DNA of 64,000 bases from Colwellia sp. M166 (GTDB taxonomy: Bacteria; Pseudomonadota; Gammaproteobacteria; Enterobacterales; Alteromonadaceae): contig NZ_CP040755.1 of the NCBI RefSeq assembly GCF_024585285.1, positions 1,240,001 through 1,304,000 of the forward strand. Reading direction: 5' to 3'. The first letter of the stretch is position 1, and each line of letters starts with the position of its first letter. The position numbers and the translations under genes are program-made. This document shows, one piece after another, positions 1 to 64,000 of this stretch. The notes under the pieces were generated by a model, which had not been told where the DNA came from, ran no database searches, and saw only the letters and a list, made by a program, of their open reading frames with translations.

Positions 1-503
1 TGCACTAAAGTAAATATTTCAGCACCAAACAATGTACCAAAGCCAAATAGTTCACGGAAAAAAGCAACAATCATTAACACAGCACCGTAGCCTAAGCCAT
101 TACCAATACCATCTAAAAAGCTAACGCCTGGCTTTTCTTTCATGGCAAAAGCTTCAGCACGGCCCATAACAATACAGTTAGTAATGATCAGTCCGATGAA
201 TACTGATAACTCTTTTGATAGTTGGTAAGAAAATGCTTTTAGCACTTGGTCAACTACAATTACCAAAGAAGCGATGATCGCCATTTGCACAATAATACGT
301 ACACTTGATGGGATTTGATTACGAATAAGTGAAATAAACAGATTCGAAAAGCCGGTTACTAACATAACGGCAACGGTCATAACCAAAGCGTTAGCAAGTG
401 AACTTGTTACTGCAAGCGCAGAACAAACACCAAGCACTTGTAAAGCAATAGGGTTATTATCAACAATAGGTCCAAATAGAACCTTTTTAGTATCGGTAGA
501 CAT
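1..503 (-). CDS. nqrD: Na+-translocating NADH:quinone reductase subunit D (partial, 3' end outside window)
   Basis: Integral membrane subunit of the sodium-pumping NADH:quinone oxidoreductase. The reading frame starts at the ATG complementary to 501-503 and stays open to base 1, so the C-terminus is missing. The visible part begins [20 protein letters not shown] and holds several hydrophobic helices (for example around [16 protein letters not shown] and [20 protein letters not shown]), as expected for NqrD, which with NqrE forms the inner-membrane core that holds an Fe-S centre. Its ATG overlaps the nqrC stop (TAATG), so translation is probably coupled. nqrE and nqrF should follow to the left of the window. 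Confidence 0.95.
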
Positions 504-1273
504 TAGTTCAGTCCTCCAGCACGATAGTTAGTAATAAATGGGCCGTAACCTTCTTCACCTAACCAAAATCGTAGCGTACGCTCAACACCATTACTGGTTA
601 ATGTTGCACCAGATAAAGCGTCTACGCCGTGAATATCACCGGCTTTAGCACCACCTTTAACAATTCTAATGGCGACGTTGCCTTGCTCGTCAAACATTTT
701 TTTACCTGGCCATAAAGCTTTCCATCGAGGATTAAGTACTTCCGCACCTAAGCCAGGGGTTTCCTTAAGATCAGAGTAAATAACGCTTTTCACGGTATTC
801 ATATCAGCTTCTAGACCGATAAAACCATACATTAGATCCCAAAGACCAGAGCCAACAATAGGTAATACAATAGTTGATACGTTATCTTGCTCATCCTTCA
901 CTAAATAAACCACCGCTCTATTAGCTTGGCGATTTAAACCAGCGATATCATTTTCAGGCTTTGAGCTTTTAGCTTTATCACGCGCATCAGCACGCTCTTC
1001 AAAAGCAACAACATCACCTTCAACCACTTTACCGGTTGCAAGATCAATCATTTTAGCATCAACAAATTTTTCATAAGTAGCAACGATATCATTGCCTGCA
1101 AGTTCTAAAAGACCCGCAGTTTCAAGAATTTTAGTTTGCTTATCAAGCAACTTGTTTGCTGTTTGGAGAGGTTTTAAACCAACCGCAGAAACAGACACTA
1201 GTGCAGCACAAACTAAACAAACAATAAATACAAAACCAACTGTTTTGCCAAACGTTTCTTTATTACTAGACAT
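503..1273 (-). CDS. nqrC: Na+-translocating NADH:quinone reductase subunit C, covalent FMN subunit
   Basis: NqrC is anchored by one N-terminal helix (about residues 9-30) and carries a covalent FMN in its periplasmic domain. The flavinylation motif SGATLTS is present near the C-terminus; by family knowledge FMN is linked through a phosphoester to the Thr. I chose the ATG at 1273 ([16 protein letters not shown]), which gives 256 aa, the normal family length; a longer upstream frame only runs into nqrB. The gene overlaps nqrB by 8 bp upstream and nqrD by 3 bp downstream, a tight operon. Covalent FMN attachment needs the transferase ApbE, which is not in this window. Confidence 0.96.
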
Positions 1274-2468
1274 TGCGAGCAAGCCTCCGTTTGATGTTCC
1301 CTTGCACGACAAAGTAGTCGAAAAGAGGCGCAAATAAATTAGCGAATAAAATAGCTAACATCATGCCTTCAGGGAATGCTGGGTTAACAACACGTACTAA
1401 AACTACCATGACACCAACAAGCGCACCGAACCAGTATTTACCGGTATTAGTAAATGACGCCGACACGGGATCTGTTGCCATAAACATCATACCAAAGGCA
1501 AAACCACCGGTTACTAAGTGCCAATACCAAGGCATAGCGAACATAGCGTTCGTGTCACTGCCAATAGCATTAAATAGCATGGCGGTAATAACCATACCAG
1601 CAAAAACACCTAATACGATACGCCATGAAGCAATACCTTTATAAAGGATGTAGGCACCACCAAGTAAAATCATTGCTGTTGAAACTTCACCAACAGAGCC
1701 AGGAATATAACCCCAAAAAGCATTCCACCAGTCAGCACTCATCGTATAATCGTTTAAGCCTTGATTGGCAGCACTTAATGCCGTTGCACCAGAGAAACCA
1801 TCAGCAGCAACCCAAACAGCATCACCTGAGATTTCAGTCGGATAGGCAAAGAATAAAAACGCACGACCCGCTAATGCAGGATTTAAGAAGTTTTTACCTG
1901 TACCACCGAATACTTCTTTAGCAACTACAACACCAAAAGTAATACCAATAGCGGCCTGCCATAACGGAATGGTTGCAGGAAGGATTAAGGCAAAAAGAAT
2001 TGAACTAACAAAGAAACCTTCGTTAACTTCATGTTTACGAACAGTCGCAAACAGTACTTCCCAAAAACCACCAACAATAAATACTGTTGCATAAATAGGT
2101 AAGAAGAACATTGCGCCGTAAAGCATCATACTGAACCAACCAGATTCTGCCGATAAGCTACCGCCCAACATTTCAAATAAACCTACTTGCCAGGTATCAG
2201 GTAAAGCAAAACCTGCCGCTAATGCGTCAGTCGCTTGAAAACCTATATTGTACATACCCCAGAACATGGCAGGAAATACCGCTAGCCATACTGTGATCAT
2301 GATACGCTTTAGATCAATGCTGTCACGCACATGCGTGCGACCTTGGTTTACTTGGCCGGGGGTAAATAAACCCGTAGCTACCGCTTCATAAAGCGCATAC
2401 CAAGTTTCAAATTTACCGCCTTTTTCAAATTGCGGTTCAATATCTTCAAAAAACTTTTTCAAGCCCAT
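1266..2468 (-). CDS. nqrB: Na+-translocating NADH:quinone reductase subunit B
   Basis: Membrane subunit of 400 aa with about ten hydrophobic segments. It binds a second covalent FMN and riboflavin and lies on the sodium and electron path. The flavinylation motif SGATALS is visible in the middle of the protein (after AADGF). The N-terminus [19 protein letters not shown] and the full length match the family. Start is 2 bp after the nqrA stop and the end overlaps nqrC, so the genes are cotranscribed. Sodium-pumping respiration of this kind is typical of marine gammaproteobacteria. No irregularities seen. Confidence 0.97.
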
Positions 2469-2470
2469 GA

Positions 2471-3808
2471 CTAACCTTCCTTCTCAATTGTGGTTAGGCA
2501 ATCACGAAGGATCACGCCGTAGTCTGTTTTGCCTGGGCAAACAAACGTACATAAGGCTAAATCTTCTTCATCAAGCTCTAAGGCACCAAGCTGTTGCGCA
2601 CTGTCGGTATCACCGGCACATAAATCACGCAATAACATTGTTGGCAAAATATCTAACGGCATCACACGTTCAAAGTTACCAATAGGCACCATAGCGCGAG
2701 CACTACCATTAGTTGTTGTCGTCATATTGAACAACTTCTTCGGGAAGAAATGTGACATATACGCACGTGTAACCGAGAATTTATTCGGGCCTGGGTACAT
2801 ATAGCCAATAAATTCTTTTTCTCTGCCTTCAAGGATCAGAGACAATTGCGTGTGATAGCGACCTAAGTAACCATGAACACCGGAAGCCTCTGAGCCTAAT
2901 AATAAAGACCCAGAAACAACACGTAACTCACCATCAAGTTTTTCATTCGCCGTAATTTCGCTAGCATTTGCGCCTAAAACAGTACGAATTAAACGAGGGC
3001 TTTTCGCCGCCGGACCTGCTAAAGAAATAACACGATTGTTATCTAACTCACCGGTAGTAAATAACTTACCCATGGCGATAACGTCTTGATAGCCAGCGTG
3101 CCATGCAACCTTATCAGCACTAACAGGCTTCAAGAAATGCATATGCGTACCAACTAAACCAGCAGGATGCTTACCAGCAAATTCATTTACCTTAGTAGAT
3201 GAATTAACCGCAATATCACTTCCTGGTGCTTTGCTAACAAAAACTTCACCGCCAGTTAAGCGCGCTAGAATTGTTAAGCCGTTAATAAAGGCTTCACTTT
3301 GTTCAGCAATAATAACAGCAGGGTCAGCAGCTAAAGGATTAGTATCCATAGCACTGACGAATATCGCCATTGGCGTAGATGCTATCGCTGGAACTTTGCT
3401 AAATGGACGTGTACGTAACGCCGTCCACAAACCTGAATTAACCAGGTTTGCAACAACATCTTCACGCGCAATGGCATTAAGTTCTTGAGGAGCATAGCGA
3501 GTAAACGTTTCTTGCTCGTTACCATCAACTTCGATGACGACCGATTGCAATACGCGTTGTTCACCACGATTAATTTCTTTAACAACACCTGAAGCTTGAG
3601 CTGTGAATTTAACGCCAGGATTCTTTTTATCTTCAAAAAGTGCCTGACCTTTTTTAACGCTATCTCCAACCTTAACAAACATGGTTGGGCGCATACCCAC
3701 AAACTCTTCACCTAATGTTGCAACAGTTTTGATGGACGGACCATCATGGATTACCTGCTGGGGGGCACCTACTACAGGAACATCCAGACCTTTTTTTATT
3801 GTAATCAT
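2471..3808 (-). CDS. nqrA: Na+-translocating NADH:quinone reductase subunit A
   Basis: Peripheral cytoplasmic subunit, first gene of the nqr operon, linked in the family to quinone binding. The protein starts [18 protein letters not shown], the typical NqrA N-terminus, so I take the ATG at 3808 rather than an in-frame ATG four codons upstream; that gives 445 aa, the usual length. The C-terminal part has Cys-containing stretches ([13 protein letters not shown]). About 390 bp of non-coding DNA upstream, before the IS element, should hold the operon promoter. No frameshift or missing segment is visible. Confidence 0.97.
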
Positions 3809-4195
3809 AAACACTTGCACTACTTTTGATGGGAGTAATCAAAATCAATTTTCTAGTTATTTAACTACTTCAATTTTTGCCATAAATCACAGTAATTGAA
3901 GTAGTTAACTAACATAAGCATCGATTTCAGTGTATTTCAGCAAAGTCTTAATTTACCTTTGATAAATTAAGGTTCACCGGCTCTAGTTAAAATTTCTGGC
4001 GCGATTCTAGCACAAAACGATATTTTGATTCTATCTATAGCGCGACAATAAATAACAATTTAGTCGAATAATCTTTATTTCAGGCAATAATAGCGAAAAA
4101 TTTTCTTTTATAGCAAAACTTTCTACTATTCAGTAGAGAAAATCATAAAGTTTTGGCGATTTTTCTTTCGCGTACCAAGCTCATAAAATTAATTA
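3809..4195 (-). promoter_or_regulatory. nqr upstream region with a nested hairpin
   Basis: Non-coding, AT-rich stretch between nqrA and the IS element; it must contain the nqr promoter on the minus strand, but I cannot single out a convincing -35/-10 pair. A nested inverted repeat lies at 4115-4154: outer arms AAAACTTT and AAAGTTTT, inner arms CTACT and AGTAG. It could be an old terminator or a protein-binding site. No gene seen. Confidence 0.4.
4190..4195. repeat. Target-site duplication TAATTA, left copy
   Basis: TAATTA directly abuts the left end of the IS982 element and is repeated directly after its right end. The 6-bp length is within the range known for the family. Chance similarity is possible because the surroundings are AT-rich. 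Confidence 0.7.
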
Positions 4196-4213
4196 ACCTC
4201 AGATCGGGTTAAG
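4196..4213 (+). repeat. IS982 left terminal inverted repeat
   Basis: 18 bases starting ACCTCAG, matching the reverse complement of 5177-5194 at 16 of 18 positions. The transposase stop codon (4209-4211) lies inside this repeat. Confidence 0.88.
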
Positions 4214-5094
4214 CCCTAACCATAGCATTCTTCTCTACGTCACTAATATTAAGGGTTGGCTTATTTTCTTTAAGGCAATAAGCCACTAAACCTGCCAGTA
4301 AATTCAACATAAAACTATTAGGGCTACGATGACGCGAATGCTCTATTTGAGATATATTCTTCAATTGATCATTTATCGTTTCAATAATAAACCGTCTAGA
4401 TAACATTGCTCTATCCCATAACGACATAGCTTTGGCTTTCATATTACGGCGCACGGTTGTTATCAAATCAACTCCTTTTTCCTTCAAACCAACTGTTAAT
4501 TTTTTTGCTTATATAGCCTTTATCTGCATATAACTTCCCTTTTAAGTTTTTAGCTAAGGCTAATACGGGCTTTGTGTCGTGAACATTGCCAGTAGTTAAT
4601 TTAGCCTCAACTATTTCACCTCTAAAGTTAGTGACTAAATGTAGTTTGAACCCATAAAACCAACCCATTGTTCCTTTGCCCCGTTCGGCTATACCGTCAA
4701 ATGTTTTATGTCTAGGAATTCTTAAGTTATGGCATACTTTTATGCTTGTAGAGTCAATAAACTCAATACCTGTAGACTCACCTTTAAGTATTGAAAAGTA
4801 GCTAGAAAGTGGAACGACCGCTTTAGGCATCACTTCTAAAAATCGAGTGTAGCTCAATAAGCTAGGGAAATGTGAACGATAAAACTTAGCAATATAACCT
4901 TTATAATAATTTTTAAAGTCGCGATGATTTGATGTATGAAAAGCAATTAATATAGTGATTATCTCACTCATAGCCATACGGCATGGACGATTTCGCTTGA
5001 TACTTCCATCAGCAATTAATTGTTTCTCCCATTGTGGGATAAATACGCGACAAAAATCATCGACATCACAGAATATTTCAACTAGTTTATTCAT
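4209..5094 (-). pseudogene. IS982-family transposase, frameshifted at an A7 run
   Basis: DDE transposase of the IS982 family (DDE_Tnp_1-like). The first frame runs from ATG at 5094 (MNKLVEIFCDVDDFCRV) to a stop at 4468 and holds the first catalytic Asp (IEFIDSTSIK) and the second (LYADKGYIS). The second frame, ending at 4209, holds the catalytic Glu (FIIETINDQLKN). The two join if one A is removed from the run of seven As at about 4500-4506: then GYISKK continues as LTVGLKEKGVDLITT, the expected family sequence. All three catalytic residues survive. This can be a true inactivating insertion, a sequencing error, or a site of transcriptional slippage that restores a minority of full-length protein. 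Confidence 0.88.
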
Positions 5095-5176
5095 GCCCGT
5101 TCCTTATTATCTTTCTGTTTTTTCTTGGTCGAAAGATCGGATCGTGGAACGGGCACTTAGTTCAATTTAATTAATT

Positions 5177-5194
5177 CTTATCCCGAGCTGAGGT
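5177..5194 (-). repeat. IS982 right terminal inverted repeat
   Basis: Reverse complement reads ACCTCAGCTCGGGATAAG, paired with 4196-4213. Confidence 0.88.
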
Positions 5195-5200
5195 TAATTA
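5195..5200. repeat. Target-site duplication TAATTA, right copy
   Basis: Second copy of TAATTA, directly outside the right end of the IS982 element. Confidence 0.7.
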
Positions 5201-5228
5201 ACCGTCTATATAACGTACTTTGAATATT

Positions 5229-5257
5229 AAAAAAACCGACGATTGGTCGGTTTTTTT
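5229..5257 (-). terminator. Rho-independent terminator after fabV
   Basis: Stem ACCGAC / GTCGGT with a short loop, flanked by seven As on one side and seven Ts on the other, so it can act in both directions. It lies about 75 bp after the fabV stop. Confidence 0.85.
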
Positions 5258-5330
5258 AATAATATCTGTCAATCAATGTCTCTGTAATGAGCAGTGATTA
5301 TCATAAGATTAAGCTAATACCTGTAGCATA

Positions 5331-6521
5331 TTAAAGTAAGTTATTGATCACAATTTCAGGGCTAATGTCTGACTCATAGTCAACACCTGCAACGCTAAAG
5401 CCGAATAATTTTAAAAATTCTTGATGGTAGCCAACGTAATCGGTAAGTTGATCAATCGTATCGCTATCGACCGTATTCCAGATATCCGTAACACGTTTTT
5501 GCACACTATCTTCAAGCTCTTTATTGTTTTGACGCAAGCGTCCTGCTTCATCAATAACTGGGTTTTCACCGTAGATATTATCTCTGAATAAGCCTTGAAT
5601 TTGTTCAATACAGCCTTCGTAAGTTCCATCAGCCTTCATCACTTTAAACATCGCTGAAATATATAACGGCATAATTGGAATGGCTGAACTGGCTTGCGTT
5701 ACTACCGCATTAAGTGAGGTAACATAAGCTTCACCTTTAATATCAGCGGTTGAAGTTTTGATGGCCGTTGAAGCACGATCTAAGTCTTCTTTCGCGCGAC
5801 CAATGGTTGCATGTCCGTAGATAGGCCAAGTTAATTCTTTGCCAATATAGGTATAAGCTACAGTTTTGAAACCCTTAGCTAATACACCTGCATCACTAAG
5901 TGCTTTAATCCAAAGCTCCCAGTCAGCGCCACCCATAACATCTATGGTACCTTGTATTTCTTCTTCTGAAGCCGCTTCCACTGACACTGAGTCAATAATA
6001 CGTTTAGAGGTATTTAAATTTTTCGTGGTAACACTTTCACCAATAGGTTTTAGTGTTGAAGAATAGATCTCACCGGTGTCAGGATCTGTACGGCGTGGTG
6101 AGGCTAAGCTATAAACAATCAGGTCAATTTCACCTAACTCAGCTTTAATCGTTTCAATCGCTTTAGCTTTAATTTCATGAGAAAAAGCATCGCCATTGAT
6201 ATTTTTTGACCATAAACCGGCTTCTTCTGCCGCCGCTTGAAAGGCTGCTGTGTTGTACCAACCCGCTGAGGCGGTTTTCTTTTCCGTAGGCGGCTTTTCA
6301 AAGAAAATACCCAATGTTTTAGCTTCATTACCAAAAGCGGCAGTAATTCGAGATGACAAGCCATACCCTGTCGAAGCACCAATAACCAGAACATTTTTTG
6401 GTTTAGTACTCGCTTGAGGCTGACTTTTAACGTAAGCAATTTGCTCATTAACATGTGCAGCACAACCGGCAGGGTGAGCATTTGTACAAATAAAACCACG
6501 AATTTTTGGCTTAATAACCAT
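5331..6521 (-). CDS. fabV: Enoyl-[acyl-carrier-protein] reductase (NADH), FabV type
   Basis: Catalyses the last reductive step of each fatty-acid elongation cycle. The protein has 396 aa, the usual FabV length. It has the N-terminal MVIKPKIRGFICTNAHPAGC, the dinucleotide-binding stretch VLVIGASTGYGLSSR, and the FabV catalytic pair Y-x8-K (YGHATIGRAK) preceded by ELTWPI. A purine-rich RBS (AAGAAGG) lies a few bases upstream of the ATG at 6521. It stands alone, with its own terminator downstream. FabV enzymes are known for low sensitivity to triclosan. No fabI is visible in this window. Confidence 0.97.
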   Translation of the reverse strand: MVIKPKIRGFICTNAHPAGCAAHVNEQIAYVKSQPQASTKPKNVLVIGASTGYGLSSRITAAFGNEAKTLGIFFEKPPTEKKTASAGWYNTAAFQAAAEEAGLWSKNINGDAFSHEIKAKAIETIKAELGEIDLIVYSLASPRRTDPDTGEIYSSTLKPIGESVTTKNLNTSKRIIDSVSVEAASEEEIQGTIDVMGGADWELWIKALSDAGVLAKGFKTVAYTYIGKELTWPIYGHATIGRAKEDLDRASTAIKTSTADIKGEAYVTSLNAVVTQASSAIPIMPLYISAMFKVMKADGTYEGCIEQIQGLFRDNIYGENPVIDEAGRLRQNNKELEDSVQKRVTDIWNTVDSDTIDQLTDYVGYHQEFLKLFGFSVAGVDYESDISPEIVINNLL

Positions 6522-7028
6522 AACTATACCTTCTTAACGTCACTCTGTAATAATGATAACTAGCAACACTCAATAACCGTATCGTAGTAACAGATTATGT
6601 AAAGCAACAATTTGAGTTTAAAAATACTTAATTAAAATTAATCAAGCTTAAATTTACTGTTTAAATATAAAGTCTGCATATAATTTTGCCGACTAGTTTA
6701 CTCTTGCTTTACCTTTTATGAGGTGCGACCAGTAACAATATCCGACAGTATTGGTTAATATTTATAAAATATTACCGGTTTTAGTCAGTTTTTTGCAAAA
6801 TTAATCTCTTACCTTTACCATAAAAGTTAACATTTCTATTATTTATTACTATCCGTAAAAGTTCTAACAGCTTTTATTTAATCAAAACTGAGCTCTTAGC
6901 TTAATGTTTTTCAACACGCATTTTTATGAATATTGTATTATGTAAAAATTGACGTATTTATCACTTCAGTCATCAAACTAACGGCTGAAGTGAAATAACG
7001 GATGGCTTCCCAAGGGTGTGGGAATAAT
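6522..7028. other. Intergenic region between fabV and bolA
   Basis: About 500 bp without a convincing gene. It should contain the fabV promoter. Near its right end, arms TCACTTCAG (6961-6969) and CTGAAGTGA (6985-6993) form a 9-bp inverted repeat with a 15-base loop, about 35 bp downstream of the bolA stop. This may be its terminator, although the T-run is poor. Confidence 0.4.
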
Positions 7029-7352
7029 TTAGCTTATTTTTTTACTGCCACCTAAACACTTAGGTGAAAGCGGCGTATTCTCAGCATAATAAGTTTTCCA
7101 TTCCTTTTCAGTATAGGTATGTAGCGCTAAGGCGTGAATACTATCAGCAAGCTCTGTCGCTAATAGGGCATTAATTGCACGGTGGCGCTTAATTAAGCGT
7201 TCACCTTCAAAGTCTTGCGAAACGATAATAACTTTAAAATGCGATTCACTGCCCGGTGCAACATTATGTTGATGACTTTCATTTATTACGTCGAGGTGAA
7301 GTGGTGAGAAAGCAGACAGTAATTTTTCTTCGATAACAGCTTCTATTGTCAT
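7029..7352 (-). CDS. bolA: BolA family protein
   Basis: Small BolA/IbaG-type protein of 107 aa. BolA proteins act with monothiol glutaredoxins in iron-sulphur trafficking and in some bacteria as morphology or stationary-phase regulators. The family core is visible: SHFKVIIVSQDFEGERLIKR followed by HRAINALLATEL and IHALALHTYTEKEW, a class II KH-like fold. I chose ATG 7352 (MTIEAVIEEKLL), preceded by AGGGAA at good spacing. The C-terminus LGGSKKIS is normal for gammaproteobacterial BolA. It is a single gene, with a possible hairpin downstream. Confidence 0.92.
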   Translation of the reverse strand: MTIEAVIEEKLLSAFSPLHLDVINESHQHNVAPGSESHFKVIIVSQDFEGERLIKRHRAINALLATELADSIHALALHTYTEKEWKTYYAENTPLSPKCLGGSKKIS

Positions 7353-7489
7353 ATTATTTTCCCTAAGATTGATCGAGTTATAGATCATCTTTAATTTTAG
7401 TCGTTGCCAGTAATTATGCCATCTATCTAGACGGCTGACAGCGTTATTTTTAATATTTTTATCTTCTAATTATGGCTAAAAAAGTGACT

Positions 7490-8100
7490 TTAGCGCGTTA
7501 TCTTTCGAAAAGTTAAGTTAATCCGCGGCATTATTATTCGAGTTCTTTTTGGTACACAGTGTTGCCAGTAGTTTTGTGTCTCGCCTTGCATGATCAGCAA
7601 ACTATCTGAATCAAGAATAAGGTTTTTTTCTCTTGAGTTTTAATATGCTTTAACTGAAAGTCACGCTTTGCACCAAAAGATAATGAGGCGATTACCGGCA
7701 TTTTACCTAGCTCAGGCTCATTATCACTATACCAGCCAACACTATCATGTTGGTTACGATACATATTCGCTAACACCGCATTAAAGTTATGCTGGCAATA
7801 ATCACTAACCTTTGCTTTTAAGGATAATAAACTCGCTGTCCATGGCTTAGCTATCAAGGTCATATTTGAATAACGATAATGTAAGTTATGATCACCATAC
7901 CAAGCTTGCAGCCGAGGTATTTTCATGATGTTACCAAACATTCGAATATCATCCTGTCGCCAAGCTACTGTTTGCGCTAACTGATGAAAAAGTTTGTATA
8001 CTTCATCTTTAGCATAAAAATTTTCAATATAAGTAATATCAGCGTCAGGTAAAAGTATTTTCAAACCAATAAGCTCCTTATTCATCACTTTGCCACTCAC
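7490..8100 (-). pseudogene. alkB: AlkB-family 2-oxoglutarate/Fe(II) dioxygenase, frameshifted and with a changed iron ligand
   Basis: AlkB-like DNA repair oxygenase (ALKBH2/3-like branch), which in the family demethylates alkylated bases. The first frame (8100 to 7594) covers most of the fold, including MYRNQHDSVGW and PVIASLSFGAKRDF. It then breaks at seven As (7623-7629); with one more A it continues for about 45 residues: LILDSDSLLIMQGETQNYWQ, then HCVPK and RINLTFRKITR, ending at 7490. That tail holds the second iron His and the 2-oxoglutarate Arg. The HxD iron motif is expected as W-H-S-D, but here reads W-Y-S-D, a His-to-Tyr change. Two independent lesions suggest a decaying gene, unless the frameshift is a sequencing error. 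Confidence 0.82.
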
Positions 8101-8204
8101 TCGCTCTGTTTTAATCGCATTATCTCGATAAAACCTGCAATTAACTGGCCCACAATGATAAACTTTGTCACAATATCAGCCACGCCAACTAAGTATTTAT
8201 CGCT

Positions 8205-9344
8205 ATGATCAGCCCTTTTATAATCAATGACAAAAACCTTTTCCTCGATCGATTCCCAACCGGACAAGTGAACCGTAGTTTACAGGCTTGGGATGCCGCA
8301 GATGAATATCTGCTGAATTACTTAGAACAAGAGCAGTTAACATCCGCTAAACATAAAATCTTAATATTTAATGATAGTTTTGGCGCTTTAAGCTGCAACT
8401 TAGCTCAACATCAACTTTATTGCGTTAACGACTCATTTTTAAGCCACCAAGGTATTGAGTATAATTTTCAGCAAAATGGCATATCAAATGAAAACCTAAC
8501 CTTACTAACAAGCTTAGACGATTTGCCTTCAGACATCAGTATCGTGTTGTTCAAAATTCCTAAAAGCAAAACATTGTTATGTTATCAATTAAGTCAAATT
8601 AAGCAGCAACTCTCCCAAGAAGTAATATTCATTGCCGCTGATCGCGCAAAAGAAATTCATAGTTCAACACTGAAGCTATTTGAAAATTATTTAGGCACGA
8701 CCAAAACTTCACTAGCGGTAAAGAAAGCGCGTTTAGTGTTTAGTCAATTAGATAATGAAAAAGCGTTATTGGCCTCTTCTCTTAGCTCATGGCCATTAGA
8801 GAACACAGAGTTTACCATTAATAATCACACCAACGTTTACGCCAGAGAAAAGCTTGATATTGGTGCGCGCTATTTTATGCAAAACCTGCCTGACGTTGCA
8901 GCAGGTGCTCAAGTTATTGATCTTGGTTGTGGTAATGGCGTCATTGGCTTACAAGTATTATCAAAACAGCCGACTGCAAATATGCTCTTTATTGATGAAT
9001 CTTACATGGCAATTGCATCAGCCAAACTAAACCTGACGAAAAACTTACCCTCAACCCTTGAGCAATGTCAGTTTCAAATAAATGACTGTTTAACCAGTGT
9101 TGAGGGCGGTAGCGTCGATGTTATTTTATGCAATCCACCATTTCATCAACAAACCGCCACCACAGATCATATCGCTTGGCAGATGTTTAAAGACAGCCAT
9201 AGAGTCTTGAAAAAAGGGGGCGAGTTGCGCATTATTGGTAATCGTCAGCTTGGCTATCATATAAAATTAAAACGCATTTTTGGCAATGAAAAACTTGTCG
9301 CGAGTAATGACAAGTTTGTCACCATTTCAGCTATAAAACGTTAA
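8205..9344 (+). CDS. rlmG: 23S rRNA (guanine-N2) methyltransferase RlmG
   Basis: RlmG methylates G1835 (E. coli numbering) of 23S rRNA using S-adenosylmethionine. The 379-aa protein has an N-terminal degenerate methyltransferase domain and a C-terminal catalytic one. Visible motifs are VYAREKLDIGARYFMQNLP, the SAM-binding VIDLGCGNGVIGL at about residues 240-252, and the catalytic NPPF (CNPPFHQ) typical of N2-guanine methyltransferases. It is divergent from alkB and followed 19 bp later by the YajG-like lipoprotein. Confidence 0.93.
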   Translation: MISPFIINDKNLFLDRFPTGQVNRSLQAWDAADEYLLNYLEQEQLTSAKHKILIFNDSFGALSCNLAQHQLYCVNDSFLSHQGIEYNFQQNGISNENLTLLTSLDDLPSDISIVLFKIPKSKTLLCYQLSQIKQQLSQEVIFIAADRAKEIHSSTLKLFENYLGTTKTSLAVKKARLVFSQLDNEKALLASSLSSWPLENTEFTINNHTNVYAREKLDIGARYFMQNLPDVAAGAQVIDLGCGNGVIGLQVLSKQPTANMLFIDESYMAIASAKLNLTKNLPSTLEQCQFQINDCLTSVEGGSVDVILCNPPFHQQTATTDHIAWQMFKDSHRVLKKGGELRIIGNRQLGYHIKLKRIFGNEKLVASNDKFVTISAIKR

Positions 9345-9363
9345 TTTACTTTAAGAGTATCAT

Positions 9364-9936
9364 ATGAAATCATCAATAATTAAGTTCTTACTTTTCAGTT
9401 CAACTACAGTATTTCTGCTTGCCTGTAGCACAGCAATTAAACATGTCATTGTTAGTCCTGAGCTCAGTACCGGTATCAGTGATGTTTACCAACAAAAACA
9501 GGTGCAATTACGTTTTACCGACTTACGTCGCTCAAACCACATTGTACAAATTCTCCGCCTTGATGAGCCAGCACAGTTATATTCTTCTCAACAGCCCATA
9601 GTGGATATTGTCGAACAATCACTGACGTCAGCGTTAAAAGCTAACGGTTTACAAGTAACGTCATTGGCAGCAAATAAAATTGAAGTAATCATTGATAATG
9701 CTTTAATTAATGTTCAGCAAGAACTATTGAAATATAGTGCCAATAATCAAATGGACTTTCGTGTTGTTATCAACAATGCCAGCGGCACGTTAACAAAATC
9801 ATTTAAAATAATCGGCAAAAGTAACGGACCATTAAAAGCTGATATTGCCGTACTAGAACGAGACTTTAATCAGCAACTAGCAAAACTATTAACACAGATA
9901 GTCCGAAATCAAGAAATACAAGAGTTTGTTAAATAA
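9364..9936 (+). CDS. YajG-family lipoprotein
   Basis: A 190-aa predicted lipoprotein: hydrophobic N-terminus with lipobox LLAC (Cys about residue 21), then Ser/Thr after the Cys, which favours outer-membrane sorting. The body (VIVSPEL, VQLRFTDLRRSNHIVQI, a long helix with VEQSLTSALKANGLQV) fits the YajG family, whose function is unknown. In E. coli yajG is next to ampG; here ampG follows further downstream, after a cyclophilin gene and a gap, which supports the assignment. Confidence 0.85.
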   Translation: MKSSIIKFLLFSSTTVFLLACSTAIKHVIVSPELSTGISDVYQQKQVQLRFTDLRRSNHIVQILRLDEPAQLYSSQQPIVDIVEQSLTSALKANGLQVTSLAANKIEVIIDNALINVQQELLKYSANNQMDFRVVINNASGTLTKSFKIIGKSNGPLKADIAVLERDFNQQLAKLLTQIVRNQEIQEFVK

Positions 9937-9971
9937 ATAATCACTAGAGCATTAATTTTGAGATAACCACA

Positions 9972-10553
9972 ATGAGAATTTTTTCAGTTATATTATTATT
10001 ACTTTCATTAACTTGTAGTGCAAAAAATTTAGCGATTGATCCTGATAATTTATTCCCACAGGTTAAGTTAGAAACGTCAATGGGAATTATTATTGTTGAG
10101 CTTGATAGAGTGCGTGCGCCAATAACCGTTGATAACTTTTTAACTTACGTCGTTACTGGCGAATACAATAATACTATTTTTCATCGTGTTGTTGCCGAAT
10201 TTATTGTACAAGGAGGCGGTTACAGCCAAGATTTTGTACTAAAAAAAGTTAGTGAAGATATTATTAACGAATCAGGCAACGGTTTGAAGAATGAGAGTGG
10301 CACTATCGCAATGGCGAAAGAAAACCGCCCTCACACCGCGAATAGACAGTTCTTTTTCAATGTCGCCGACAACACCAATTTAGACCCTGGCAGACGTTGG
10401 GGCTATGCTGTCTTCGGTAGTGTTATTGAAGGCCAAGAAGTCATCGACGCGATGGCATTAGTAAAAACCGATTATAATGAAGAGATGGCTTGGGAAGATG
10501 TACCTATCGAGCCTATTATGCTGATTAAAGCCAGTTTATTACCTGCAATATAA
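9972..10553 (+). CDS. Cyclophilin-type peptidyl-prolyl cis-trans isomerase, exported
   Basis: A 193-aa cyclophilin with a short signal peptide (MRIFSVILLLLSLTCSA). The family core is clear: TSMGIIIVELDRVRAPITVDNF (read with short gaps), FHRVVAEFIVQGGG, the region TANRQFFFNVADN and GYAVFGSVIEGQEVIDAM. It catalyses proline isomerisation, here presumably in the periplasm (PpiA-like). In E. coli a cyclophilin gene is also found in the ampG/yajG neighbourhood of related species, but I do not give a symbol because PpiA and PpiB cannot be separated by eye. A terminator-like hairpin follows at 10585. Confidence 0.92.
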   Translation: MRIFSVILLLLSLTCSAKNLAIDPDNLFPQVKLETSMGIIIVELDRVRAPITVDNFLTYVVTGEYNNTIFHRVVAEFIVQGGGYSQDFVLKKVSEDIINESGNGLKNESGTIAMAKENRPHTANRQFFFNVADNTNLDPGRRWGYAVFGSVIEGQEVIDAMALVKTDYNEEMAWEDVPIEPIMLIKASLLPAI

Positions 10554-10584
10554 AACCATAGATAATCATCATTTTTAATGACTT

Positions 10585-10617
10585 GGGCTTAACTTCATAA
10601 TGTTGAGCCCTTTAATT
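10585..10617 (+). terminator. Probable terminator after the cyclophilin gene
   Basis: Arms GGGCTTAAC and GTTGAGCCC with an 8-base loop, one mismatch, followed by TTTAATTT. Moderate T-run. Confidence 0.6.
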
Positions 10618-10832
10618 TCAGCTTATAGAGCTGACATTTTTTACTAAACATCCCATAAAAAATAAACGTCTCTTAACAATTGAGTTAATGAGCCAATGTT
10701 TCTAAATCACTAAAGCTAAAGTAGTATGCTCAATGCTGCTCGCTAATGTTGATTAAATTTACAGTAAAACTGTTGCAAGATTATCTTACTCTACAAACAC
10801 CTATTATTCACAAATCCAACACAGATAGCTTT

Positions 10833-10889
10833 ATACCAAATCTATTAAGTTTGTTCACTGAGTGGGAAGAAACTTAGTAAAATTGGTAT
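10833..10889. repeat. Dispersed palindromic repeat, copy 1
   Basis: A 57-bp imperfect palindrome with ends ATACCAA and TTGGTAT and a centre around CACTGAGTGGG. Its right half (10856-10889) matches 39015-39048 at 31 of 34 bases. It could be a REP-like or MITE-like intergenic repeat of this genome. Confidence 0.7.
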
Positions 10890-11021
10890 TACTCAGCATT
10901 TTATCTATTGCCAATTAAGTTTAAAAAGCAGTTTAACGAGGATGGATGTGCAAACAAAAAATTTATATAGTTTTGCAATACCTTAGGAGCTGTTGATCTT
11001 TCATTTTAGTTTCTACTATTA

Positions 11022-11106
11022 GCTAATTTTGAGGTAACAAGGCGAAAAATGTCCGTTGTAGTTATCTACTTTAACAATTTCCAACGATGTTATATTGAAA
11101 ATTAGC
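11022..11106. repeat. Imperfect inverted repeat
   Basis: Exact 9-bp arms GCTAATTTT and AAAATTAGC about 67 bp apart, with weaker pairing inside (for example GTAACA / TGTTAT). Possibly the remains of a small non-autonomous element; no second copy seen in the window. Confidence 0.4.
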
Positions 11107-11312
11107 CATAGCCTCTTGGGTTGAATTGAAAAAACACCTATATTTCCAGCAACCAAGAGCCTTACATTACACTTTGGTTACAATTTTAATTTTGACAATT
11201 TGCAGTTTATCGTCGATAACTAAACAAAGTAAATGACATCACTAGGCGGTTTATACGGATATTTCGACTTAGCTAAACACTTGAAGCAGGATATTGGCAA
11301 ACAAGGAATATC

Positions 11313-11642
11313 ATGGCGATTGAGCATTTTATTAATGAGAAAATCACTCAAATTCGGGTTTATATTAATGCGGTGATTAATCACACACTCCACTACACCG
11401 AACTTGATCTATTTGTAGAGCACACCATGTCTGAATGGACCTTACTTAATGTCAGTGATGAAACTCCAAGCAGTGCTAGAGAACGTGTATTTTGGCATAT
11501 AATGCATGAGCTGAGTTTACATAGCTCAAAAAAGTTTGACAGCGATTTATATTTCAAAAGTGAAATATCAACTTGTTTAGAGTTTTTCTCTGGTGTTGGC
11601 GGCTACCCTATTGACTGCGTTGGCTGGCGACCATTACCGTAA
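11313..11642 (+). CDS. Hypothetical protein, 109 aa
   Basis: I do not recognise this protein. It starts MAIEHFINEKITQIRVYIN, is preceded by a good RBS (AAGGA, 6 bases before ATG), and has a mixed acidic/aromatic composition with no membrane segment or signal peptide. Segments such as RERVFWHIMHELSLH and ECLEFFSG-like STCLEFFSGVGGYP suggest a compact soluble protein. A gap of about 150 bp separates it from ampG on the same strand. RBS and normal codon use support a real gene, but there is no functional clue. Confidence 0.65.
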   Translation: MAIEHFINEKITQIRVYINAVINHTLHYTELDLFVEHTMSEWTLLNVSDETPSSARERVFWHIMHELSLHSSKKFDSDLYFKSEISTCLEFFSGVGGYPIDCVGWRPLP

Positions 11643-11789
11643 AACCCATAACACCTTGGCAATAATACCGGTTTAATGCGGGTTACATCAGCTAACTAAT
11701 TTCCAGTTAGAACAGATTAAACTTCTGTTTACTAATACATTTTGATAGCCTAACAACATTATCCTCTCGTATTCATTAGGCTTTGAGCA

Positions 11790-13049
11790 ATGCCATCACC
11801 AACCTTTAAGCAAGCAATATTTAATCGCCGCATGCTAATTTGTATTTTTACCGGTTTTAGTTCTGGCCTGCCTTTATTTATCCTTTATCAATTAGTGCCC
11901 GGTTGGTTACGCTCAGAAGGCGTCAGCTTAGCCGAGATTGGCTTATTCTCACTGATTGGTATTCCTTATGTATGGAAGTTCATTTGGTCGCCCCTGATGG
12001 ACCGCTATTCTTTGCCTGTACTCGGTCGCCGACGCAGTTGGATGCTGCTCACTCAAGTGCTACTACTGTTTTCGATCGCTGCTTTTGGCTTTGTTGATCC
12101 GGTGATGAATATTTGGAGTGTTGCCTACTTAGCTGCCGCTGTAGCATTTTTTAGTGCCAGTCAAGATATTGTACTTGATGCTTATCGTCGTGAATTACTG
12201 CCAGAGCACGAACTTGGCTTAGGTAACTCAATTCATGTACAAGCTTATCGACTTGCAGGCTTAGTACCCGGCTCTTTAGCCTTTATTCTAGCTGATCATA
12301 TTAGCTGGCAATCGGTATTTATTATTGTTGCCAGTTTTATGTTGGTAGGTATTTTCTTGAGTCTATCCATCAAAGAGCTGAAAAATGCACCGCAAGCACC
12401 AAAAACCTTACAGGATGCTATTGTCTTACCATTCAAAGACTTTATCAGTAGGAAAGGCACTAAAGCCGCACTGCAAATACTGGCATTTTTATTTCTCTAT
12501 AAACTCGGTGATAGTATGGCAACCGCTTTGCAAACCCCCTTTTTTATTGACCTTGGGTTTACAAAAACCGAAATAGGTGTGGTAGCTAAAACTGCCTCAC
12601 TGATCGCAATGACCATAGGCTTGGCCATTGGTGGTATCGTCATGATTAAACTAAGTATTAATCGTGCTTTATGGCTATTTGGCGTTGTTCAAATAATCAG
12701 TATATTAGGCTTTGCTGCCTTAGCAGAAATTGGTCACAACACCTACGCTTTAGCCATGGCGATGGGCTTTGAATATTTAGGTGTTGGTCTTGGCACTGCC
12801 GCTTTCACCGCTTTTATCGCTAGAACAACTAATCCAGCCTTTGCAGCAACACAATTTGCGTTGTTCACTGCGTTAACCGCACTACCACGAACCTTTGCTA
12901 ATGCCACCACTGGTGTTATTGTCGAGCAAGTAGGCTGGACTAATTTTTACTTTTTATGCACGGTATTAGCTATACCTGGTATGTTAATGTTATTTAAGGT
13001 CGCACCTTGGCGAGAACCCGCTAAGCAAATAACTCAGGAGACAGTATAA
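11790..13049 (+). CDS. ampG: Muropeptide permease AmpG (MFS)
   Basis: Inner-membrane major facilitator with about 12 hydrophobic segments and 419 aa. AmpG imports anhydro-muropeptides for cell-wall recycling and so influences AmpC-type beta-lactamase induction. Family signatures include the N-terminal LICIFTGFSSGLPLFILYQL, WLRSEGVSLAEIGLFSLIG, the loop WSPLMDRY...GRRRSWM, and ATQFALFTALTALPRT. A 56-aa membrane protein starts 2 bp after its stop. It is probably shorter than E. coli AmpG, which has extra C-terminal helices, but similar to other AmpG homologues. Confidence 0.92.
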   Translation: MPSPTFKQAIFNRRMLICIFTGFSSGLPLFILYQLVPGWLRSEGVSLAEIGLFSLIGIPYVWKFIWSPLMDRYSLPVLGRRRSWMLLTQVLLLFSIAAFGFVDPVMNIWSVAYLAAAVAFFSASQDIVLDAYRRELLPEHELGLGNSIHVQAYRLAGLVPGSLAFILADHISWQSVFIIVASFMLVGIFLSLSIKELKNAPQAPKTLQDAIVLPFKDFISRKGTKAALQILAFLFLYKLGDSMATALQTPFFIDLGFTKTEIGVVAKTASLIAMTIGLAIGGIVMIKLSINRALWLFGVVQIISILGFAALAEIGHNTYALAMAMGFEYLGVGLGTAAFTAFIARTTNPAFAATQFALFTALTALPRTFANATTGVIVEQVGWTNFYFLCTVLAIPGMLMLFKVAPWREPAKQITQETV

Positions 13050-13051
13050 AC

Positions 13052-13222
13052 ATGATCCGACTATTTTTCCTCGTACCAATAATTATGTGCGCTATTTGGT
13101 ATTGGTATTTAAAAAATAACAACTATACCATCAAGCAAGGCTTGAAAGGATTTGCTTATATATTCGCCTTTAATGGCACTATTATCGCATTCTTTGTTCT
13201 CATGCTGTTCCTGACAAATTAA
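13052..13222 (+). CDS. Small membrane protein, 56 aa, coupled to ampG
   Basis: A short frame reading MIRLFFLVPIIMCAIWYWYL, then KNNNYTIKQGLKGFAYIF and a second hydrophobic stretch ending FFVLMLFLTN. So there are two predicted membrane helices joined by a short polar loop. The ATG lies 2 bp after the ampG stop and an RBS (CAGGAG) lies inside the end of ampG, so translation is very likely coupled. A terminator follows at 13286. I do not recognise the family; the context suggests a partner of AmpG, but this is inference. Confidence 0.75.
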   Translation: MIRLFFLVPIIMCAIWYWYLKNNNYTIKQGLKGFAYIFAFNGTIIAFFVLMLFLTN

Positions 13223-13285
13223 CGAATGTTGGAGTCTGGCAGATTTTTCCTGATGTCTTGATAGCAAAACTTTATTGCCAAAGAT

Positions 13286-13311
13286 AAAAAAGCCACAACA
13301 GTGGCTTTTTT
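13286..13311. terminator. Bidirectional terminator between ampG operon and the DUF1232 gene
   Basis: AAAAAAGCCAC-aaca-GTGGCTTTTTT: perfect stem with A and T runs, serving two convergent genes. Confidence 0.9.
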
Positions 13312-13352
13312 AAATATCTAATATTAGCTAAAGCTAACAGGGAAATTATCAA

Positions 13353-13898
13353 TTAGAAAATTGAACGAAATCCTGAACGACCACTTCGACTTGAGCGGCG
13401 ATTTCTCATTCGACTATGTAACTCTCTGCGCTTTGCGTCCAACCACTCATCACGAGTAACCGCAACATCACCCTTACGGTTTTCTTCACGAGTACGATAA
13501 GCACAAAACTCAAGAAAGGCTTCAATGTCATCTTTAAGTTCTTCAGCAACCAACTCAATCATAATAGCATCGTCTAAAAAACCTAACACCGGAATATGAT
13601 CAGGTACTAAATCTTCTGGATCACTAAAATACGCTAGCGCACTTAACACGTCTGCACGTTCTTCTTCAGGTATGTTCCATTCAGAATCTTCAATCATTGC
13701 CACTAAAGTTTCTAACTTTTGAATTCTTTCGCTGACAAATACTGGCACATCGCCTTTAACATCTTGGCTAAGACTTTTTGCGTTTGCTAAAATTTCTGCT
13801 TCACTTAAACTTTTGGCGCCCGACTTTGATTCTCTCATCACATTACGAAAATGCTCTAAATCTGACTCTTTCAACTCGAAGGTAACTTCAAATGCCAT
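13353..13898 (-). CDS. YkvA/DUF1232 domain protein
   Basis: 181-aa protein. The central segment with DVLSALAYFSDPEDLVPDHI and PVLGFLDDAIMIELVAEEL is the DUF1232 (YkvA-like) signature: a hydrophobic helix with the P-D-x-P and G-x-x-D-D pattern. The N-terminal half is acidic and helical; the C-terminus is basic and Arg/Ser-rich (RRSSRSGRSGFRSIF), perhaps for contact with nucleic acid or phospholipid. Function unknown. Single gene, with RBS AGGAG upstream, ending at the shared bidirectional terminator. Confidence 0.85.
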   Translation of the reverse strand: MAFEVTFELKESDLEHFRNVMRESKSGAKSLSEAEILANAKSLSQDVKGDVPVFVSERIQKLETLVAMIEDSEWNIPEEERADVLSALAYFSDPEDLVPDHIPVLGFLDDAIMIELVAEELKDDIEAFLEFCAYRTREENRKGDVAVTRDEWLDAKRRELHSRMRNRRSSRSGRSGFRSIF

Positions 13899-14138
13899 TA
13901 TAATTCTCCTGCTATTTGGCTTGCTTTGATCAGTAACCCTCTAAATTTAACAGAACATTATCAATACAGCACTATAGATATAGAAAATATTAACGATTAA
14001 TTGTAAATAAAAGCAATTTTTATTTACATTCTTTCAAATTACTGTAATTTTTAGCAAAAATAGGCATCAAAATTCAATTTGCGCCAAAAAAAATCAATGC
14101 TATTATGCTAAGTAACTGTTTTATTTACTGCAAATATT

Positions 14139-15380
14139 ATGCTTGACGATAAAAATAACAACGGCGTTGCATTATTAATAGCCGATAATAAAACTGACGC
14201 TGTCATATGTGAAAATTGCCACGCGAAAGTAAGTGGCTCTTACTGTAGTCAATGTGGTCAATCAATTGAGTCAACTATAAAGTATTTTTGGAGCGTGCTG
14301 TTGCACTTGCTCGATGATATCTTTAGTTTTGACTCTCGTGCATCTAGAACATTAAAGCCTTTACTATTAAAACCAGGATTTTTAACTCAAGAATATATCC
14401 AAGGTAGGCGTGTTCATTACGTACCACCACTGCGGCTTTATTTATTCATCAGTATTATTTTCTTCATTTCACTTAATTTTTTCGCCGTTGACGGTAAAGA
14501 TCAGCTTGTACATGAGCAAAGAATGGCTGCGCCTTTAGAACAAGTCACTCAATATATTGGGCAGCTTGAGCATTCACTTAACGATTTATCACTAATCAAA
14601 AAAAAGTTACAGCTAGAAAAAATTAAGCAATATAAACAATATCAAGCAGATTTATCGCTAAGCAGCGCATCAAAAGCATCTGAATTAACTAAAGAAATTG
14701 TCGAATACGAATTTAGTATTATTAATAATGAAGAGCCGATATCAGATAAAAGTCAGCAAAAATTGCGTGACTTGAAGGAGAAATTAGCACAAATAAAAAT
14801 AGATAAAACCGCTTCAAACGAAGTAAGAAATTTCTCCATTGCCAATAACGATGACGGCTCACTAACCTTTGACTTTTTATCTGATGAAAATAATAAACGT
14901 TTAAACACTAAAATAGCAACATTAGAAAAAAAGGGCCTACAGGCACTAAACTCTGATGCTAGACCGTTAATAAAGCAATCAATTAGCAAGCTACCGCAAT
15001 TAATGTTTATTTTATTACCTCTTTTCGCCCTGATTCTTAAGATATTTTATCTCTTTGCTAATCGTTTATATCTTGAGCACCTTACCGTAGCACTACATAG
15101 CCACAGTTTTATTTTCTTAATCATTTTTTTAGTCAACATTCTCGAATACGGCCAAGAGCACTTAATCACCTTAATGCCTAATGTCGCTAACGGATTAGGC
15201 TATCTAGCCATGTTATTACTCGTTTGGTTACCATGTTATTTATTGCTTATACAAAAGCGTGTTTATCAACAAGGCTATCTGTTGACCTTAGTAAAATTTT
15301 CCGTTATCGGCATAATTTATTTCAACTTAATCATCTTAACAGCTATTGTGGCTTTCTTTTGGGGCCTGACCGATATCTAA
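14139..15380 (+). CDS. DUF3667 membrane protein with zinc-ribbon N-terminus
   Basis: 413 aa. Near the N-terminus two CxxC pairs (CENCHAKVSGSYCSQCGQ) form a likely zinc ribbon. The next part has the DUF3667 signature around LDDIFSFDSRASRTLKPLL, KPGFLTQEYIQGRR, VHYVPPLRLYLFISIIFF. A long charged helical region (about residues 130-270, probably coiled coil) separates the first membrane helix from several C-terminal ones. Function unknown; the zinc ribbon plus membrane anchor suggests a scaffold or sensor. Stands alone, divergent from the DUF1232 gene, convergent with lysS. Confidence 0.82.
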   Translation: MLDDKNNNGVALLIADNKTDAVICENCHAKVSGSYCSQCGQSIESTIKYFWSVLLHLLDDIFSFDSRASRTLKPLLLKPGFLTQEYIQGRRVHYVPPLRLYLFISIIFFISLNFFAVDGKDQLVHEQRMAAPLEQVTQYIGQLEHSLNDLSLIKKKLQLEKIKQYKQYQADLSLSSASKASELTKEIVEYEFSIINNEEPISDKSQQKLRDLKEKLAQIKIDKTASNEVRNFSIANNDDGSLTFDFLSDENNKRLNTKIATLEKKGLQALNSDARPLIKQSISKLPQLMFILLPLFALILKIFYLFANRLYLEHLTVALHSHSFIFLIIFLVNILEYGQEHLITLMPNVANGLGYLAMLLLVWLPCYLLLIQKRVYQQGYLLTLVKFSVIGIIYFNLIILTAIVAFFWGLTDI

Positions 15381-15458
15381 CCTAATGACTCGTTATATGG
15401 ATATAGTTACTCAGATTCTATTTAAATAGGCTCGGTATTTACGTTATATCAAGCCTAT

Positions 15459-15485
15459 AAAAAAAGCACCCTTAGGTGCTTTTTT
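15459..15485. terminator. Bidirectional terminator between the DUF3667 gene and lysS
   Basis: AAAAAAGCACC-ctta-GGTGCTTTTTT, perfect stem, T-run on both strands. Confidence 0.9.
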
Positions 15486-15521
15486 CATTATCTGCTTGAG
15501 CAACAACTACTCTGTTTATTT

Positions 15522-17063
15522 TTATTCAGCAAGTGGACGCATATGCGGGAATAAAATAACATCTTTAATGGTTGGTGAATCAGTGAATAGCATGACCAAT
15601 CTATCAATACCAATACCTTCACCTGCTGTTGGTGGTAAACCATACTCAAGTGCTTGAATATAGTCAGCATCATAATGCATTGCTTCGTCATCACCCGCAT
15701 CTTTACCTGCAACTTGATTTTGGAAGCGTTCCGCTTGGTCTTCAGCATCATTAAGCTCTGAGAAGCCATTAGCTAGTTCTCGACCGCCGACGAAAAATTC
15801 AAAGCGATCGGTAATAAATGGATTGTCATCATTGCGACGAGCTAATGGTGAAACTTCCCATGGGTATTCGGTAATAAAGGTTGGTTGATCAAGCATATGC
15901 TCGGCAACTTCTTCAAAAATTTCACAAATATATTTACCTGCACCCCAGACTTTAGACGCATCAGTTTCTTTTACGCCAACAGCTTTTGCCATCGCTTTAA
16001 GCGCGTCAAAGTTTGCTTCTGGATTACGTAAAACATTTTCATCTAAATCAGTTGAGTACTTTAATATCGCATCAACCATAGATAAACGCGTAAATTTCTG
16101 GCCAAAGTCATAAAACTTCTCTTCTACTACTTCACCATCAGAATTTTTAACTGTGTTACGAATAATTGCTGAGCCCATAACATCTTCTGCTAAAGTACGT
16201 AGCATATCTTCAGTAAGGTTCATTAAATCATGATAATCAGCATAGGCTTGGTAGAATTCAATCATAGTGAACTCTGGATTATGACGTGTTGATAAACCTT
16301 CGTTACGGAAGTTACGATTAATTTCAAAAACTTTCTCAAAACCACCAACCACCAAGCGCTTCAAGTAAAGCTCTGGTGCTATACGCATATACATTTGAAT
16401 GTCTAAGGCATTATGAAAGGTTTCGAAAGGCTTAGCTGATGCACCACCTGGAATAGTTTGGAGCATTGGCGTTTCAACTTCCATGAAATCACGGTCAGTT
16501 AAAAACTTACGAATACCATCAACTATTTTTGAACGAATTTTAAAGGTATTACGGGTATCTTCATTGATGATCAAATCAACGTAACGTTGACGATATTTCG
16601 TTTCAACATCAGATAAACCATGGAATTTCTCCGGCAATGGACGTAACGATTTAGTTAATAGCTCGTACTTATCCATGTTGACATATAAGTCACCTTTACC
16701 TGACATATGCATAGTGCCGGTAACACCAATAATATCGCCAATGTCTAACGTGCCCCAACGCTCTTTAATATCTTTTTGCACAGTTTTATGAGCATAAGCT
16801 TGAATGCGACCAGACATGTCTTGTAAGACTAGGAATGGACCACGTTTTGCCATAACACGACCAGCAATGCTGTATTCAGCAGTTTCAGCTTCAAGCGTTT
16901 CTTTATCTTTTTCGCCATGTTCAGCTTGTAAATCAGCAGCATAGTGTTTTCGATCAAACTTGTTAGGGTGACCATTTGCCGGACAGTTTTCTCGAATTTT
17001 TACTAATTTGCCACGACGCTCGGCAATCAACTTGTTTTCGTCTTGGTTTGCTTGATCAGTCAT
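15522..17063 (-). CDS. lysS: Lysyl-tRNA synthetase, class II
   Basis: Charges tRNA-Lys. 513 aa, the usual length. The N-terminal OB-fold anticodon-binding domain ([20 protein letters not shown]) is followed by the class II core: motif 1 near [16 protein letters not shown], motif 2 [20 protein letters not shown], and motif 3 [12 protein letters not shown] near the end. It follows prfB by about 60 bp on the same strand, the arrangement known from E. coli (dsbC-recJ-prfB-lysS). Confidence 0.98.
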
Positions 17064-17121
17064 TTTATTTCTCGTGTTTAACGTAATATGCTATTTAAAA
17101 AATTAAAATTAATTAAGGTGT

Positions 17122-18220
17122 TTATAAGCCAGACTTCAAACTAGCTTCTAAAAATTTGTTTAAGTCGCCGTCTAACACCGCTTGAGTATTGCGGTTTTCT
17201 ATGCCGGTGCGTAAATCTTTAATTCGGCTGTCATCTAATACGTAAGAACGAATTTGACTACCCCAACCAATATCAGATTTTCCGTCTTCTAATTCTTGCT
17301 TACCTTCATTCTGCTTTTGCATTTCCATTTCATATAACTTCGCCTTTAGCAACTTCATCGCGGTTGCGCGGTTTTTATGCTGTGAACGATCGGCCTGACA
17401 TGCGACAACAGCGCCGGTTGGTAAATGGGTAATACGGATAGCTGAATCAGTTTTATTAACATGCTGCCCCCCAGCACCAGAGGCGCGGAAAGTATCTATA
17501 CGTAAATCAGCGGGATTAATATCAATTTCAATATTATCGTCTATTTCAGGATAAATAAATGCCGAAGCAAATGAGGTATGACGACGACCACTTGAGTCGA
17601 ACGGTGATTTTCGTACTAAACGATGCACGCCGGTTTCGGTACGTAACCAACCAAAGGCATACTCACCGGTGTATTTAATGGTACAACCTTTAATACCCGC
17701 AACATCGCCATCGGTAACTTCAATGGCTTCTGTTTTATAGCCATTAGCTTCCCCCCAACGTAAATACATCCGCATCAACATTTCGGCCCAATCTTGTGCT
17801 TCAGTGCCGCCCGAGCCAGATTGGATATCTAAATAACAGTTATTAGCATCTTGTTCACCGGAAAACATTCGACGGAATTCTAATTTTTCAAGACTAGCTT
17901 CTAATGCTTGTGTTTCATCTTCAGCATCATTAAAAGTTTCTTCATCGTCAGCTTCAACCGCCAGCTCAACTAAGCCTTCAATGTCTTCACAGCCGGAATC
18001 CATTTCATCAATGGTTTCAACCACAGCTTCTAATGCGGCTCGTTCACGGCCTAGGGCTTGTGCACGCTCAGGGTCATTCCAAACATCAGCAGACTCTAAT
18101 TCACGAACAACTTCAACCAAACGTTCTGACTTTTGGTCGTAGTCAAAGGTACCCCCGAAGCATATTGGTGCGTTCGCGAATTTCTTTAATTTTATTAAGT
18201 ACTGGATTAACTTCTAACAT
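17122..18220 (-). CDS. prfB: Peptide chain release factor 2 (with programmed +1 frameshift)
   Basis: RF2 terminates translation at UGA and UAA. The gene begins at ATG 18220 ([20 protein letters not shown]), runs 25 codons to CTT-TGA-C at 18142-18148, and continues in the +1 frame as [16 protein letters not shown] to the stop at 17122. Domains: the tripeptide anticodon SPF ([12 protein letters not shown]) and the catalytic GGQ ([15 protein letters not shown]), which is methylated on Gln by PrmC in the family. An annotation that ignores the shift would start the gene near 18120. Operon neighbour of recJ upstream and lysS downstream. Confidence 0.98.
18142..18156 (-). promoter_or_regulatory. prfB programmed +1 frameshift site
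   Basis: Reads GGGGGTACCTTTGAC on the minus strand: a Shine-Dalgarno-like G-run, three bases, then slippery CTT followed by in-frame TGA and C. This is the established autoregulatory element: low RF2 favours slippage over the UGA and so more RF2. Confidence 0.96.
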
Positions 18221-18401
18221 ATGATTTTGGTGACCAAGTCACAGCTAAAGACCTAAGGGTAAAATAGTCGCGCATTGTAGCCTAATTATGCAATGAAATA
18301 AATGCTTGCTTGGCTGATCAAATCGCCTTTTTACGATATTTTTTGAGCTAAAAAACATAAATATTATTAGTAGCACTAGCCATTTATGCTGACACTAAAC
18401 G

Positions 18402-20150
18402 CTATTCTAATTGTTCGACCATTAATTGCACCGACTGCTTACCACGAAACTCATTGATATCAAGACGATAAGCAAGCTTAACTTGCTTCGCTTGATGATC
18501 AGGCCAACGTTTAATGTCAACATTAAAGGCAATGGCATCAAATATTTGCTGATCTTTTTCTACCACTAATTTCAAATGTTTTTCTCCAACAATACGTTGC
18601 TGTACTAACGTAAAGACATCATCAAATAATGGTTCAGGGAAGTTTTGTCCCCATGGGCCAGCATCTCGTAATACCTGAGCGAAGGTCAATGTCATATCTC
18701 GAGTCAGTAATTCACCATCTGAAGCTAGAACTCCAGTTAAAGCTTCTTGGCTTAACCATTGCTGAGCATATTGCTCAAATAGCATCGAAAAGCTTTCAAA
18801 TTGCTCTCTAGCTATTGATAAGCCTGCGGCCATAGCGTGACCACCAAACTTTGCAATAATCCCCGGATGTTGGCTATCGATATATTCTAATAAATCACGA
18901 ATATGTAAACCAGGAATAGAACGTGCAGAGCCTTTAATTTCATCGCTATTGTTATTTGTATCAGCAACGTTTTTATCGCTGCCTTTAGCAAAAACAATGC
19001 TCGGTCGATGATACTTTTCTTTCAACCGTCCGGCGACAATGCCAATAACACCTTGATGCCAATCAGCATGAAATAAACTAATACCGTGTGGTAAATTTTC
19101 TTCACTAAACTGTAAACTCGCGAGTACTTGCTCAGCTTCGATTTGCATGCCTTGCTCTATTTCACGACGCGCTTTATTTAAGTCATCCAAATCTGCCGCC
19201 ATCACCCTTGCCGTTGACAAATCTTTCGCTAATAAACAATTGATACCAAAAGCCATGTCATCCAAGCGCCCTGCTGCATTAATCCTTGGCCCTAATGCAA
19301 AACCAAAATCACTCGCTACTAATTTTTGTTGATTCTTACCGGCTATTTCAATTAAGGCTTGAATACCTGGCCGTGTTGCACCCGCACGAATACGTTTTAA
19401 ACCCTGTTCGACTAAAATACGATTATTAGCATCTAGTGACACCACATCCGCAACCGTCCCTAAGGCGACTAAATCGAGTAATTGCGCAATATTTGGCTCT
19501 TTAATATTTTGCTGCTCAAACCATTGCTGTTCACGTAAATACTTTCTTAATGCCAACATAAAATAGAAAGCGACCCCGACCCCAGCTAACGATTTACTGG
19601 CAAAGTTACACCCCACTTGATTAGGGTTAACAATTGCATCCGCAGGCGGCGTTGTGGCACCGGGCAAGTGATGATCGGTAACCAGCACTTGTAATCCTAA
19701 CGCTTTCGCCCTTTTAACCCCTGCCATACAACTAATGCCATTATCAACAGTGACTAAAACCTCTGCACCTTGTGATACAGCAATATCAACAATTTCAGGA
19801 GTTAAACCGTAACCATACTTGAAGCGATTAGGTACTAAAAAGTGGTGATTGCTTGAGCCAAGCATTTGTAATGCTTCCATCATGAGTGCCGTACTGGTTG
19901 CACCATCAGCATCAAAATCACCAATCACGGTAATATTTTTTTGCCCTTTTAGTGCCTGATATAAAAGTTCACACGCTTCAGGTAAGCCTTTTAATGTTTC
20001 AACGGGACATAAATGTGAGGCCGTTAACTCAAGCTGTTCTTTACAAGTAACGCCACGACGGGCATATATTTGTCGGACAATAGGATGAAGCGAACTGGGT
20101 AAATGTTCATCACTAATGTGTTCTCGACGAATAATTTCTTTTTGCATCAA
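18402..20150 (-). CDS. recJ: Single-stranded-DNA exonuclease RecJ
   Basis: 5'-3' single-strand exonuclease of recombination and mismatch repair. 582 aa, close to the E. coli length. DHH-family motifs: motif I VIGDFDADGATSTAL, VTVDNGISC, and VTDHHLPG giving the DHH metal site. The C-terminal part has the DHHA1 GG-motif region (KFGGHAMAAGLSI) and an OB-fold. It lies between dsbC and prfB on the same strand, the conserved gammaproteobacterial order, although a hairpin at 20197-20226 may partly separate it from dsbC. Confidence 0.97.
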   Translation of the reverse strand: MMQKEIIRREHISDEHLPSSLHPIVRQIYARRGVTCKEQLELTASHLCPVETLKGLPEACELLYQALKGQKNITVIGDFDADGATSTALMMEALQMLGSSNHHFLVPNRFKYGYGLTPEIVDIAVSQGAEVLVTVDNGISCMAGVKRAKALGLQVLVTDHHLPGATTPPADAIVNPNQVGCNFASKSLAGVGVAFYFMLALRKYLREQQWFEQQNIKEPNIAQLLDLVALGTVADVVSLDANNRILVEQGLKRIRAGATRPGIQALIEIAGKNQQKLVASDFGFALGPRINAAGRLDDMAFGINCLLAKDLSTARVMAADLDDLNKARREIEQGMQIEAEQVLASLQFSEENLPHGISLFHADWHQGVIGIVAGRLKEKYHRPSIVFAKGSDKNVADTNNNSDEIKGSARSIPGLHIRDLLEYIDSQHPGIIAKFGGHAMAAGLSIAREQFESFSMLFEQYAQQWLSQEALTGVLASDGELLTRDMTLTFAQVLRDAGPWGQNFPEPLFDDVFTLVQQRIVGEKHLKLVVEKDQQIFDAIAFNVDIKRWPDHQAKQVKLAYRLDINEFRGKQSVQLMVEQLE

Positions 20151-20196
20151 TCACTCTTCTTAAATAAATAGTACTAATAATGAGAATAGTAGAGAC

Positions 20197-20226
20197 AAAA
20201 ATGGCAAGTCATTAACTTGCCATTTT
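20197..20226. terminator. Terminator-like hairpin between dsbC and recJ
   Basis: AAAATGGCAAGT-catta-ACTTGCCATTTT, a strong perfect stem with short T-runs on both strands. On the minus strand it would end or attenuate transcripts from dsbC before recJ. Confidence 0.75.
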
Positions 20227-20322
20227 CTAGATAAATAATCTGTTTCCATAAAACTTCAAGAAGCAGAGTTCGTTCAAACGTCCTGAAAGCCACATGCGGT
20301 ATGGATATAGCTATGGTTTACT

Positions 20323-21111
20323 TTATAAAGTAGTTTCCAATAACATAAATAATTTACTTGGCTCTTGATAACCAGGTACCATCATGCCGTTGGCTAACAT
20401 AATCGCTGGCGTTCCGGTAACTCCCACTTGACGACCAAAATTAAACTCTTCTTCAATGGGTTTATCACAAATACGGGCGGCAACATCAGCGCCAGTTTTT
20501 GCTTTGGTTAGGGCTTGTTGAGGGTCTTCATGACACCAAATTGAGCGTAAATCTTTAAAGCCTTGAGAATAATTACCCGTACGGTCTTTTACTCCTGCAC
20601 GTGGATACGCTAAGTAACGCACAGTAATACCTTTATCGTTATAATCTTCAATTTGTTCGTGCATTTTACGACAATAACCGCAGGTAATATCAGTAAAAAC
20701 AGTAACCACATACTTTTCATCTTTTGCTGGGAAAACAATCATGGCATCGGAGAATTTCGCCATCCCCTCAATACGTATTAATGCTAAGCTTGCTTCGGTC
20801 AAATTAGTCACATTATTACCTAGACCATACATTTTCCCTTGCAATAAAAATTCACCATCAGCACTAGCATAAAATAAGCCCTGATCAGTAACTACTTCAA
20901 CCAATCCAGCCATAGGAGATGGTTTAATGCTAGCAACATCAAGCCCTAAGGTATTAGTTAGTTTTGCTTTTACTGCATCAAAAGCTACAGGTTGTGCTGT
21001 AGCTAACATAACACTGTTTGCAACTGAGGTTGTTGGCTCAACATACGCGTTGACATTGTTGGCCAAACTTAACAGGCCAAGCGCTGCAGCCAATAAAAAC
21101 TTCTTAGACAT
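20323..21111 (-). CDS. dsbC: Thiol:disulfide interchange protein DsbC
   Basis: Periplasmic disulfide isomerase. 262 aa with a signal peptide (MSKKFLLAAALGLLSLANNVNA), an N-terminal dimerisation domain and a thioredoxin fold. The catalytic motif is CGYC in VTVFTDITCGYCRKMHEQ, and the cis-Pro region is GVTGTPAIMLANG. DsbC corrects wrong disulfides and is kept reduced by DsbD. A second Cys pair (IWCHEDP...ARICDK) matches the structural disulfide of DsbC. Divergent from fldB; the expected neighbour xerD is absent. Confidence 0.96.
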   Translation of the reverse strand: MSKKFLLAAALGLLSLANNVNAYVEPTTSVANSVMLATAQPVAFDAVKAKLTNTLGLDVASIKPSPMAGLVEVVTDQGLFYASADGEFLLQGKMYGLGNNVTNLTEASLALIRIEGMAKFSDAMIVFPAKDEKYVVTVFTDITCGYCRKMHEQIEDYNDKGITVRYLAYPRAGVKDRTGNYSQGFKDLRSIWCHEDPQQALTKAKTGADVAARICDKPIEEEFNFGRQVGVTGTPAIMLANGMMVPGYQEPSKLFMLLETTL

Positions 21112-21381
21112 AAATCAATTCCATACCTTGTTGAGAGAAAAGTGAGCGGAAAATTACATTTGTAATTTTAGGTAAACACAAAGACCGCTTTTAACGGACT
21201 AAAATTACAGTGAAAAGCATATAATTGCAATAACGCTTGATCAGCTAGAGCATATTTCACTTTAAAAATATTGTCAGCTCTGGCAATGGAAAGCTTCTTA
21301 TTTACTAAAATTTTGTTAAAATCCCGTCATTATTTCACTAACCATTTAGAATGGTTCGCAACAAACCTCGGTAATTTATCA

Positions 21382-21906
21382 ATGAACATCGCATTATTTT
21401 ATGGCTCAACCACTTGTTATACCGAAATAGCGGCAGAAAAGATTCAAGCAGAGCTTGGTAGCGATATCGTCAGTTTATTTAATATAAAAGACACTCCACT
21501 GGCAGAAATGGCTGACCACGAGGTTTTAATCTTAGGCATTTCTACTTGGGACTACGGTGAAATTCAAGAAGATTGGGAGTCACACTGGCCAGAAATAGCT
21601 GACATTGATCTTGAAGGTAAAATTGTCGCACTTTATGGTATGGGCGATCAAATTGGTTATACCGACTGGTTTCAAGATGCGCTCGGTATGCTGCATGAGC
21701 AAGTCCTTGCACAAGGAGGTTATGTCATAGGTTATTGGCCGAATGAAGGCTATGACTTTGCCACCTCAAAAGCATTAACAGCAGATGAGCAACATTTTGT
21801 TGGCTTAGCGCTTGATGAAGACAACCAATATGATGCTAGTGAAGAGCGTATTAAACGTTGGTGTGAACAAATAACCACTGAAATTGCCGATATTCTGTCG
21901 GATTAG
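21382..21906 (+). CDS. fldB: Flavodoxin FldB
   Basis: Small FMN electron carrier, 174 aa. FMN phosphate loop at the start ([18 protein letters not shown]), then [15 protein letters not shown] and [20 protein letters not shown], typical of long-chain flavodoxins of the FldB type. I chose the ATG at 21382, since the family starts directly at MNIALFYGS; the upstream extension is not protein-like. In E. coli fldB lies next to xerD-dsbC-recJ, and the same neighbourhood is seen here without xerD. Confidence 0.95.
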
Positions 21907-22008
21907 TTAAAATATCATAATAAATAAACAAATTTGGCAAGATCTTTAGGATAAATATGATTTTGCCATTATAATGCGCAATTATTAATCCCCAAAGAAA
22001 ATTATTAC

Positions 22009-23241
22009 ATGTTTGAACAGTTTGACCTAGATTCCGCGTTATTAGGCGGCGTTGAAAATGCAGGCTTTAAAAAGCCAACGTCTATCCAAGAATTAGTACT
22101 TCCTGTGGCTATGACAGGCAAAGACGTATTAGCTTCAGCCCCAACAGGAACGGGAAAAACAGCGGCATTTATTTTACCTGCTGCTCAGCATTTATTAGAT
22201 TACCCTCGCAAAAATCCTGGTTTTCCGCGCGTGCTGATTTTATCGCCAACACGTGAACTTGCCATACAAACGCATGAGCAATGCGAAAAGTTAACCGCCT
22301 TAACCAAGATTAAATCAGCGGTCATTACTGGTGGTGTTAATTACGGTAGTCATAAAGAAGTGCTCACAGGTAATACCGATATTTTGGTTGCTACTCCAGG
22401 TAGATTGATGGAGTACATTGAAACGGAACAATTTGATAGTCGCGAAATTGAAATTTTAATTTTAGATGAAGCTGACCGTATGTTAACCATGGGTTTTGCA
22501 GAAACGATTAGTCGCATTGTTGCTGAAGCACGTTGGCGTAAACAAACCATGCTATTTTCTGCAACACTGGAAGGTTCTGCCGTGGTACGTTTTTCGCGTG
22601 AACTTCTCAATGAGCCGGTATTTTTAGAAGCGAACCCTTCTCGTAAAGAAAAAGCAAAAATTCATCAATGGATGCATTTAGCAGACGACAAAGATCATAA
22701 ATACGCTTTATTACTCAACTTATTGCAACAAGAAGACGTAGAGCGTGCGCTTGTTTTTGCCAATAAACGTGAAACTGTACAATACCTATCAGGCAAACTT
22801 TATGCTGACAACATGCCTTGTGTTTGGCTTGAAGGTAAAATGCAACAAGACAAACGCAACACCTCTGTCGAACGTTTACGTAATGGCACGGTGAGTGTTT
22901 TGGTCGCCACTGATATTGCTGAACGTGGTCTGGATATTGATGATATAACGCATGTTATAAACTTTGATTTGCCGCGCACTGCCGATATTTATTTACATCG
23001 CATTGGTCGTACTGGTCGAGCTGGTAATAAAGGCACCGCTATCTCATTGGTTGAAGCACATGACATGACAGTGATAGGTAAAATTGAGCGTTATATTAAA
23101 GAGCGCTTACCTCGCCGAGTAATTGAGACACTGAGACCAAAATATAAAGAAGCACGTGTGGCAATGAAAAAGGCGAAAGTCAAAAGAACCGTTGCACAAA
23201 AGAAAGCTAAAGCGAAAAAACAAGCAAAGCGTAATAAGTAA
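22009..23241 (+). CDS. srmB: ATP-dependent DEAD-box RNA helicase SrmB
   Basis: Helicase of early 50S ribosome assembly, often important in the cold. 410 aa. Motifs in order: FKKPTSIQELVLP (Q motif), APTGTGKT (I), PTRELA (Ia), TPGR (Ib), DEAD (II), SAT (III), then the C-terminal domain with ATDIAERGLDID (V) and HRIGRTGRAG (VI). A Lys-rich tail (VAMKKAKVKRTVAQKKAKAK) probably binds RNA. SrmB is preferred over RhlE or DeaD from the length and the MFEQFDLDSALL start; this is judged by eye. Confidence 0.88.
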   Translation: MFEQFDLDSALLGGVENAGFKKPTSIQELVLPVAMTGKDVLASAPTGTGKTAAFILPAAQHLLDYPRKNPGFPRVLILSPTRELAIQTHEQCEKLTALTKIKSAVITGGVNYGSHKEVLTGNTDILVATPGRLMEYIETEQFDSREIEILILDEADRMLTMGFAETISRIVAEARWRKQTMLFSATLEGSAVVRFSRELLNEPVFLEANPSRKEKAKIHQWMHLADDKDHKYALLLNLLQQEDVERALVFANKRETVQYLSGKLYADNMPCVWLEGKMQQDKRNTSVERLRNGTVSVLVATDIAERGLDIDDITHVINFDLPRTADIYLHRIGRTGRAGNKGTAISLVEAHDMTVIGKIERYIKERLPRRVIETLRPKYKEARVAMKKAKVKRTVAQKKAKAKKQAKRNK

Positions 23242-23249
23242 TAACTTAA

Positions 23250-23276
23250 CTTTCAGCTTTCAGCTTTCAGCTTTCA
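23250..23276 (+). repeat. 7-bp tandem repeat after srmB
   Basis: Just under four copies of the unit CTTTCAG, directly after the srmB stop and before its terminator. Possible slippage-prone tract in the 3' untranslated region. Confidence 0.8.
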
Positions 23277-23279
23277 AAT

Positions 23280-23320
23280 AAACCTAAACCTTAATGAGCA
23301 ACTGAAGGTTTAGGTTTTTT
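23280..23320 (+). terminator. srmB terminator
   Basis: Arms AAACCTAAACCTT and AAGGTTTAGGTTT with a 13-base loop, followed by a T-run. Strong Rho-independent form. Confidence 0.88.
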
Positions 23321-23573
23321 ATTTTTATCCTGCCAATATTATCTTAGCAAGCAGTTATTGCTGCTCTACAAAGCTCCACCTTTTAACCTATGCTGTTTTT
23401 CATCAAAGCTAGTTAATAGCAAATATTGTGTACAAATTTATTGCCAACTAAAAGTTATAACTTTTGTTTTTTTTAAAATTTCCATAGCACCAGCATATAA
23501 TTTCGTTTACATTAAGTCCTTACCGAAGAATGTTACAATATGTAATCTAAAACCTTTATATGATAATTAGTTG
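23321..23573 (+). promoter_or_regulatory. Upstream region of the fecR-like gene; no sigma-factor gene
   Basis: About 250 bp with no credible coding sequence. In most FecR/TonB-receptor sets an ECF sigma gene lies here; I see neither an intact one nor a recognisable remnant. A promoter for the fecR-like gene is expected. Confidence 0.45.
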
Positions 23574-24677
23574 ATGATAACCGAGACGTTAAACGATAAA
23601 AAATCGGTCCAAGAGCAAGCTAACCTCTGGATAACACGCCTTGATAAGGGATTATCTCGAGCCGAAAAACAGCAATTAATTGCATGGATCAATCAAGATG
23701 AATCTCATTATGCTGCTTTAAATAAAATTTCTTTCTTATGGAGTGATCTTGCTACTAGACACGAACTCAGTGGTTTATTTTCACATAAGGCAGAAACCAA
23801 GTCACAAAATGATTATTTCATGAAGGGATTATTAGCTGCAGGTTTGGCGTGCGTTGCATTATTAACAGCAAACCTTTTTAGCGACGTTAATAAAATATGG
23901 CCAAGCTCACAGCACCATGTCAACCCAGCGCTCGCATATCAAAAATATAGCAGCCAATATGGCGAACAAAAACAACTTACTTTAGACGATGGCAGTATTG
24001 TCGAACTCAATACCAATACCGTCATAGAAGTCGCTTATAGTAAACTTCAACGTAAAATAACCTTGATACGTGGGGAAGCTAAGTTTGATGTAGCAAAAGA
24101 TAAAAACCGCCCTTTTACTGTAGTTTCTGGCCATAATTCTTTTACCGCGCTTGGCACCATTTTTAACGTTCAGCGTGATAATATTAGCTCAGCTGAATTA
24201 CTGGTAAAAGAAGGTAGGGTATTAATTGCTGAAGCTAATGCCCCTGTTGATAAGTTACTGAACGCAATAAATACTCCAATTGAGCAGAATTCTCCTCACC
24301 TAAACCCTGCTCTTCGAAGCCCAAGCAATAACAACATTATTTCTGCTGGTGAAAAAGTCGCGATTGCTAATGATATTGCTTCTGAAAAACAGTCATTATC
24401 AGCGCAAGAAGTTAAACAAGAATTAGCCTGGCAGCAAGGCATATTGATTTTTGATGGCGAGCCACTCAAACAAGTATTAAAAGAAGTTCAGCGCTATAAC
24501 ACCATTAAATTTATGCCAATAGATAATGACCTAGCAAAGTTGCGAGTTTCTGGTTACTTTAAAACTAATGACCTTAACGCGCTATTACAGTCTCTTCATT
24601 ACAACTTTGCAATCGATGCTAAAAAAATAACAACAAATACCTATGCACTTTCTAGTAGCTCAAATACAAATCAATAA
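23574..24677 (+). CDS. FecR-family anti-sigma / signal-transducing membrane protein
   Basis: 367 aa. The N-terminal cytoplasmic part (about residues 10-55: QANLWITRLDKGLSRAEKQQ, WINQDESHYAALNKI) is the DUF4880 anti-sigma segment. One membrane helix follows (about 85-105, LLAAGLACVALLTANLF). Then comes the periplasmic FecR domain (LDDGSIVELNTNT, RGEAKFDVAKDKNRPFTV, ALGTIFNVQ) and a C-terminal DUF4974/STN-like region (GEPLKQVLKEVQRYN). FecR proteins carry the signal from a TonB receptor to an ECF sigma factor. The receptor follows 90 bp downstream, but no sigma gene is adjacent. ATG at 23574 is preferred over the preceding TTG. Confidence 0.9.
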   Translation: MITETLNDKKSVQEQANLWITRLDKGLSRAEKQQLIAWINQDESHYAALNKISFLWSDLATRHELSGLFSHKAETKSQNDYFMKGLLAAGLACVALLTANLFSDVNKIWPSSQHHVNPALAYQKYSSQYGEQKQLTLDDGSIVELNTNTVIEVAYSKLQRKITLIRGEAKFDVAKDKNRPFTVVSGHNSFTALGTIFNVQRDNISSAELLVKEGRVLIAEANAPVDKLLNAINTPIEQNSPHLNPALRSPSNNNIISAGEKVAIANDIASEKQSLSAQEVKQELAWQQGILIFDGEPLKQVLKEVQRYNTIKFMPIDNDLAKLRVSGYFKTNDLNALLQSLHYNFAIDAKKITTNTYALSSSSNTNQ

Positions 24678-24769
24678 TAACAAAAGCTTGTAACATACTG
24701 AGTAATTTTTAATTAAAATAGGCCGGTAACAAGTAATAAAATTAATGCTTCAACGGAATTTGGCTCTTG

Positions 24770-27646
24770 ATGAATAATACTTTTTACCTTTTGGGCTTAG
24801 ATAGAATAGCAATGCTATTTTCAGCATTTAACAAGCAATTGATATCGAGCATAATTGTACTGAGCTTTATGTCATTTTTTAGTAAAGCTGAGCAACTTAT
24901 CTATTTCGATATAACTGAAAAAAATGCTAACCAAGCACTGATCAATTTTGCTCAGCAAAGCCAACAAACTCTCCTTTTCTCATTTGAACTCGCAACGATA
25001 GCCCAAAGTACCCCTATTAAAGGTTATTACAGCACTGACTTTGCATTAAGAAAGTTATTAAGAAACTCTGGACTGACTTTTAGCAAAAATAACGACGGGG
25101 TAATTGCCATTATTGCCGACGAATCCCCGGTTGAAAAACTCATCGCTGTAACGACAAATGACAACCGTAAACAAAACATCCCGCCAGCTCAAGTCAGCAT
25201 AGAAAAAATAGCCATTGTTGGCAGCCGTACCGCTCGTCGATCCATTATCGATTTGCCAGTACCTGTTGATATACTCTCTTTTCAACAATTAAAACAATCA
25301 GGCCAGACGGATATTGGCAATATGCTACAAGCGGTTGCACCTTCTTTTAACTTTTCAAAATCAGCTATTAGTGATGGCAGCGATGTTTTACAACCAGCAA
25401 CACTGCGAGGTTTAGGCCCAGATCAAACCTTAGTGTTAGTCAATGGCAAACGTCGACATCAAGCCAGTTTAATTCATATCAACAACTCTGTTGGACGTGG
25501 CACAGCAGGTACTGACTTGAATGCCATTCCGCTAGCCGCAATTAAGCGCATTGAAATATTGCGTGACGGCGCCGCAGCGCAATATGGCTCCGATGCCATC
25601 GCTGGCGTGATTAACTTAGTGCTAAAAGATGACACTGCTCAAGATTACGTTGAAATGTCCTACGGGCAGTACGGTCAAGGTGATGGTGCTAGCCAACAAC
25701 TTGAGTTCAATAAAACCTTCAGCTTATTAGAACAAGGGTTTATTAATACTTCCTTAAGTATCAGTGACTTTCAAGCAACAAATCGCGCTGGTCAAGATGG
25801 CGCCTGTATTTATCAAGACTGTATTAGCATCGCACCTGAAAAATACTTTACTAGCAGCAATAATGAAATTACTGCCAATCGCCAAACATTTGAAATTGGT
25901 AATCCTAAATCACAACAGCAAGCGGTTGTGATCAATGCCGGTTACCCACTTGCTTTAGGTGAACTCTATGGCTTTGCTAGCTATTCTAAAAGAGATAATA
26001 CTTCTGCTGCTTTTTTCCGTACCGCTAGAGATAACAGTACTAACCCGCAACTACAAGACGGGCAAGCAACAGTAAACAATGGTTACTTACCTAAAATTGC
26101 CACCAGTATCAAAGACATGTCAGTCAATTTAGGCTACGCCTTCGATCTCGATAATGGCACCGCTATTGATGCATCATATACCTATGGTAAGAACTCACTT
26201 AACTACTGGACAAAAAACTCTATTAACGCCTCGTATGCTAACTTTCTACGTTATCATGAGGCACAGGCTGCAGATGATATTCGTACAACAATTCCGCGTA
26301 CAGCTCACGCTTATGATTTATCATTATCTTTACAAACTTTAAATTTAGATATTATGCAGGATCTTGACTGGGCAACCTTAGCTGTAGGGTTTGAGCTTAG
26401 ACGTGATCATTATCAAGTTGAAGCCGGTGAAAAATACAGCTACTTTGATTACAACACTCTAGATAACCAAGCCCAGTATAACCATGACGCTATTGCTGGA
26501 ATACAAGGATTTCCGGGTATTGCCCCTGATGCAGTCGTTGACGAACAACGTTATGTTCGCTCTGCATACCTAGAACTAGAGCAACAGCTTAGCTCTGATA
26601 TATCGCTAAATAGTGCCTTGAGATATGATGACTATGATGATTTTGGTGCCTCGACAAACCTTAAAGTTGCGGCATACTGGCAGAGTAATAACTGGCTAAC
26701 TTATCGAGCGGCCTTCAATACCGGTTTTCGAGCCCCGTCCATGCAACAACTTTACTTTAATAACACCAGTACCCAGTTTTTAGTAAACAACGATGGCCAA
26801 CTGATCGGTCAAAAAGTCGCAACTTTCAGAAATGATAGTAACTTAGCTCGCAGCATAGGTATTTCAAAGTTAACAGAAGAAAGCTCAAAAAATTTGAGTT
26901 TGGGCGCTGTTGCAAGCTTGAGCAATGGCCTTACCATCACATTTGATTATTATCATATCAGCATTGACGACAGAATTGTCTTGAGCAGTAGTCTTTGCTC
27001 TGGAGAGAATACCGTATTAGACCAAGCATTAATGGTTGAAAATGTTGATAAAGCACAAGTGTTTTTAAATGGTATTGATAGCACAACACAAGGTGTAGAC
27101 CTTATTGCCACTTGGCAATATCCAATTTTCCAAGGCGTACTTGACTTGACTTTAGCGGCGAATTTTACCGACACCAAAGTGAGTCAATTATTTACGCCAA
27201 AAAGCAGTGCTTTAAATAACTTACCGGTAGAGCAGGTATTTTCCCAACATGACATCGCCATTATCGAAAGTTGGCAGCCGAAAAACCGTATCAATTTTAA
27301 CATTAATTATCAGCAAAAAAATTGGCTGTTTAATTTAACATTCAATCGTTTTGGACAATACAGCGTACTTGATGGCGATAAACAAACATACTCAGCCAAG
27401 CTGTTAACCGATGTACGGGCTGAGTACCATATTAATGAAAGTACCAAGGTCTACTTTGGCAGTAATAACCTATTTGATGTCTACCCTGATAAAAATACTA
27501 TCGGCAACTCAAGGCAAGGCCAGATCGTTGATGACGCAGGTAATACCATTGTTGATAGTGATGGCGTATTTGAATATTCCCGCCGCTCGGCACCATTTGG
27601 CTATAACGGTGCCTATTTCTATGCCGGTATTGCGCTGAACTTTTAA
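24770..27646 (+). CDS. TonB-dependent outer-membrane receptor, transducer type (STN domain)
   Basis: About 958 aa. A hydrophobic signal region (SSIIVLSFMSFF) is followed by an STN signalling domain (about 45-115: FDITEKNANQALINFAQQS, LRKLLRNSGLTF), a plug domain (about 165-285: TLRGLGPDQTLVLVNGKRRH, IKRIEILRDGAAAQYGSDAI) and a C-terminal 22-strand barrel ending in Phe (YAGIALNF), the outer-membrane assembly signal. The STN domain means it should signal to the FecR-like protein encoded just upstream. The substrate is unknown; the plug resembles receptors without a clear siderophore signature. The exact start is uncertain, because an ATG at about codon 22 would give a tighter signal peptide. 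Confidence 0.92.
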   Translation: MNNTFYLLGLDRIAMLFSAFNKQLISSIIVLSFMSFFSKAEQLIYFDITEKNANQALINFAQQSQQTLLFSFELATIAQSTPIKGYYSTDFALRKLLRNSGLTFSKNNDGVIAIIADESPVEKLIAVTTNDNRKQNIPPAQVSIEKIAIVGSRTARRSIIDLPVPVDILSFQQLKQSGQTDIGNMLQAVAPSFNFSKSAISDGSDVLQPATLRGLGPDQTLVLVNGKRRHQASLIHINNSVGRGTAGTDLNAIPLAAIKRIEILRDGAAAQYGSDAIAGVINLVLKDDTAQDYVEMSYGQYGQGDGASQQLEFNKTFSLLEQGFINTSLSISDFQATNRAGQDGACIYQDCISIAPEKYFTSSNNEITANRQTFEIGNPKSQQQAVVINAGYPLALGELYGFASYSKRDNTSAAFFRTARDNSTNPQLQDGQATVNNGYLPKIATSIKDMSVNLGYAFDLDNGTAIDASYTYGKNSLNYWTKNSINASYANFLRYHEAQAADDIRTTIPRTAHAYDLSLSLQTLNLDIMQDLDWATLAVGFELRRDHYQVEAGEKYSYFDYNTLDNQAQYNHDAIAGIQGFPGIAPDAVVDEQRYVRSAYLELEQQLSSDISLNSALRYDDYDDFGASTNLKVAAYWQSNNWLTYRAAFNTGFRAPSMQQLYFNNTSTQFLVNNDGQLIGQKVATFRNDSNLARSIGISKLTEESSKNLSLGAVASLSNGLTITFDYYHISIDDRIVLSSSLCSGENTVLDQALMVENVDKAQVFLNGIDSTTQGVDLIATWQYPIFQGVLDLTLAANFTDTKVSQLFTPKSSALNNLPVEQVFSQHDIAIIESWQPKNRINFNINYQQKNWLFNLTFNRFGQYSVLDGDKQTYSAKLLTDVRAEYHINESTKVYFGSNNLFDVYPDKNTIGNSRQGQIVDDAGNTIVDSDGVFEYSRRSAPFGYNGAYFYAGIALNF

Positions 27647-27659
27647 TGCAAAGCTGACA

Positions 27660-28238
27660 TTAATTTAAGGCATCAGCACGCCAGAACTTAGTGCCCTTAA
27701 TGGTTGCTTGCAATGCTAAGCCACTTTCGGTCAAAGTATAAACTGTGACATCACCATAATAAGCTTCACCTTCAACTGAACCGCCTTTGTTACCCGCCTT
27801 CGCCGATGCATCAGCATTACCACCAAACGTCCAGCCACTATTAACAAAATGATTCATGGCGTCTTTGCTATGGAAAACCATAACAATACGGTAGTCTTTC
27901 ACTCCGAGACCTAGACCAATACCACCTTCTGCCATATTCATATAGGTATGTGTGTTTTTCTGGTTATCTTTAACGACACCATAGCCAGTGCCTGCAGCGA
28001 TAAAAATTAAATTAATATTAGCATTTGAAAATACCGCATAGCCAGGCGCGGCACTTAATTGCTCACGGGTATCAGGTTTATTAGCAAACAGTTGTGTTAA
28101 CACCGTATCCTTCATTTGTAATATTTTTTGCTGTTGCTCAACTTTATTACCGTCGCCCATAGTTGCACACGCGGTTAGTGTCAAAGTAATGAGTACATAG
28201 AAAATCGACTTAATTGTAATTGTTTGACGCATATTCAT
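27660..28238 (-). CDS. SYLF (YSC84-like) domain lipoprotein
   Basis: 192 aa with a lipobox (LTLTACAT, Cys about residue 23). The SYLF/DUF500 domain follows: LSAAPGYAVFSNANINLIFIA, AAGTGYGVVKDN, EGGIGLGLGVKDYRIVMVF, ending with GEAYYGDVTVYTLTESGLAL. SYLF domains bind phospholipid in eukaryotes; the bacterial role is unknown, probably at the envelope. RBS AAGG precedes the ATG at good spacing. Convergent with the TonB receptor gene, whose stop is 14 bp away. Confidence 0.88.
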   Translation of the reverse strand: MNMRQTITIKSIFYVLITLTLTACATMGDGNKVEQQQKILQMKDTVLTQLFANKPDTREQLSAAPGYAVFSNANINLIFIAAGTGYGVVKDNQKNTHTYMNMAEGGIGLGLGVKDYRIVMVFHSKDAMNHFVNSGWTFGGNADASAKAGNKGGSVEGEAYYGDVTVYTLTESGLALQATIKGTKFWRADALN

Positions 28239-28379
28239 GATAAACCTTTTTATTAATATCAGCTTATTGAGCTTAGCAGAGAAATACTGACTTAAGAGGT
28301 CAATGTAATAACAACTGACCTAAACCGCTAAAATATCAGCGCGAATCAGACACTAGGCATAATTGCTCCTAGCATATAA

Positions 28380-29153
28380 TTATGTTTCTTTACGAGTAAA
28401 CACCCAGTTGTTGCCTTTACTTAATTCACTCGAATATTGATAGCCAGCAACATCAAACGCTTTTAATTTTTCCACATCACTGATTTGGTTTTCAATAATA
28501 TAACGCGCCATTAAACCTCGGGCTTTTTTCGCATAAAAGCTGATCATTTTAAATTGACCATTTTTCCAATCTTTAAATGCCGGTGTTATCACCTCAGCTT
28601 TTAATACTTTTTTATTCACTGATTTAAAGTACTCATTAGACGCTAAGTTAATCAATATCTTGTCACCTTGAGCAGCAAGTGCTGCATTTAAGTGCTCAGT
28701 GATAATATCCCCCCAAAATTGGTATAAGTTACTACCACGTTCATTATCGAGTTTCTTGCCCATCTCGAGTCGATAAGCCTGCATCAGATCTAATGGTCTT
28801 AATAAGCCATATAAGCCTGATAAAATCCGCATATGCTGCTGAGCAAAAGCAAAGTCATCATCAGTGAAAGAGTTAGCATCCAAGCCAGCGTATACATCAC
28901 CATTAAAAGCCAATATTGCTTGTCTAGCATTCTCAGGTGTAAAAGGTGTTGTCCACTCACCAAAACGCGCCGCATTTAAGCCCGCTAATTTATCACTGAT
29001 TGACATTAATGAACTAATATCAGCTGGTGTTAGTGTTTTACACTTTTTCATCAGTACTTTACTGTGTGTTAACAACTCCGGTTGAGAGAATTTTTCAGTA
29101 GCAACAGTAGACTCATAGTCTAGATTTTTAGCGGGAGAAACAACAAGCAACAT
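28380..29153 (-). CDS. yaaA: Peroxide stress protein YaaA
   Basis: YaaA/DUF328 family, 257 aa, full length. In E. coli YaaA is induced by OxyR, lowers free iron under peroxide stress and has a DNA-binding fold. Signatures: [15 protein letters not shown] at the start, [73 protein letters not shown]. Single gene, no obvious OxyR site read by eye. Confidence 0.96.
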
Positions 29154-29502
29154 GATTTATTTACTCTATCTTTAAAATTTTTGCCACTATAGCATAAGAA
29201 AAAACCAATATAACAGCCATTCCATTAACTGTTTGCTGCGGCATCTGACCACGAATGATTTATTAACATGGCTTCAGCGAATAATTTCGCCGACTCATTA
29301 ACCGATGTAAGATACGATAGCCTTTTTATCTAAGTTATTTCATTATCACCCTTGCTAATTTATGAAAATTTGATACTAATATAGGTGAATAAGACAGATA
29401 CCTAGCAATTTCAATCTATGTTGCTCGAAAAACGTTGTAATACTTCACTAAAATTAACTAAGACATTCATCTGATTCCATTATTAATATCAAGGGACATG
29501 TT
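29154..29502. other. Intergenic region between yaaA and talB
   Basis: About 350 bp between divergent genes; must contain both promoters. No gene, strong hairpin or repeat seen. Confidence 0.4.
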
Positions 29503-30456
29503 ATGACCGATCAACTTTCTCAATTAAAAAAAATGACCACTGTTGTTGCCGATACCGGCGATATCGAAGCTATTGCTAAGTTTCAACCGCAAGACGCCAC
29601 AACCAATCCATCTTTATTATTAAAAGCGGCTGCTTTACCTAATTATCAACAATTATTAGCCACCGCTGTGAAGTGGGCTAAAACTCAATCTAACGATGCG
29701 ACACAACAAGTTATTGATGCCGCCGATAAGCTTTCAGTACTCATTGGCTTAGAAATTTTAAAAATAGTACCCGGTAGAATATCAACAGAAGTTGATGCGC
29801 GTTTATCGTTTGATACGCAAGCATCAATTACTAAAGCCCACAAGCTGATTGCCATGTATAACGAAGCAGGTATTAGCAATGATCGTATATTGATCAAGAT
29901 TGCCTCAACATGGGAAGGTATAAAAGCGGCCGAGCAATTAGAACGCGAAGGTATTAATTGTAACCTAACCTTGCTATTTAACTTTGCCCAAGCCCAAGCC
30001 TGTGCTGAAGCCAACATTTACCTGATATCTCCTTTTGTAGGTCGCATTTTAGACTGGTACAAAAAAGACACCGGGCGCAGTGAATACCCAGCTAGCGAAG
30101 ATCCCGGTGTAGTGTCGGTGACCAGCATCTATAACTATTACAAAGCTAAGGGCCATAACACTGTAGTTATGGGGGCCAGCTTTCGAAATATTGATGAAAT
30201 ACTTGAATTGGCCGGTTGTGATCGATTAACCATCAGTCCTAATCTGATGGACGAATTAGCAAATTCAACCGCAACAATCAGCCAAAAATTATTCAGCGAA
30301 CAAGCACCGTTAGCCAATAAAGCACCACTTAGCGAAGCACAATTTAGATGGCAAATGAATCAAGACGCCATGGCAACAGAAAAACTCGCGGAAGGCATTC
30401 GAAACTTCACCATTGACCAAGTAAAACTTGAGCAACAATTAACAGCTTTGCTTTAA
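29503..30456 (+). CDS. talB: Transaldolase
   Basis: Non-oxidative pentose phosphate pathway: moves a dihydroxyacetone unit between sedoheptulose-7-phosphate and glyceraldehyde-3-phosphate. 317 aa, class I type. Signatures: [13 protein letters not shown] near the N-terminus, the Schiff-base Lys in [12 protein letters not shown] (about residue 132), and [17 protein letters not shown]. Start [20 protein letters not shown] is the family start. A single gene; RBS AGGGA. Confidence 0.97.
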
Positions 30457-30629
30457 GCCATACTTGGCAAACATAAGCTTAAAGGCTTACCTAAACACTT
30501 AAATAGCGCCATTTTAAAATTTGAAACAGTGAAAACCATGAATTTGTCACCAAAGTGCAAAAAAATGTTTCTTTTCCATACAGAACTGTGTTATTAAACA
30601 GCTGCAGTTGTAGAAAAAAGGAACATACC

Positions 30630-30803
30630 ATGGCAAAATTTCAACAAGTAATGGACTCTTTAGGTACACAACCTAAATCAAGTTCAAGTAATAATAAGAA
30701 AAGAAAATGGCGTGAAATTGAACAACTGAAAGAAAAATTTCAACTGGAAAAAGAATTAAAAGCTTTTGATTATTCTTTAGAACGTATGTTGGAAGAGTTT
30801 TAA
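30630..30803 (+). CDS. DUF3545 family small protein
   Basis: 57 aa, basic and helical. MAKFQQVMDSLG, then a Ser/Asn linker and the conserved KKRKWREIEQLKEKFQLEKELKAFDYS (shown with breaks: KKRKWREIEQLKE / KFQLEKELKAFD). This matches DUF3545, a short protein family of marine gammaproteobacteria with unknown role. Start ATG 30630 has the RBS AAAAAGGAA just upstream. A terminator follows at 30835. Confidence 0.85.
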   Translation: MAKFQQVMDSLGTQPKSSSSNNKKRKWREIEQLKEKFQLEKELKAFDYSLERMLEEF

Positions 30804-30834
30804 CTTAGTGTTAGTCAAATAGTTAAAACTGACT

Positions 30835-30860
30835 AAAACCCGGACGTAGCCGGGTTTTTT
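30835..30860 (+). terminator. Terminator after the DUF3545 gene
   Basis: AAAACCCGG-acgtag-CCGGGTTTTTT. It is followed by a threefold near-tandem TTTTATTGGC up to about 30889, which may derive from slippage. Confidence 0.88.
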
Positions 30861-30897
30861 ATTGGCTTTTTATTGGCTTTTTATTGGAAATAATGAC

Positions 30898-31437
30898 ATG
30901 AATAATAAAGCCATCGGTTTTGGTGATATTAACGCCAAACTTGTTTTCTATATAAAAAATCGTCCTCCCCTCGCTTTATATCAAAATTTAAGCACTGTTA
31001 AGCCCTTAGCAAGCAATGAAATTGCCTATATTTGCCATGAAACTGGTAATCATTGGCGAAAAATATTTAATGTTTACGCCAAGTTATTATTCGAGTTATG
31101 CCCAGAGCAGTTTTCTTCATGGCAACAGCTAAGAGATAAAGCACTTTTGCAAACTGACAGTAACCATTGCTTACTTTTTTCTCCACCAGAACTTTGCACA
31201 CTTGGGCTTTCAACCGCCAATACTTTAGCAAGGCAGGATAATAAAAAGTTGCAGGTTATATTAGGCAAAGGCTATAGCGAACACCTTGGCCTTAGCAGCA
31301 ACTGTACTTGGCTTAGTCATGACTTTGCCATTAATACAGAATTGGGCATTATTATTTGCCCATATTTCGATTATCGACAATTATCCAATAAAAAGATCAG
31401 CCAACTGAGTGGTCTTATCAAACAACTGACAAGTTAA
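30898..31437 (+). CDS. Conserved hypothetical protein, 179 aa (possibly DUF6942)
   Basis: Begins MNNKAIGFGDINAKLVFYIK. Soluble-looking, with five Cys and several Trp, for example ICHETGNHWRKIFNVYAKLL, LLFSPPELCTLGL, KLQVILGKGYSEHLGL, ICPYFDYRQLSN. The ending 'cPYfDYRQLsN' reads like a conserved signature. I think it belongs to a small family of Vibrio/Shewanella/Colwellia proteins (DUF6942), but I am not sure. Its end overlaps the convergent EAL gene by 20 bp. Confidence 0.7.
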   Translation: MNNKAIGFGDINAKLVFYIKNRPPLALYQNLSTVKPLASNEIAYICHETGNHWRKIFNVYAKLLFELCPEQFSSWQQLRDKALLQTDSNHCLLFSPPELCTLGLSTANTLARQDNKKLQVILGKGYSEHLGLSSNCTWLSHDFAINTELGIIICPYFDYRQLSNKKISQLSGLIKQLTS

Positions 31438-32215
31438 CCCAAAGCGCCTGTTTTTTTTGCAATAATAAAGGAGCTATTAAATGCTTAGGATATTCACGAA
31501 TCGGCTGATAAGCTGGTTTAGCCAAATAAAAGCCCTGAGCATACACCATGCCTAAAGCCTGCAAGTAGTCGAACTCTTGCTGACACTCAATACCTTCCAC
31601 CACAACTTCAGCTTCAGCCGCGCTAGCTAAATCAAATATCGCTTTTAAAAACTTTTGTTTAAAATTATCTTGGTGACAATTCTCGACAAAATAACGATCA
31701 ATTTTAACAATGTTAGGTACAAGTTGGCTCCATAGTTTAAGCCCAGAATATCCGGCACCTAAATCATCAATAGCGACATTAAAGCCAAACTGTCGATAGC
31801 GCGCTAAAGCATCACGTAAGATGTGATGATTAGGAAAAGGATACTTCTCACTTAATTCAATGACAATTTGTTGGCAATTTAATCCCGCTTGTTCAACAAA
31901 TTTCACTGTTTCACCTTGAGGATGATTGTTATTAAGCAACACAAGCGGACTGATATTAAGGAATAGTTTGCCGGTTAACTGTAGCTCAGCAAAGCGCTTA
32001 ATTGCTTTATCACGGCACAATATCTCAAGCTCAGAAAGTAAACCCGCTTGCATAGCGTGTTGAAATAGAACGTCTGGTGAATGCAGAGCGCTAGCTTCTG
32101 GACCTCTGGTTAGTGCTTCGTAGCCAACGATACATTGTTCTTGAGTATTAAATATTGCTTGAAATACAGTGCTAACAGCTTTAGCTTTGATAATGTCATT
32201 TATGTTTATACTCAC
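31418..32215 (-). CDS. Stand-alone EAL domain protein, probable c-di-GMP phosphodiesterase
   Basis: 265 aa, almost only an EAL domain. The catalytic elements are visible: EAL itself (YEALTRG, about residue 34), the N of FLNISP, the E of IVIELSEKYPF, DDLGAGYSG (the DDFG loop), KIDRYF (catalytic Lys-Asp), VVEGIE and AQGFYLAKP. All metal-binding residues seem present, so hydrolysis of cyclic di-GMP is likely. No sensor domain or membrane segment. Two GGDEF proteins lie 3-6 kb away on the same strand. RBS AGGAG upstream. Confidence 0.9.
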   Translation of the reverse strand: MSININDIIKAKAVSTVFQAIFNTQEQCIVGYEALTRGPEASALHSPDVLFQHAMQAGLLSELEILCRDKAIKRFAELQLTGKLFLNISPLVLLNNNHPQGETVKFVEQAGLNCQQIVIELSEKYPFPNHHILRDALARYRQFGFNVAIDDLGAGYSGLKLWSQLVPNIVKIDRYFVENCHQDNFKQKFLKAIFDLASAAEAEVVVEGIECQQEFDYLQALGMVYAQGFYLAKPAYQPIREYPKHLIAPLLLQKKQALWVNLSVV

Positions 32216-32455
32216 GTCACTCTCCTAATTAATGATGATTCTAAGGAAGTTTTGTGACAGTTTTATGACTAAGGTGATCTTTAACTTGTTTAAAGCTATC
32301 TACGCCAGTAAAAAGCCGTCAAAGCTACTGTAAGCGATTATCACTCAATAGTTATGGCCTTGCTGAGAAACTGATAATAGCTTGCTGTAATTGTTAATTT
32401 CGCGAACCTAAGGTAGGTAGAGCCCTAATAATTGAAGATTAAGGCCCTATTGCTA

Positions 32456-34744
32456 TTAGCTTTCTGGTGTTTCCGGCGTTATCTCTAAAGGTTGTTGTTC
32501 TATAACAATATGATCAACTCGTTGTAAGCCTCTTGGTAACTTATTACCTCGTCGGCCACGCTCACCTTTATAATGCTCAATATCACTCGCCTTTAGGGTC
32601 AATTTACGTTTACCTGCATGCAAAGTAACCGCACTTTCTGGTGGTAACACTTCAAGCAATGTTACATATTCCTCACGCGCTTTGGCTCTCGCTGAAGGAA
32701 TATTAATAATTTTATTACCTTTGCCTTTACTTAGCACCGGCAAGTCTTTGACAGGAAAGACTAACATCCGCCCTTCAGAGGTAATTGACAGGACTAACTC
32801 GTTATCTAAGCTGCTAATAAACCTTGGCGTCATTACTTTAGCTGCTGCAGACAAACTCAATAGTGCTTTGCCATTTTTATTACGACTGACCATATCCGCG
32901 AAACTAGCAACAAAACCATAACCCGCATCACTGCTGAGTAAATAACGTCTATCATCTTCAGCCATCAACACTTTTTCGAAGGCTTCTCCACTAGCTAAAT
33001 TAAAGCGTCCAGTGAGTGGCTCACCTTGGCTTCGAGCGGTAGGTAAACTATGAGCATCAGTCGCATAGGCCCTACCGGCAGAATCAATAAAGACCACAGG
33101 TCGGTTACTACGCCCTTTCGCTGAGCATAAATACTCATCCCCTGACTTGTAACTTAACGCTTGTGCATCAATGTCATGACCTTTAGCACAACGTGCCCAA
33201 CCTTTTTGAGAGACAACAACAGTTACTGACTCACTCGGCATCAAATCTTTCTCAGACAGCGCTTTAGCTTCATTTCGCTCAACAAGCACAGAGCGACGAT
33301 CATCACCATACTTCTCAGCAGCTTCGAGTATTTCTTTTTTCATTAAGGTATTCATGCGCGCTTTAGAACCAAGCGTTTTTTCAAGATATTCGCGCTCAAT
33401 ATTCAATTCGTCTTGCTCTGCTCGAATTTTAATCTCTTCAAGCTTGGCAAGTTGTCGAAGTTTAATTTCTAATATTGATTCAGCTTGACGTTCAGACAAC
33501 TCAAAGCGCGACATTAACTCTGCTTTCGGGTTGTCATAACCTCGAATTATTTCAATAACTTCATCAATATTGAGGTAAGCAACCAATAGGCCATCTAAAA
33601 TATGTAAGCGCGCCAATACTTTATCTAAGCGATATTGTAAACGGCGACGGATAGTTTCACGTCTGTACTCTATCCACTCGCTTAGTATGGTTCTAATATC
33701 TTTAACTGCGGGTTTGTTATTTAAACCAATCATGTTGAGGTTAACACGAAAGTTTTTCTCTAAATCCGTGGTAGCAAACAAATGTTGCATTAATTGTTCA
33801 ATATCAACACGATTAGAGCGTGGCACAATCACTAAACGGATCGGGTTTTCATGATCTGATTCATCACGTAAATCCACCACCATAGGTAGCTTTTTAGCTT
33901 GCATTTGATTAGCAATTTGCTCTAATATTTTTCCGCCAGATGCCTGATGAGGCAAAGCTGTAATAACCACTTCACCATGTAGCATTTCATAAACCGCACG
34001 CATTTTAATACTGCCGCGACCGGTTTGATAAATTTTTTCAATGTCTGCTTTCGGGGTAATTATTTCAGCATCGGTTGGATAATCAGGTCCCTGAATAATA
34101 TTAAGTAAATCTGCTAACTCTGCCTTGGGTTGTTCAATAAGATGCACACAAGCACTGGCGACTTCTCTAACATTATGAGGAGGAATATCGGTTGCCATAC
34201 CCACAGCAATACCAGTAATACCGTTAAGTAATATATGCGGTAAACGCGCTGGTAAAGTTTTAGGCTCTTTCATGGTACCATCGAAATTAGGCGTCCAATC
34301 AACCGTACCTTGCCCTAGCTCTGCTAATAAAACCTCACTAAAGCGTGATAAACGTGCTTCGGTATAGCGCATGGCCGCGAAAGACTTAGGATCATCTGGT
34401 GCTCCCCAGTTTCCTTGACCGTCAACCAGCGGATAGCGATATGAAAACGGTTGTGCCATCAACACCATAGCTTCATAACAGGCTGAATCACCATGGGGGT
34501 GGAATTTACCTAAAACGTCACCAACAGTACGGGCTGATTTTTTATATTTTGCTAATGCCGATAAACCAAGCTCTGACATCGCATAAATAATACGACGCTG
34601 CACTGGCTTTAAACCATCACCAATATGAGGTAAAGCTCGATCCATAATGACATACATCGAGTAATTTAAATAAGCTTCTTCAGTGAACTGTCTTAAAGGG
34701 CGCTGCTCAATACCGTCCAAACTAAAGTCGATTGCATCTGACAT
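32456..34744 (-). CDS. parC: DNA topoisomerase IV subunit A
   Basis: Breakage-reunion subunit that with ParE decatenates daughter chromosomes. 762 aa. Visible: start [23 protein letters not shown], the quinolone-resistance region [12 protein letters not shown] with Ser and Glu at the usual positions (wild-type form), the active-site Tyr in [11 protein letters not shown] (about residue 125), and a C-terminal beta-pinwheel. parE lies about 10 kb away on the same strand, separated by the cyclase genes and the island described below. Confidence 0.98.
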
Positions 34745-34879
34745 GAAAATATTTCCTAAAAAGTTCGATTAATGTCGAATTATCAAGCGTAACTTTTACT
34801 ATTATTGCTCTGGGGTTAGCTTAGCTGATTATGCCTGTGGAAAGAATACTTTTAGGCGATAAATATCATGAAATGGTGA

Positions 34880-36145
34880 TTAATCTGTTTTTTCTTTTCT
34901 TTCTGTACAATAGCTACACACTTGATTGCGACCGTTAGCTTTTGCTTGGTACATAGCCATATCCGCTGCATGTAGTAAGCTATCAAAACTTTCTCTAACC
35001 ACCTTAATACTTGCTAAACCTATACTAACGGTAATATGAATATTATCCTGTTGACCTTGATAACTTTTATCCTGAATTTTTTCCCGTATACGCTCAGCAA
35101 TTGCACGCGCTTGCGCAATATTTGCATCAGGTAAAATAGCGGCAAATTCTTCACCACCGATCCGAGCAAGAAAATCTCGAGAGCGCATGGTTTCACCCGC
35201 TAATGCTGCGATATTACAAATAACCTCATCACCAATATCATGGCCAAACTGATCGTTTATATTTTTAAAATGGTCAATATCTAACATTAAAATACTCAAC
35301 TCTTTATTCTCTCGTAAAGCATGCTCCATAAAGATGTAACCGTTATCAAAAAAAGCACGACGATTAGGCAACTGAGTTAAACTATCGGTTTTTGCAAGTA
35401 AGGTTAATGCTTTACGAATTTTAAATTGTCGTAGTAGTAATAAAAATAAGACGATGGCCGCAGCAATAAAAATCGCAATATTACGGTTTTGCTGTTGTCG
35501 CTCCGATTCAGCATGCGCCAGAGCATACTGTTTTATTTTGCTGTTTTGACTAAGTAATTCATTTTCTTCATGTCTTTTTTCAATGTCATATTTAGCACTC
35601 AAGCGCTTAACCCGTAAGCTTTTTTGCTGCTCTAAATGTGCAAAATATTTTCTAATATACTGTTCCTTACTATCAAAGGCCTTTTTAGCCTCACCTTGCC
35701 TTTGGTAAATACTTGCTAGGGTTAAATAAGCACTGGCAAATAACGGCTCATCAAGCTGCTTTTTAGCAATAAAAGCTTCAAGTTTTATTGCCTTATTTAG
35801 CCAATTAACCACCTTGTGCTCTTGACCTTCAATATTTGCAATATTGGCACGAATAAGGTGGAGAATATATTGCTCCGCTTGATTTAACGTTAAGTCTAAT
35901 TCTTGAAACTTCAGTAATTTAACTTGAGCTGACACTCGGTCGTGTTCACTTAAATTTTTTAACGATAATATTTCTACATTAATAGCCAAAACTTCTGTTG
36001 CAACTTGTTGACTGACATAAAGCTGATCCGTTTTATTGAAAACCTGCTGTTGACCTAAAATTTCATCTGCAAAAGCAAGTCTATTAAAAAATATCAACAC
36101 ACTATAAAAAATAATACTTTTTAGTCGCCAATCCTTATTGATCAT
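34880..36145 (-). CDS. GGDEF diguanylate cyclase with short TPR-like periplasmic region
   Basis: About 421 aa. N-terminal signal or anchor (SIIFYSVLIFFNRLAFA), helical TPR-like stretch (LFASAYLTLASIYQRQGEAKKAFD), a membrane helix (NIAIFIAAAIVLFLLLL) and a GGDEF domain: DSLTQLPNRRAFFD, LDIDHFKNINDQFGHDIGDE, active loop GGEEF. All residues for cyclic di-GMP synthesis appear intact. ATG 36145 overlaps the stop of the upstream cyclase gene and has AAGG before it, so the two are probably co-translated. This protein looks like a shortened paralogue of that upstream gene. Confidence 0.9.
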   Translation of the reverse strand: MINKDWRLKSIIFYSVLIFFNRLAFADEILGQQQVFNKTDQLYVSQQVATEVLAINVEILSLKNLSEHDRVSAQVKLLKFQELDLTLNQAEQYILHLIRANIANIEGQEHKVVNWLNKAIKLEAFIAKKQLDEPLFASAYLTLASIYQRQGEAKKAFDSKEQYIRKYFAHLEQQKSLRVKRLSAKYDIEKRHEENELLSQNSKIKQYALAHAESERQQQNRNIAIFIAAAIVLFLLLLRQFKIRKALTLLAKTDSLTQLPNRRAFFDNGYIFMEHALRENKELSILMLDIDHFKNINDQFGHDIGDEVICNIAALAGETMRSRDFLARIGGEEFAAILPDANIAQARAIAERIREKIQDKSYQGQQDNIHITVSIGLASIKVVRESFDSLLHAADMAMYQAKANGRNQVCSYCTERKEKTD

Positions 36146-38051
36146 AACTAACCTTATTGCGACCAGAATGCTTGGCATTTAATAATTGCGCATCGGCAGC
36201 TTTTAACAAAGTAGGAAAGTCACGGTAGTTTTGCTTGCTCAAGGTAGCAATACCAAGACTGATGGTTAATTGATTAATCTCTTGCGTTTGCCACTTCGCC
36301 TGTTCAATATGCTTTCTTAAGCGCTGTGCAACTTCAAGCGCATCATCATGTCCGGTATTTGGCAATAAGACAATAAACTCTTCGCCGCCAAAGCGGCCAA
36401 ATACATCACTTGCTCTCATCAAGCTTTGGCCATGAATAGCAATTTCTTTAAGTGTTTTATCACCTACACGGTGGCCAAAAATATCATTGATTTTCTTAAA
36501 GAAGTCGACATCTATCATACAAACACTAAAAGACTGTTGCTGCTCTATTGCCTGTTGGAAATACCTTTCGCCCAACTCAAGTAATCGTCGCCGATTCGTC
36601 ACACCGGTTAAACTATCGGTTCGCGTTGCTCGCACTAAGTTTCGTTTACCTTTAATCACTCGATATAAGACCCATGCTAAGATCAATAAACAAATTGCCA
36701 ATAAACCGACAAGAACCTGTCGGTTATTGGTATCAAGCGTTATTTGTTGCAGCTGTAAGTTTTGTATACTTTGTTTTGTTTCCAAAATATTTTTCTTACG
36801 TTGAGTGGTTTCGCTTTGATATTGTAACCTTAACTCATCAATTTCAGTGGTTTCACGCACTTCGTTATAGGCAATCGACTTAGTAAAATACTGCGTTTGA
36901 ATTTGGTATGCTTTGTTATACTGACCTAAAGTGTAATAAAGCTCAGCACGTAGAAAGAGGATATTTAACTCGCTGGTATCATAAATATCACTGGCTTTAC
37001 CTTCGAGTAACTTTTCTGCTTGTTCTAGGTTCAGTAACGCCTCATCATAACGCTTCATTTTTTCTAAAATATAAGCTTTATCAATAAGGTATTGCAGCTT
37101 CATTAAATGTTGTTCGGTTTCTTTAACATATTCGCCAGCTAACAAAATATAACGATAAGCATTTTCTGTATCGCTATCATCTTTGTTTAATAGCGCCCAA
37201 GCTAAGCTGCGATAAACACCGGCAATAAACTCATTACTAGTATTCTCCTGTATTTCACTTTCGAGAAGACGATAAACACTAATGGCTTGTTCGTAGTTAT
37301 TTTGGTTAGCATGATTAATCGCAACATTATGTAAGCTATTTAACGCATAATTGTGCTTACCGGCATTTTTAAAGTGTTGGTATGACTGTTGAAAATAATC
37401 ATTTGCTTGTTGCTGTTCACCTAAGTAACCATACAAAATGCCTAATTCACTACTGATATCGCCTAAAAGCGCTTCATCTGCTATTTCATTAGCCAAGGTC
37501 AAAGCATAATTGAGTGTGATCAATGACTGTTTATAGTTTTTTCTTAAATAATATATAGCACCAATATTGATCAAGCCACGCGCCGTTAGTTTCTGATTAG
37601 TCATTGAACGAGCTACATCTAAACCATTTTGATAAAACTGAAAAGCGCCGTCAAAATCCCCCTGACTTTCTAATGAAAAGCCTTTAATATAAGCAAGTTC
37701 AGCAATAAATATACTGGGGTTGTTCATTTGCTTAGCTAGCTTTAAGCCTTGCTCAGCTGAGGCTGCACTTAAACTATAAAGCGCCTGATCAGAATATGCT
37801 GTGGATTGAATTCGAAAGTAATTAACTTGGCTAGTGAGCGGTTGTGAGCTTAACTCATCTTTGTGGGTATTTAATAACAGTAATGCGGCTTTAGGATCTC
37901 GATCATTAAGTTGCTCTGCTCGTAATAAAAAAGCATTAAAGTCGCTATCAGTTAAAGAGTGCAAAGCATTTGATTTACAAGATATTAACAATAAAAAAAG
38001 GACAATCGGGCCACTATTTTGAAAGGTTAATTTTACAAAACTTCTCAGCAA
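36135..38051 (-). CDS. TPR-repeat GGDEF diguanylate cyclase
   Basis: 638 aa. N-terminal export signal (VLFLLLISCKS; the Cys could be a lipobox), then about eight tetratricopeptide-like repeats (residues about 40-400, e.g. GLINIGAIYYLRKNYKQSLI, ALNSLHNVAINHANQNNYEQ). After these come a coiled segment, a membrane helix (VLVGLLAICLLILAWVLY) and a GGDEF domain with TDSLTGVTNRRRLLE, DVDFFKKINDIFGHRVGDK and GGEEF. It probably senses something in the periplasm and makes cyclic di-GMP. Overlaps the next cyclase gene by 11 bp. Confidence 0.92.
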   Translation of the reverse strand: MLRSFVKLTFQNSGPIVLFLLLISCKSNALHSLTDSDFNAFLLRAEQLNDRDPKAALLLLNTHKDELSSQPLTSQVNYFRIQSTAYSDQALYSLSAASAEQGLKLAKQMNNPSIFIAELAYIKGFSLESQGDFDGAFQFYQNGLDVARSMTNQKLTARGLINIGAIYYLRKNYKQSLITLNYALTLANEIADEALLGDISSELGILYGYLGEQQQANDYFQQSYQHFKNAGKHNYALNSLHNVAINHANQNNYEQAISVYRLLESEIQENTSNEFIAGVYRSLAWALLNKDDSDTENAYRYILLAGEYVKETEQHLMKLQYLIDKAYILEKMKRYDEALLNLEQAEKLLEGKASDIYDTSELNILFLRAELYYTLGQYNKAYQIQTQYFTKSIAYNEVRETTEIDELRLQYQSETTQRKKNILETKQSIQNLQLQQITLDTNNRQVLVGLLAICLLILAWVLYRVIKGKRNLVRATRTDSLTGVTNRRRLLELGERYFQQAIEQQQSFSVCMIDVDFFKKINDIFGHRVGDKTLKEIAIHGQSLMRASDVFGRFGGEEFIVLLPNTGHDDALEVAQRLRKHIEQAKWQTQEINQLTISLGIATLSKQNYRDFPTLLKAADAQLLNAKHSGRNKVSYDQ

Positions 38052-38182
38052 ACGCTCTGCTCCAACGGTCTATACGATAAACGACAATTGACAGTATAAA
38101 ACGAATTCAACTCAACAATAAACTGTTATTTTAATCGTTAAAAATATAAATATAAAAACTCAAAAACAAAACATAATTAAAT

Positions 38183-38590
38183 CTATTTTTCAGTAGCTTG
38201 CCAATAGCTTGCTTCGATTTTATTGCCATCAAGGTCGATAACAAAACAACCATAATAGGGTGCACCGTATTCAGGTCTTACACCCGGAGCGCCATTACAA
38301 CGAGCGCCCAATGCGATAGCACAATGATAAAACTCATCAACTTGTTGCTTACTTAAGGCAACAAAACCAAAATGAGTGCCATTGCCTGTAGTAGCAGGCA
38401 GTTTATCAAAAGGTTGTTGTAACCAAAATTCAGGATAGCCCTTGCCATAGGCTAATGCTTGTTCATATTCGCTAACCAAATCTATACCTAAAGTTGCTAG
38501 GACGGGCGTATAAAAACCTTGTGCTTGTGCTAAATTATTAGTACCAATAGAGGCATGACAGATACTGCGTAAACGACGATGCTCAATCAT
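38183..38590 (-). CDS. VOC (glyoxalase/bleomycin-resistance) family protein
   Basis: 135 aa, one vicinal-oxygen-chelate domain pair: ICHASIGTNNLAQAQGFYTPVLATLG at the start (read with the break after QAQ), GTHFGFVALSKQQVDEFY in the middle and YYGCFVIDLDGNKIEASYW at the end. Many such proteins are lyases or dioxygenases; the substrate cannot be told. By my reading of the island, this gene was originally the next minus-strand gene after parE. Confidence 0.9.
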   Translation of the reverse strand: MIEHRRLRSICHASIGTNNLAQAQGFYTPVLATLGIDLVSEYEQALAYGKGYPEFWLQQPFDKLPATTGNGTHFGFVALSKQQVDEFYHCAIALGARCNGAPGVRPEYGAPYYGCFVIDLDGNKIEASYWQATEK

Positions 38591-38609
38591 CAGTTTTCCT
38601 TACTAAACA

Positions 38610-38643
38610 AAAAAGGTATAGCCTTATGACACTATACCTTTTA
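38610..38643 (-). terminator. Terminator downstream of the island; probably the original parE terminator
   Basis: On the minus strand: AAAAGGTATAG - 10-base loop - CTATACCTTTTTTG. It lies about 75 bp beyond the left copy of the parE 3' end at 38719. Before insertion it would have followed parE directly; now it would end transcripts of the DUF262 operon. Confidence 0.8.
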
Positions 38644-38718
38644 TTAACAATATTAATTATCAACAATATGTAGAAACAAAACGATTACTCAACAAAACTT
38701 TGCTTGTTACCCTTGAAG

Positions 38719-38737
38719 TTATGCTAATTCAACCATA
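38719..38737. repeat. attL-like direct repeat (copy of parE 3' end)
   Basis: TTATGCTAATTCAACCATA, identical to 44384-44402. It lies in non-coding DNA here. The match stops on both sides exactly at these limits. Confidence 0.8.
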
Positions 38738-38746
38738 AGCTGACAA
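38735..38746 (+). repeat. Inverted repeat inside the island, left
   Basis: ATAAGCTGACAA reading inward, followed by TAAAATA. Paired with 44355-44366, where the same 12 bases read inward on the minus strand followed by AAGATAT. Possible recombinase-binding arm. Confidence 0.5.
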
Positions 38747-39014
38747 TAAAATAAACCCTACAACCCTTAGCATTAGTTTTATTGTACTATGCTAAGTAGT
38801 GACACGCCTTAAAGAAAGCAACCCTACCCAGCCTCTAGTACGCAATAAGAACTAAACCAGTGGAGATATTAACTCCAACTTAACGTGATTTATAACATAA
38901 GTTCAGATTCAGGCTTCCCATCAACATTATAAGCTATTGTTAAAGTCAGATGCCGCTTCTTGTACACCGACTTTTAGGACTTCTAAGCAAGTGCCCGTTA
39001 AGCTTTTTAAATTT

Positions 39015-39048
39015 CACTGAGTGGAAACAAACTTAGTAGAATTGGTAT
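39015..39048. repeat. Dispersed palindromic repeat, copy 2 (half)
   Basis: 34 bp matching 10856-10889 at 31 positions, starting CACTGAGTGG and ending AATTGGTAT. Only one half of the palindrome is present. It lies just after the end of the DUF262-HNH gene. Confidence 0.7.
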
Positions 39049-39079
39049 AATGCTTGCTCGCTGGTTTGACTGTTCATAA

Positions 39080-41134
39080 TTATTCCTTGTCACCATAATG
39101 CACAGCTAACGTACTTAACATTTCTTTCTGATGCTGCTCTATCTGTTTGTTTTTCCAATTATTTTGTTCTTTTAATAATTTGAACATGGCTTTTAATTTT
39201 AATGAATCGTATTGTGGCTTAGCTTCAAAATCGACCAATTTCTTTTTAACCGCTTGGTTGCTGTATGAAGAGTTTTCACCTGGGCTTAGTAGTACTAAAT
39301 TACCAAATGCATCTAAGAAATCTCTTTCCAATATATTTTGGTGCTCTTCATGCTGGGGGTATACATGCTCAACAGAATTTTTCGCGGTTATACGATATTT
39401 CTTAAATTGCTCTAGATGCCTATCCGATTCTTGTTTCCATAATACATACTCCAGTTTTTGAAACCAGTAATGCTCAAAGCTGGTTCCTCTAGCTTCTGCA
39501 AAATAATCAACGTTTGCTTGCCAAGACCTGACTGCCGGTTGCTGTTGTTTTGCTTGCTTAAAACTGGCTGTTTTTTGAGTTTCAGATTTACTGGCCAATG
39601 ATAGACCATTATCAATTTTTTCAAGTAGCGCTATGGCTTGTGGATCTTCGGTGACGTTGCCATTTATTAACCCTGCAATGAATGGAGTAATCCAGTATTG
39701 AGCACTGCGTTCACCAGTGAAATTGCGCACACTTTGTAGCATAACCAATTCATTAAGTTCTTTCTGAGTACGGTTAATGTACCATTTCCCACTTGATTCA
39801 CTGCGTGACAGGTAGGTTAAACGCAATTGCTCATCATCACTATCATCACGCTCAACCCATTTAACCACCCAACGATCAAACTGATAGCGCACCTGCCATA
39901 AAATCTTAATAAAGTATTTCACTTCATCTTCGCTGGCTTGCGTTAATGGTTCAAAAGTTTCCAGTAATTTATCGGCGTGTACGCGAGGCAGTACATCGCC
40001 CGAACCGTCATCTCGTTTTGCTAAGTAAATGCGATAAGCGTGAATAAGTAATAACGCAAAGCTGATGATTGGGCGACAATAAACGGTTTCGGTTTCTAAA
40101 TCGTATGTGCCAGTATCCTGCTCGTTGTCATTATCTTTGTCTGCGCTTTCGTCATTATTTTTAACGCTACCTTTATCGCTACTCGATGTGCTTTCTTTTA
40201 ATTGTTCGGCTAACTGCATAATGGTTAAACCATGCTTTTGCTGCGTTCTCCCAGCACTCTTCACAAATAGTGCTTCATCAAAACAAGACAAATGCTCTGC
40301 TTTAATATCATTCCACGGTGCATTAGGGAAAACTTTACGCACATTACGTTCAAAGTAGTTTTCCATGTGCTCACAAGCTAGCCAAATTGCATCAAACAGA
40401 GGTTTATCAGCAGATACTTGCTTAAGCAGTTTTGATTTTAAAATATCAGCCTGTTCAAGCTGTATACCTGCGGTATTCATCGTGGCAAATAAGCGATTTA
40501 AATCCATTTGCTTAGGTACTATGTTATTCACCCATTGCACATTATTAAAAATATAATCGCCAAGCAAAATACGATCTTCTTGCTTTAAGGCTTTTACTTG
40601 TTGCTCTAATACTTGTAATGCAGCATAAATACGCTTTAAGTATGGGTTTTCACCAATGGCTTCTAGCCCTGGGAAGACATAATCATCTAGGCCAGCCAAG
40701 CTACCTAATAAATGTTGAACCTGATCTCGAATAGTAAATTGCAATCTCGGCTGTTTTTTAAAAGCCGCGATATCAGCAATACTCGACTCTACTTTTGCCA
40801 TTTTAAAGGCAAGTGCAATAAGCATTAACGTGGTAGTGCGTTGCTGCCCATCAATTAATTCATAAATGCCATTACCATCGTCGTCATGCTCTATGGAGGT
40901 AAGAACTGTACCAATAAAGTAATTAGCTTCTTCGGCGATACGTGCATCATCAATATCTTTAAATAACTTTAATACTGCCTCGTCTGGCCAAACATAAGGC
41001 CGTTGGTAACTAGGTATACAAAATTGATATTCATGAGTTTGAATGTAATTTAACGTCAGTACTTGAGTTTCAACATTATGCTGTATCACATGCTTTTCCT
41101 CAGCATTGCAATGGCTAACAAATAAATTATCCAT
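39080..41134 (-). CDS. DUF262-DUF1524 (HNH nuclease) protein, GmrSD/RloF-like
   Basis: About 684 aa. The N-terminal DUF262 (ParB/Srx-like nucleotide-binding) domain shows IPSYQRPYVW near residue 40 and the signature DGQQRTTTLMLIALAF near residue 98. The C-terminal DUF1524 HNH domain shows NSVEHVYPQH and FGNLVLLSPGENSSYSN, the expected His and Asn. Related proteins (GmrSD, BrxU, SspE) are modification-dependent or phage-triggered nucleases. Residues about 315-345 form a Ser/Asp/Asn-rich linker. ATG 41134 overlaps the preceding gene's stop (ATGGATAA) and has GGAGAG upstream, so the pair is translationally coupled. Confidence 0.9.
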   Translation of the reverse strand: MDNLFVSHCNAEEKHVIQHNVETQVLTLNYIQTHEYQFCIPSYQRPYVWPDEAVLKLFKDIDDARIAEEANYFIGTVLTSIEHDDDGNGIYELIDGQQRTTTLMLIALAFKMAKVESSIADIAAFKKQPRLQFTIRDQVQHLLGSLAGLDDYVFPGLEAIGENPYLKRIYAALQVLEQQVKALKQEDRILLGDYIFNNVQWVNNIVPKQMDLNRLFATMNTAGIQLEQADILKSKLLKQVSADKPLFDAIWLACEHMENYFERNVRKVFPNAPWNDIKAEHLSCFDEALFVKSAGRTQQKHGLTIMQLAEQLKESTSSSDKGSVKNNDESADKDNDNEQDTGTYDLETETVYCRPIISFALLLIHAYRIYLAKRDDGSGDVLPRVHADKLLETFEPLTQASEDEVKYFIKILWQVRYQFDRWVVKWVERDDSDDEQLRLTYLSRSESSGKWYINRTQKELNELVMLQSVRNFTGERSAQYWITPFIAGLINGNVTEDPQAIALLEKIDNGLSLASKSETQKTASFKQAKQQQPAVRSWQANVDYFAEARGTSFEHYWFQKLEYVLWKQESDRHLEQFKKYRITAKNSVEHVYPQHEEHQNILERDFLDAFGNLVLLSPGENSSYSNQAVKKKLVDFEAKPQYDSLKLKAMFKLLKEQNNWKNKQIEQHQKEMLSTLAVHYGDKE

Positions 41135-42662
41135 GTTGCTCTCCATTATTTCTTAGCTTGCTTACCTGATCCATACCAACCGTTCCATGTCCTAATGGAA
41201 GAATAAAAGCATCTAACTCTGCGGTATATCTGTTAGCAAGTTCTTGCGCTGAAAGGCTTAAAATCACATCTATTTCAAGGTAGTTTAACACGTTAAATAT
41301 AAAACGTTTTTTAACGCTATTTTTATCAACAGCTAAATTGGCAGGGTCTGTTTTAAAATGAAAACGATCTAAATAATCAAAACACATGTTGGGTGTGTAA
41401 CTGGCAGTAATCCAATCTAATACAGGGTTATCACGGACAAACGCTGATATTGAATTTTCTCTGACCGCTTTTTGATTGCTTACACGTGGTGAATAAATTA
41501 CCCGAAACAGTTTTTTCGCGGCAACGTCTAATTGCTGCTCGCCAAATTGGCTAATATAAATTAGCAAGGCAGTATCGTATAAGCCTTTCACATAGCTACA
41601 ACCATCAAGTTGGCAAATCAAGTTTTGATAAAAATTGAAGAAGTTTGAAAGTGGCCCAGCCCCTTTATTAGCCCCATTAGCTTGTTTATTGATACTTTTC
41701 GTGTCATTTTTACTTTTACTGGTGAGATACTTGCTTCTCAATTGCTCAAAATAACTTAAGTAATGAATGGTATTAATACCACTATTTAATGGCTGTCGTA
41801 GCTCGTACCCCTGTTGCGCTTGCTTATCTATTTGACCACCATCAGCTAAGTATGCACGCTCAAATCGCCCGTAGGCGATATCATCACCTTTACCTGTGCT
41901 TTCCCCAAGTTCGTTTACCACCGCAGTTCTCACTAAATGTGGTTGACGATGAGAGGGCACATTACGGTTATAAAGCTTTTGCCAGTAGCGGCCTTTAACA
42001 AGTGCCCCTACAACGGGGTTTAAATCACCCAAGGCTTCCCACTTAGCGGCAAACTCATTTTGGTTGTGGCGTTCAATTGCTCTAAGGTGATGGGCTTTAA
42101 TAATGTCTGGGCCACTCAACCTTACACCACCGGTATTTTGGGTTTCAAAAAAACGGTAAGCATCATCTTCTGAGCGTGTGACTACCAAAGTTAAATTAAT
42201 TTTAGCTGCATCAAATGTCTCTATTTGTTTAAGGCCACTGTTTTTCAACCACGCTAAATTTTTTATGATTTGTTGTTGCGACTCAGGCGAGTCATAACTT
42301 AGGCTAAACTCCGCAGGATGTTTACCCGCTGCTGAGTTGACCAAACTTTGCATAAAGGCAATCAATGCCAAAGTCGTTAAGCGTTGCTGGCCATCAATGA
42401 TATTTAACCGACCATTTTCTGCTGACTGATGCAAAATAACACTGCCTAAGTAATAGCCATATTCAGTATCGCTATTCGCTAGATCGCTCAAAAACAACTG
42501 ATAATCACTTAGCATTTTTTTAATTTGCTCTTCGCCCCAACGATAAGGGCGTTGATACTCAGGAATGGTTAACTCGCCATGAATGTAAATTTCATTAGAG
42601 CTAACAATACTATCTTTACTGAATAACTGCGCTAAGGTACAACTTGCGACTACAACTGACAT
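41127..42662 (-). CDS. DUF262 protein without nuclease domain, partner of the downstream DUF262-HNH protein
   Basis: 511 aa. DUF262 signatures: IPEYQRPYRWGEEQI (about residue 33) and IIDGQQRLTTLALIAFM (about residue 87), plus FFETQNTGGVRLSGPDIIKAHHL. The C-terminal half lacks an HNH motif. Paired DUF262 genes, one with and one without the nuclease, recur near restriction systems; RloF of Campylobacter type I loci is a DUF262 protein. This protein may sense DNA modification or nucleotide while the downstream partner cuts, but this is inference. It starts 12 bp after the end of the hsdS remnant, so they shared an operon. Confidence 0.9.
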   Translation of the reverse strand: MSVVVASCTLAQLFSKDSIVSSNEIYIHGELTIPEYQRPYRWGEEQIKKMLSDYQLFLSDLANSDTEYGYYLGSVILHQSAENGRLNIIDGQQRLTTLALIAFMQSLVNSAAGKHPAEFSLSYDSPESQQQIIKNLAWLKNSGLKQIETFDAAKINLTLVVTRSEDDAYRFFETQNTGGVRLSGPDIIKAHHLRAIERHNQNEFAAKWEALGDLNPVVGALVKGRYWQKLYNRNVPSHRQPHLVRTAVVNELGESTGKGDDIAYGRFERAYLADGGQIDKQAQQGYELRQPLNSGINTIHYLSYFEQLRSKYLTSKSKNDTKSINKQANGANKGAGPLSNFFNFYQNLICQLDGCSYVKGLYDTALLIYISQFGEQQLDVAAKKLFRVIYSPRVSNQKAVRENSISAFVRDNPVLDWITASYTPNMCFDYLDRFHFKTDPANLAVDKNSVKKRFIFNVLNYLEIDVILSLSAQELANRYTAELDAFILPLGHGTVGMDQVSKLRNNGEQHG

Positions 42663-42674
42663 ACCACTTCCTTG

Positions 42675-43165
42675 TTAGTTAATTTCTGAGTCCACTTCTG
42701 GTACTTTGACTTTTCCGTAACGGCACTGTGGAGCAGCATCGTCAATATTGAAAGATTGTTTTTCGATATCAGTAACAATTTCATCTTGCCCTTCTCTACT
42801 TGAATAACCGATTTCAATATCTAAGAACATATGAGAATAAAATCTTAATCTTGAGAAGTGCAAACCAGTTGAGGTTTTATTGTAATGTTCGATATAGCCA
42901 ACCATTTTCAATAACCATTCAAGATAAACTGGATTGAAAATATTTAAGGGCGTTGTCGTAAAATACAACAAGCAGAACTAACAATACTGGGACGATCTGA
43001 TCCTCTCATCCATGCCCATATAACATTCATTACAAAGTCATTCTTTTGGCAGCTTTTAGAGCCACGATAATCTTCAGCAATCATAGTAACGCTCTTTTCT
43101 GAGCGAGGTGTAACACCAGTTAAATGAGATAAGTTTGTTATGTCCGCTGTGCTCCATTGGTATTC
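42675..43165 (-). pseudogene. Remnant of a type I restriction specificity subunit (hsdS)
   Basis: Two overlapping frames give one HsdS-like protein. Frame 1 (43165 to 42944) reads QWSTADITNLSHLTGVTP, then VTMIAEDYRGSKSCQKNDFV and NVIWAWM, typical of a target-recognition domain (AEDYRGSK...GDLVIN-MWAWMG). Frame 2 (to 42675) continues with NPVYLEWLL, YNKTSTGLHFSRLRFYSHMF and REGQDEIVTDIEKQ. It ends with GKVKVPEVDSEIN, which looks like an HsdS C-terminus fused after loss of the conserved coiled-coil region. The N-terminal domain is gone as well. Family assignment is by recalled motif, not by search. Confidence 0.75.
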
Positions 43166-43215
43166 CTAATAGGCAACGATTCTTTCGCTTCCTAATTTAA
43201 TTTTTAAATTTATTT

Positions 43216-44079
43216 CTAACTTGGCGCAATAGTCATACTCGCCAAATTTTCTAATTCGTTTACGTTGCTGAGCCATAAGTGATGCTCGCCACCCGTGAGT
43301 GCTGCGTGAGCACTACAATCTACGTTCCATTGGCGCATTAAATAACCCAAAAGCGCTTCTCGCACGTTTAATTCAATTTTTCCATCAATCATTGCATAAT
43401 CTAGCTCTATCGCTTTAAAGTGCTTGATAGTCGGATGTGGCACTAAGATGATTTTGTGAATGTTGTTCCACTGCTTATCAAATTCTCTTGCTTGTATTGT
43501 CGCTATTGGCTTTTCAATTTCAGTAACGTTTTGTAATCGTGTACAAACAAAGTCTCTAAAAGCTTTATTCTTTTTATCAAAAGCACGTACATGCCAGCGC
43601 TGGCCGTTATTGGCGAGACTATGTGGCACAAGAGTGCGTTTAGTTTCACCAGAAGACAATGAAACATAGTCACATGATATAGCTTGTCGATTGTTGATCG
43701 CACGCATGATGGTGGCGATAACATCAGAACTTGGATGGATTAATCTTGTAGCATCAATGCAGACATTAGATGGCGTAATTCCATTAGAAAAACCATCACC
43801 GAAGCCACGGCATAAACTGTTAAGCGTGGCTTCAGGATTGTGTTCAAATACGGGAGAAAATTGCACAGTACGGTAATACTGTTTGGTTTCGTGTTTGAGA
43901 GTGAGATTATCAGGAGCAAGTTCACGGTACAAAGTTAGGTCACGAGAACACGATGCTAGCCCTGTTTTGAAATGGTTAACTAGGTCGGCACGCGATATTT
44001 GCCCGAAAAATTGTAGGCAAAAATCAATAAAAGCAAGGCGTTCACGTTGTGCATAGTTGATATTTGTTAAATCGTTCAA
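43216..44079 (-). CDS. WYL-domain transcriptional regulator, BrxR/CapW-like
   Basis: 287 aa. N-terminal winged helix (AQRERLAFIDFCLQFFGQIS, RADLVNHFKTGLASCSRDLT), a WYL domain (about 120-200; RAINNRQAISCDYVSLSSGE, TLVPHSLANNGQRWHVRAFD) and a C-terminal WCX-like domain. Layout and length fit the BrxR/CapW group, repressors found at the head of BREX, CBASS and restriction loci. It is the first gene of the island, and an inverted-repeat operator lies upstream at 44145-44181. It would keep the downstream genes repressed until a ligand, possibly a nucleotide or DNA product, binds the WYL pocket. Confidence 0.87.
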   Translation of the reverse strand: MNDLTNINYAQRERLAFIDFCLQFFGQISRADLVNHFKTGLASCSRDLTLYRELAPDNLTLKHETKQYYRTVQFSPVFEHNPEATLNSLCRGFGDGFSNGITPSNVCIDATRLIHPSSDVIATIMRAINNRQAISCDYVSLSSGETKRTLVPHSLANNGQRWHVRAFDKKNKAFRDFVCTRLQNVTEIEKPIATIQAREFDKQWNNIHKIILVPHPTIKHFKAIELDYAMIDGKIELNVREALLGYLMRQWNVDCSAHAALTGGEHHLWLSNVNELENLASMTIAPS

Positions 44080-44144
44080 GCAACATTCACATTATTTTTG
44101 TATTTATTGACTACCAATCTAGCTGATAAAAAACAAACTGGCAA

Positions 44145-44181
44145 TCAAAATGATAATATCATTAAGATGCTATCATTTTGA
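44145..44181. promoter_or_regulatory. Candidate operator of the WYL regulator
   Basis: Exact inverted repeat TCAAAATGATA (44145-44155) and TATCATTTTGA (44171-44181). A nested AATGATA-A-TATCATT palindrome covers 44149-44163. So three copies of the half-site TATCATT lie 65-100 bp upstream of the regulator gene, as expected for autoregulation. Confidence 0.65.
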
Positions 44182-44354
44182 ATAATCATTTCTTGGCAGC
44201 CGGCCCAAATTTAACTACAACTCAAGTAAATATTGGTAAGCACTAATTACTCAGAGCAAAAGTTAAATAATCGTTTATCAGAAAAGAAAATATTTTTTTG
44301 GTGATTTTGATTAAAAACGTGTAGCTATGCTCGCCAATATAAGCAGAATATCTT

Positions 44355-44366
44355 TTGTCAGCTTAT
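44355..44366 (-). repeat. Inverted repeat inside the island, right
   Basis: Minus strand reads ATAAGCTGACAA; pairs with 38735-38746. It lies 17 bp inside the right direct repeat. Confidence 0.5.
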
Positions 44367-44383
44367 AGTTTACTAATCATCAA

Positions 44384-44402
44384 TTATGCTAATTCAACCA
44401 TA
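44384..44402. repeat. attR-like direct repeat within the parE 3' end
   Basis: Last 19 bases of parE (codons Met-Val-Glu-Leu-Ala-stop plus one base), identical to 38719-38737. Confidence 0.8.
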
Positions 44403-46273
44403 TCGCCCTTAGATTGCAACCATTCTTTACGATCGCCTGCGCGCTTTTTAGAGAGTAACATATCCATTAACTCCATGGTTTCAGCATGTTCATCAACGGT
44501 TAGTTGTACTAAACGACGAGTATTAGGATCCATGGTGGTTTCACGCAACTGTAACGGATTCATTTCACCCAAGCCCTTAAAGCGTTGCACGTTAACTTTT
44601 CCGCGTTTCTTTTCTGCTTCAATACGATCGAGTATGCCGTCTTTTTCTGCTTCATCTAGAGCGTAAAAAACCTCTTTACCAACATCTATTCTGTAAAGCG
44701 GCGGCATAGCAACATACACATGCCCTGCTTGTACCAAAGGTAAAAAGTGTTGAGTAAACAGTGCACAAAGCAAAGTCGCAATATGTAAACCATCGGAGTC
44801 AGCGTCGGCAAGAATACAAATTTTACCGTAGCGTAACCCTGATAAATCCTCGGTATCTGGATCAATACCTAAGGCCACCGAAATATCATGAACTTCTTGC
44901 GAAGCTAGAATTTGTCCAGAGTCGACTTCCCAAGTATTTAGAATCTTACCTCGTAGTGGCATAATCGCTTGAATTTCGCGATCTCGTGCTTGTTTTGCAC
45001 TGCCTCCCGCCGAGTCACCTTCGACCAAAAATAATTCAGTACGTAAAATATCTTGACTACCACAGTCAGTTAATTTACCGGGTAATGCTGGTCCTTGCGT
45101 GACCTTTTTTCGAATAATTTTTTTGCTAGCACGTAATCGGCGCTGAGCATTAGAAATACAAAATTCTGCGAGTGCTTCAGAGATATCAGTATGTTCATTT
45201 AGCCATAAGCTAAAAGAGTCTTTAACAACTCCGGTAACAAATGCCGCACACTGTCGAGACGATAAGCGCTCTTTAGTTTGCCCAGCAAATTGTGGGTCTT
45301 CCATTTTTACCGATAATATATAAGAACATTTATCCCAAATATCATCCGGTGTTAACTTGACGCCTCGAGGCAACAAATTTCTAAACTCACAAAACTCTCG
45401 CATTGACTCAAGCAAGCCTTGGCGCAAACCGTTGACATGCGTACCACCTTGCACGGTAGGAATTAAGTTTACATAACTCTCGCCTACTGATTCACCGCCT
45501 TCGGGCAACCAAGTTACCGCCCAATCAGCGGCTTCGTGTTGCGAGGTAAAGCTGCCAACAAACGGTTCTTCTGGCAAACTTTCATAACCTTTAACCGACT
45601 CTTTTAAATAATCAACTAAGCCATCTTCATAACACCATTGATATTTATTATCTTCGTTTTTATCATGGAATTTAATGGTTAATCCTGGACAAAGTACGGC
45701 TTTCGCTTTTAATAGGTGTACTAATCGACGTGCTGAAAATTTAGCTGAATCAAAATATTTTTCATCCGGCCAAAACTTCACTCGTGTGCCGGTATTACGA
45801 CGCCCCACGGTACCAGTTTCTCTTAACTCTTCAACCTTATAACCATTTTCAAAAGCCATTTCATAGACTTTACTATCGCGCCTGACAGAAACATCTACAC
45901 GTGTAGATAAGGCATTAACTACGGAAATACCAACACCATGCAAACCACCAGAGAACTGATAATTTTTATTGGAAAATTTACCACCGGCATGTAGCTTACA
46001 AAAAATAAGTTCGACCCCTGAAACCCCTTCTTCTAGGTGGATATCAATCGGCATACCTCGACCATCATCAATAACTTCCAATGATTGGTCTTTATCAAGA
46101 ATTACGGTAATATTTTGTGCATGCCCGGCTAATGCTTCATCAACAGAGTTATCGATCACTTCTTGGCCTAAATGATTAGGGCGAGTTGTATCGGTATACA
46201 TGCCTGGACGATGGCGTACCGGGTCAAGGCCACTCAGGACCTCAATGGAGTCGGAATTATATTGTTCGCTCAT
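44384..46273 (-). CDS. parE: DNA topoisomerase IV subunit B
   Basis: ATPase subunit of topoisomerase IV, 629 aa. GHKL ATPase motifs (EVIDNSVDEALAGHA, DDGRGMPID, GLHGVGISVVNALS), the transducer domain and a Toprim region (VEGDSAGGSAKQARDR, ILADADSDGLHI), ending FKGLGEMNPLQLRETTMDP and the short tail DMVELA. Start is the ATG at 46273 (MSEQYNSDSIEVLSGLDP). First in the direction of E. coli order parE-yqiA-cpdA-yqiB-nudF (transcribed from nudF). Its 3' end is the proposed integration site and is kept intact. Confidence 0.98.
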   Translation of the reverse strand: MSEQYNSDSIEVLSGLDPVRHRPGMYTDTTRPNHLGQEVIDNSVDEALAGHAQNITVILDKDQSLEVIDDGRGMPIDIHLEEGVSGVELIFCKLHAGGKFSNKNYQFSGGLHGVGISVVNALSTRVDVSVRRDSKVYEMAFENGYKVEELRETGTVGRRNTGTRVKFWPDEKYFDSAKFSARRLVHLLKAKAVLCPGLTIKFHDKNEDNKYQWCYEDGLVDYLKESVKGYESLPEEPFVGSFTSQHEAADWAVTWLPEGGESVGESYVNLIPTVQGGTHVNGLRQGLLESMREFCEFRNLLPRGVKLTPDDIWDKCSYILSVKMEDPQFAGQTKERLSSRQCAAFVTGVVKDSFSLWLNEHTDISEALAEFCISNAQRRLRASKKIIRKKVTQGPALPGKLTDCGSQDILRTELFLVEGDSAGGSAKQARDREIQAIMPLRGKILNTWEVDSGQILASQEVHDISVALGIDPDTEDLSGLRYGKICILADADSDGLHIATLLCALFTQHFLPLVQAGHVYVAMPPLYRIDVGKEVFYALDEAEKDGILDRIEAEKKRGKVNVQRFKGLGEMNPLQLRETTMDPNTRRLVQLTVDEHAETMELMDMLLSKKRAGDRKEWLQSKGDMVELA

Positions 46274-46291
46274 TTAATTGTTCTGATAATC

Positions 46292-46876
46292 TTAGGCTGA
46301 ATATGATTGTAAATTAAAAAATAACGCAATGTTAGGTAGGATAGTTTCATAGTTAATAAAACTATGATCGCCACCTTGTTCTATTACCAGTTGGCAATGA
46401 CGGTATTTTTCAACGGCTTGTTGATAATCTAACACTTCGTCACCGGTTTGTACCATGACCAAGTAATTATTTTTCGAAATATTGTTCTGTTCGAGCATTT
46501 TTAGCTCAACTATATGCTTCGCTGCTATGCTATAGCGCTCTTGAGTATATGGGTTTACTTGCTCGCCAAGGTAATCTTGCATGAGATCAAATGGTTTTAC
46601 CGCGGGATTAATTAATGCCGCTTGTAGTTGATATTTTTCAGCCAAAAAGGTAGCAAAATAACCTCCTAGCGATGAGCCTATAATTAGCCAAGTACTATTG
46701 GGGGCTTGTTTAATAATACCCTCAAGCTGTGCAATCACCATATTGGGCGAACAGGCAACTTGCGGACAATAAAAGTTAACTTCAGGATAACGAGTGGTAA
46801 AAAACGTTCTCGTTAGCACTGCTTTCATCGACTGAGGTGAAGAGTTGAAGCCATGAATATACAACACGCTAATCAT
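46292..46876 (-). CDS. yqiA: YqiA-like alpha/beta-hydrolase esterase
   Basis: 194 aa. Alpha/beta hydrolase: VLYIHGFNSSPQS at the N-terminus, the nucleophile elbow GSSLGG, and a C-terminal His in QGGDHSFINY; the catalytic acid is probably Asp in QTGDEVLDY. E. coli YqiA has esterase activity towards acyl-CoA and p-nitrophenyl esters; its true role is unclear. It lies between cpdA and parE on the same strand, as in E. coli. Confidence 0.93.
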   Translation of the reverse strand: MISVLYIHGFNSSPQSMKAVLTRTFFTTRYPEVNFYCPQVACSPNMVIAQLEGIIKQAPNSTWLIIGSSLGGYFATFLAEKYQLQAALINPAVKPFDLMQDYLGEQVNPYTQERYSIAAKHIVELKMLEQNNISKNNYLVMVQTGDEVLDYQQAVEKYRHCQLVIEQGGDHSFINYETILPNIALFFNLQSYSA

Positions 46877-46901
46877 AATAAATCATCATCTATCGATATA
46901 G

Positions 46902-47657
46902 TTAAACAAAAAATGCTTGGCTAGATATTTCTGCATGCTCAGCCATGATAAAGAGTCTGTAACCTGCCGTTTGACCATTAGATTTAGCAATGGTTGAATT
47001 GATATCAAATTGAATTGATGTTGCTGGACAAGTATACAAATTAAGTGTTCTATCGGGTAATTTTAGCGGTAATGTTAATGCTTGATGAACATGGCCACAA
47101 CCTAACGCTTTTATCGAAGAAAATTGCGTTAAAAACTGTTGAAGTTCGGCTTTGTTCTCCAAACCATGGCGATCAATAAAATATCCTACATCAACCGCAT
47201 GATGATGCATTAATGCTAGTTGCGATTTATTTTTATCAATAGTCGCCGCGATTGTATCGGCCTGCGCCGTATTAAAAATCCCTGCGGGTGTAGCACTTTT
47301 GCTTTCCAGCAATAGCACTTGCCAGAAGTCACTCTCAATTACTGTGCCTTGGCAAAAAGGGGCTGGCGATAAATAACATTTCAATAACGCGGCATCATCA
47401 TGGTTACCGGCAAGACAATATACAGGTATTGTAATTTCGGCCACTGCAAAGGCTTGTACAAAAAGTTGGTAGGACTCTGCACTATGATCTTGTGTTAAGT
47501 CACCGGTAAAAACTATCGCATCAATTGCCGGTTGCTGTTTAATTGTCCGCAACACTTTTAGTAAGTTTTGGTAAACATTTTCGCCATGATGTCTGCCATC
47601 CTGTTCGGCAAATAAGTGGCTATCGCTGATTTGCGCTAAAGTAAATTTTGTTGCCAT
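46902..47657 (-). CDS. cpdA: 3',5'-cyclic-AMP phosphodiesterase CpdA
   Basis: Class III metallophosphoesterase that hydrolyses cAMP. 251 aa. Metal-binding motifs in order: DSH (LAQISDSHLF), GDLTQD, GNHDD, MHHH and GHVH. Start ATG 47657 (MATKFTLAQISDSHL) is preferred over an upstream TTG that lies inside yqiB; it lies 4 bp after the yqiB stop. Part of the nudF-yqiB-cpdA-yqiA-parE run. Confidence 0.94.
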   Translation of the reverse strand: MATKFTLAQISDSHLFAEQDGRHHGENVYQNLLKVLRTIKQQPAIDAIVFTGDLTQDHSAESYQLFVQAFAVAEITIPVYCLAGNHDDAALLKCYLSPAPFCQGTVIESDFWQVLLLESKSATPAGIFNTAQADTIAATIDKNKSQLALMHHHAVDVGYFIDRHGLENKAELQQFLTQFSSIKALGCGHVHQALTLPLKLPDRTLNLYTCPATSIQFDINSTIAKSNGQTAGYRLFIMAEHAEISSQAFFV

Positions 47658-47661
47658 AAGC

Positions 47662-48120
47662 TTAAGATTTTTCAACTAAATTAAAATGTACCTGTCCCAG
47701 TTGCAAACATAGCTGTAACCACTCTTTTAAAAAATAGTTTATTTGTTGTTTTTCATCTGGTAAATGCATTTTTTCGTTTGGATAGTCATAACGAGGCTTG
47801 ATTTGCTGTACATCTTGATTACTGATCACTTCAGCCATGCGAGCATCATGATACAGTCGCACCACCATTTTAGGGCGAAATAGCTCGGTTAAGTTATAAC
47901 CGTGAATATTAGCTTCTTGGTGAATCGTTACTAACGTGGTGTATTTAGTGACTTCATTAACACTGACTCGGTAACTTAAAAAATCAGAGATAAAAAAGCA
48001 CCGCTGCTCACCCACTTGTTCTTTATCTGCAAGAATACGTAGCAGTAACATATAATTAACCTCACACAAGGCCATTAACGTTGGTAAATGGGGACGATAT
48101 TTTTTCGCAACAGCAGACAT
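47662..48120 (-). CDS. yqiB: DUF1249 family protein YqiB
   Basis: 152 aa, DUF1249: YRPHLPTLMALCEVNYMLLLRIL (read with a break after ALCE), TKYTTLVTIHQEANIHGYNL, PKMVVRLYHDARMAEVISNQ, and the conserved RYDYPNEKMHLPDEKQQIN. Function unknown. It starts directly after the nudF stop (0-1 bp) and ends 4 bp before cpdA, so it is cotranscribed. Confidence 0.93.
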   Translation of the reverse strand: MSAVAKKYRPHLPTLMALCEVNYMLLLRILADKEQVGEQRCFFISDFLSYRVSVNEVTKYTTLVTIHQEANIHGYNLTELFRPKMVVRLYHDARMAEVISNQDVQQIKPRYDYPNEKMHLPDEKQQINYFLKEWLQLCLQLGQVHFNLVEKS

Positions 48121-48756
48121 TTATTTCCAGCTTACGTTAAGCTTATCAAGATTGAGAGCCAACCATTGTAACGCAATAATAGTAGCAGCATTAGGTATCT
48201 TTCCTTCTGCCAGTAACTTTTCAGCATCTTGACGAGCAATTACGTGCACTAAAATATCTTCGCCTTCAGTTTCGAGGCCATGTACTCCAGCAACATTTTG
48301 ACTGTCAACACAAGCACAATAAAGATGAATACATTCACTCATACCGCCTGAACTTGACAGATAGTCCATCACTTTTGTTACATTTTCAGGCAATATTGTT
48401 AGGTCAGCCTCTTCTTTAGCTTCTCTTATAGCTACATCGAGTGGCGCTTCATTCTCTGTAAACATGCCAGCAATTAATTCCAATTGCCATGGCCCCGTTT
48501 TACTGCGTAACGCACCTGGACGAAATTGTTCAATTAGTACCACAGAATCGGTTATTGGATCATAAGGTAATAGAGCAACCGCATCACCACGTTCAAATAC
48601 TTCTCGCGTTATTACGGAACTATAATCACCAGCATAGCGTTTATGGCGAAATTTATATTGGTCAAGTGCGAAAAAACCCTGATATTTTCTTGTTTTTTCA
48701 ACTATCTCTACGTCTGCCAAATTAAAGCGTAATAGCGGCTCTTTAGTCATGTTCAC
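48121..48756 (-). CDS. nudF: ADP-ribose pyrophosphatase (Nudix)
   Basis: Hydrolyses ADP-ribose to AMP and ribose-5-phosphate. Nudix box with G-x5-E-x7-RE-x2-EE: GMFTENEAPLDVAIREAKEE, the expected pattern. The protein is about 211 aa. Two starts are possible: ATG 48750 (MTKEPLLRF) or GTG 48756 two codons earlier; AGGAG sits 7 bases before the GTG and 13 before the ATG, so I choose GTG. Divergent from tolC, as in E. coli. Confidence 0.93.
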   Translation of the reverse strand: MNMTKEPLLRFNLADVEIVEKTRKYQGFFALDQYKFRHKRYAGDYSSVITREVFERGDAVALLPYDPITDSVVLIEQFRPGALRSKTGPWQLELIAGMFTENEAPLDVAIREAKEEADLTILPENVTKVMDYLSSSGGMSECIHLYCACVDSQNVAGVHGLETEGEDILVHVIARQDAEKLLAEGKIPNAATIIALQWLALNLDKLNVSWK

Positions 48757-48924
48757 AGTCAAACTCCTGCTAGCTCTTAAGTTATTTTTCGATACACTAG
48801 CACTTAACATTTTGTTACACTAGAATACTTTCCTAAACACTTATTTTATTTAGCTAATTCCTTATTCGCGATAAGATAGTAACAATAAGAAAAATAAAAG
48901 TAATAACAAATTGATTAATTAATT

Positions 48925-48955
48925 ACTCACTTAGTGAGTTCATTAGCAAGCTAAT
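48925..48955. promoter_or_regulatory. Two palindromes in the nudF-tolC intergenic region
   Basis: ACTCAC-TTA-GTGAGT (48925-48939) and ATTAGC-AA-GCTAAT (48942-48955) lie side by side, about 95-125 bp upstream of tolC. They are candidate regulator-binding sites; no known consensus was matched. Confidence 0.4.
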
Positions 48956-49049
48956 AATGATTTAAAATAAATAAACCATACGACAATTTAAGTCGACTAA
49001 TTTATTAACCACATTGATATAATTTAACTATTATAGGGACCGCTCCAAC

Positions 49050-50411
49050 ATGAAAAAAACATTAACCGCGTCATTTATTGGCCTTGTATGCGCTGCAAGT
49101 AGCTACTTAGCTAATGCCGAAGATTTATTATCCGTATACCAACAAGCACAAGCTAATGATCCGGTTGTTTTAGGTGCACATGCTAGATTTTTAGCAACAG
49201 AAGAAGGCATTGAGCAAGCCCGTGCAGTTTTATTACCTCAAATTAACGCCTCAGGTAGTTATACTGAAGCAAGTGGTGAATTTATTCCCACTTCAGATGA
49301 CGGGCAATCTAGTGGTTTAACATTAAGAAATAAAAGCGATACACTAAGTTATGGTTTGCAATTAGATATGCAAATTTATCATCATGATTCTTGGTTACGG
49401 ATGGATAATGCAAAAAAACTCGCTCATCAAAGTGATATTGCTTATCAAGTAGCTAAACAAGATCTAATTGTTAGAGTCACTGAAGCCTACTTTGATGTAC
49501 TCAGTGCAAAAGATGATTTAGAATTTTCAATTGCTGAAAAAACCGCAATAGAACGTCAATTAGAACAAACAAAACAACGCTTTTCAGTCGGCTTAACCGC
49601 TATTACTGACGTCCATGAAGCACAAGCGCAATATGATAATGCGGTAACCGATGAAATAAGAGCTGAAAATAAAGTCTTTAATGCCGAAGAAGCGCTGCGC
49701 GTTATTACCAATATTTATCCACGTGATTTAAATATTTTAAATACTGAACGCTTTGGTACATCACGTCCATTTCCAGATAGTGCTAATGAATGGCAACAAA
49801 CTGCTGAAGCAAAAAATTTAGATTTGATTGCTGAAAAAGTTAATGTTGATATTGCCAAAGAAAATATTAATATTGCCCGAACTGGTCATTATCCAACTCT
49901 TGATTTCAGAGGCAGTTACAGTAATAGAGATCAAGATAATGAAGTTAGAGGGGTAAGTTTCGAGAACCCTGCACTCAATAGTCATTCAATTGGTATTACA
50001 CTAACCGTGCCAATTTATTCTGGTGGCTCAATATCAAGTAGTGTTCGTCAAGCACAAAGTAATTATGTTGTTGCTAGCCAAAATCTCGCGCAATCACATC
50101 GTAATGTCGTGCGTAACACGCGTAATGCTTATAATACTGTTATCGCTGCGGTATCTGCTATTAAATCGTTAGAGCAAGCGGTCGTTAGTGCCCAAAGTGC
50201 ATTAAAAGCAACAGAAGCCGGTTTTGAAGTGGGTACTCGTACTATTGTTGACGTTTTAAATAGTACGAGAAACTTATATAACGCCAAACGGAACTTATCA
50301 TCGACACGATATGATTATATTCAAAATGTCTTAGCACTAAAACGTGCTGGCGGTACCATTACCGAACAAGATCTAAAAGATATTAATCAAGGTTTGATTG
50401 CCGCTAAATAA
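49050..50411 (+). CDS. tolC: Outer-membrane channel protein TolC
   Basis: Trimeric outer-membrane exit duct for efflux pumps and type I secretion. 453 aa with signal peptide (MKKTLTASFIGLVCAASSY, cleavage about ANA-ED). Two outer-membrane-efflux repeats: DLLSVYQQAQANDPVVLGAH and QARAVLLPQINASGSY at the N-terminus; the second half has LTVPIYSGGSISSSVRQAQ and GFEVGTRTIVDVLNSTRNLY. These motifs favour TolC itself over other efflux OMPs, as does its position divergent from nudF. A terminator follows. Confidence 0.95.
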   Translation: MKKTLTASFIGLVCAASSYLANAEDLLSVYQQAQANDPVVLGAHARFLATEEGIEQARAVLLPQINASGSYTEASGEFIPTSDDGQSSGLTLRNKSDTLSYGLQLDMQIYHHDSWLRMDNAKKLAHQSDIAYQVAKQDLIVRVTEAYFDVLSAKDDLEFSIAEKTAIERQLEQTKQRFSVGLTAITDVHEAQAQYDNAVTDEIRAENKVFNAEEALRVITNIYPRDLNILNTERFGTSRPFPDSANEWQQTAEAKNLDLIAEKVNVDIAKENINIARTGHYPTLDFRGSYSNRDQDNEVRGVSFENPALNSHSIGITLTVPIYSGGSISSSVRQAQSNYVVASQNLAQSHRNVVRNTRNAYNTVIAAVSAIKSLEQAVVSAQSALKATEAGFEVGTRTIVDVLNSTRNLYNAKRNLSSTRYDYIQNVLALKRAGGTITEQDLKDINQGLIAAK

Positions 50412-50440
50412 TAGCAAATCATCCCCAAGTTCAAAATAAT

Positions 50441-50468
50441 AAAAAAGCAGCATCAATGCTGCTTTTTT
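50441..50468. terminator. Bidirectional terminator between tolC and hldE
   Basis: AAAAAAGCAGCAT-ca-ATGCTGCTTTTTT, strong stem serving two convergent genes. Confidence 0.92.
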
Positions 50469-50502
50469 CTTTCAAATAAATATCTCAATCAACGCTATCG
50501 AA

Positions 50503-51930
50503 TTAATCTTCTCGTTTTATAGCATTAATAATTTTTGTCGTTGAAATGCCATCTTCAAAATTAAGCACTTTAACTTCACCACCGGCGGCAATAACTTCAG
50601 TCCCACCAGCAATGTCTTCAACTTTATAATCACCACCTTTAACCAGTATATCAGGTAAGATATTGGCAATTAGTCGTTGTGGGGTATCTTCAGTAAACGG
50701 CACTACCCAATCAACTGCGCCTAAACCCGCAAGTACTGCCATGCGACGATCAACAGGATTCACCGGTCGACCTGGACCTTTCAATCGAGTTACTGAAGCA
50801 TCATCATTAACGGCAACAATTAAACGTGTACCTAAGGTATTTGCGCTAGTTAAATATGATACATGTCCGGCATGAAGAATATCAAAACAGCCATTAGTCA
50901 TAACAATAGTTTCACCACGCGCTTGTGCTAACTCGACGGCAATTTTTAGCTGTTCTTCGGACATTACACCAAAACCACTTTCTTGGCCTGATGATATTTC
51001 AGCTCTTAATTCAGTTTCACTTACGGTCGACGTGCCTAATTTACCAACCACAATACCGGCAGCAATATTTGCTAAAGCACTGGCCTGAGTAAATTCAGCT
51101 TTTGCCGCTATAGCAAGTGCTAACGTCGCAATAACGGTATCACCAGCACCTGTAACGTCATAAACCTCTTTCGCTTGCGTAGGTAAATGAAACTCTTCAT
51201 GGTCATGGCGTAGTAAGGTCATACCTTGCTCGCTACGCGTCACTAACATTGCGGTTAAGTCTAATTCTTCAAGGAGTGCTTGGCCTTTACTGACAATTTC
51301 AGCTTCACTTTTACAATGTCCAACAACGGCTTCAAATTCTGCAAGGTTAGGGGTAATTAATGTCGCCCCACGATAGCGTGAAAAATCAGTTCCTTTTGGA
51401 TCAACTAAAACCGGAATGTTTTCTGCCTTTGCAGCACTGATCAGCGCTTGCACTTCTGATAATGTTCCTTTGTCATAATCAGACAAAAGTAACAAATCGT
51501 GTTGAGCAACCAGCATTTTAACTTGCTCAGTCAGCGGATTTTTATCTACTTCAGCAAACGATTCTTCGAAATCTAAGCGCAATAATTGTTGATTTCGGCT
51601 CAAAATACGCAATTTTGTGATCGTTGGGTGAGTAGCAGACTGAATAAATTTACAATCGATAGCCATTGCTGACAGATGAGTTTGCAAAGTTTCAGACGCT
51701 TCATCTTCGCCAGTAATACCAAGCAAAGTAACTTGACCATTTAGTGAAGCAATGTTTAAAGCTACGTTGGCTGCGCCTCCTGGGCGATCTTCGTCTTGAT
51801 GTATTTTAACAATCGGCACAGGTGCCTCGGGTGAAATACGTTGTGTTGGTCCAGACCAGTAGCGATCTAACATGATATCACCAACAACTAAAACACGCGC
51901 TTTTTCAAAAGCGGGAATATCTACTTTCAT
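50503..51930 (-). CDS. hldE: Bifunctional heptose-7-phosphate kinase / heptose-1-phosphate adenylyltransferase
   Basis: Makes ADP-heptose for the lipopolysaccharide core. 475 aa. N-terminal ribokinase-like kinase ([36 protein letters not shown], the [15 protein letters not shown] catalytic site) and a C-terminal nucleotidyltransferase ([16 protein letters not shown], HxGH motif, from about residue 345). Both active sites look intact. Divergent from lpxL, another lipid A gene. Confidence 0.97.
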
Positions 51931-51999
51931 CCTGTACCCTATAACAGATATAATAACTAATATTGTATCACAAGCAATTCAATGAGTTGAAATCATCCC

Positions 52000-52938
52000 G
52001 TGAGTAAAAACAAAGTTTTACAACCAAATTTTAAAATATCTTTCTTATTACCTAAGTATTGGCTGACCTGGATTGGCGTATTAGTACTTTACACCATCTC
52101 GTGGTTACCTTATCGATTTCAGCTTTTTCTTGGCAAAATGATCGGACGTTTACTTTATAAAATAGGCTCTAGCCGAAAAAAAGTTGCCTTACGTAATCTA
52201 GAACTTTGCTTCCCTGATATGCCAGATGCCGAGCGCCAGGTTATGCTAAAACGCAACTTTGAAAATACCGGTATCGCGCTATTAGAAACCGGTATGGGTT
52301 GGTGGTGGCCAAATTGGCGAGTAAAAAACAAAATAAAAATTATTGGCCTTGAACATATCGAAGCAGCACAAAAGCAAGGTAAAGGTATTCTCTTGCTAGC
52401 CATGCATTACTTAAGTGTGGAAATAAATTGTCGTGGCATTGGCTCAGGTCATCCTATGGTGGTTTTTTATCGTCCGCATAACAACCCATTAATGGAGTAC
52501 TTTCAGTTTCGAGGTCGTGGCCGATCTAACAAATACATGTTAGGCAAGCGTGATGTTAAAGGCTTACTTAGAGCATTAAAAGATGGTGAAGCTTGTATTT
52601 ATTTACCTGATCAAGATTACGGACGCAGTCGCAGTATCTTTGTGCCTTTTTTCGCAGTACCAGAAGCCGCTTCAACGACAGGAACATTAATATTCGCTCG
52701 ACAAAAAAACACACAAACACATATGATCATTCCTACCAGAAATGACGATGGCAGCGGTTACACTTTAGAGATAAAACCTATGCTGGAAAACTTTCCAACC
52801 GGTGATGATACCGCGGATGTGAAAAGAGTTAATCAGGAATTAGAAAAAGCGATTATGGTTAAGCCTGAACAATACATGTGGTTGCATCGACGCTTTAAAA
52901 CCCGACCAAATGAAGATGATCCGTCATTGTATAAATGA
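52000..52938 (+). CDS. lpxL: Lipid A biosynthesis lauroyl acyltransferase, LpxL type
   Basis: Late acyltransferase of lipid A. 312 aa with a membrane anchor (WLTWIGVLVLYTISWLPY). Catalytic H-x4-E motif is HYLSVE in LLAMHYLSVE; other conserved parts are FYRPHNNPLMEYFQFRGR, DQDYGRSRSIFVPFF and PEQYMWLHRRFKTRP. The start is a GTG at 52000 (read as Met; VSKNKVLQ). LpxL, LpxM and LpxP cannot be firmly separated by eye. Neighbour hldE also serves lipopolysaccharide synthesis. Confidence 0.88.
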   Translation: MSKNKVLQPNFKISFLLPKYWLTWIGVLVLYTISWLPYRFQLFLGKMIGRLLYKIGSSRKKVALRNLELCFPDMPDAERQVMLKRNFENTGIALLETGMGWWWPNWRVKNKIKIIGLEHIEAAQKQGKGILLLAMHYLSVEINCRGIGSGHPMVVFYRPHNNPLMEYFQFRGRGRSNKYMLGKRDVKGLLRALKDGEACIYLPDQDYGRSRSIFVPFFAVPEAASTTGTLIFARQKNTQTHMIIPTRNDDGSGYTLEIKPMLENFPTGDDTADVKRVNQELEKAIMVKPEQYMWLHRRFKTRPNEDDPSLYK

Positions 52939-52990
52939 GTATTGTTAGTTATGGTATGCTTTAAGATGTAAATTTGACTATAAGTAACTT

Positions 52991-53680
52991 ATGAATTTTT
53001 GGCTACGAAACATTATTTTAGCAGTAATTCTAACTGGCTTAGCGGCAGCTTTATTGATGAACCAAGAATCATTATTTTCAACCGATCAAGAGGCTGCTGA
53101 GGATATTGCGGCATCAACAGCTGATATACATCACGAAGGGAAAAACACGCCGTTAGCAACAGAAATAACACGAGACGTGCTTCGACCTAAAGAAAGTAAA
53201 AATGCAGCTGCAGAAGGTCTTTCTCGGTTTTACGCCAACTTACACGGTGATATGAACGAAAAAGGACCTAAAATTCGCAATAACATTGTCTATTTACCAG
53301 AGCCTAAAGGTGATTTAGAGGGAATATTAGAAGCAAGACGTTTAACCACTCGGCCACTACGTAAAAACTGGACCGGAAAAACTGAAAACCATCCCTTTCG
53401 TCTTGGTGAAACCTTATTTCAAAAATTATCAGAATATGCTGATGATAATGGTCTTGAAGTAATATGGTGGCTTGATCGTGACTTTTTAGTTAAAGATGCT
53501 TTTAGAATTAATAAAAATATTATCACCACTTCTTACCAAGTCGGTAAAGCCATTGCAGGGCATTTTGAAAATGGTCTTTCAGTCTATTTTTGTTATCAAC
53601 AACGTACTATTGTTTTGATAGAGCACGACATTCCTTACCTAGCAAATGAATGCATGCTACTACCTAAAGCTAGACGTTAA
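52991..53680 (+). CDS. TcpQ-like domain protein
   Basis: 229 aa. One N-terminal membrane helix (NIILAVILTGLAAALLM), an acidic linker, and a C-terminal domain (about residues 135-220) with FRLGETLFQKLSEYADDNGL, EVIWWLDRDFLVKDAFRI and VYFCYQQRTIVLIEH. This pattern fits the toxin-coregulated-pilus TcpQ domain (PF10671), a structural relative of STN-like secretin domains. Function here is unknown; no pilus genes are near. It follows lpxL by about 50 bp on the same strand. Confidence 0.7.
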   Translation: MNFWLRNIILAVILTGLAAALLMNQESLFSTDQEAAEDIAASTADIHHEGKNTPLATEITRDVLRPKESKNAAAEGLSRFYANLHGDMNEKGPKIRNNIVYLPEPKGDLEGILEARRLTTRPLRKNWTGKTENHPFRLGETLFQKLSEYADDNGLEVIWWLDRDFLVKDAFRINKNIITTSYQVGKAIAGHFENGLSVYFCYQQRTIVLIEHDIPYLANECMLLPKARR

Positions 53681-53721
53681 TATAATATTTATCATTTTGA
53701 TTCAACAATAAACAAGCCGGA

Positions 53722-56619
53722 CTATTGATATAGCTTATTGACAATAGTCATCACCTCACTATACTCAGCATCAAATTCTGTAGAGGCTATCATCGCGGCA
53801 CTATTTTGCAAGGTTGCACGGTGACCAAAATCCCGTAACTTACAATAGTTGTTCATTAAAGTCTGCTGCTGCTGCTTAGTAATCACCCCGATATTGGCTA
53901 GGTATTCCAGTAAACTAATATTGTCTGAATGAGCGCTCAAACTAGGATGTTGAGCACTGTGGAGTAATACTAAATATTGCACAATAAATTCGATATCAAC
54001 TAAGCCACCAAGTCCTTGTTTAATGTCTATTTCACTTGCTGATGATTTATCTAAGTGTTGGCGCATTTTATTACGCATATTTATAACATCTTCTCGTAGC
54101 TGCGTCTTATCGCGCACTTTCATTAACACTTGGCGTTTAATGTCAATAAATCGAGCGGCTAGGCTTTGATGACCATAAATAACTCGTGTGCGAACTAACG
54201 CTTGATGCTCCCAAGTCCAAGCATCATTTTCTTGATAATGTGCAAAAGTATCAATATGTACCATTAATAATCCGGCACTTCCTGAGGGCCTCAAGCGCAT
54301 ATCTAACTCATATAAAATACCATTACTCATACGGGTATTAAATAAATGCATCATACGTTGCGCCAATTTCAAATAGAATTGTCCTGCCGAGATCTCTTTG
54401 GGCCCAGTGGTCATTTCCTCAAGGTTGGCATCATGAACATAGACTAAATCCAAGTCCGAACTGTATCCGAGCTCAATCCCACCTAATTTACCATAACCAA
54501 TAATAGCGAAACCTTTATTTTCGCTAGCCAACCGATTAGACGGCACACCAAAACGTAGTGATAATTGTTGCCATGCTAAATTAGCCACTTCTTCAACTAT
54601 CGCCTCAGCTAATGCCGTTAAATGATCACTAACCTTAGTGATCGGTAAAATGCCCGTGATATCCGCAGCCGCAATACGCAATTGTTTAACTTGCTTAAAT
54701 TCACGCAACGCGATCATTTGCGCTTCTTGGTCATCTTCTGGCACTCGCAACATAGTTTCCCGCAATTCAGCGACATAAGAAGATAATAATGGTGGTTGAC
54801 GAAATAATTTTGGATCAATTAATTCATCGAGCAATATTGGATACTTAGCGATATATTCCGCTACCCAACTACTATTTCGACACAATTGAATGAGTTGCTT
54901 TAATGCCCCTTCATTCTCAAATAATAACTCTAGATAGGCAGTTCGCGTTGCTACGGTTGTTAGTACCGCTAGAACACGTGCTAATGACTGAGCAGTTAAT
55001 TTTAAATTGGCAAGATGCCACAGCAGCGTAGGGATCAGTTTATCAAGTACTTGACGACCACGATTTCCCATACTGCACTTGATCATTTCACGACGAAAGT
55101 CTCGCAGTGCTTGCCATATAATGTCACTTTGCCAAATCTGCTTACCATCTGTTTCATGCTGTAACTGAGGCGAATTTTCGATCCAAGTAATCGATTCTTC
55201 ATCACTCCACTGGCTATCCCATAGCGTAGTCCAGTATTGATCAACCGCCTGGCGATTAGGGCTTTCCTCACCAATAAGCTCACCAAATTGTTGATGAACC
55301 CCTTGCATATGAAAGGCAAGCTGAGTTAGGAAACTCGGCCAATCGATGCAGTGAGCATCAGCTAGAATAGTGATTAAGCGCTGCTGATCTAAATCATTAT
55401 CTGGCAAGGTTTGAGTTTGTTGATCATTTAACGCTTGAATAATATTTTCAACGCGCCGTAAAAAACGATAACTATCAGTCAACACTTGCGCACTTTGCGC
55501 TGTGATTTCTTCATGCTTAACCAGCAAAGGCAGTACCGTCAATAAATTACGATGCTGTAGTTCGCTAATTCGTCCGCCCCTGATCATTTGAAACACTTGT
55601 ACAATAAATTCAACTTCTCGAATACCACCAGCACCCAATTTAATATTATTATTGAGCTGTTTACGCCTCACCTCTTGCGCAATCATCGCTTTCATACGTC
55701 GTAAACTATCAATAACACTAAAATCGATATAACGTCGATACACAAAAGGCCGTAACATGTTTGACAATTGCCCGTGATACTTTCCTTCACCAATCAAACG
55801 TGCTTTTAGCATGGCATAACGTTCCCAGTCACGTCCTTGATCCTGATAATAATTTTCCATGGCATTAAATGACAAAACGACAGGGCCACTCTCACCAAAA
55901 GGTCGTAAACGCATATCGACCCGATACACAAAGCCATCAACGGTTTTCTGGTTTAACGCGGTAATTAATTTTTGCCCTAAACGGGTAAAAAACAATTGAT
56001 TATCAATACTGCGTCTAAGACCTTGAGTTTCTCCTGCTTCTGGATAGACAAAGATCAAATCAATATCAGACGAGAAATTTAGCTCTTGTCCACCTAATTT
56101 TCCCATGCCATAAACTAATAGCTCTTGTGTTTCGCCGGCATGATTAACTGGTACGCCCCATTTATTTTGACAGTACGTAGATAGCCAATTGCTAGCAGCA
56201 ATGATTAATTGATCAGCTAATGAGGATAACCGTTTAAGTGACTCGTCAAGTGGTATAGCCAATAAAAAATCACCAACCGCAATGTAGCTCATTTCTACTA
56301 AACGAAACAAGCGCAAGCTATGATGCAATTGCTCTTCTGTCGAACATGTAGCAATTTCTTCAGCCAGTGTCGCTTTATAATCGGGTGTATTACTCGACAG
56401 TAACCGCTCACTGTTAAAAAGCGCTATCACTAATTCAGGTGCCTGCAAAGCACTACGTAATATAAAGTCGCTTAACGCTAAAGCTTTTTTAAATAGCGCT
56501 AAGCGCTCAGCTGATAACTTATCGCTAACGCTAGGGTGTTGTTGAGAAAACTGTAACCAGCTATTATTTTTCTGGTTTTCCAGTAAAGGCGGAAATGACA
56601 ATTGTGATAAAGTAGACAC
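53722..56619 (-). CDS. glnE: Bifunctional glutamine synthetase adenylyltransferase / adenylyl-removing enzyme
   Basis: Controls glutamine synthetase activity by adenylylation and deadenylylation. About 965 aa. Two nucleotidyltransferase domains: GMGKLGGQELNFSSDIDLIF near residue 175 (adenylyl-removing) and GYGKLGGIELGYSSDLDLVY near 713 (adenylyl transferase), each followed by its own helical domain. I choose GTG 56619 (VSTLSQLSFPP) because GAGGG lies just before it; a frame reaching 56721 would read through the promoter region of the divergent gene. Position near hldE recalls E. coli (hldE-glnE). Confidence 0.95.
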   Translation of the reverse strand: MSTLSQLSFPPLLENQKNNSWLQFSQQHPSVSDKLSAERLALFKKALALSDFILRSALQAPELVIALFNSERLLSSNTPDYKATLAEEIATCSTEEQLHHSLRLFRLVEMSYIAVGDFLLAIPLDESLKRLSSLADQLIIAASNWLSTYCQNKWGVPVNHAGETQELLVYGMGKLGGQELNFSSDIDLIFVYPEAGETQGLRRSIDNQLFFTRLGQKLITALNQKTVDGFVYRVDMRLRPFGESGPVVLSFNAMENYYQDQGRDWERYAMLKARLIGEGKYHGQLSNMLRPFVYRRYIDFSVIDSLRRMKAMIAQEVRRKQLNNNIKLGAGGIREVEFIVQVFQMIRGGRISELQHRNLLTVLPLLVKHEEITAQSAQVLTDSYRFLRRVENIIQALNDQQTQTLPDNDLDQQRLITILADAHCIDWPSFLTQLAFHMQGVHQQFGELIGEESPNRQAVDQYWTTLWDSQWSDEESITWIENSPQLQHETDGKQIWQSDIIWQALRDFRREMIKCSMGNRGRQVLDKLIPTLLWHLANLKLTAQSLARVLAVLTTVATRTAYLELLFENEGALKQLIQLCRNSSWVAEYIAKYPILLDELIDPKLFRQPPLLSSYVAELRETMLRVPEDDQEAQMIALREFKQVKQLRIAAADITGILPITKVSDHLTALAEAIVEEVANLAWQQLSLRFGVPSNRLASENKGFAIIGYGKLGGIELGYSSDLDLVYVHDANLEEMTTGPKEISAGQFYLKLAQRMMHLFNTRMSNGILYELDMRLRPSGSAGLLMVHIDTFAHYQENDAWTWEHQALVRTRVIYGHQSLAARFIDIKRQVLMKVRDKTQLREDVINMRNKMRQHLDKSSASEIDIKQGLGGLVDIEFIVQYLVLLHSAQHPSLSAHSDNISLLEYLANIGVITKQQQQTLMNNYCKLRDFGHRATLQNSAAMIASTEFDAEYSEVMTIVNKLYQ

Positions 56620-56706
56620 GTTACCCTCGATAAAAGCTACAATGACAAAATTAGCAATAATATGTAATGGTGAAAAATTAATTTCACTGATTTGCCTAAA
56701 ACAATA

Positions 56707-56719
56707 GACATAATATGTC
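56707..56719. promoter_or_regulatory. Palindromic operator GACATA-A-TATGTC, copy 1
   Basis: Perfect 6-bp arms around one base. It overlaps a possible -35 (TAGACA, 56705-56710) that is 17 bp from TATTAA (56728-56733), about 30 bp before the lipoprotein gene. Two more copies are at 60505 and 60541. Confidence 0.72.
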
Positions 56720-56765
56720 ATAAGTGATATTAATGAATGATAACCATAGCATTTTTGAGGACACT

Positions 56766-57743
56766 ATGGCAGAAATGCAGCCACTAAAATCAATTATAAT
56801 CTTGCTGATGTTCTTACTCTCCGCTTGTGGAGATCCAATAAAAGAGCAAATTACCCAGCAAATTCCACTCACTGAACAACGTATTGAATTGCTTGCTCAA
56901 GCCCTCGATAACGGCCAAGTACGTAATGCTAATTTAATTAGTCAATACGCAGACAGATTACTAAAAGATAAACCTGACTATAAACCTTTAATCGATGAAT
57001 TTTTAAAAGACGCGGGGACCCAAGGGCCAATGTATCTTGCTTTAGTTGATCGACTTAATACAGTAAAAAAACAGCCGCAAATGTTTAAAGATTCTCAAGC
57101 GCTTTATGATGAGTTATTAAATCTTTATCAAGCCGCTGATCCGGTTTTATATTCAGATGCATTGAGCGATCCGCTTAATGTTTTAGCTGATATGTCTGAA
57201 GGCACATTACCGCGCGTTAATGCCTTGTCAAAAGCACAAAGCCTTGCCGCCAATAAAGCGCAGGATTTTGGTACTGGTGAACAACTTATTGGTAATCCCG
57301 CTTACGGTAATTGGACTACTGGCTCTAATGGTATGTCGTTTTGGGCTTGGTATGGCATGTACTCAATGATGGGCGATTTATTTGGCTCTCGTCGTACAAG
57401 CTACAATGATTGGGGCCGTAGCCGAAACTATAGTTATTACAATGACTACGGTCGCAAGCGCTATAGCTCACCAAGTCAGCTAAACAAACAAACTGACTTA
57501 GATACTCGCACCAAAAAATCATTTGAAAGCCGTGGCCAAAAATATACTAGTGCTTACAGTAAAAATAGAACTGGCGCTTCAAGTATCTCTAGCCAAAGTA
57601 AAAGCGCACAAACCAGTGCCAATCGATTTACTAGCAAAGCAAGTAATAAAAGCGCTTATGCAAAATCAAGCAAAAGTGCCAAAAATGCTAGTTTCAGAAA
57701 CAGTAAAAGTACAACCTCACGTAGCTTTAGACGTGGAAAGTAG
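56766..57743 (+). CDS. Lipoprotein with Ser/Arg/Tyr-rich tail, first gene of the yjf-like cluster
   Basis: 325 aa. Lipobox LLSAC (Cys about residue 21) after a hydrophobic segment (SIIILLMFLLSAC). The start at ATG 56766 has GAGG upstream. Residues 25-165 form helices (EQITQQIPLTEQRIELLAQA, ISQYADRLLKDKPDYKPLID). A Gly/Trp/Tyr-rich stretch (WAWYGMYSMMGDLFGSRR) follows, then a low-complexity Ser/Lys/Arg tail ending SRSFRRGK. I do not recognise the family with certainty. It is cotranscribed with the DUF350 gene, 8 bp away; by context it is an envelope component of the PspA-linked system. Confidence 0.82.
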   Translation: MAEMQPLKSIIILLMFLLSACGDPIKEQITQQIPLTEQRIELLAQALDNGQVRNANLISQYADRLLKDKPDYKPLIDEFLKDAGTQGPMYLALVDRLNTVKKQPQMFKDSQALYDELLNLYQAADPVLYSDALSDPLNVLADMSEGTLPRVNALSKAQSLAANKAQDFGTGEQLIGNPAYGNWTTGSNGMSFWAWYGMYSMMGDLFGSRRTSYNDWGRSRNYSYYNDYGRKRYSSPSQLNKQTDLDTRTKKSFESRGQKYTSAYSKNRTGASSISSQSKSAQTSANRFTSKASNKSAYAKSSKSAKNASFRNSKSTTSRSFRRGK

Positions 57744-57751
57744 GGATAAAT

Positions 57752-58654
57752 ATGAATACATTTATTGAAATAACCGGCCTGAATCAAGAGCTACTGATTT
57801 TCTTAGCTATAGATATTACCATTGCCATTATATTACTGGGTGCCATGCGCTTTATTAGTGGTTTATCAGCGAAAGTAAATTCAACTGACGAACTGGCTAA
57901 AGAAGATAACTTTGCTTTTGGTATCAGTGTTGCAGGGAGTGTTGCTGCACTGGGTATTGTCCTAACCGGTGCCATTACCGGCGAAAACGCTGAAAGCTAT
58001 TTAATGGAAGCTATCGGTATGGCCAGTTACGGTATTTTTGGCTTAATACTCATTAAAATTGGTCGTGTATTTCATGATCGATTTGCCTTAAACCAAATCG
58101 ATAAAAATGCACAAATAAAAGCGCGTAATATTACTGTCGGTATTGTCGATGCCTCTGGCGCTATTGCTACCGCCATTATTATTCGCGCGGTACTACTTTG
58201 GGTTTATGGTTTAGACATTAATACTTTTACCGCAATTGCAGCAGGCTTCATTGTTTCACAGGCGATGCTGGTATTAGTCACTCGCATTAAAGAGCGTCAA
58301 TATGCTGCCAACAATCAAAACAGCAGCATGCAAAATGCTTTTGCTGAAGGTCAAATGGCGTTGGCTATTCGCTATGCAGGACAAGTTATTAGTACCGCCT
58401 TAGCCGTCACAGCGGCCAGCCACTTTTTAACTTATAGCCCAGACACATTACTCATTAACTTAGTGGGTTGGTTGGTGTTCGGTATGGTGATGACGTTATT
58501 GGTTGCCGCTCTAACATCAATTGCTAAGCGCCTCGTGCTTATGGGTATTAACCTAGTGGAAGAAGTCGATCAACAGCATAATATTGGTGTTGCCAGTGTA
58601 GAGATGGCGATCAGCATTTCTATCGCGCTTATTTTAACAGCCCTGATGTCGTAA
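57752..58654 (+). CDS. DUF350 inner-membrane protein (YjfL-like, duplicated)
   Basis: 300 aa with about eight hydrophobic helices in two related halves. Each half shows the DUF350 pattern of a small membrane bundle: FAFGISVAGSVAALGIVLTG in the first and QMALAIRYAGQVISTALAVT in the second. E. coli YjfL is a single DUF350 protein next to yjfI, yjfJ and yjfK; here the same partners follow 2 kb downstream. Function unknown, tied to PspA-type membrane stress. Terminator after it at 58679. Confidence 0.88.
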   Translation: MNTFIEITGLNQELLIFLAIDITIAIILLGAMRFISGLSAKVNSTDELAKEDNFAFGISVAGSVAALGIVLTGAITGENAESYLMEAIGMASYGIFGLILIKIGRVFHDRFALNQIDKNAQIKARNITVGIVDASGAIATAIIIRAVLLWVYGLDINTFTAIAAGFIVSQAMLVLVTRIKERQYAANNQNSSMQNAFAEGQMALAIRYAGQVISTALAVTAASHFLTYSPDTLLINLVGWLVFGMVMTLLVAALTSIAKRLVLMGINLVEEVDQQHNIGVASVEMAISISIALILTALMS

Positions 58655-58678
58655 TTGCCAAGGTAAGCTGCAGCCGTA

Positions 58679-58715
58679 AAATTCAAGCTTTATCAATTGG
58701 AGCTTGAATTTTTTT
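58679..58715 (+). terminator. Terminator after the DUF350 gene
   Basis: Arms AAATTCAAGCT and AGCTTGAATTT with an 11-base loop and seven Ts. It precedes the spermidine-synthase-like gene by about 35 bp, so that gene may depend on read-through or its own promoter. Confidence 0.82.
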
Positions 58716-58748
58716 ATCGCAATTTTTTAAAACAAACTAGGAATATTC

Positions 58749-60455
58749 ATGGTAAGCAACAAAAATCGGCTGTGGGACGATGTGCTCCTGATTTTAACTA
58801 TGGCTGTTTTGGCCGGTTGTGGACTTATATATGAATACCTGCTCTCTCATTACGCCGGCAGAGTTTTGGGTATCATGGAAAGCACCATATATGCGATGAT
58901 TGGCCTGATGATTGTCGCTATGGGTTTGGGTGCATTTGCCGCACGCAAAATTCAATGTGCTTTTAATGGTTTTGTCTGGTTAGAGCTTATTATTGCTTTT
59001 CTGGGTAGTAGTTCCATTCTTATTATTGGCGGTTTAATCGCCCTAACGCAGACCTTTCCTGAAGTATTAGGCACTATGTTCAACTTACCGCCTGATGCTT
59101 ATCCTCGGGGCGGCCTGTTCAAACAATTAAGTTTTATCGCCTTTAATAGCCCATATTTTTTCGGTTTAATTTTAGGTTTTTTTATCGGTATGGAAATACC
59201 GCTTATTGCCCGCATCCGAGAAGAAATACATCAAAAGCACCTGAAAAATAATCTGGGTACTATTTACGGCGCGGATTATGTCGGCGCGGGCATCGGTGCT
59301 GCCATTTGGGTGATGTTTTTACTCGCCATCGATATTAGCAAAGCCAGTGCATTAACTGCAGCGTTAAATCTTGTCGCCGGCAGTGTTTTTATTCTTTATT
59401 ATTGGCAAAAACTGACTTGGCGAAAAACTTTACTTACTGCTCATGCTGTATTGTTGGTAATGATCATGGCAATTTATCAATTTGGTAACGGTTGGCTAAG
59501 TCAAATGAGTAATTTACTATACCTCGACAAAGTCGTTTATAGCGACAAAACTCGCTATCAGCAACTGACCTTTACTCAGCGAAATATGGGTGCTAGTCAA
59601 GGTAACATTATTAATTTTTATTTAAATGGCCGCTTACAGTTTTCATCTTCAGATGAGTTTATCTACCACAGTTATCTAGTTAGCCCGGTGTTAGCGGGCT
59701 CAGCGCGCCATGATAATATTCTTATTATTGGTGGCGGCGATGGTTTAGCGCTTCGAGATGTTTTACAGTGGCAACCGAAAAAAGTCACCTTAGTTGATTT
59801 AGATACCGAGCTTCTTCAAATATTTGAAAATCCACACGAAAAACTCCCCCTTGACCTTGCCGATGCGATTGAAGCGTTAAATGCCGCAAGTTTACGCGAC
59901 AAGCGTGTTAAAATCATTTCTGCCGATGCTTTTATTGCCATCGACCAACTATTGCAAAACCAACAAACCTTCGACGCTATTATTGTAGATTTACCCGACC
60001 CAAGTCATCCTGATCTCAATAAACTCTATTCAGTAAATTTTTACGCCCGATTAAAACAATTATTGGCAGGTGATGGCTTAATAGGCATTCAATCAGCAAG
60101 TCCATATCATGCAAAAAATGCTTTTATTGCCATTGGGAAAACCGTACAAGCCGCCGGTTATTCAACAGTACAACAATATCACGATAACGTGCCAAGCTTT
60201 GGTGAATGGGGATGGACTATCGCCAATAAAATGGGCGCGGCACCTTTAACAAGATTAAAAGCTTTAACCGAGTTGCCTATCCCTCATCATTGGCTTACTT
60301 TACCTCTGGTAACCAATGCCTTTGAGTTTTCACAAGATTTTTATCAAGATAGTGACAAGGTGCCGATTAATTACCTTGGCAGCCATGCTATTTATCAATT
60401 GCATCAGCAAGCATGGCAAGATCAGCAAGGCTTAAATAATGCCCATTTACAGTAA
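58749..60455 (+). CDS. Membrane-anchored spermidine-synthase-like protein
   Basis: 568 aa. The N-terminal third has about seven hydrophobic helices (e.g. LTMAVLAGCGLIYEYLLSHY, FFGLILGFFIGMEIPLIARI). The C-terminal part is a polyamine aminopropyltransferase fold: YLNGRLQFSSSDEFIYH, IIGGGDGLALRDVLQW (SAM loop), VTLVDLD, and DLPDPSHPDLNKLYSVNFY with the catalytic-region Asp. So it may transfer an aminopropyl group at the membrane. Proteins of this layout are known beside PspA, DUF350 and related genes in many bacteria. RBS AGGAA. Confidence 0.88.
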   Translation: MVSNKNRLWDDVLLILTMAVLAGCGLIYEYLLSHYAGRVLGIMESTIYAMIGLMIVAMGLGAFAARKIQCAFNGFVWLELIIAFLGSSSILIIGGLIALTQTFPEVLGTMFNLPPDAYPRGGLFKQLSFIAFNSPYFFGLILGFFIGMEIPLIARIREEIHQKHLKNNLGTIYGADYVGAGIGAAIWVMFLLAIDISKASALTAALNLVAGSVFILYYWQKLTWRKTLLTAHAVLLVMIMAIYQFGNGWLSQMSNLLYLDKVVYSDKTRYQQLTFTQRNMGASQGNIINFYLNGRLQFSSSDEFIYHSYLVSPVLAGSARHDNILIIGGGDGLALRDVLQWQPKKVTLVDLDTELLQIFENPHEKLPLDLADAIEALNAASLRDKRVKIISADAFIAIDQLLQNQQTFDAIIVDLPDPSHPDLNKLYSVNFYARLKQLLAGDGLIGIQSASPYHAKNAFIAIGKTVQAAGYSTVQQYHDNVPSFGEWGWTIANKMGAAPLTRLKALTELPIPHHWLTLPLVTNAFEFSQDFYQDSDKVPINYLGSHAIYQLHQQAWQDQQGLNNAHLQ

Positions 60456-60504
60456 CTGTAAATAAGTTAAGATAACTTAAGATAAAAAAATCAAATCAAC
60501 ACTT

Positions 60505-60517
60505 GACATAATATGTC
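60505..60517. promoter_or_regulatory. Palindromic operator GACATA-A-TATGTC, copy 2
   Basis: Overlaps a good -35 TTGACA (60504-60509) that is 16 bp from TAAATT (60526-60531). Binding here should block the promoter of yjfI. Confidence 0.78.
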
Positions 60518-60540
60518 AGAGTGCTAAATTAACCCAATAC

Positions 60541-60553
60541 GACATATTATGTC
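60541..60553. promoter_or_regulatory. Palindromic operator GACATA-T-TATGTC, copy 3
   Basis: Same arms as copies 1 and 2. Centre lies 36 bp from copy 2, just after the predicted transcription start. Two sites around one promoter suggest cooperative repression. Confidence 0.78.
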
Positions 60554-60611
60554 GTTAAGTAAAAACAGTCATACTGATTTTTACGCTACTTATTAGCGCA
60601 TGAGGAATAAC

Positions 60612-61025
60612 ATGAATATTCATAAGATAGCTGATTACCTAAATACATTGGCCGACGAATCAGACACTGGGATGGTTTTTGACTGTCAGCCTATCTCAGG
60701 CGAAGTTGATGTATTACAAATTACGGTACTTGGCCGTGAAGAATTACCTATATTTCTTTCGGTAACTGATGATCAAATCATTTGCATCACTTACCTCTGG
60801 GGTGAAGAAGAAGTAAAAGCCGATAAGATGAATGAAATGCATGTCAGTATGTTAGAGATGAACATTCCTATGCCACTATCTTCATTTTCAAAAATTGGTG
60901 ATAAATACGTTATTTTTGGTGCACTAGCGATTAGTTCAACATTTAATGACATCGAACTCGAACTTGGCGTATTAAGTAACAATGCGCTAGAAATTATTGA
61001 CGACATGAGTGATTACTTAGTTTAA
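60612..61025 (+). CDS. yjfI: DUF2170 family protein YjfI
   Basis: 137 aa. Starts MNIHKIADYLNTLADESDTG; conserved FDCQPISGEVDVLQITVLGREELPIFLS (with breaks: FDCQPISGEVDVLQI / TVLGREELPIFLS), DKMNEMHVSMLEMNIPMPLSSF and a C-terminal ALEIIDDMSDYLV. DUF2170 always sits next to a PspA-like gene in this cluster type. ATG 60612 has GAGGAA just before it. First gene of the operon yjfI-yjfJ; function unknown. Confidence 0.9.
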   Translation: MNIHKIADYLNTLADESDTGMVFDCQPISGEVDVLQITVLGREELPIFLSVTDDQIICITYLWGEEEVKADKMNEMHVSMLEMNIPMPLSSFSKIGDKYVIFGALAISSTFNDIELELGVLSNNALEIIDDMSDYLV

Positions 61026-61048
61026 GCAGCCACCTTAGGAGTATTATT

Positions 61049-61738
61049 ATGAGTATTTTTAAAAAAATTATGACCGCGATTCGTGGCGGTGCCACTGAAG
61101 TAGGTGAATCAATTATTGACTCGAATGCCACCAGAATTTTTGAACAAGAAATTCGTGATGCAGAAAATCACTTAACACAAGCAAAACGTGATTTAACCGG
61201 CGTAATGGCACAACAAATGTCATCAAGCCGAGACGTTGATCGTATCAAACGTGAAATTGTTGAACATGAAGGTTATGCCGTTCAAGCACTAGAAAAAGGC
61301 GATGACGCTCTTGCACTTGCTGTTGCCGAAAAAATTTCAACACTTGAGAATGAATTAAGTACCCAACAACAAGCACTTGATAGTTTTCAAGGTAATGCAG
61401 AGCGCTTAAAAGAGCTAGTGAAAAAGAGTGAGCGTCACGTTGCTGAATACAAACGCCAATTATCTATGGTGAAAACTACAGAAAGCGTACAAAAAGCAAC
61501 TTCAGCAATTACCGATAACTTTTCATCAAGTAATTCTAAGTTATTAAATGCTAAAGACTCATTAGAACGTATTAAAGCTAAGCAACAAAAGTTTGATGAT
61601 CGCATGAAGGCCGCTGAGGTACTGGAATCAGAAAACTCAGATACTTCACTAGAAGCTAAACTTAAAGAAGCGGGGATTGGTGCTAGTGATAATAGCGCTA
61701 ATTCAGTGCTAGAACGTTTAAAAGCTAAAAAAAAGTAA
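61049..61738 (+). CDS. yjfJ: PspA/IM30 family protein YjfJ
   Basis: 229 aa, almost entirely helical coiled coil, as in PspA/Vipp1 (ESCRT-III-like) membrane-remodelling proteins. The N-terminal amphipathic part MSIFKKIMTAIRGGATEVGE is followed by FEQEIRDAENHLTQAKRDL and long heptad stretches, and ends VLERLKAKKK. It should bind stressed inner membrane from the cytoplasm. It lies 23 bp after yjfI. A terminator follows at 61754. Confidence 0.93.
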   Translation: MSIFKKIMTAIRGGATEVGESIIDSNATRIFEQEIRDAENHLTQAKRDLTGVMAQQMSSSRDVDRIKREIVEHEGYAVQALEKGDDALALAVAEKISTLENELSTQQQALDSFQGNAERLKELVKKSERHVAEYKRQLSMVKTTESVQKATSAITDNFSSSNSKLLNAKDSLERIKAKQQKFDDRMKAAEVLESENSDTSLEAKLKEAGIGASDNSANSVLERLKAKKK

Positions 61739-61753
61739 TTAACTAATACCAAT

Positions 61754-61788
61754 AACCGCTTAATATCAATGATGTTAAGCGGTTTTTT
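61754..61788 (+). terminator. Terminator/attenuator between yjfJ and yjfK
   Basis: AACCGCTTAA - 11-base loop - TTAAGCGGTTTTTT. Would give more yjfI-yjfJ transcript than downstream genes. Confidence 0.85.
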
Positions 61789-61834
61789 AGTTTACACCTG
61801 TAGCATAATTCACCGCGAACATTAGGAGTAAATA

Positions 61835-62473
61835 GTGAGTTTTTTCAAAAACATATTTAAAAAGCCAGCACAAGAGCGCAAGCTCAATAATGTCGAAGCG
61901 CTCACCTTAGGTGACATTATCGTACTGTCGGATAGCTTTGGTTTACCAACGGCGCTACGAGCGCAAGAGTTTCAGGTTAGCGCTGTTAATAGCTATGAAT
62001 TTGAACATAAAAATCAAATTGAATGGGTTTTACTCGGCAGTAATGATATTGAACTTTACTTAACCTTAGATGTTGACGATAAAACTTACTTGAAGTTTTC
62101 TCTGAAGATACTGCATCAAGATGTGGAAACACTTTTTGATCTTGAGCAATTTGCTGAAATTTTTGACGAGCCGGGCCAAGCACAATTAAGCCGTTTAGCC
62201 GACAGTGATAATACCTCAGGTTGGAGCAGTGAACTTTATCAACAAAGTAGCTTCGCCCAAGTAGGTTACTTCCATCGAAAAGATTATCGCAAAGACGCCT
62301 TATCCGCTTATGAGGGGAAAGACAGTGGTGAACAATTTGAACTGTATTCTCTCTACAATGAGGATCAAGATAAAGGCATTGATATCGAAGTATGGCAAGA
62401 TGGCGATACTGAAGTATTTTTAACCTTATTTAAACCAACGACAGATATTGTCGATATGTATCCAGGAAGTTAA
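61835..62473 (+). CDS. yjfK: DUF2491 family protein YjfK
   Basis: 212 aa, acidic, soluble. Starts at a GTG (61835) with AGGAG upstream, MSFFKNIFKKPAQERKLNNV. Conserved-looking parts: ALTLGDIIVLSDSFGL, IEWVLLGSNDIELYLTLDVD and EVFLTLFKPTTDIVDMYPGS. It matches DUF2491, which lies after the PspA homologue in E. coli yjfIJK. Function unknown. The next gene starts 2 bp after its stop. Confidence 0.85.
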   Translation: MSFFKNIFKKPAQERKLNNVEALTLGDIIVLSDSFGLPTALRAQEFQVSAVNSYEFEHKNQIEWVLLGSNDIELYLTLDVDDKTYLKFSLKILHQDVETLFDLEQFAEIFDEPGQAQLSRLADSDNTSGWSSELYQQSSFAQVGYFHRKDYRKDALSAYEGKDSGEQFELYSLYNEDQDKGIDIEVWQDGDTEVFLTLFKPTTDIVDMYPGS

Positions 62474-62475
62474 TT

Positions 62476-62805
62476 GTGGCACGAAAATTACCTGAAAAAT
62501 GGCAATCATCCATCAAAGCAGTGAAAGCGGTACAAGTTGCTTTTGATATGGATGAAAAAATTCAGCTAGCGATCAGAAAGCAAGCATTAGAGGGCGGTAT
62601 TAGCCCCTCAGAGCAGATTCGTGATATTTTAGGCCTGCCAACCAATAAGCGCCCAAAGCGTCCAAGACTAACGGTCAGCTTATCATCTGAAGATTATCAG
62701 TTACTTGCAGAAAAATATGACTTGCAAGCAGAACAACAACTTGAAATTAAGAAAAAATTAATGGATGATTTGATCAACTATGTTGATAATGAACTCATAG
62801 ACTAA
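62476..62805 (+). CDS. Small protein with two ribbon-helix-helix-like units; candidate local regulator
   Basis: 109 aa, GTG start with AGGAAG upstream. Two similar halves: residues about 17-52 (KAVQVAFDMDEKIQLAIRKQ, then GGISPSEQIRDILGLP) and 60-100 (PRLTVSLSSEDYQLLAEKYD and a following helix). Each has a short beta-strand of alternating residues, a helix, a turn and a helix, the RHH pattern of Arc/CopG/MetJ. A Lys/Arg-rich linker (TNKRPKRPR) joins them. Such a tandem could bind a palindrome like GACATA-N-TATGTC found at the cluster's promoters. The fold is inferred by eye; I do not recognise the family. Confidence 0.75.
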   Translation: MARKLPEKWQSSIKAVKAVQVAFDMDEKIQLAIRKQALEGGISPSEQIRDILGLPTNKRPKRPRLTVSLSSEDYQLLAEKYDLQAEQQLEIKKKLMDDLINYVDNELID

Positions 62806-62849
62806 AATACTTAACTATTATCAACTGATATATAATGTAAGAGATTAAA

Positions 62850-63335
62850 ATGATAATTGTGCAAAAAGCCATGGATAAAAGTCATTTATATAACGTTGAT
62901 GGCTTCGGGGTAAAAAATTACAATTATGGCTTTATCGCCATTGCTTCTTTTATTTTATTTTTTACGTTAAATTTAACTTTAGGTTATATAACTTATCAAG
63001 CTGAGCTTGGACTTGAAGCCTCACCGATAAAAAATTACACTGATGCTATCTGGCTAATGGTAATGTCCTCAACCACCATTGGTTTTGGCGATATCTACCC
63101 CATTACCTTCACCGGCCGCGCATCCGTTTTTATTATGTTTATTTTGGGTATTGGTATACTTGGTGGCATGGGCGCAGTATTTGCCAATAAAATATTCGGC
63201 TTTGCAGATACCAACATCAAAAACAGAGAGTTAAGGATGCAAAATTCTCAAATCATCGCTCAAAATAATGAAATCAGTAGAAAGCTGATAACATTAGAAG
63301 AAAAACTAGATACCATAACAAAGAGCCTAAAATAA
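62850..63335 (+). CDS. Two-TM potassium channel with C-terminal coiled coil
   Basis: 161 aa. TM1 (YGFIAIASFILFFTLNLTLG), pore helix and filter (MVMSSTTIGFGDIYPITF; filter TIGFGD, K+-type), TM2 (VFIMFILGIGILGGMGAVFA), then a polar coiled coil (RELRMQNSQIIAQNNEISRK, LITLEEKLDTI) that may tetramerise or gate. No RCK domain. It follows the RHH-like gene by 44 bp. Ion channels recur in PspA-linked clusters; a role in restoring membrane potential is inference. Start could also be the ATG at 62871. Confidence 0.88.
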   Translation: MIIVQKAMDKSHLYNVDGFGVKNYNYGFIAIASFILFFTLNLTLGYITYQAELGLEASPIKNYTDAIWLMVMSSTTIGFGDIYPITFTGRASVFIMFILGIGILGGMGAVFANKIFGFADTNIKNRELRMQNSQIIAQNNEISRKLITLEEKLDTITKSLK

Positions 63336-63462
63336 CGCTTGCTAAGCAATTAACAACGATTAATTATAGTTGCCCCGACAGCTGTGATTACCTCAATAAA
63401 TTCATCTTGTTTAACTAATACCTAACTTCGCATAACTGACATACTTAAGCGATGACACCACA

Positions 63463-63485
63463 AGGCGCTATAGGCGCTATAGGCG
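63463..63485 (+). repeat. 9-bp tandem repeat
   Basis: AGGCGCTAT twice plus AGGCG, about 80 bp upstream of the lpp-like gene. Confidence 0.75.
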
Positions 63486-63562
63486 TTTTATGTCATACTC
63501 ATTAATGCAATTATTTCTTTCACTTTAAAAAGTAAAATATCATCAAAGATAAGGGACATACC

Positions 63563-63823
63563 ATGCTATTAAAAAAAATAACACTAATTACCTTAGTTGC
63601 CATTATTAGTGGCTGTGCCAATACATCGGCATTAGAAGAAAACATTTCCCAACTAAGCCAAAAAGTAGACCGCTTAACAAAGCAAGTAGACAGCTTAACC
63701 TCACAGACAAAGTCAATATCAACTGAGGTTAATGATTTAAGCTCAGCACAAGCAGAAACGAAAATGGCAGTAGAAAAAGCCAACGACCGTATCGACAATA
63801 TGGTTGCTAGCTATAAAAAATAG
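63563..63823 (+). CDS. lpp: Lpp-like outer-membrane lipoprotein
   Basis: 86 aa. Signal peptide and lipobox (LVAIISGCANTS, Cys about residue 18), then a heptad-repeat coiled coil (LSQKVDRLTKQVDSLTSQTK, VNDLSSAQAETKMAVEKAND) and a C-terminal YKK, the form of Braun's lipoprotein whose last Lys is linked to peptidoglycan by L,D-transpeptidases. RBS AAGGGA. It stands alone after the stress cluster. Assigned by architecture; other short coiled-coil lipoproteins are possible. Confidence 0.85.
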   Translation: MLLKKITLITLVAIISGCANTSALEENISQLSQKVDRLTKQVDSLTSQTKSISTEVNDLSSAQAETKMAVEKANDRIDNMVASYKK

Positions 63824-63916
63824 CACTGATAGCGTTTAAATGCCGTATTGAAAGAGAAAGCACTAAACCTTGGTTTATGTGTTTTTTCTATCTGCTTTTG
63901 AATTTTACGCTACTGG

Positions 63917-64000
63917 TTAATCATTAACCAACTTAGTAACTAAACCTTTAGGGCTTGCTATTTGCTGTAATAACAACTGCATATTATCAGGGCTATCACC
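63917..64000 (-). CDS. C-terminal end of an unidentified protein (partial)
   Basis: The minus strand is open from the window edge to a TAA at 63917-63919 and reads GDSPDNMQLLLQQIASPKGL then VTKLVND. Only 27 residues are visible, with a protein-like amphipathic pattern. The stretch LLLQQIASPKG faintly recalls the end of pyrroline-5-carboxylate reductase, but it is too short to name. Confidence 0.4.
   Translation of the reverse strand, partial: GDSPDNMQLLLQQIASPKGLVTKLVND

Follow-up and report, generated by a model that had tools for sequence, protein, structure and literature searches.

In Tn7, TnsD binds the end of the target gene and recruits TnsC, and TnsA and TnsB carry out the insertion, which generates a 5-bp duplication. 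In the available portions of the articles concerned, Tn7-like elements directed by TnsD/TniQ, namely, the I-F3 CASTs, are described as homing to parE (PMC11406308, PMC12719977), and Tn7-like transposons are described as carrying restriction and other defense genes as cargo between their ends (PMC8649781). The initial annotation of the present locus took parE to be undescribed as an attachment gene for a small integrase-less defense cassette; homing to parE itself is already on record. What is added here is a group of parE-homing elements, a strongly reduced relic in which defense genes have survived, and a mini-element in genome G107.

In this study, we have analyzed a 5,658-bp block (positions 38722-44379) beside parE in a 64,000-nucleotide stretch of the Colwellia sp. 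M166 genome, the whole of which is referred to here as the window, and we conclude that the block, immobile or nearly so, is the relic of a Tn7-like transposon targeted to the parE stop codon through a TnsD-type selector. As far as the available portions of their descriptions go, the I-F3 elements Tn7017 (EasCAST) and PcCAST use the same target gene end. The full relatives of the block resemble the I-F3 CASTs in encoding TnsA, TnsB, TnsC, TniQ, and a separate TnsD, and the TnsB protein of one of them (genome G016, Colwellia chukchiensis), which gave no Pfam match, has PseTnsAB and Tn6677 TnsB as its closest PDB relatives. Unlike the I-F3 CASTs, the window copy has no tns genes and retains only a scrap of tnsD, and no Cas domain was found in the Pfam-scanned ORFs of G016, G066, G186, and G702, the scan covering part of the ORFs of these four genomes. 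The block also differs from other Tn7-like elements with defense cargo in that its cargo has outlived the transposition genes.

The parE-VOC locus, empty and occupied

The block separates genes that are neighbors in most same-genus relatives. The features that flank it are as follows.

44384..46273, minus strand: parE (topoisomerase IV subunit B), 629 aa, the target gene (ORF; Pfam DNA_gyraseB and Toprim)
38611..38642, minus strand: terminator of the ancestral parE-VOC gap (similar hairpins precede VOC in most same-genus loci, by eye)
38183..38590, minus strand: VOC (glyoxalase) gene on the core side of the insertion (domain match)

The parE search covered 60 genomes, including the window's own; 16 were same-genus relatives, and the parE flank was read in 15 of these, G011 being left out with its parE split over contigs. 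In 12 of the 15 loci, a VOC gene (73 to 90% identical) follows parE without cargo in the 1.5 kb of flank, the usual arrangement being parE, a gap of roughly 100 to 200 bp, a terminator hairpin (in most loci, by eye), and VOC. Two further loci have no insert and only a weak VOC match (41 and 46%), and the remaining one, that of G016, is occupied. Since most same-genus sites are empty, the block represents an insertion in the window's lineage, and the proposal of the initial annotation that it is a mobile element at the parE 3' end is supported both by these empty sites and by the Tn7-like ends described below. The comparison with relatives that it suggested was borne out in part: parE and VOC do adjoin without cargo in 12 of 15 loci, but the single copy of a 19-bp repeat (the 19-mer) expected at empty sites was found, at up to 3 mismatches, in only 6 of 14 empty loci, at the parE end in three of the six. 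The arrangement that it named as speaking against insertion, empty relatives with both copies of the 19-mer, was seen in 0 of 14 empty loci (up to 3 mismatches; 1.5 kb of flank).

Other genomes carry other cargo at parE, as the initial annotation had anticipated. In G016, the first part of the parE-VOC gap encodes a TnsA-like protein, TnsB, TnsC/TniB, TniQ, and a divergent TniQ/HTH protein (TnsD), followed by a WYL regulator, HsdM, HsdS, a SIR2 protein, HsdR, and a GmrSD protein; the order parE-TnsA-TnsB-TnsC-TniQ-TnsD (divergent)-WYL-cargo is common to G016, G066, G118, and G186. G702, which was recovered in an end-motif scan, reads parE-TnsA-B-C-TnsD-WYL, with no TniQ match seen, and G225 has a partial TnsD and a WYL gene at a contig end with no parE in reach. 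Two genomes from another family of the order, G334 and G293, carry parE-TnsA-B-C-TniQ-TnsD, with TnsD 32 to 34% identical and no WYL match in the stretches concerned. In a scan with TnsD of G016, a genome outside the family sample, matches were obtained in 5 of 196 family genomes (G102 marginally). At the level of the order, 5 of 394 genomes matched, with G293 and G334 as new parE cases and G333 and G421 as marginal ones. When contigs were scanned with TnsD, two loci only were obtained, one in C. chukchiensis (the query's own) and one in Alteromonas sp. 5E99-2. Colwellia and related genera harbor a group of Tn7-like elements that home to parE and that, as far as they were scanned, apparently lack CRISPR.

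Transposon ends and the 19-bp repeat

The two edges of the block and the two copies of the 19-mer overlap in the following way.

44355..44379, minus strand: parE-proximal transposon end, with the 8-bp terminus TGATTAGT and the TnsB-type site AAACTATAAGCTGACAA
38722..38746, plus strand: far transposon end, with the 8-bp terminus TGCTAATT and the TnsB-type site CAACCATAAGCTGACAA
44384..44402, plus strand: 19-mer copy 1, identical to the final 19 bases of parE, including the stop codon
38719..38737, plus strand: 19-mer copy 2, made up of 3 bp outside the far transposon end and its outer 16 bp (TGCTAATTCAACCATA)

The near end begins 4 bp (TTGA) past the parE stop codon. Together, the edges form an inverted repeat (38716-38746 and 44355-44385; 31 nt, 77%). 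No longer inverted repeat was listed for the region, and the initial annotation did not mention this one. For the scoring of ends, a 25-bp matrix was built from 12 ends of six relatives (G016, G066, G118, G186, G702, and G107), with the window excluded. The top two of 127,952 window positions were the two block edges, with their TnsB-type sites in inverted orientation; the far end scored 29.2 bits, which falls inside the score range of the training ends, the near end scored 22.5, and the third-best position scored 14.0, values to be read with the fact that the training ends were not chosen blind, the motif having been read off the relatives' near ends while these were aligned with the window. 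Shorter queries did not suffice: in an initial set of 12 stretches, the 12-bp inverted-repeat arms, with 1 mismatch, gave three single matches but never a pair, and the full 25-bp end was needed.

In the relatives, the terminus downstream of parE consists of TG or TA, six bases, and then approximately AAACCATAAGCTGACAA, and the opposite end is an inverted copy. In all six delimited relatives, the insertion lies no more than about 7 bp from the parE stop codon (by eye), and five of them have identical 5-bp flanks (GCGCT in G016, TCAGC in G118, TTAAT in G186, CATCT in G702, and TTGAT in G107); in G066, the 5-bp flanks are shifted by one base. No 5-bp target duplication was found in the window, where the flanks read ATTGA on the near side and TAACT on the far side. 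Each window end has a single TnsB-type site, the next matrix score being 4.8. Further sites are present at both ends in five of the six delimited relatives, lying approximately 21 and 42 bp from the terminal site on the parE side of G066, G186, G702, and G107. Because G118 also has one site per end at the threshold used, the relic is not alone in having single sites, and these provide a weaker argument for immobility.

The 19-mer, TTATGCTAATTCAACCATA, has exact copies at 38719-38737 and 44384-44402, and an exact search of the whole genome (4,844,971 bp) found these two only; there is no third site in the window at up to 3 mismatches, the shuffle mean being 0.10. In placing the two exact copies, and in equating 44384-44402 with the last 19 bases of parE and its stop codon, a position confirmed by the ORF, the initial annotation was correct. 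It also took the 19-mer to be the att core of a site-specific integrase. Insertion at the parE 3' end by a tyrosine or serine integrase that has since been lost, or that acts in trans, would account for a direct repeat of 19 bp without a mismatch at the 3' end of a gene, and Phage_integrase matches number 38 in the genome, with 36 above the family cutoff. However, both edges are Tn7-like ends, a tnsD scrap lies within the block, the full Tn7-like elements of relatives are found at this very site flanked by 5-bp duplications, and the repeat itself straddles the far transposon terminus, so that an integrase origin is barely credible. No integrase gene was found among the ORFs of the block, which does not qualify as an integrase-dependent island, and with no integrase or tns ORF present, its reading as a relic without its own recombinase, one of two that the initial annotation offered, stands. 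A dyad-symmetric string formed from the joined edges was considered as an attP site and rejected, its symmetry being that of two inverted transposon ends.

How a transposon of this kind came to be bracketed by a perfect repeat is a separate question. In the six delimited relatives, the parE side and the far end have at most 6 to 7 bp in common, and the 19-bp repeat is not a family-wide trait. It could be a coincidence of the TnsB site, the native parE codons ATGGTTGAATTAGCA, and a target duplication beginning with the stop codon. TATGGTT, part of the family TnsB site, is also present in parE of several same-genus relatives, and parE of several of these already reads ATATGGTTGAATT, which is similar to the TnsB site; furthermore, the far end of the window fits the family terminus in the matrix, and the insertions of the relatives sit at the parE stop codon. 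Against such a coincidence, a simulation of 200,000 ends under one set of assumptions (end frequencies of the family, with insertion close to the stop codon) produced no match of 19 bp and 6 of 16 bp, and the matching TAACT is absent from the near flank. We consider a coincidence unlikely. The simulation, together with the loss of any 5-bp duplication, suggests instead that the far end has probably been rearranged. There is about an even chance that repair or recombination created a new far junction by joining at the 7 to 8 bp, TATGGTT(G), that the TnsB site and the parE codons have in common; a copy of the parE tail would then have replaced the far terminus and its target duplication. More generally, caution is needed before an exact direct repeat at the 3' end of a gene is taken for an integrase att site, since the codons of a target gene may themselves look like a binding site for the transposase.

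Gene remnants and surviving genes

Between the ends, intact genes alternate with scraps, listed here from the parE side.

44262..44345, plus strand: tnsD remnant, about codons 43 to 68, with an internal stop (76% nucleotide identity over 84 nt to G186 tnsD)
44145..44181, no strand assigned: palindrome (inverted repeat) upstream of the WYL gene
43216..44079, minus strand: WYL-domain regulator, 287 aa, intact (Pfam WYL)
43116..43190, minus strand: hsdM N-terminal remnant (blastx, 56 to 68% to the HsdM starts of the G118 and G080 loci)
42675..42971, minus strand: hsdS C-terminal remnant, 98-aa ORF (PADLOC Specificity_I; blastx to G080 HsdS)
41127..42662, minus strand: TgvA-like protein, GmrSD_N and DUF7834, 511 aa, intact ORF (domains; DGQQR by eye)
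39080..41146, minus strand: TgvB-like protein, GmrSD_N and GmrSD_C, 688 aa, intact ORF (domains; DGQQR by eye)
38930..39089, minus strand: hsdR N-terminal remnant, two pieces in different frames (blastx, 65 to 86% to two HsdR starts; nucleotide matches)

The tnsD, hsdM, hsdS, and hsdR scraps follow the same order as in intact loci. In blastx, the tnsD remnant matches TnsD of G066, G186, G118, and G016; at 84 bp, it is short. The HsdM proteins of G118 and G080 have the Pfam domains HsdM_N and N6_Mtase, and both HsdR relatives have HSDR_N and SWI2_SNF2; the hsdS remnant ORF itself gave no Pfam match. In G080, the order WYL-HsdM-HsdS-pair-HsdR is preserved with long open frames.

The window WYL protein is most similar to that of G186 (87%), followed by those of G016 (76%), G118 (75%), G066 (75%), G225 (72%), and G702 (51%). 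Across 196 family genomes, the WYL proteins nearest to it are those of such Tn7-like elements (72 to 87%), the next locus being at 61%, with one exception, a 74% copy that G118 carries at another locus, next to a type I operon. With relatives in 128 of the 196 genomes, WYL was rejected as a sole marker of the element, and on its own it is no proof of descent from the transposon because of that additional G118 copy, the low identity in G702, and the lack of a WYL match in the G334 and G293 stretches. The palindrome upstream of the gene is a possible operator for the WYL regulator; G016 and G066 have a similar palindrome ahead of their WYL genes, and G186 has kept only part of it (by eye).

The two intact genes between the hsdS and hsdR remnants resemble TgvAB, in which both genes are needed for the restriction of phages with modified cytosines. 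As in that system, two adjacent genes encode first a DUF262 (GmrSD_N) protein and then a DUF262-DUF1524 (GmrSD_C) protein, both with DGQQR, and the second with the His-Me nuclease motif, an H...N...N-type nuclease region being present in its translation (by eye). The placement between hsdS and hsdR is also shared, with remnants in the window and whole HsdS and HsdR proteins flanking the pair in G080. The window differs in that its type I operon has been destroyed, and the likeness is one of domains, motifs, and description rather than of compared sequences; NCBIfam provided no name for the gene pair or for the WYL protein. The pair most likely still restricts phages with modified DNA, a predicted activity. 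The block illustrates how a defense gene pair can persist on the chromosome after both its carrier transposon and the surrounding restriction operon have decayed.

Decay, mobility, and transposase-less elements at parE

Given its ends, the ordered scraps, the full relatives at the same place, and the lack of a TnsB match in the genome, the block almost certainly has a Tn7-like, parE-homing origin. Points counted against this origin are the missing 5-bp duplication, the single site per end, a 19-bp repeat that is not a family feature, training ends that were not blind, a WYL gene that by itself is no proof of descent, and the shortness of the tnsD scrap. It can be envisioned that TnsD of a full element, bound to the parE 3' end, recruited TnsC and that TnsA and TnsB then placed the element only a few bases away from the stop codon, duplicating 5 bp and keeping parE functional. 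Later deletions would have removed tnsA, tnsB, tnsC, tniQ, most of tnsD, and nearly all of the type I restriction operon; an intact WYL regulator and the GmrSD-like pair of the TgvAB type, embedded in the type I operon, would be the survivors. The block very probably decayed in place, as opposed to having arrived in reduced form.

The alternative, a non-autonomous Tn7-like satellite that reached parE already reduced and was moved in trans by a related TnsABCD system, has a precedent in G107, which demonstrates that transposase-less elements with such ends exist at parE. In the window, however, there is no target duplication, each end has one TnsB-type site, the genome has no TnsB match, and the tnsD, hsdM, hsdS, and hsdR scraps speak for decay in place, and we consider arrival as a satellite very unlikely; as it has the Tn7-like identity in common with decay in place, the confidences in the two overlap. 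The block has no tns ORFs and hence no TnsB DDE transposase with TnsC, the combination expected of an autonomous Tn7-like element; as a Tn7-like relic, it has inverted TnsB-site ends, the location at parE, and the tnsD scrap, and it lacks TnsB-site arrays and the 5-bp target duplication. With a TnsB query, seven of nine genomes tested matched, the query's own among them, and neither the window's genome nor G107 did. A TniQ family search of the genome carries no weight, as no control genome matched in it. With no target duplication and a single site at each end, the block is probably no longer mobile.

The G107 element is 1,319 bp long and lies at parE, with several sites at each end and a perfect duplication, TTGAT; no tns match was found within it. 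In the literature on Tn7-like elements that was open to search, which largely leaves out subscription papers, no description of transposase-less parE-homing elements was found, and this 1.3-kb element is a more novel item than parE homing itself. We hold it to be quite unlikely, though worth stating, that the Tn7-like elements homing to parE give rise to mini-cassettes without a transposase, which reach parE by delivery in trans, G107 being one and the window a second, defense-carrying one; parE would in that case be a docking site for satellite cassettes.

The far-end motif, with one mismatch allowed, was found at 22 places in 19 of 395 family genomes, with a reversed control in 5 genomes among the matches listed; 14 of the 22 places have no element part within 1.5 kb and may be chance matches. 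Tandem sites were found in 12 of 395 family genomes (reversed control, 3). G208 and G153 have neither TnsA nor parE nearby, G107 has parE only, and the other nine genomes have TnsA within 1.5 kb, four of them with parE as well. The two-site end motif is tied to Tn7-like transposons, as these 9 of 12 genomes with TnsA in 1.5 kb demonstrate.

A transposase-less element and a split gene at parE

A short Tn7-like element lies at the parE stop of the related genome G107:

L182 (G107:C3), about 15246-16564: Tn7-like mini-element of 1,319 bp at the parE stop

Each end of this element carries three TnsB-type sites, and the element is flanked by a 5-bp duplication, TTGAT. No tns match was found within the 1,319 bp, and the larger open reading frame gave only a weak match to SLATT, far below the cutoff. 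In the same-genus genome G011, parE is split over three contigs (C47, C36, and C49) and residues 424 to 476, approximately, were found more than once; therefore, there is either an insertion or an assembly break within this gene.

Sequences within the parE-associated elements

Upstream of the WYL regulator gene, the window contains a palindrome that is a candidate self-operator of WYL:

Window 44145-44181: palindrome upstream of WYL

By eye, a similar palindrome precedes WYL in G016 (Colwellia chukchiensis) and G066, and partly in G186. Directly inside the far end of the G066 element, away from parE, is a 103-amino-acid open reading frame (L102, 5919-6230), which is possibly an element core gene; DNA resembling this region, as judged by eye, was seen at the G016 far end (L054). 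The G186 element (L105) carries a short additional tnsD fragment within its cargo (16708-16848), together with a full tnsD gene.

Related sequences at other locations

In G118, a WYL protein with 74% identity to that of the window is encoded outside the Tn7-like element (L146, G118:C16:57000-76999; locus at 2141-19523), where its neighbors are HsdM, an HsdS-like protein, a single GmrSD fusion protein, and HsdR; a Phage_integrase protein is encoded within the same 20 kb. Ends of a related type, with a TGTTGATAC-type terminus, were observed beside TnsA in G138 (L164, G138:C1:348922) and G189 (L197). No parE match was found in the stretches examined around these ends, which probably represent another target family.
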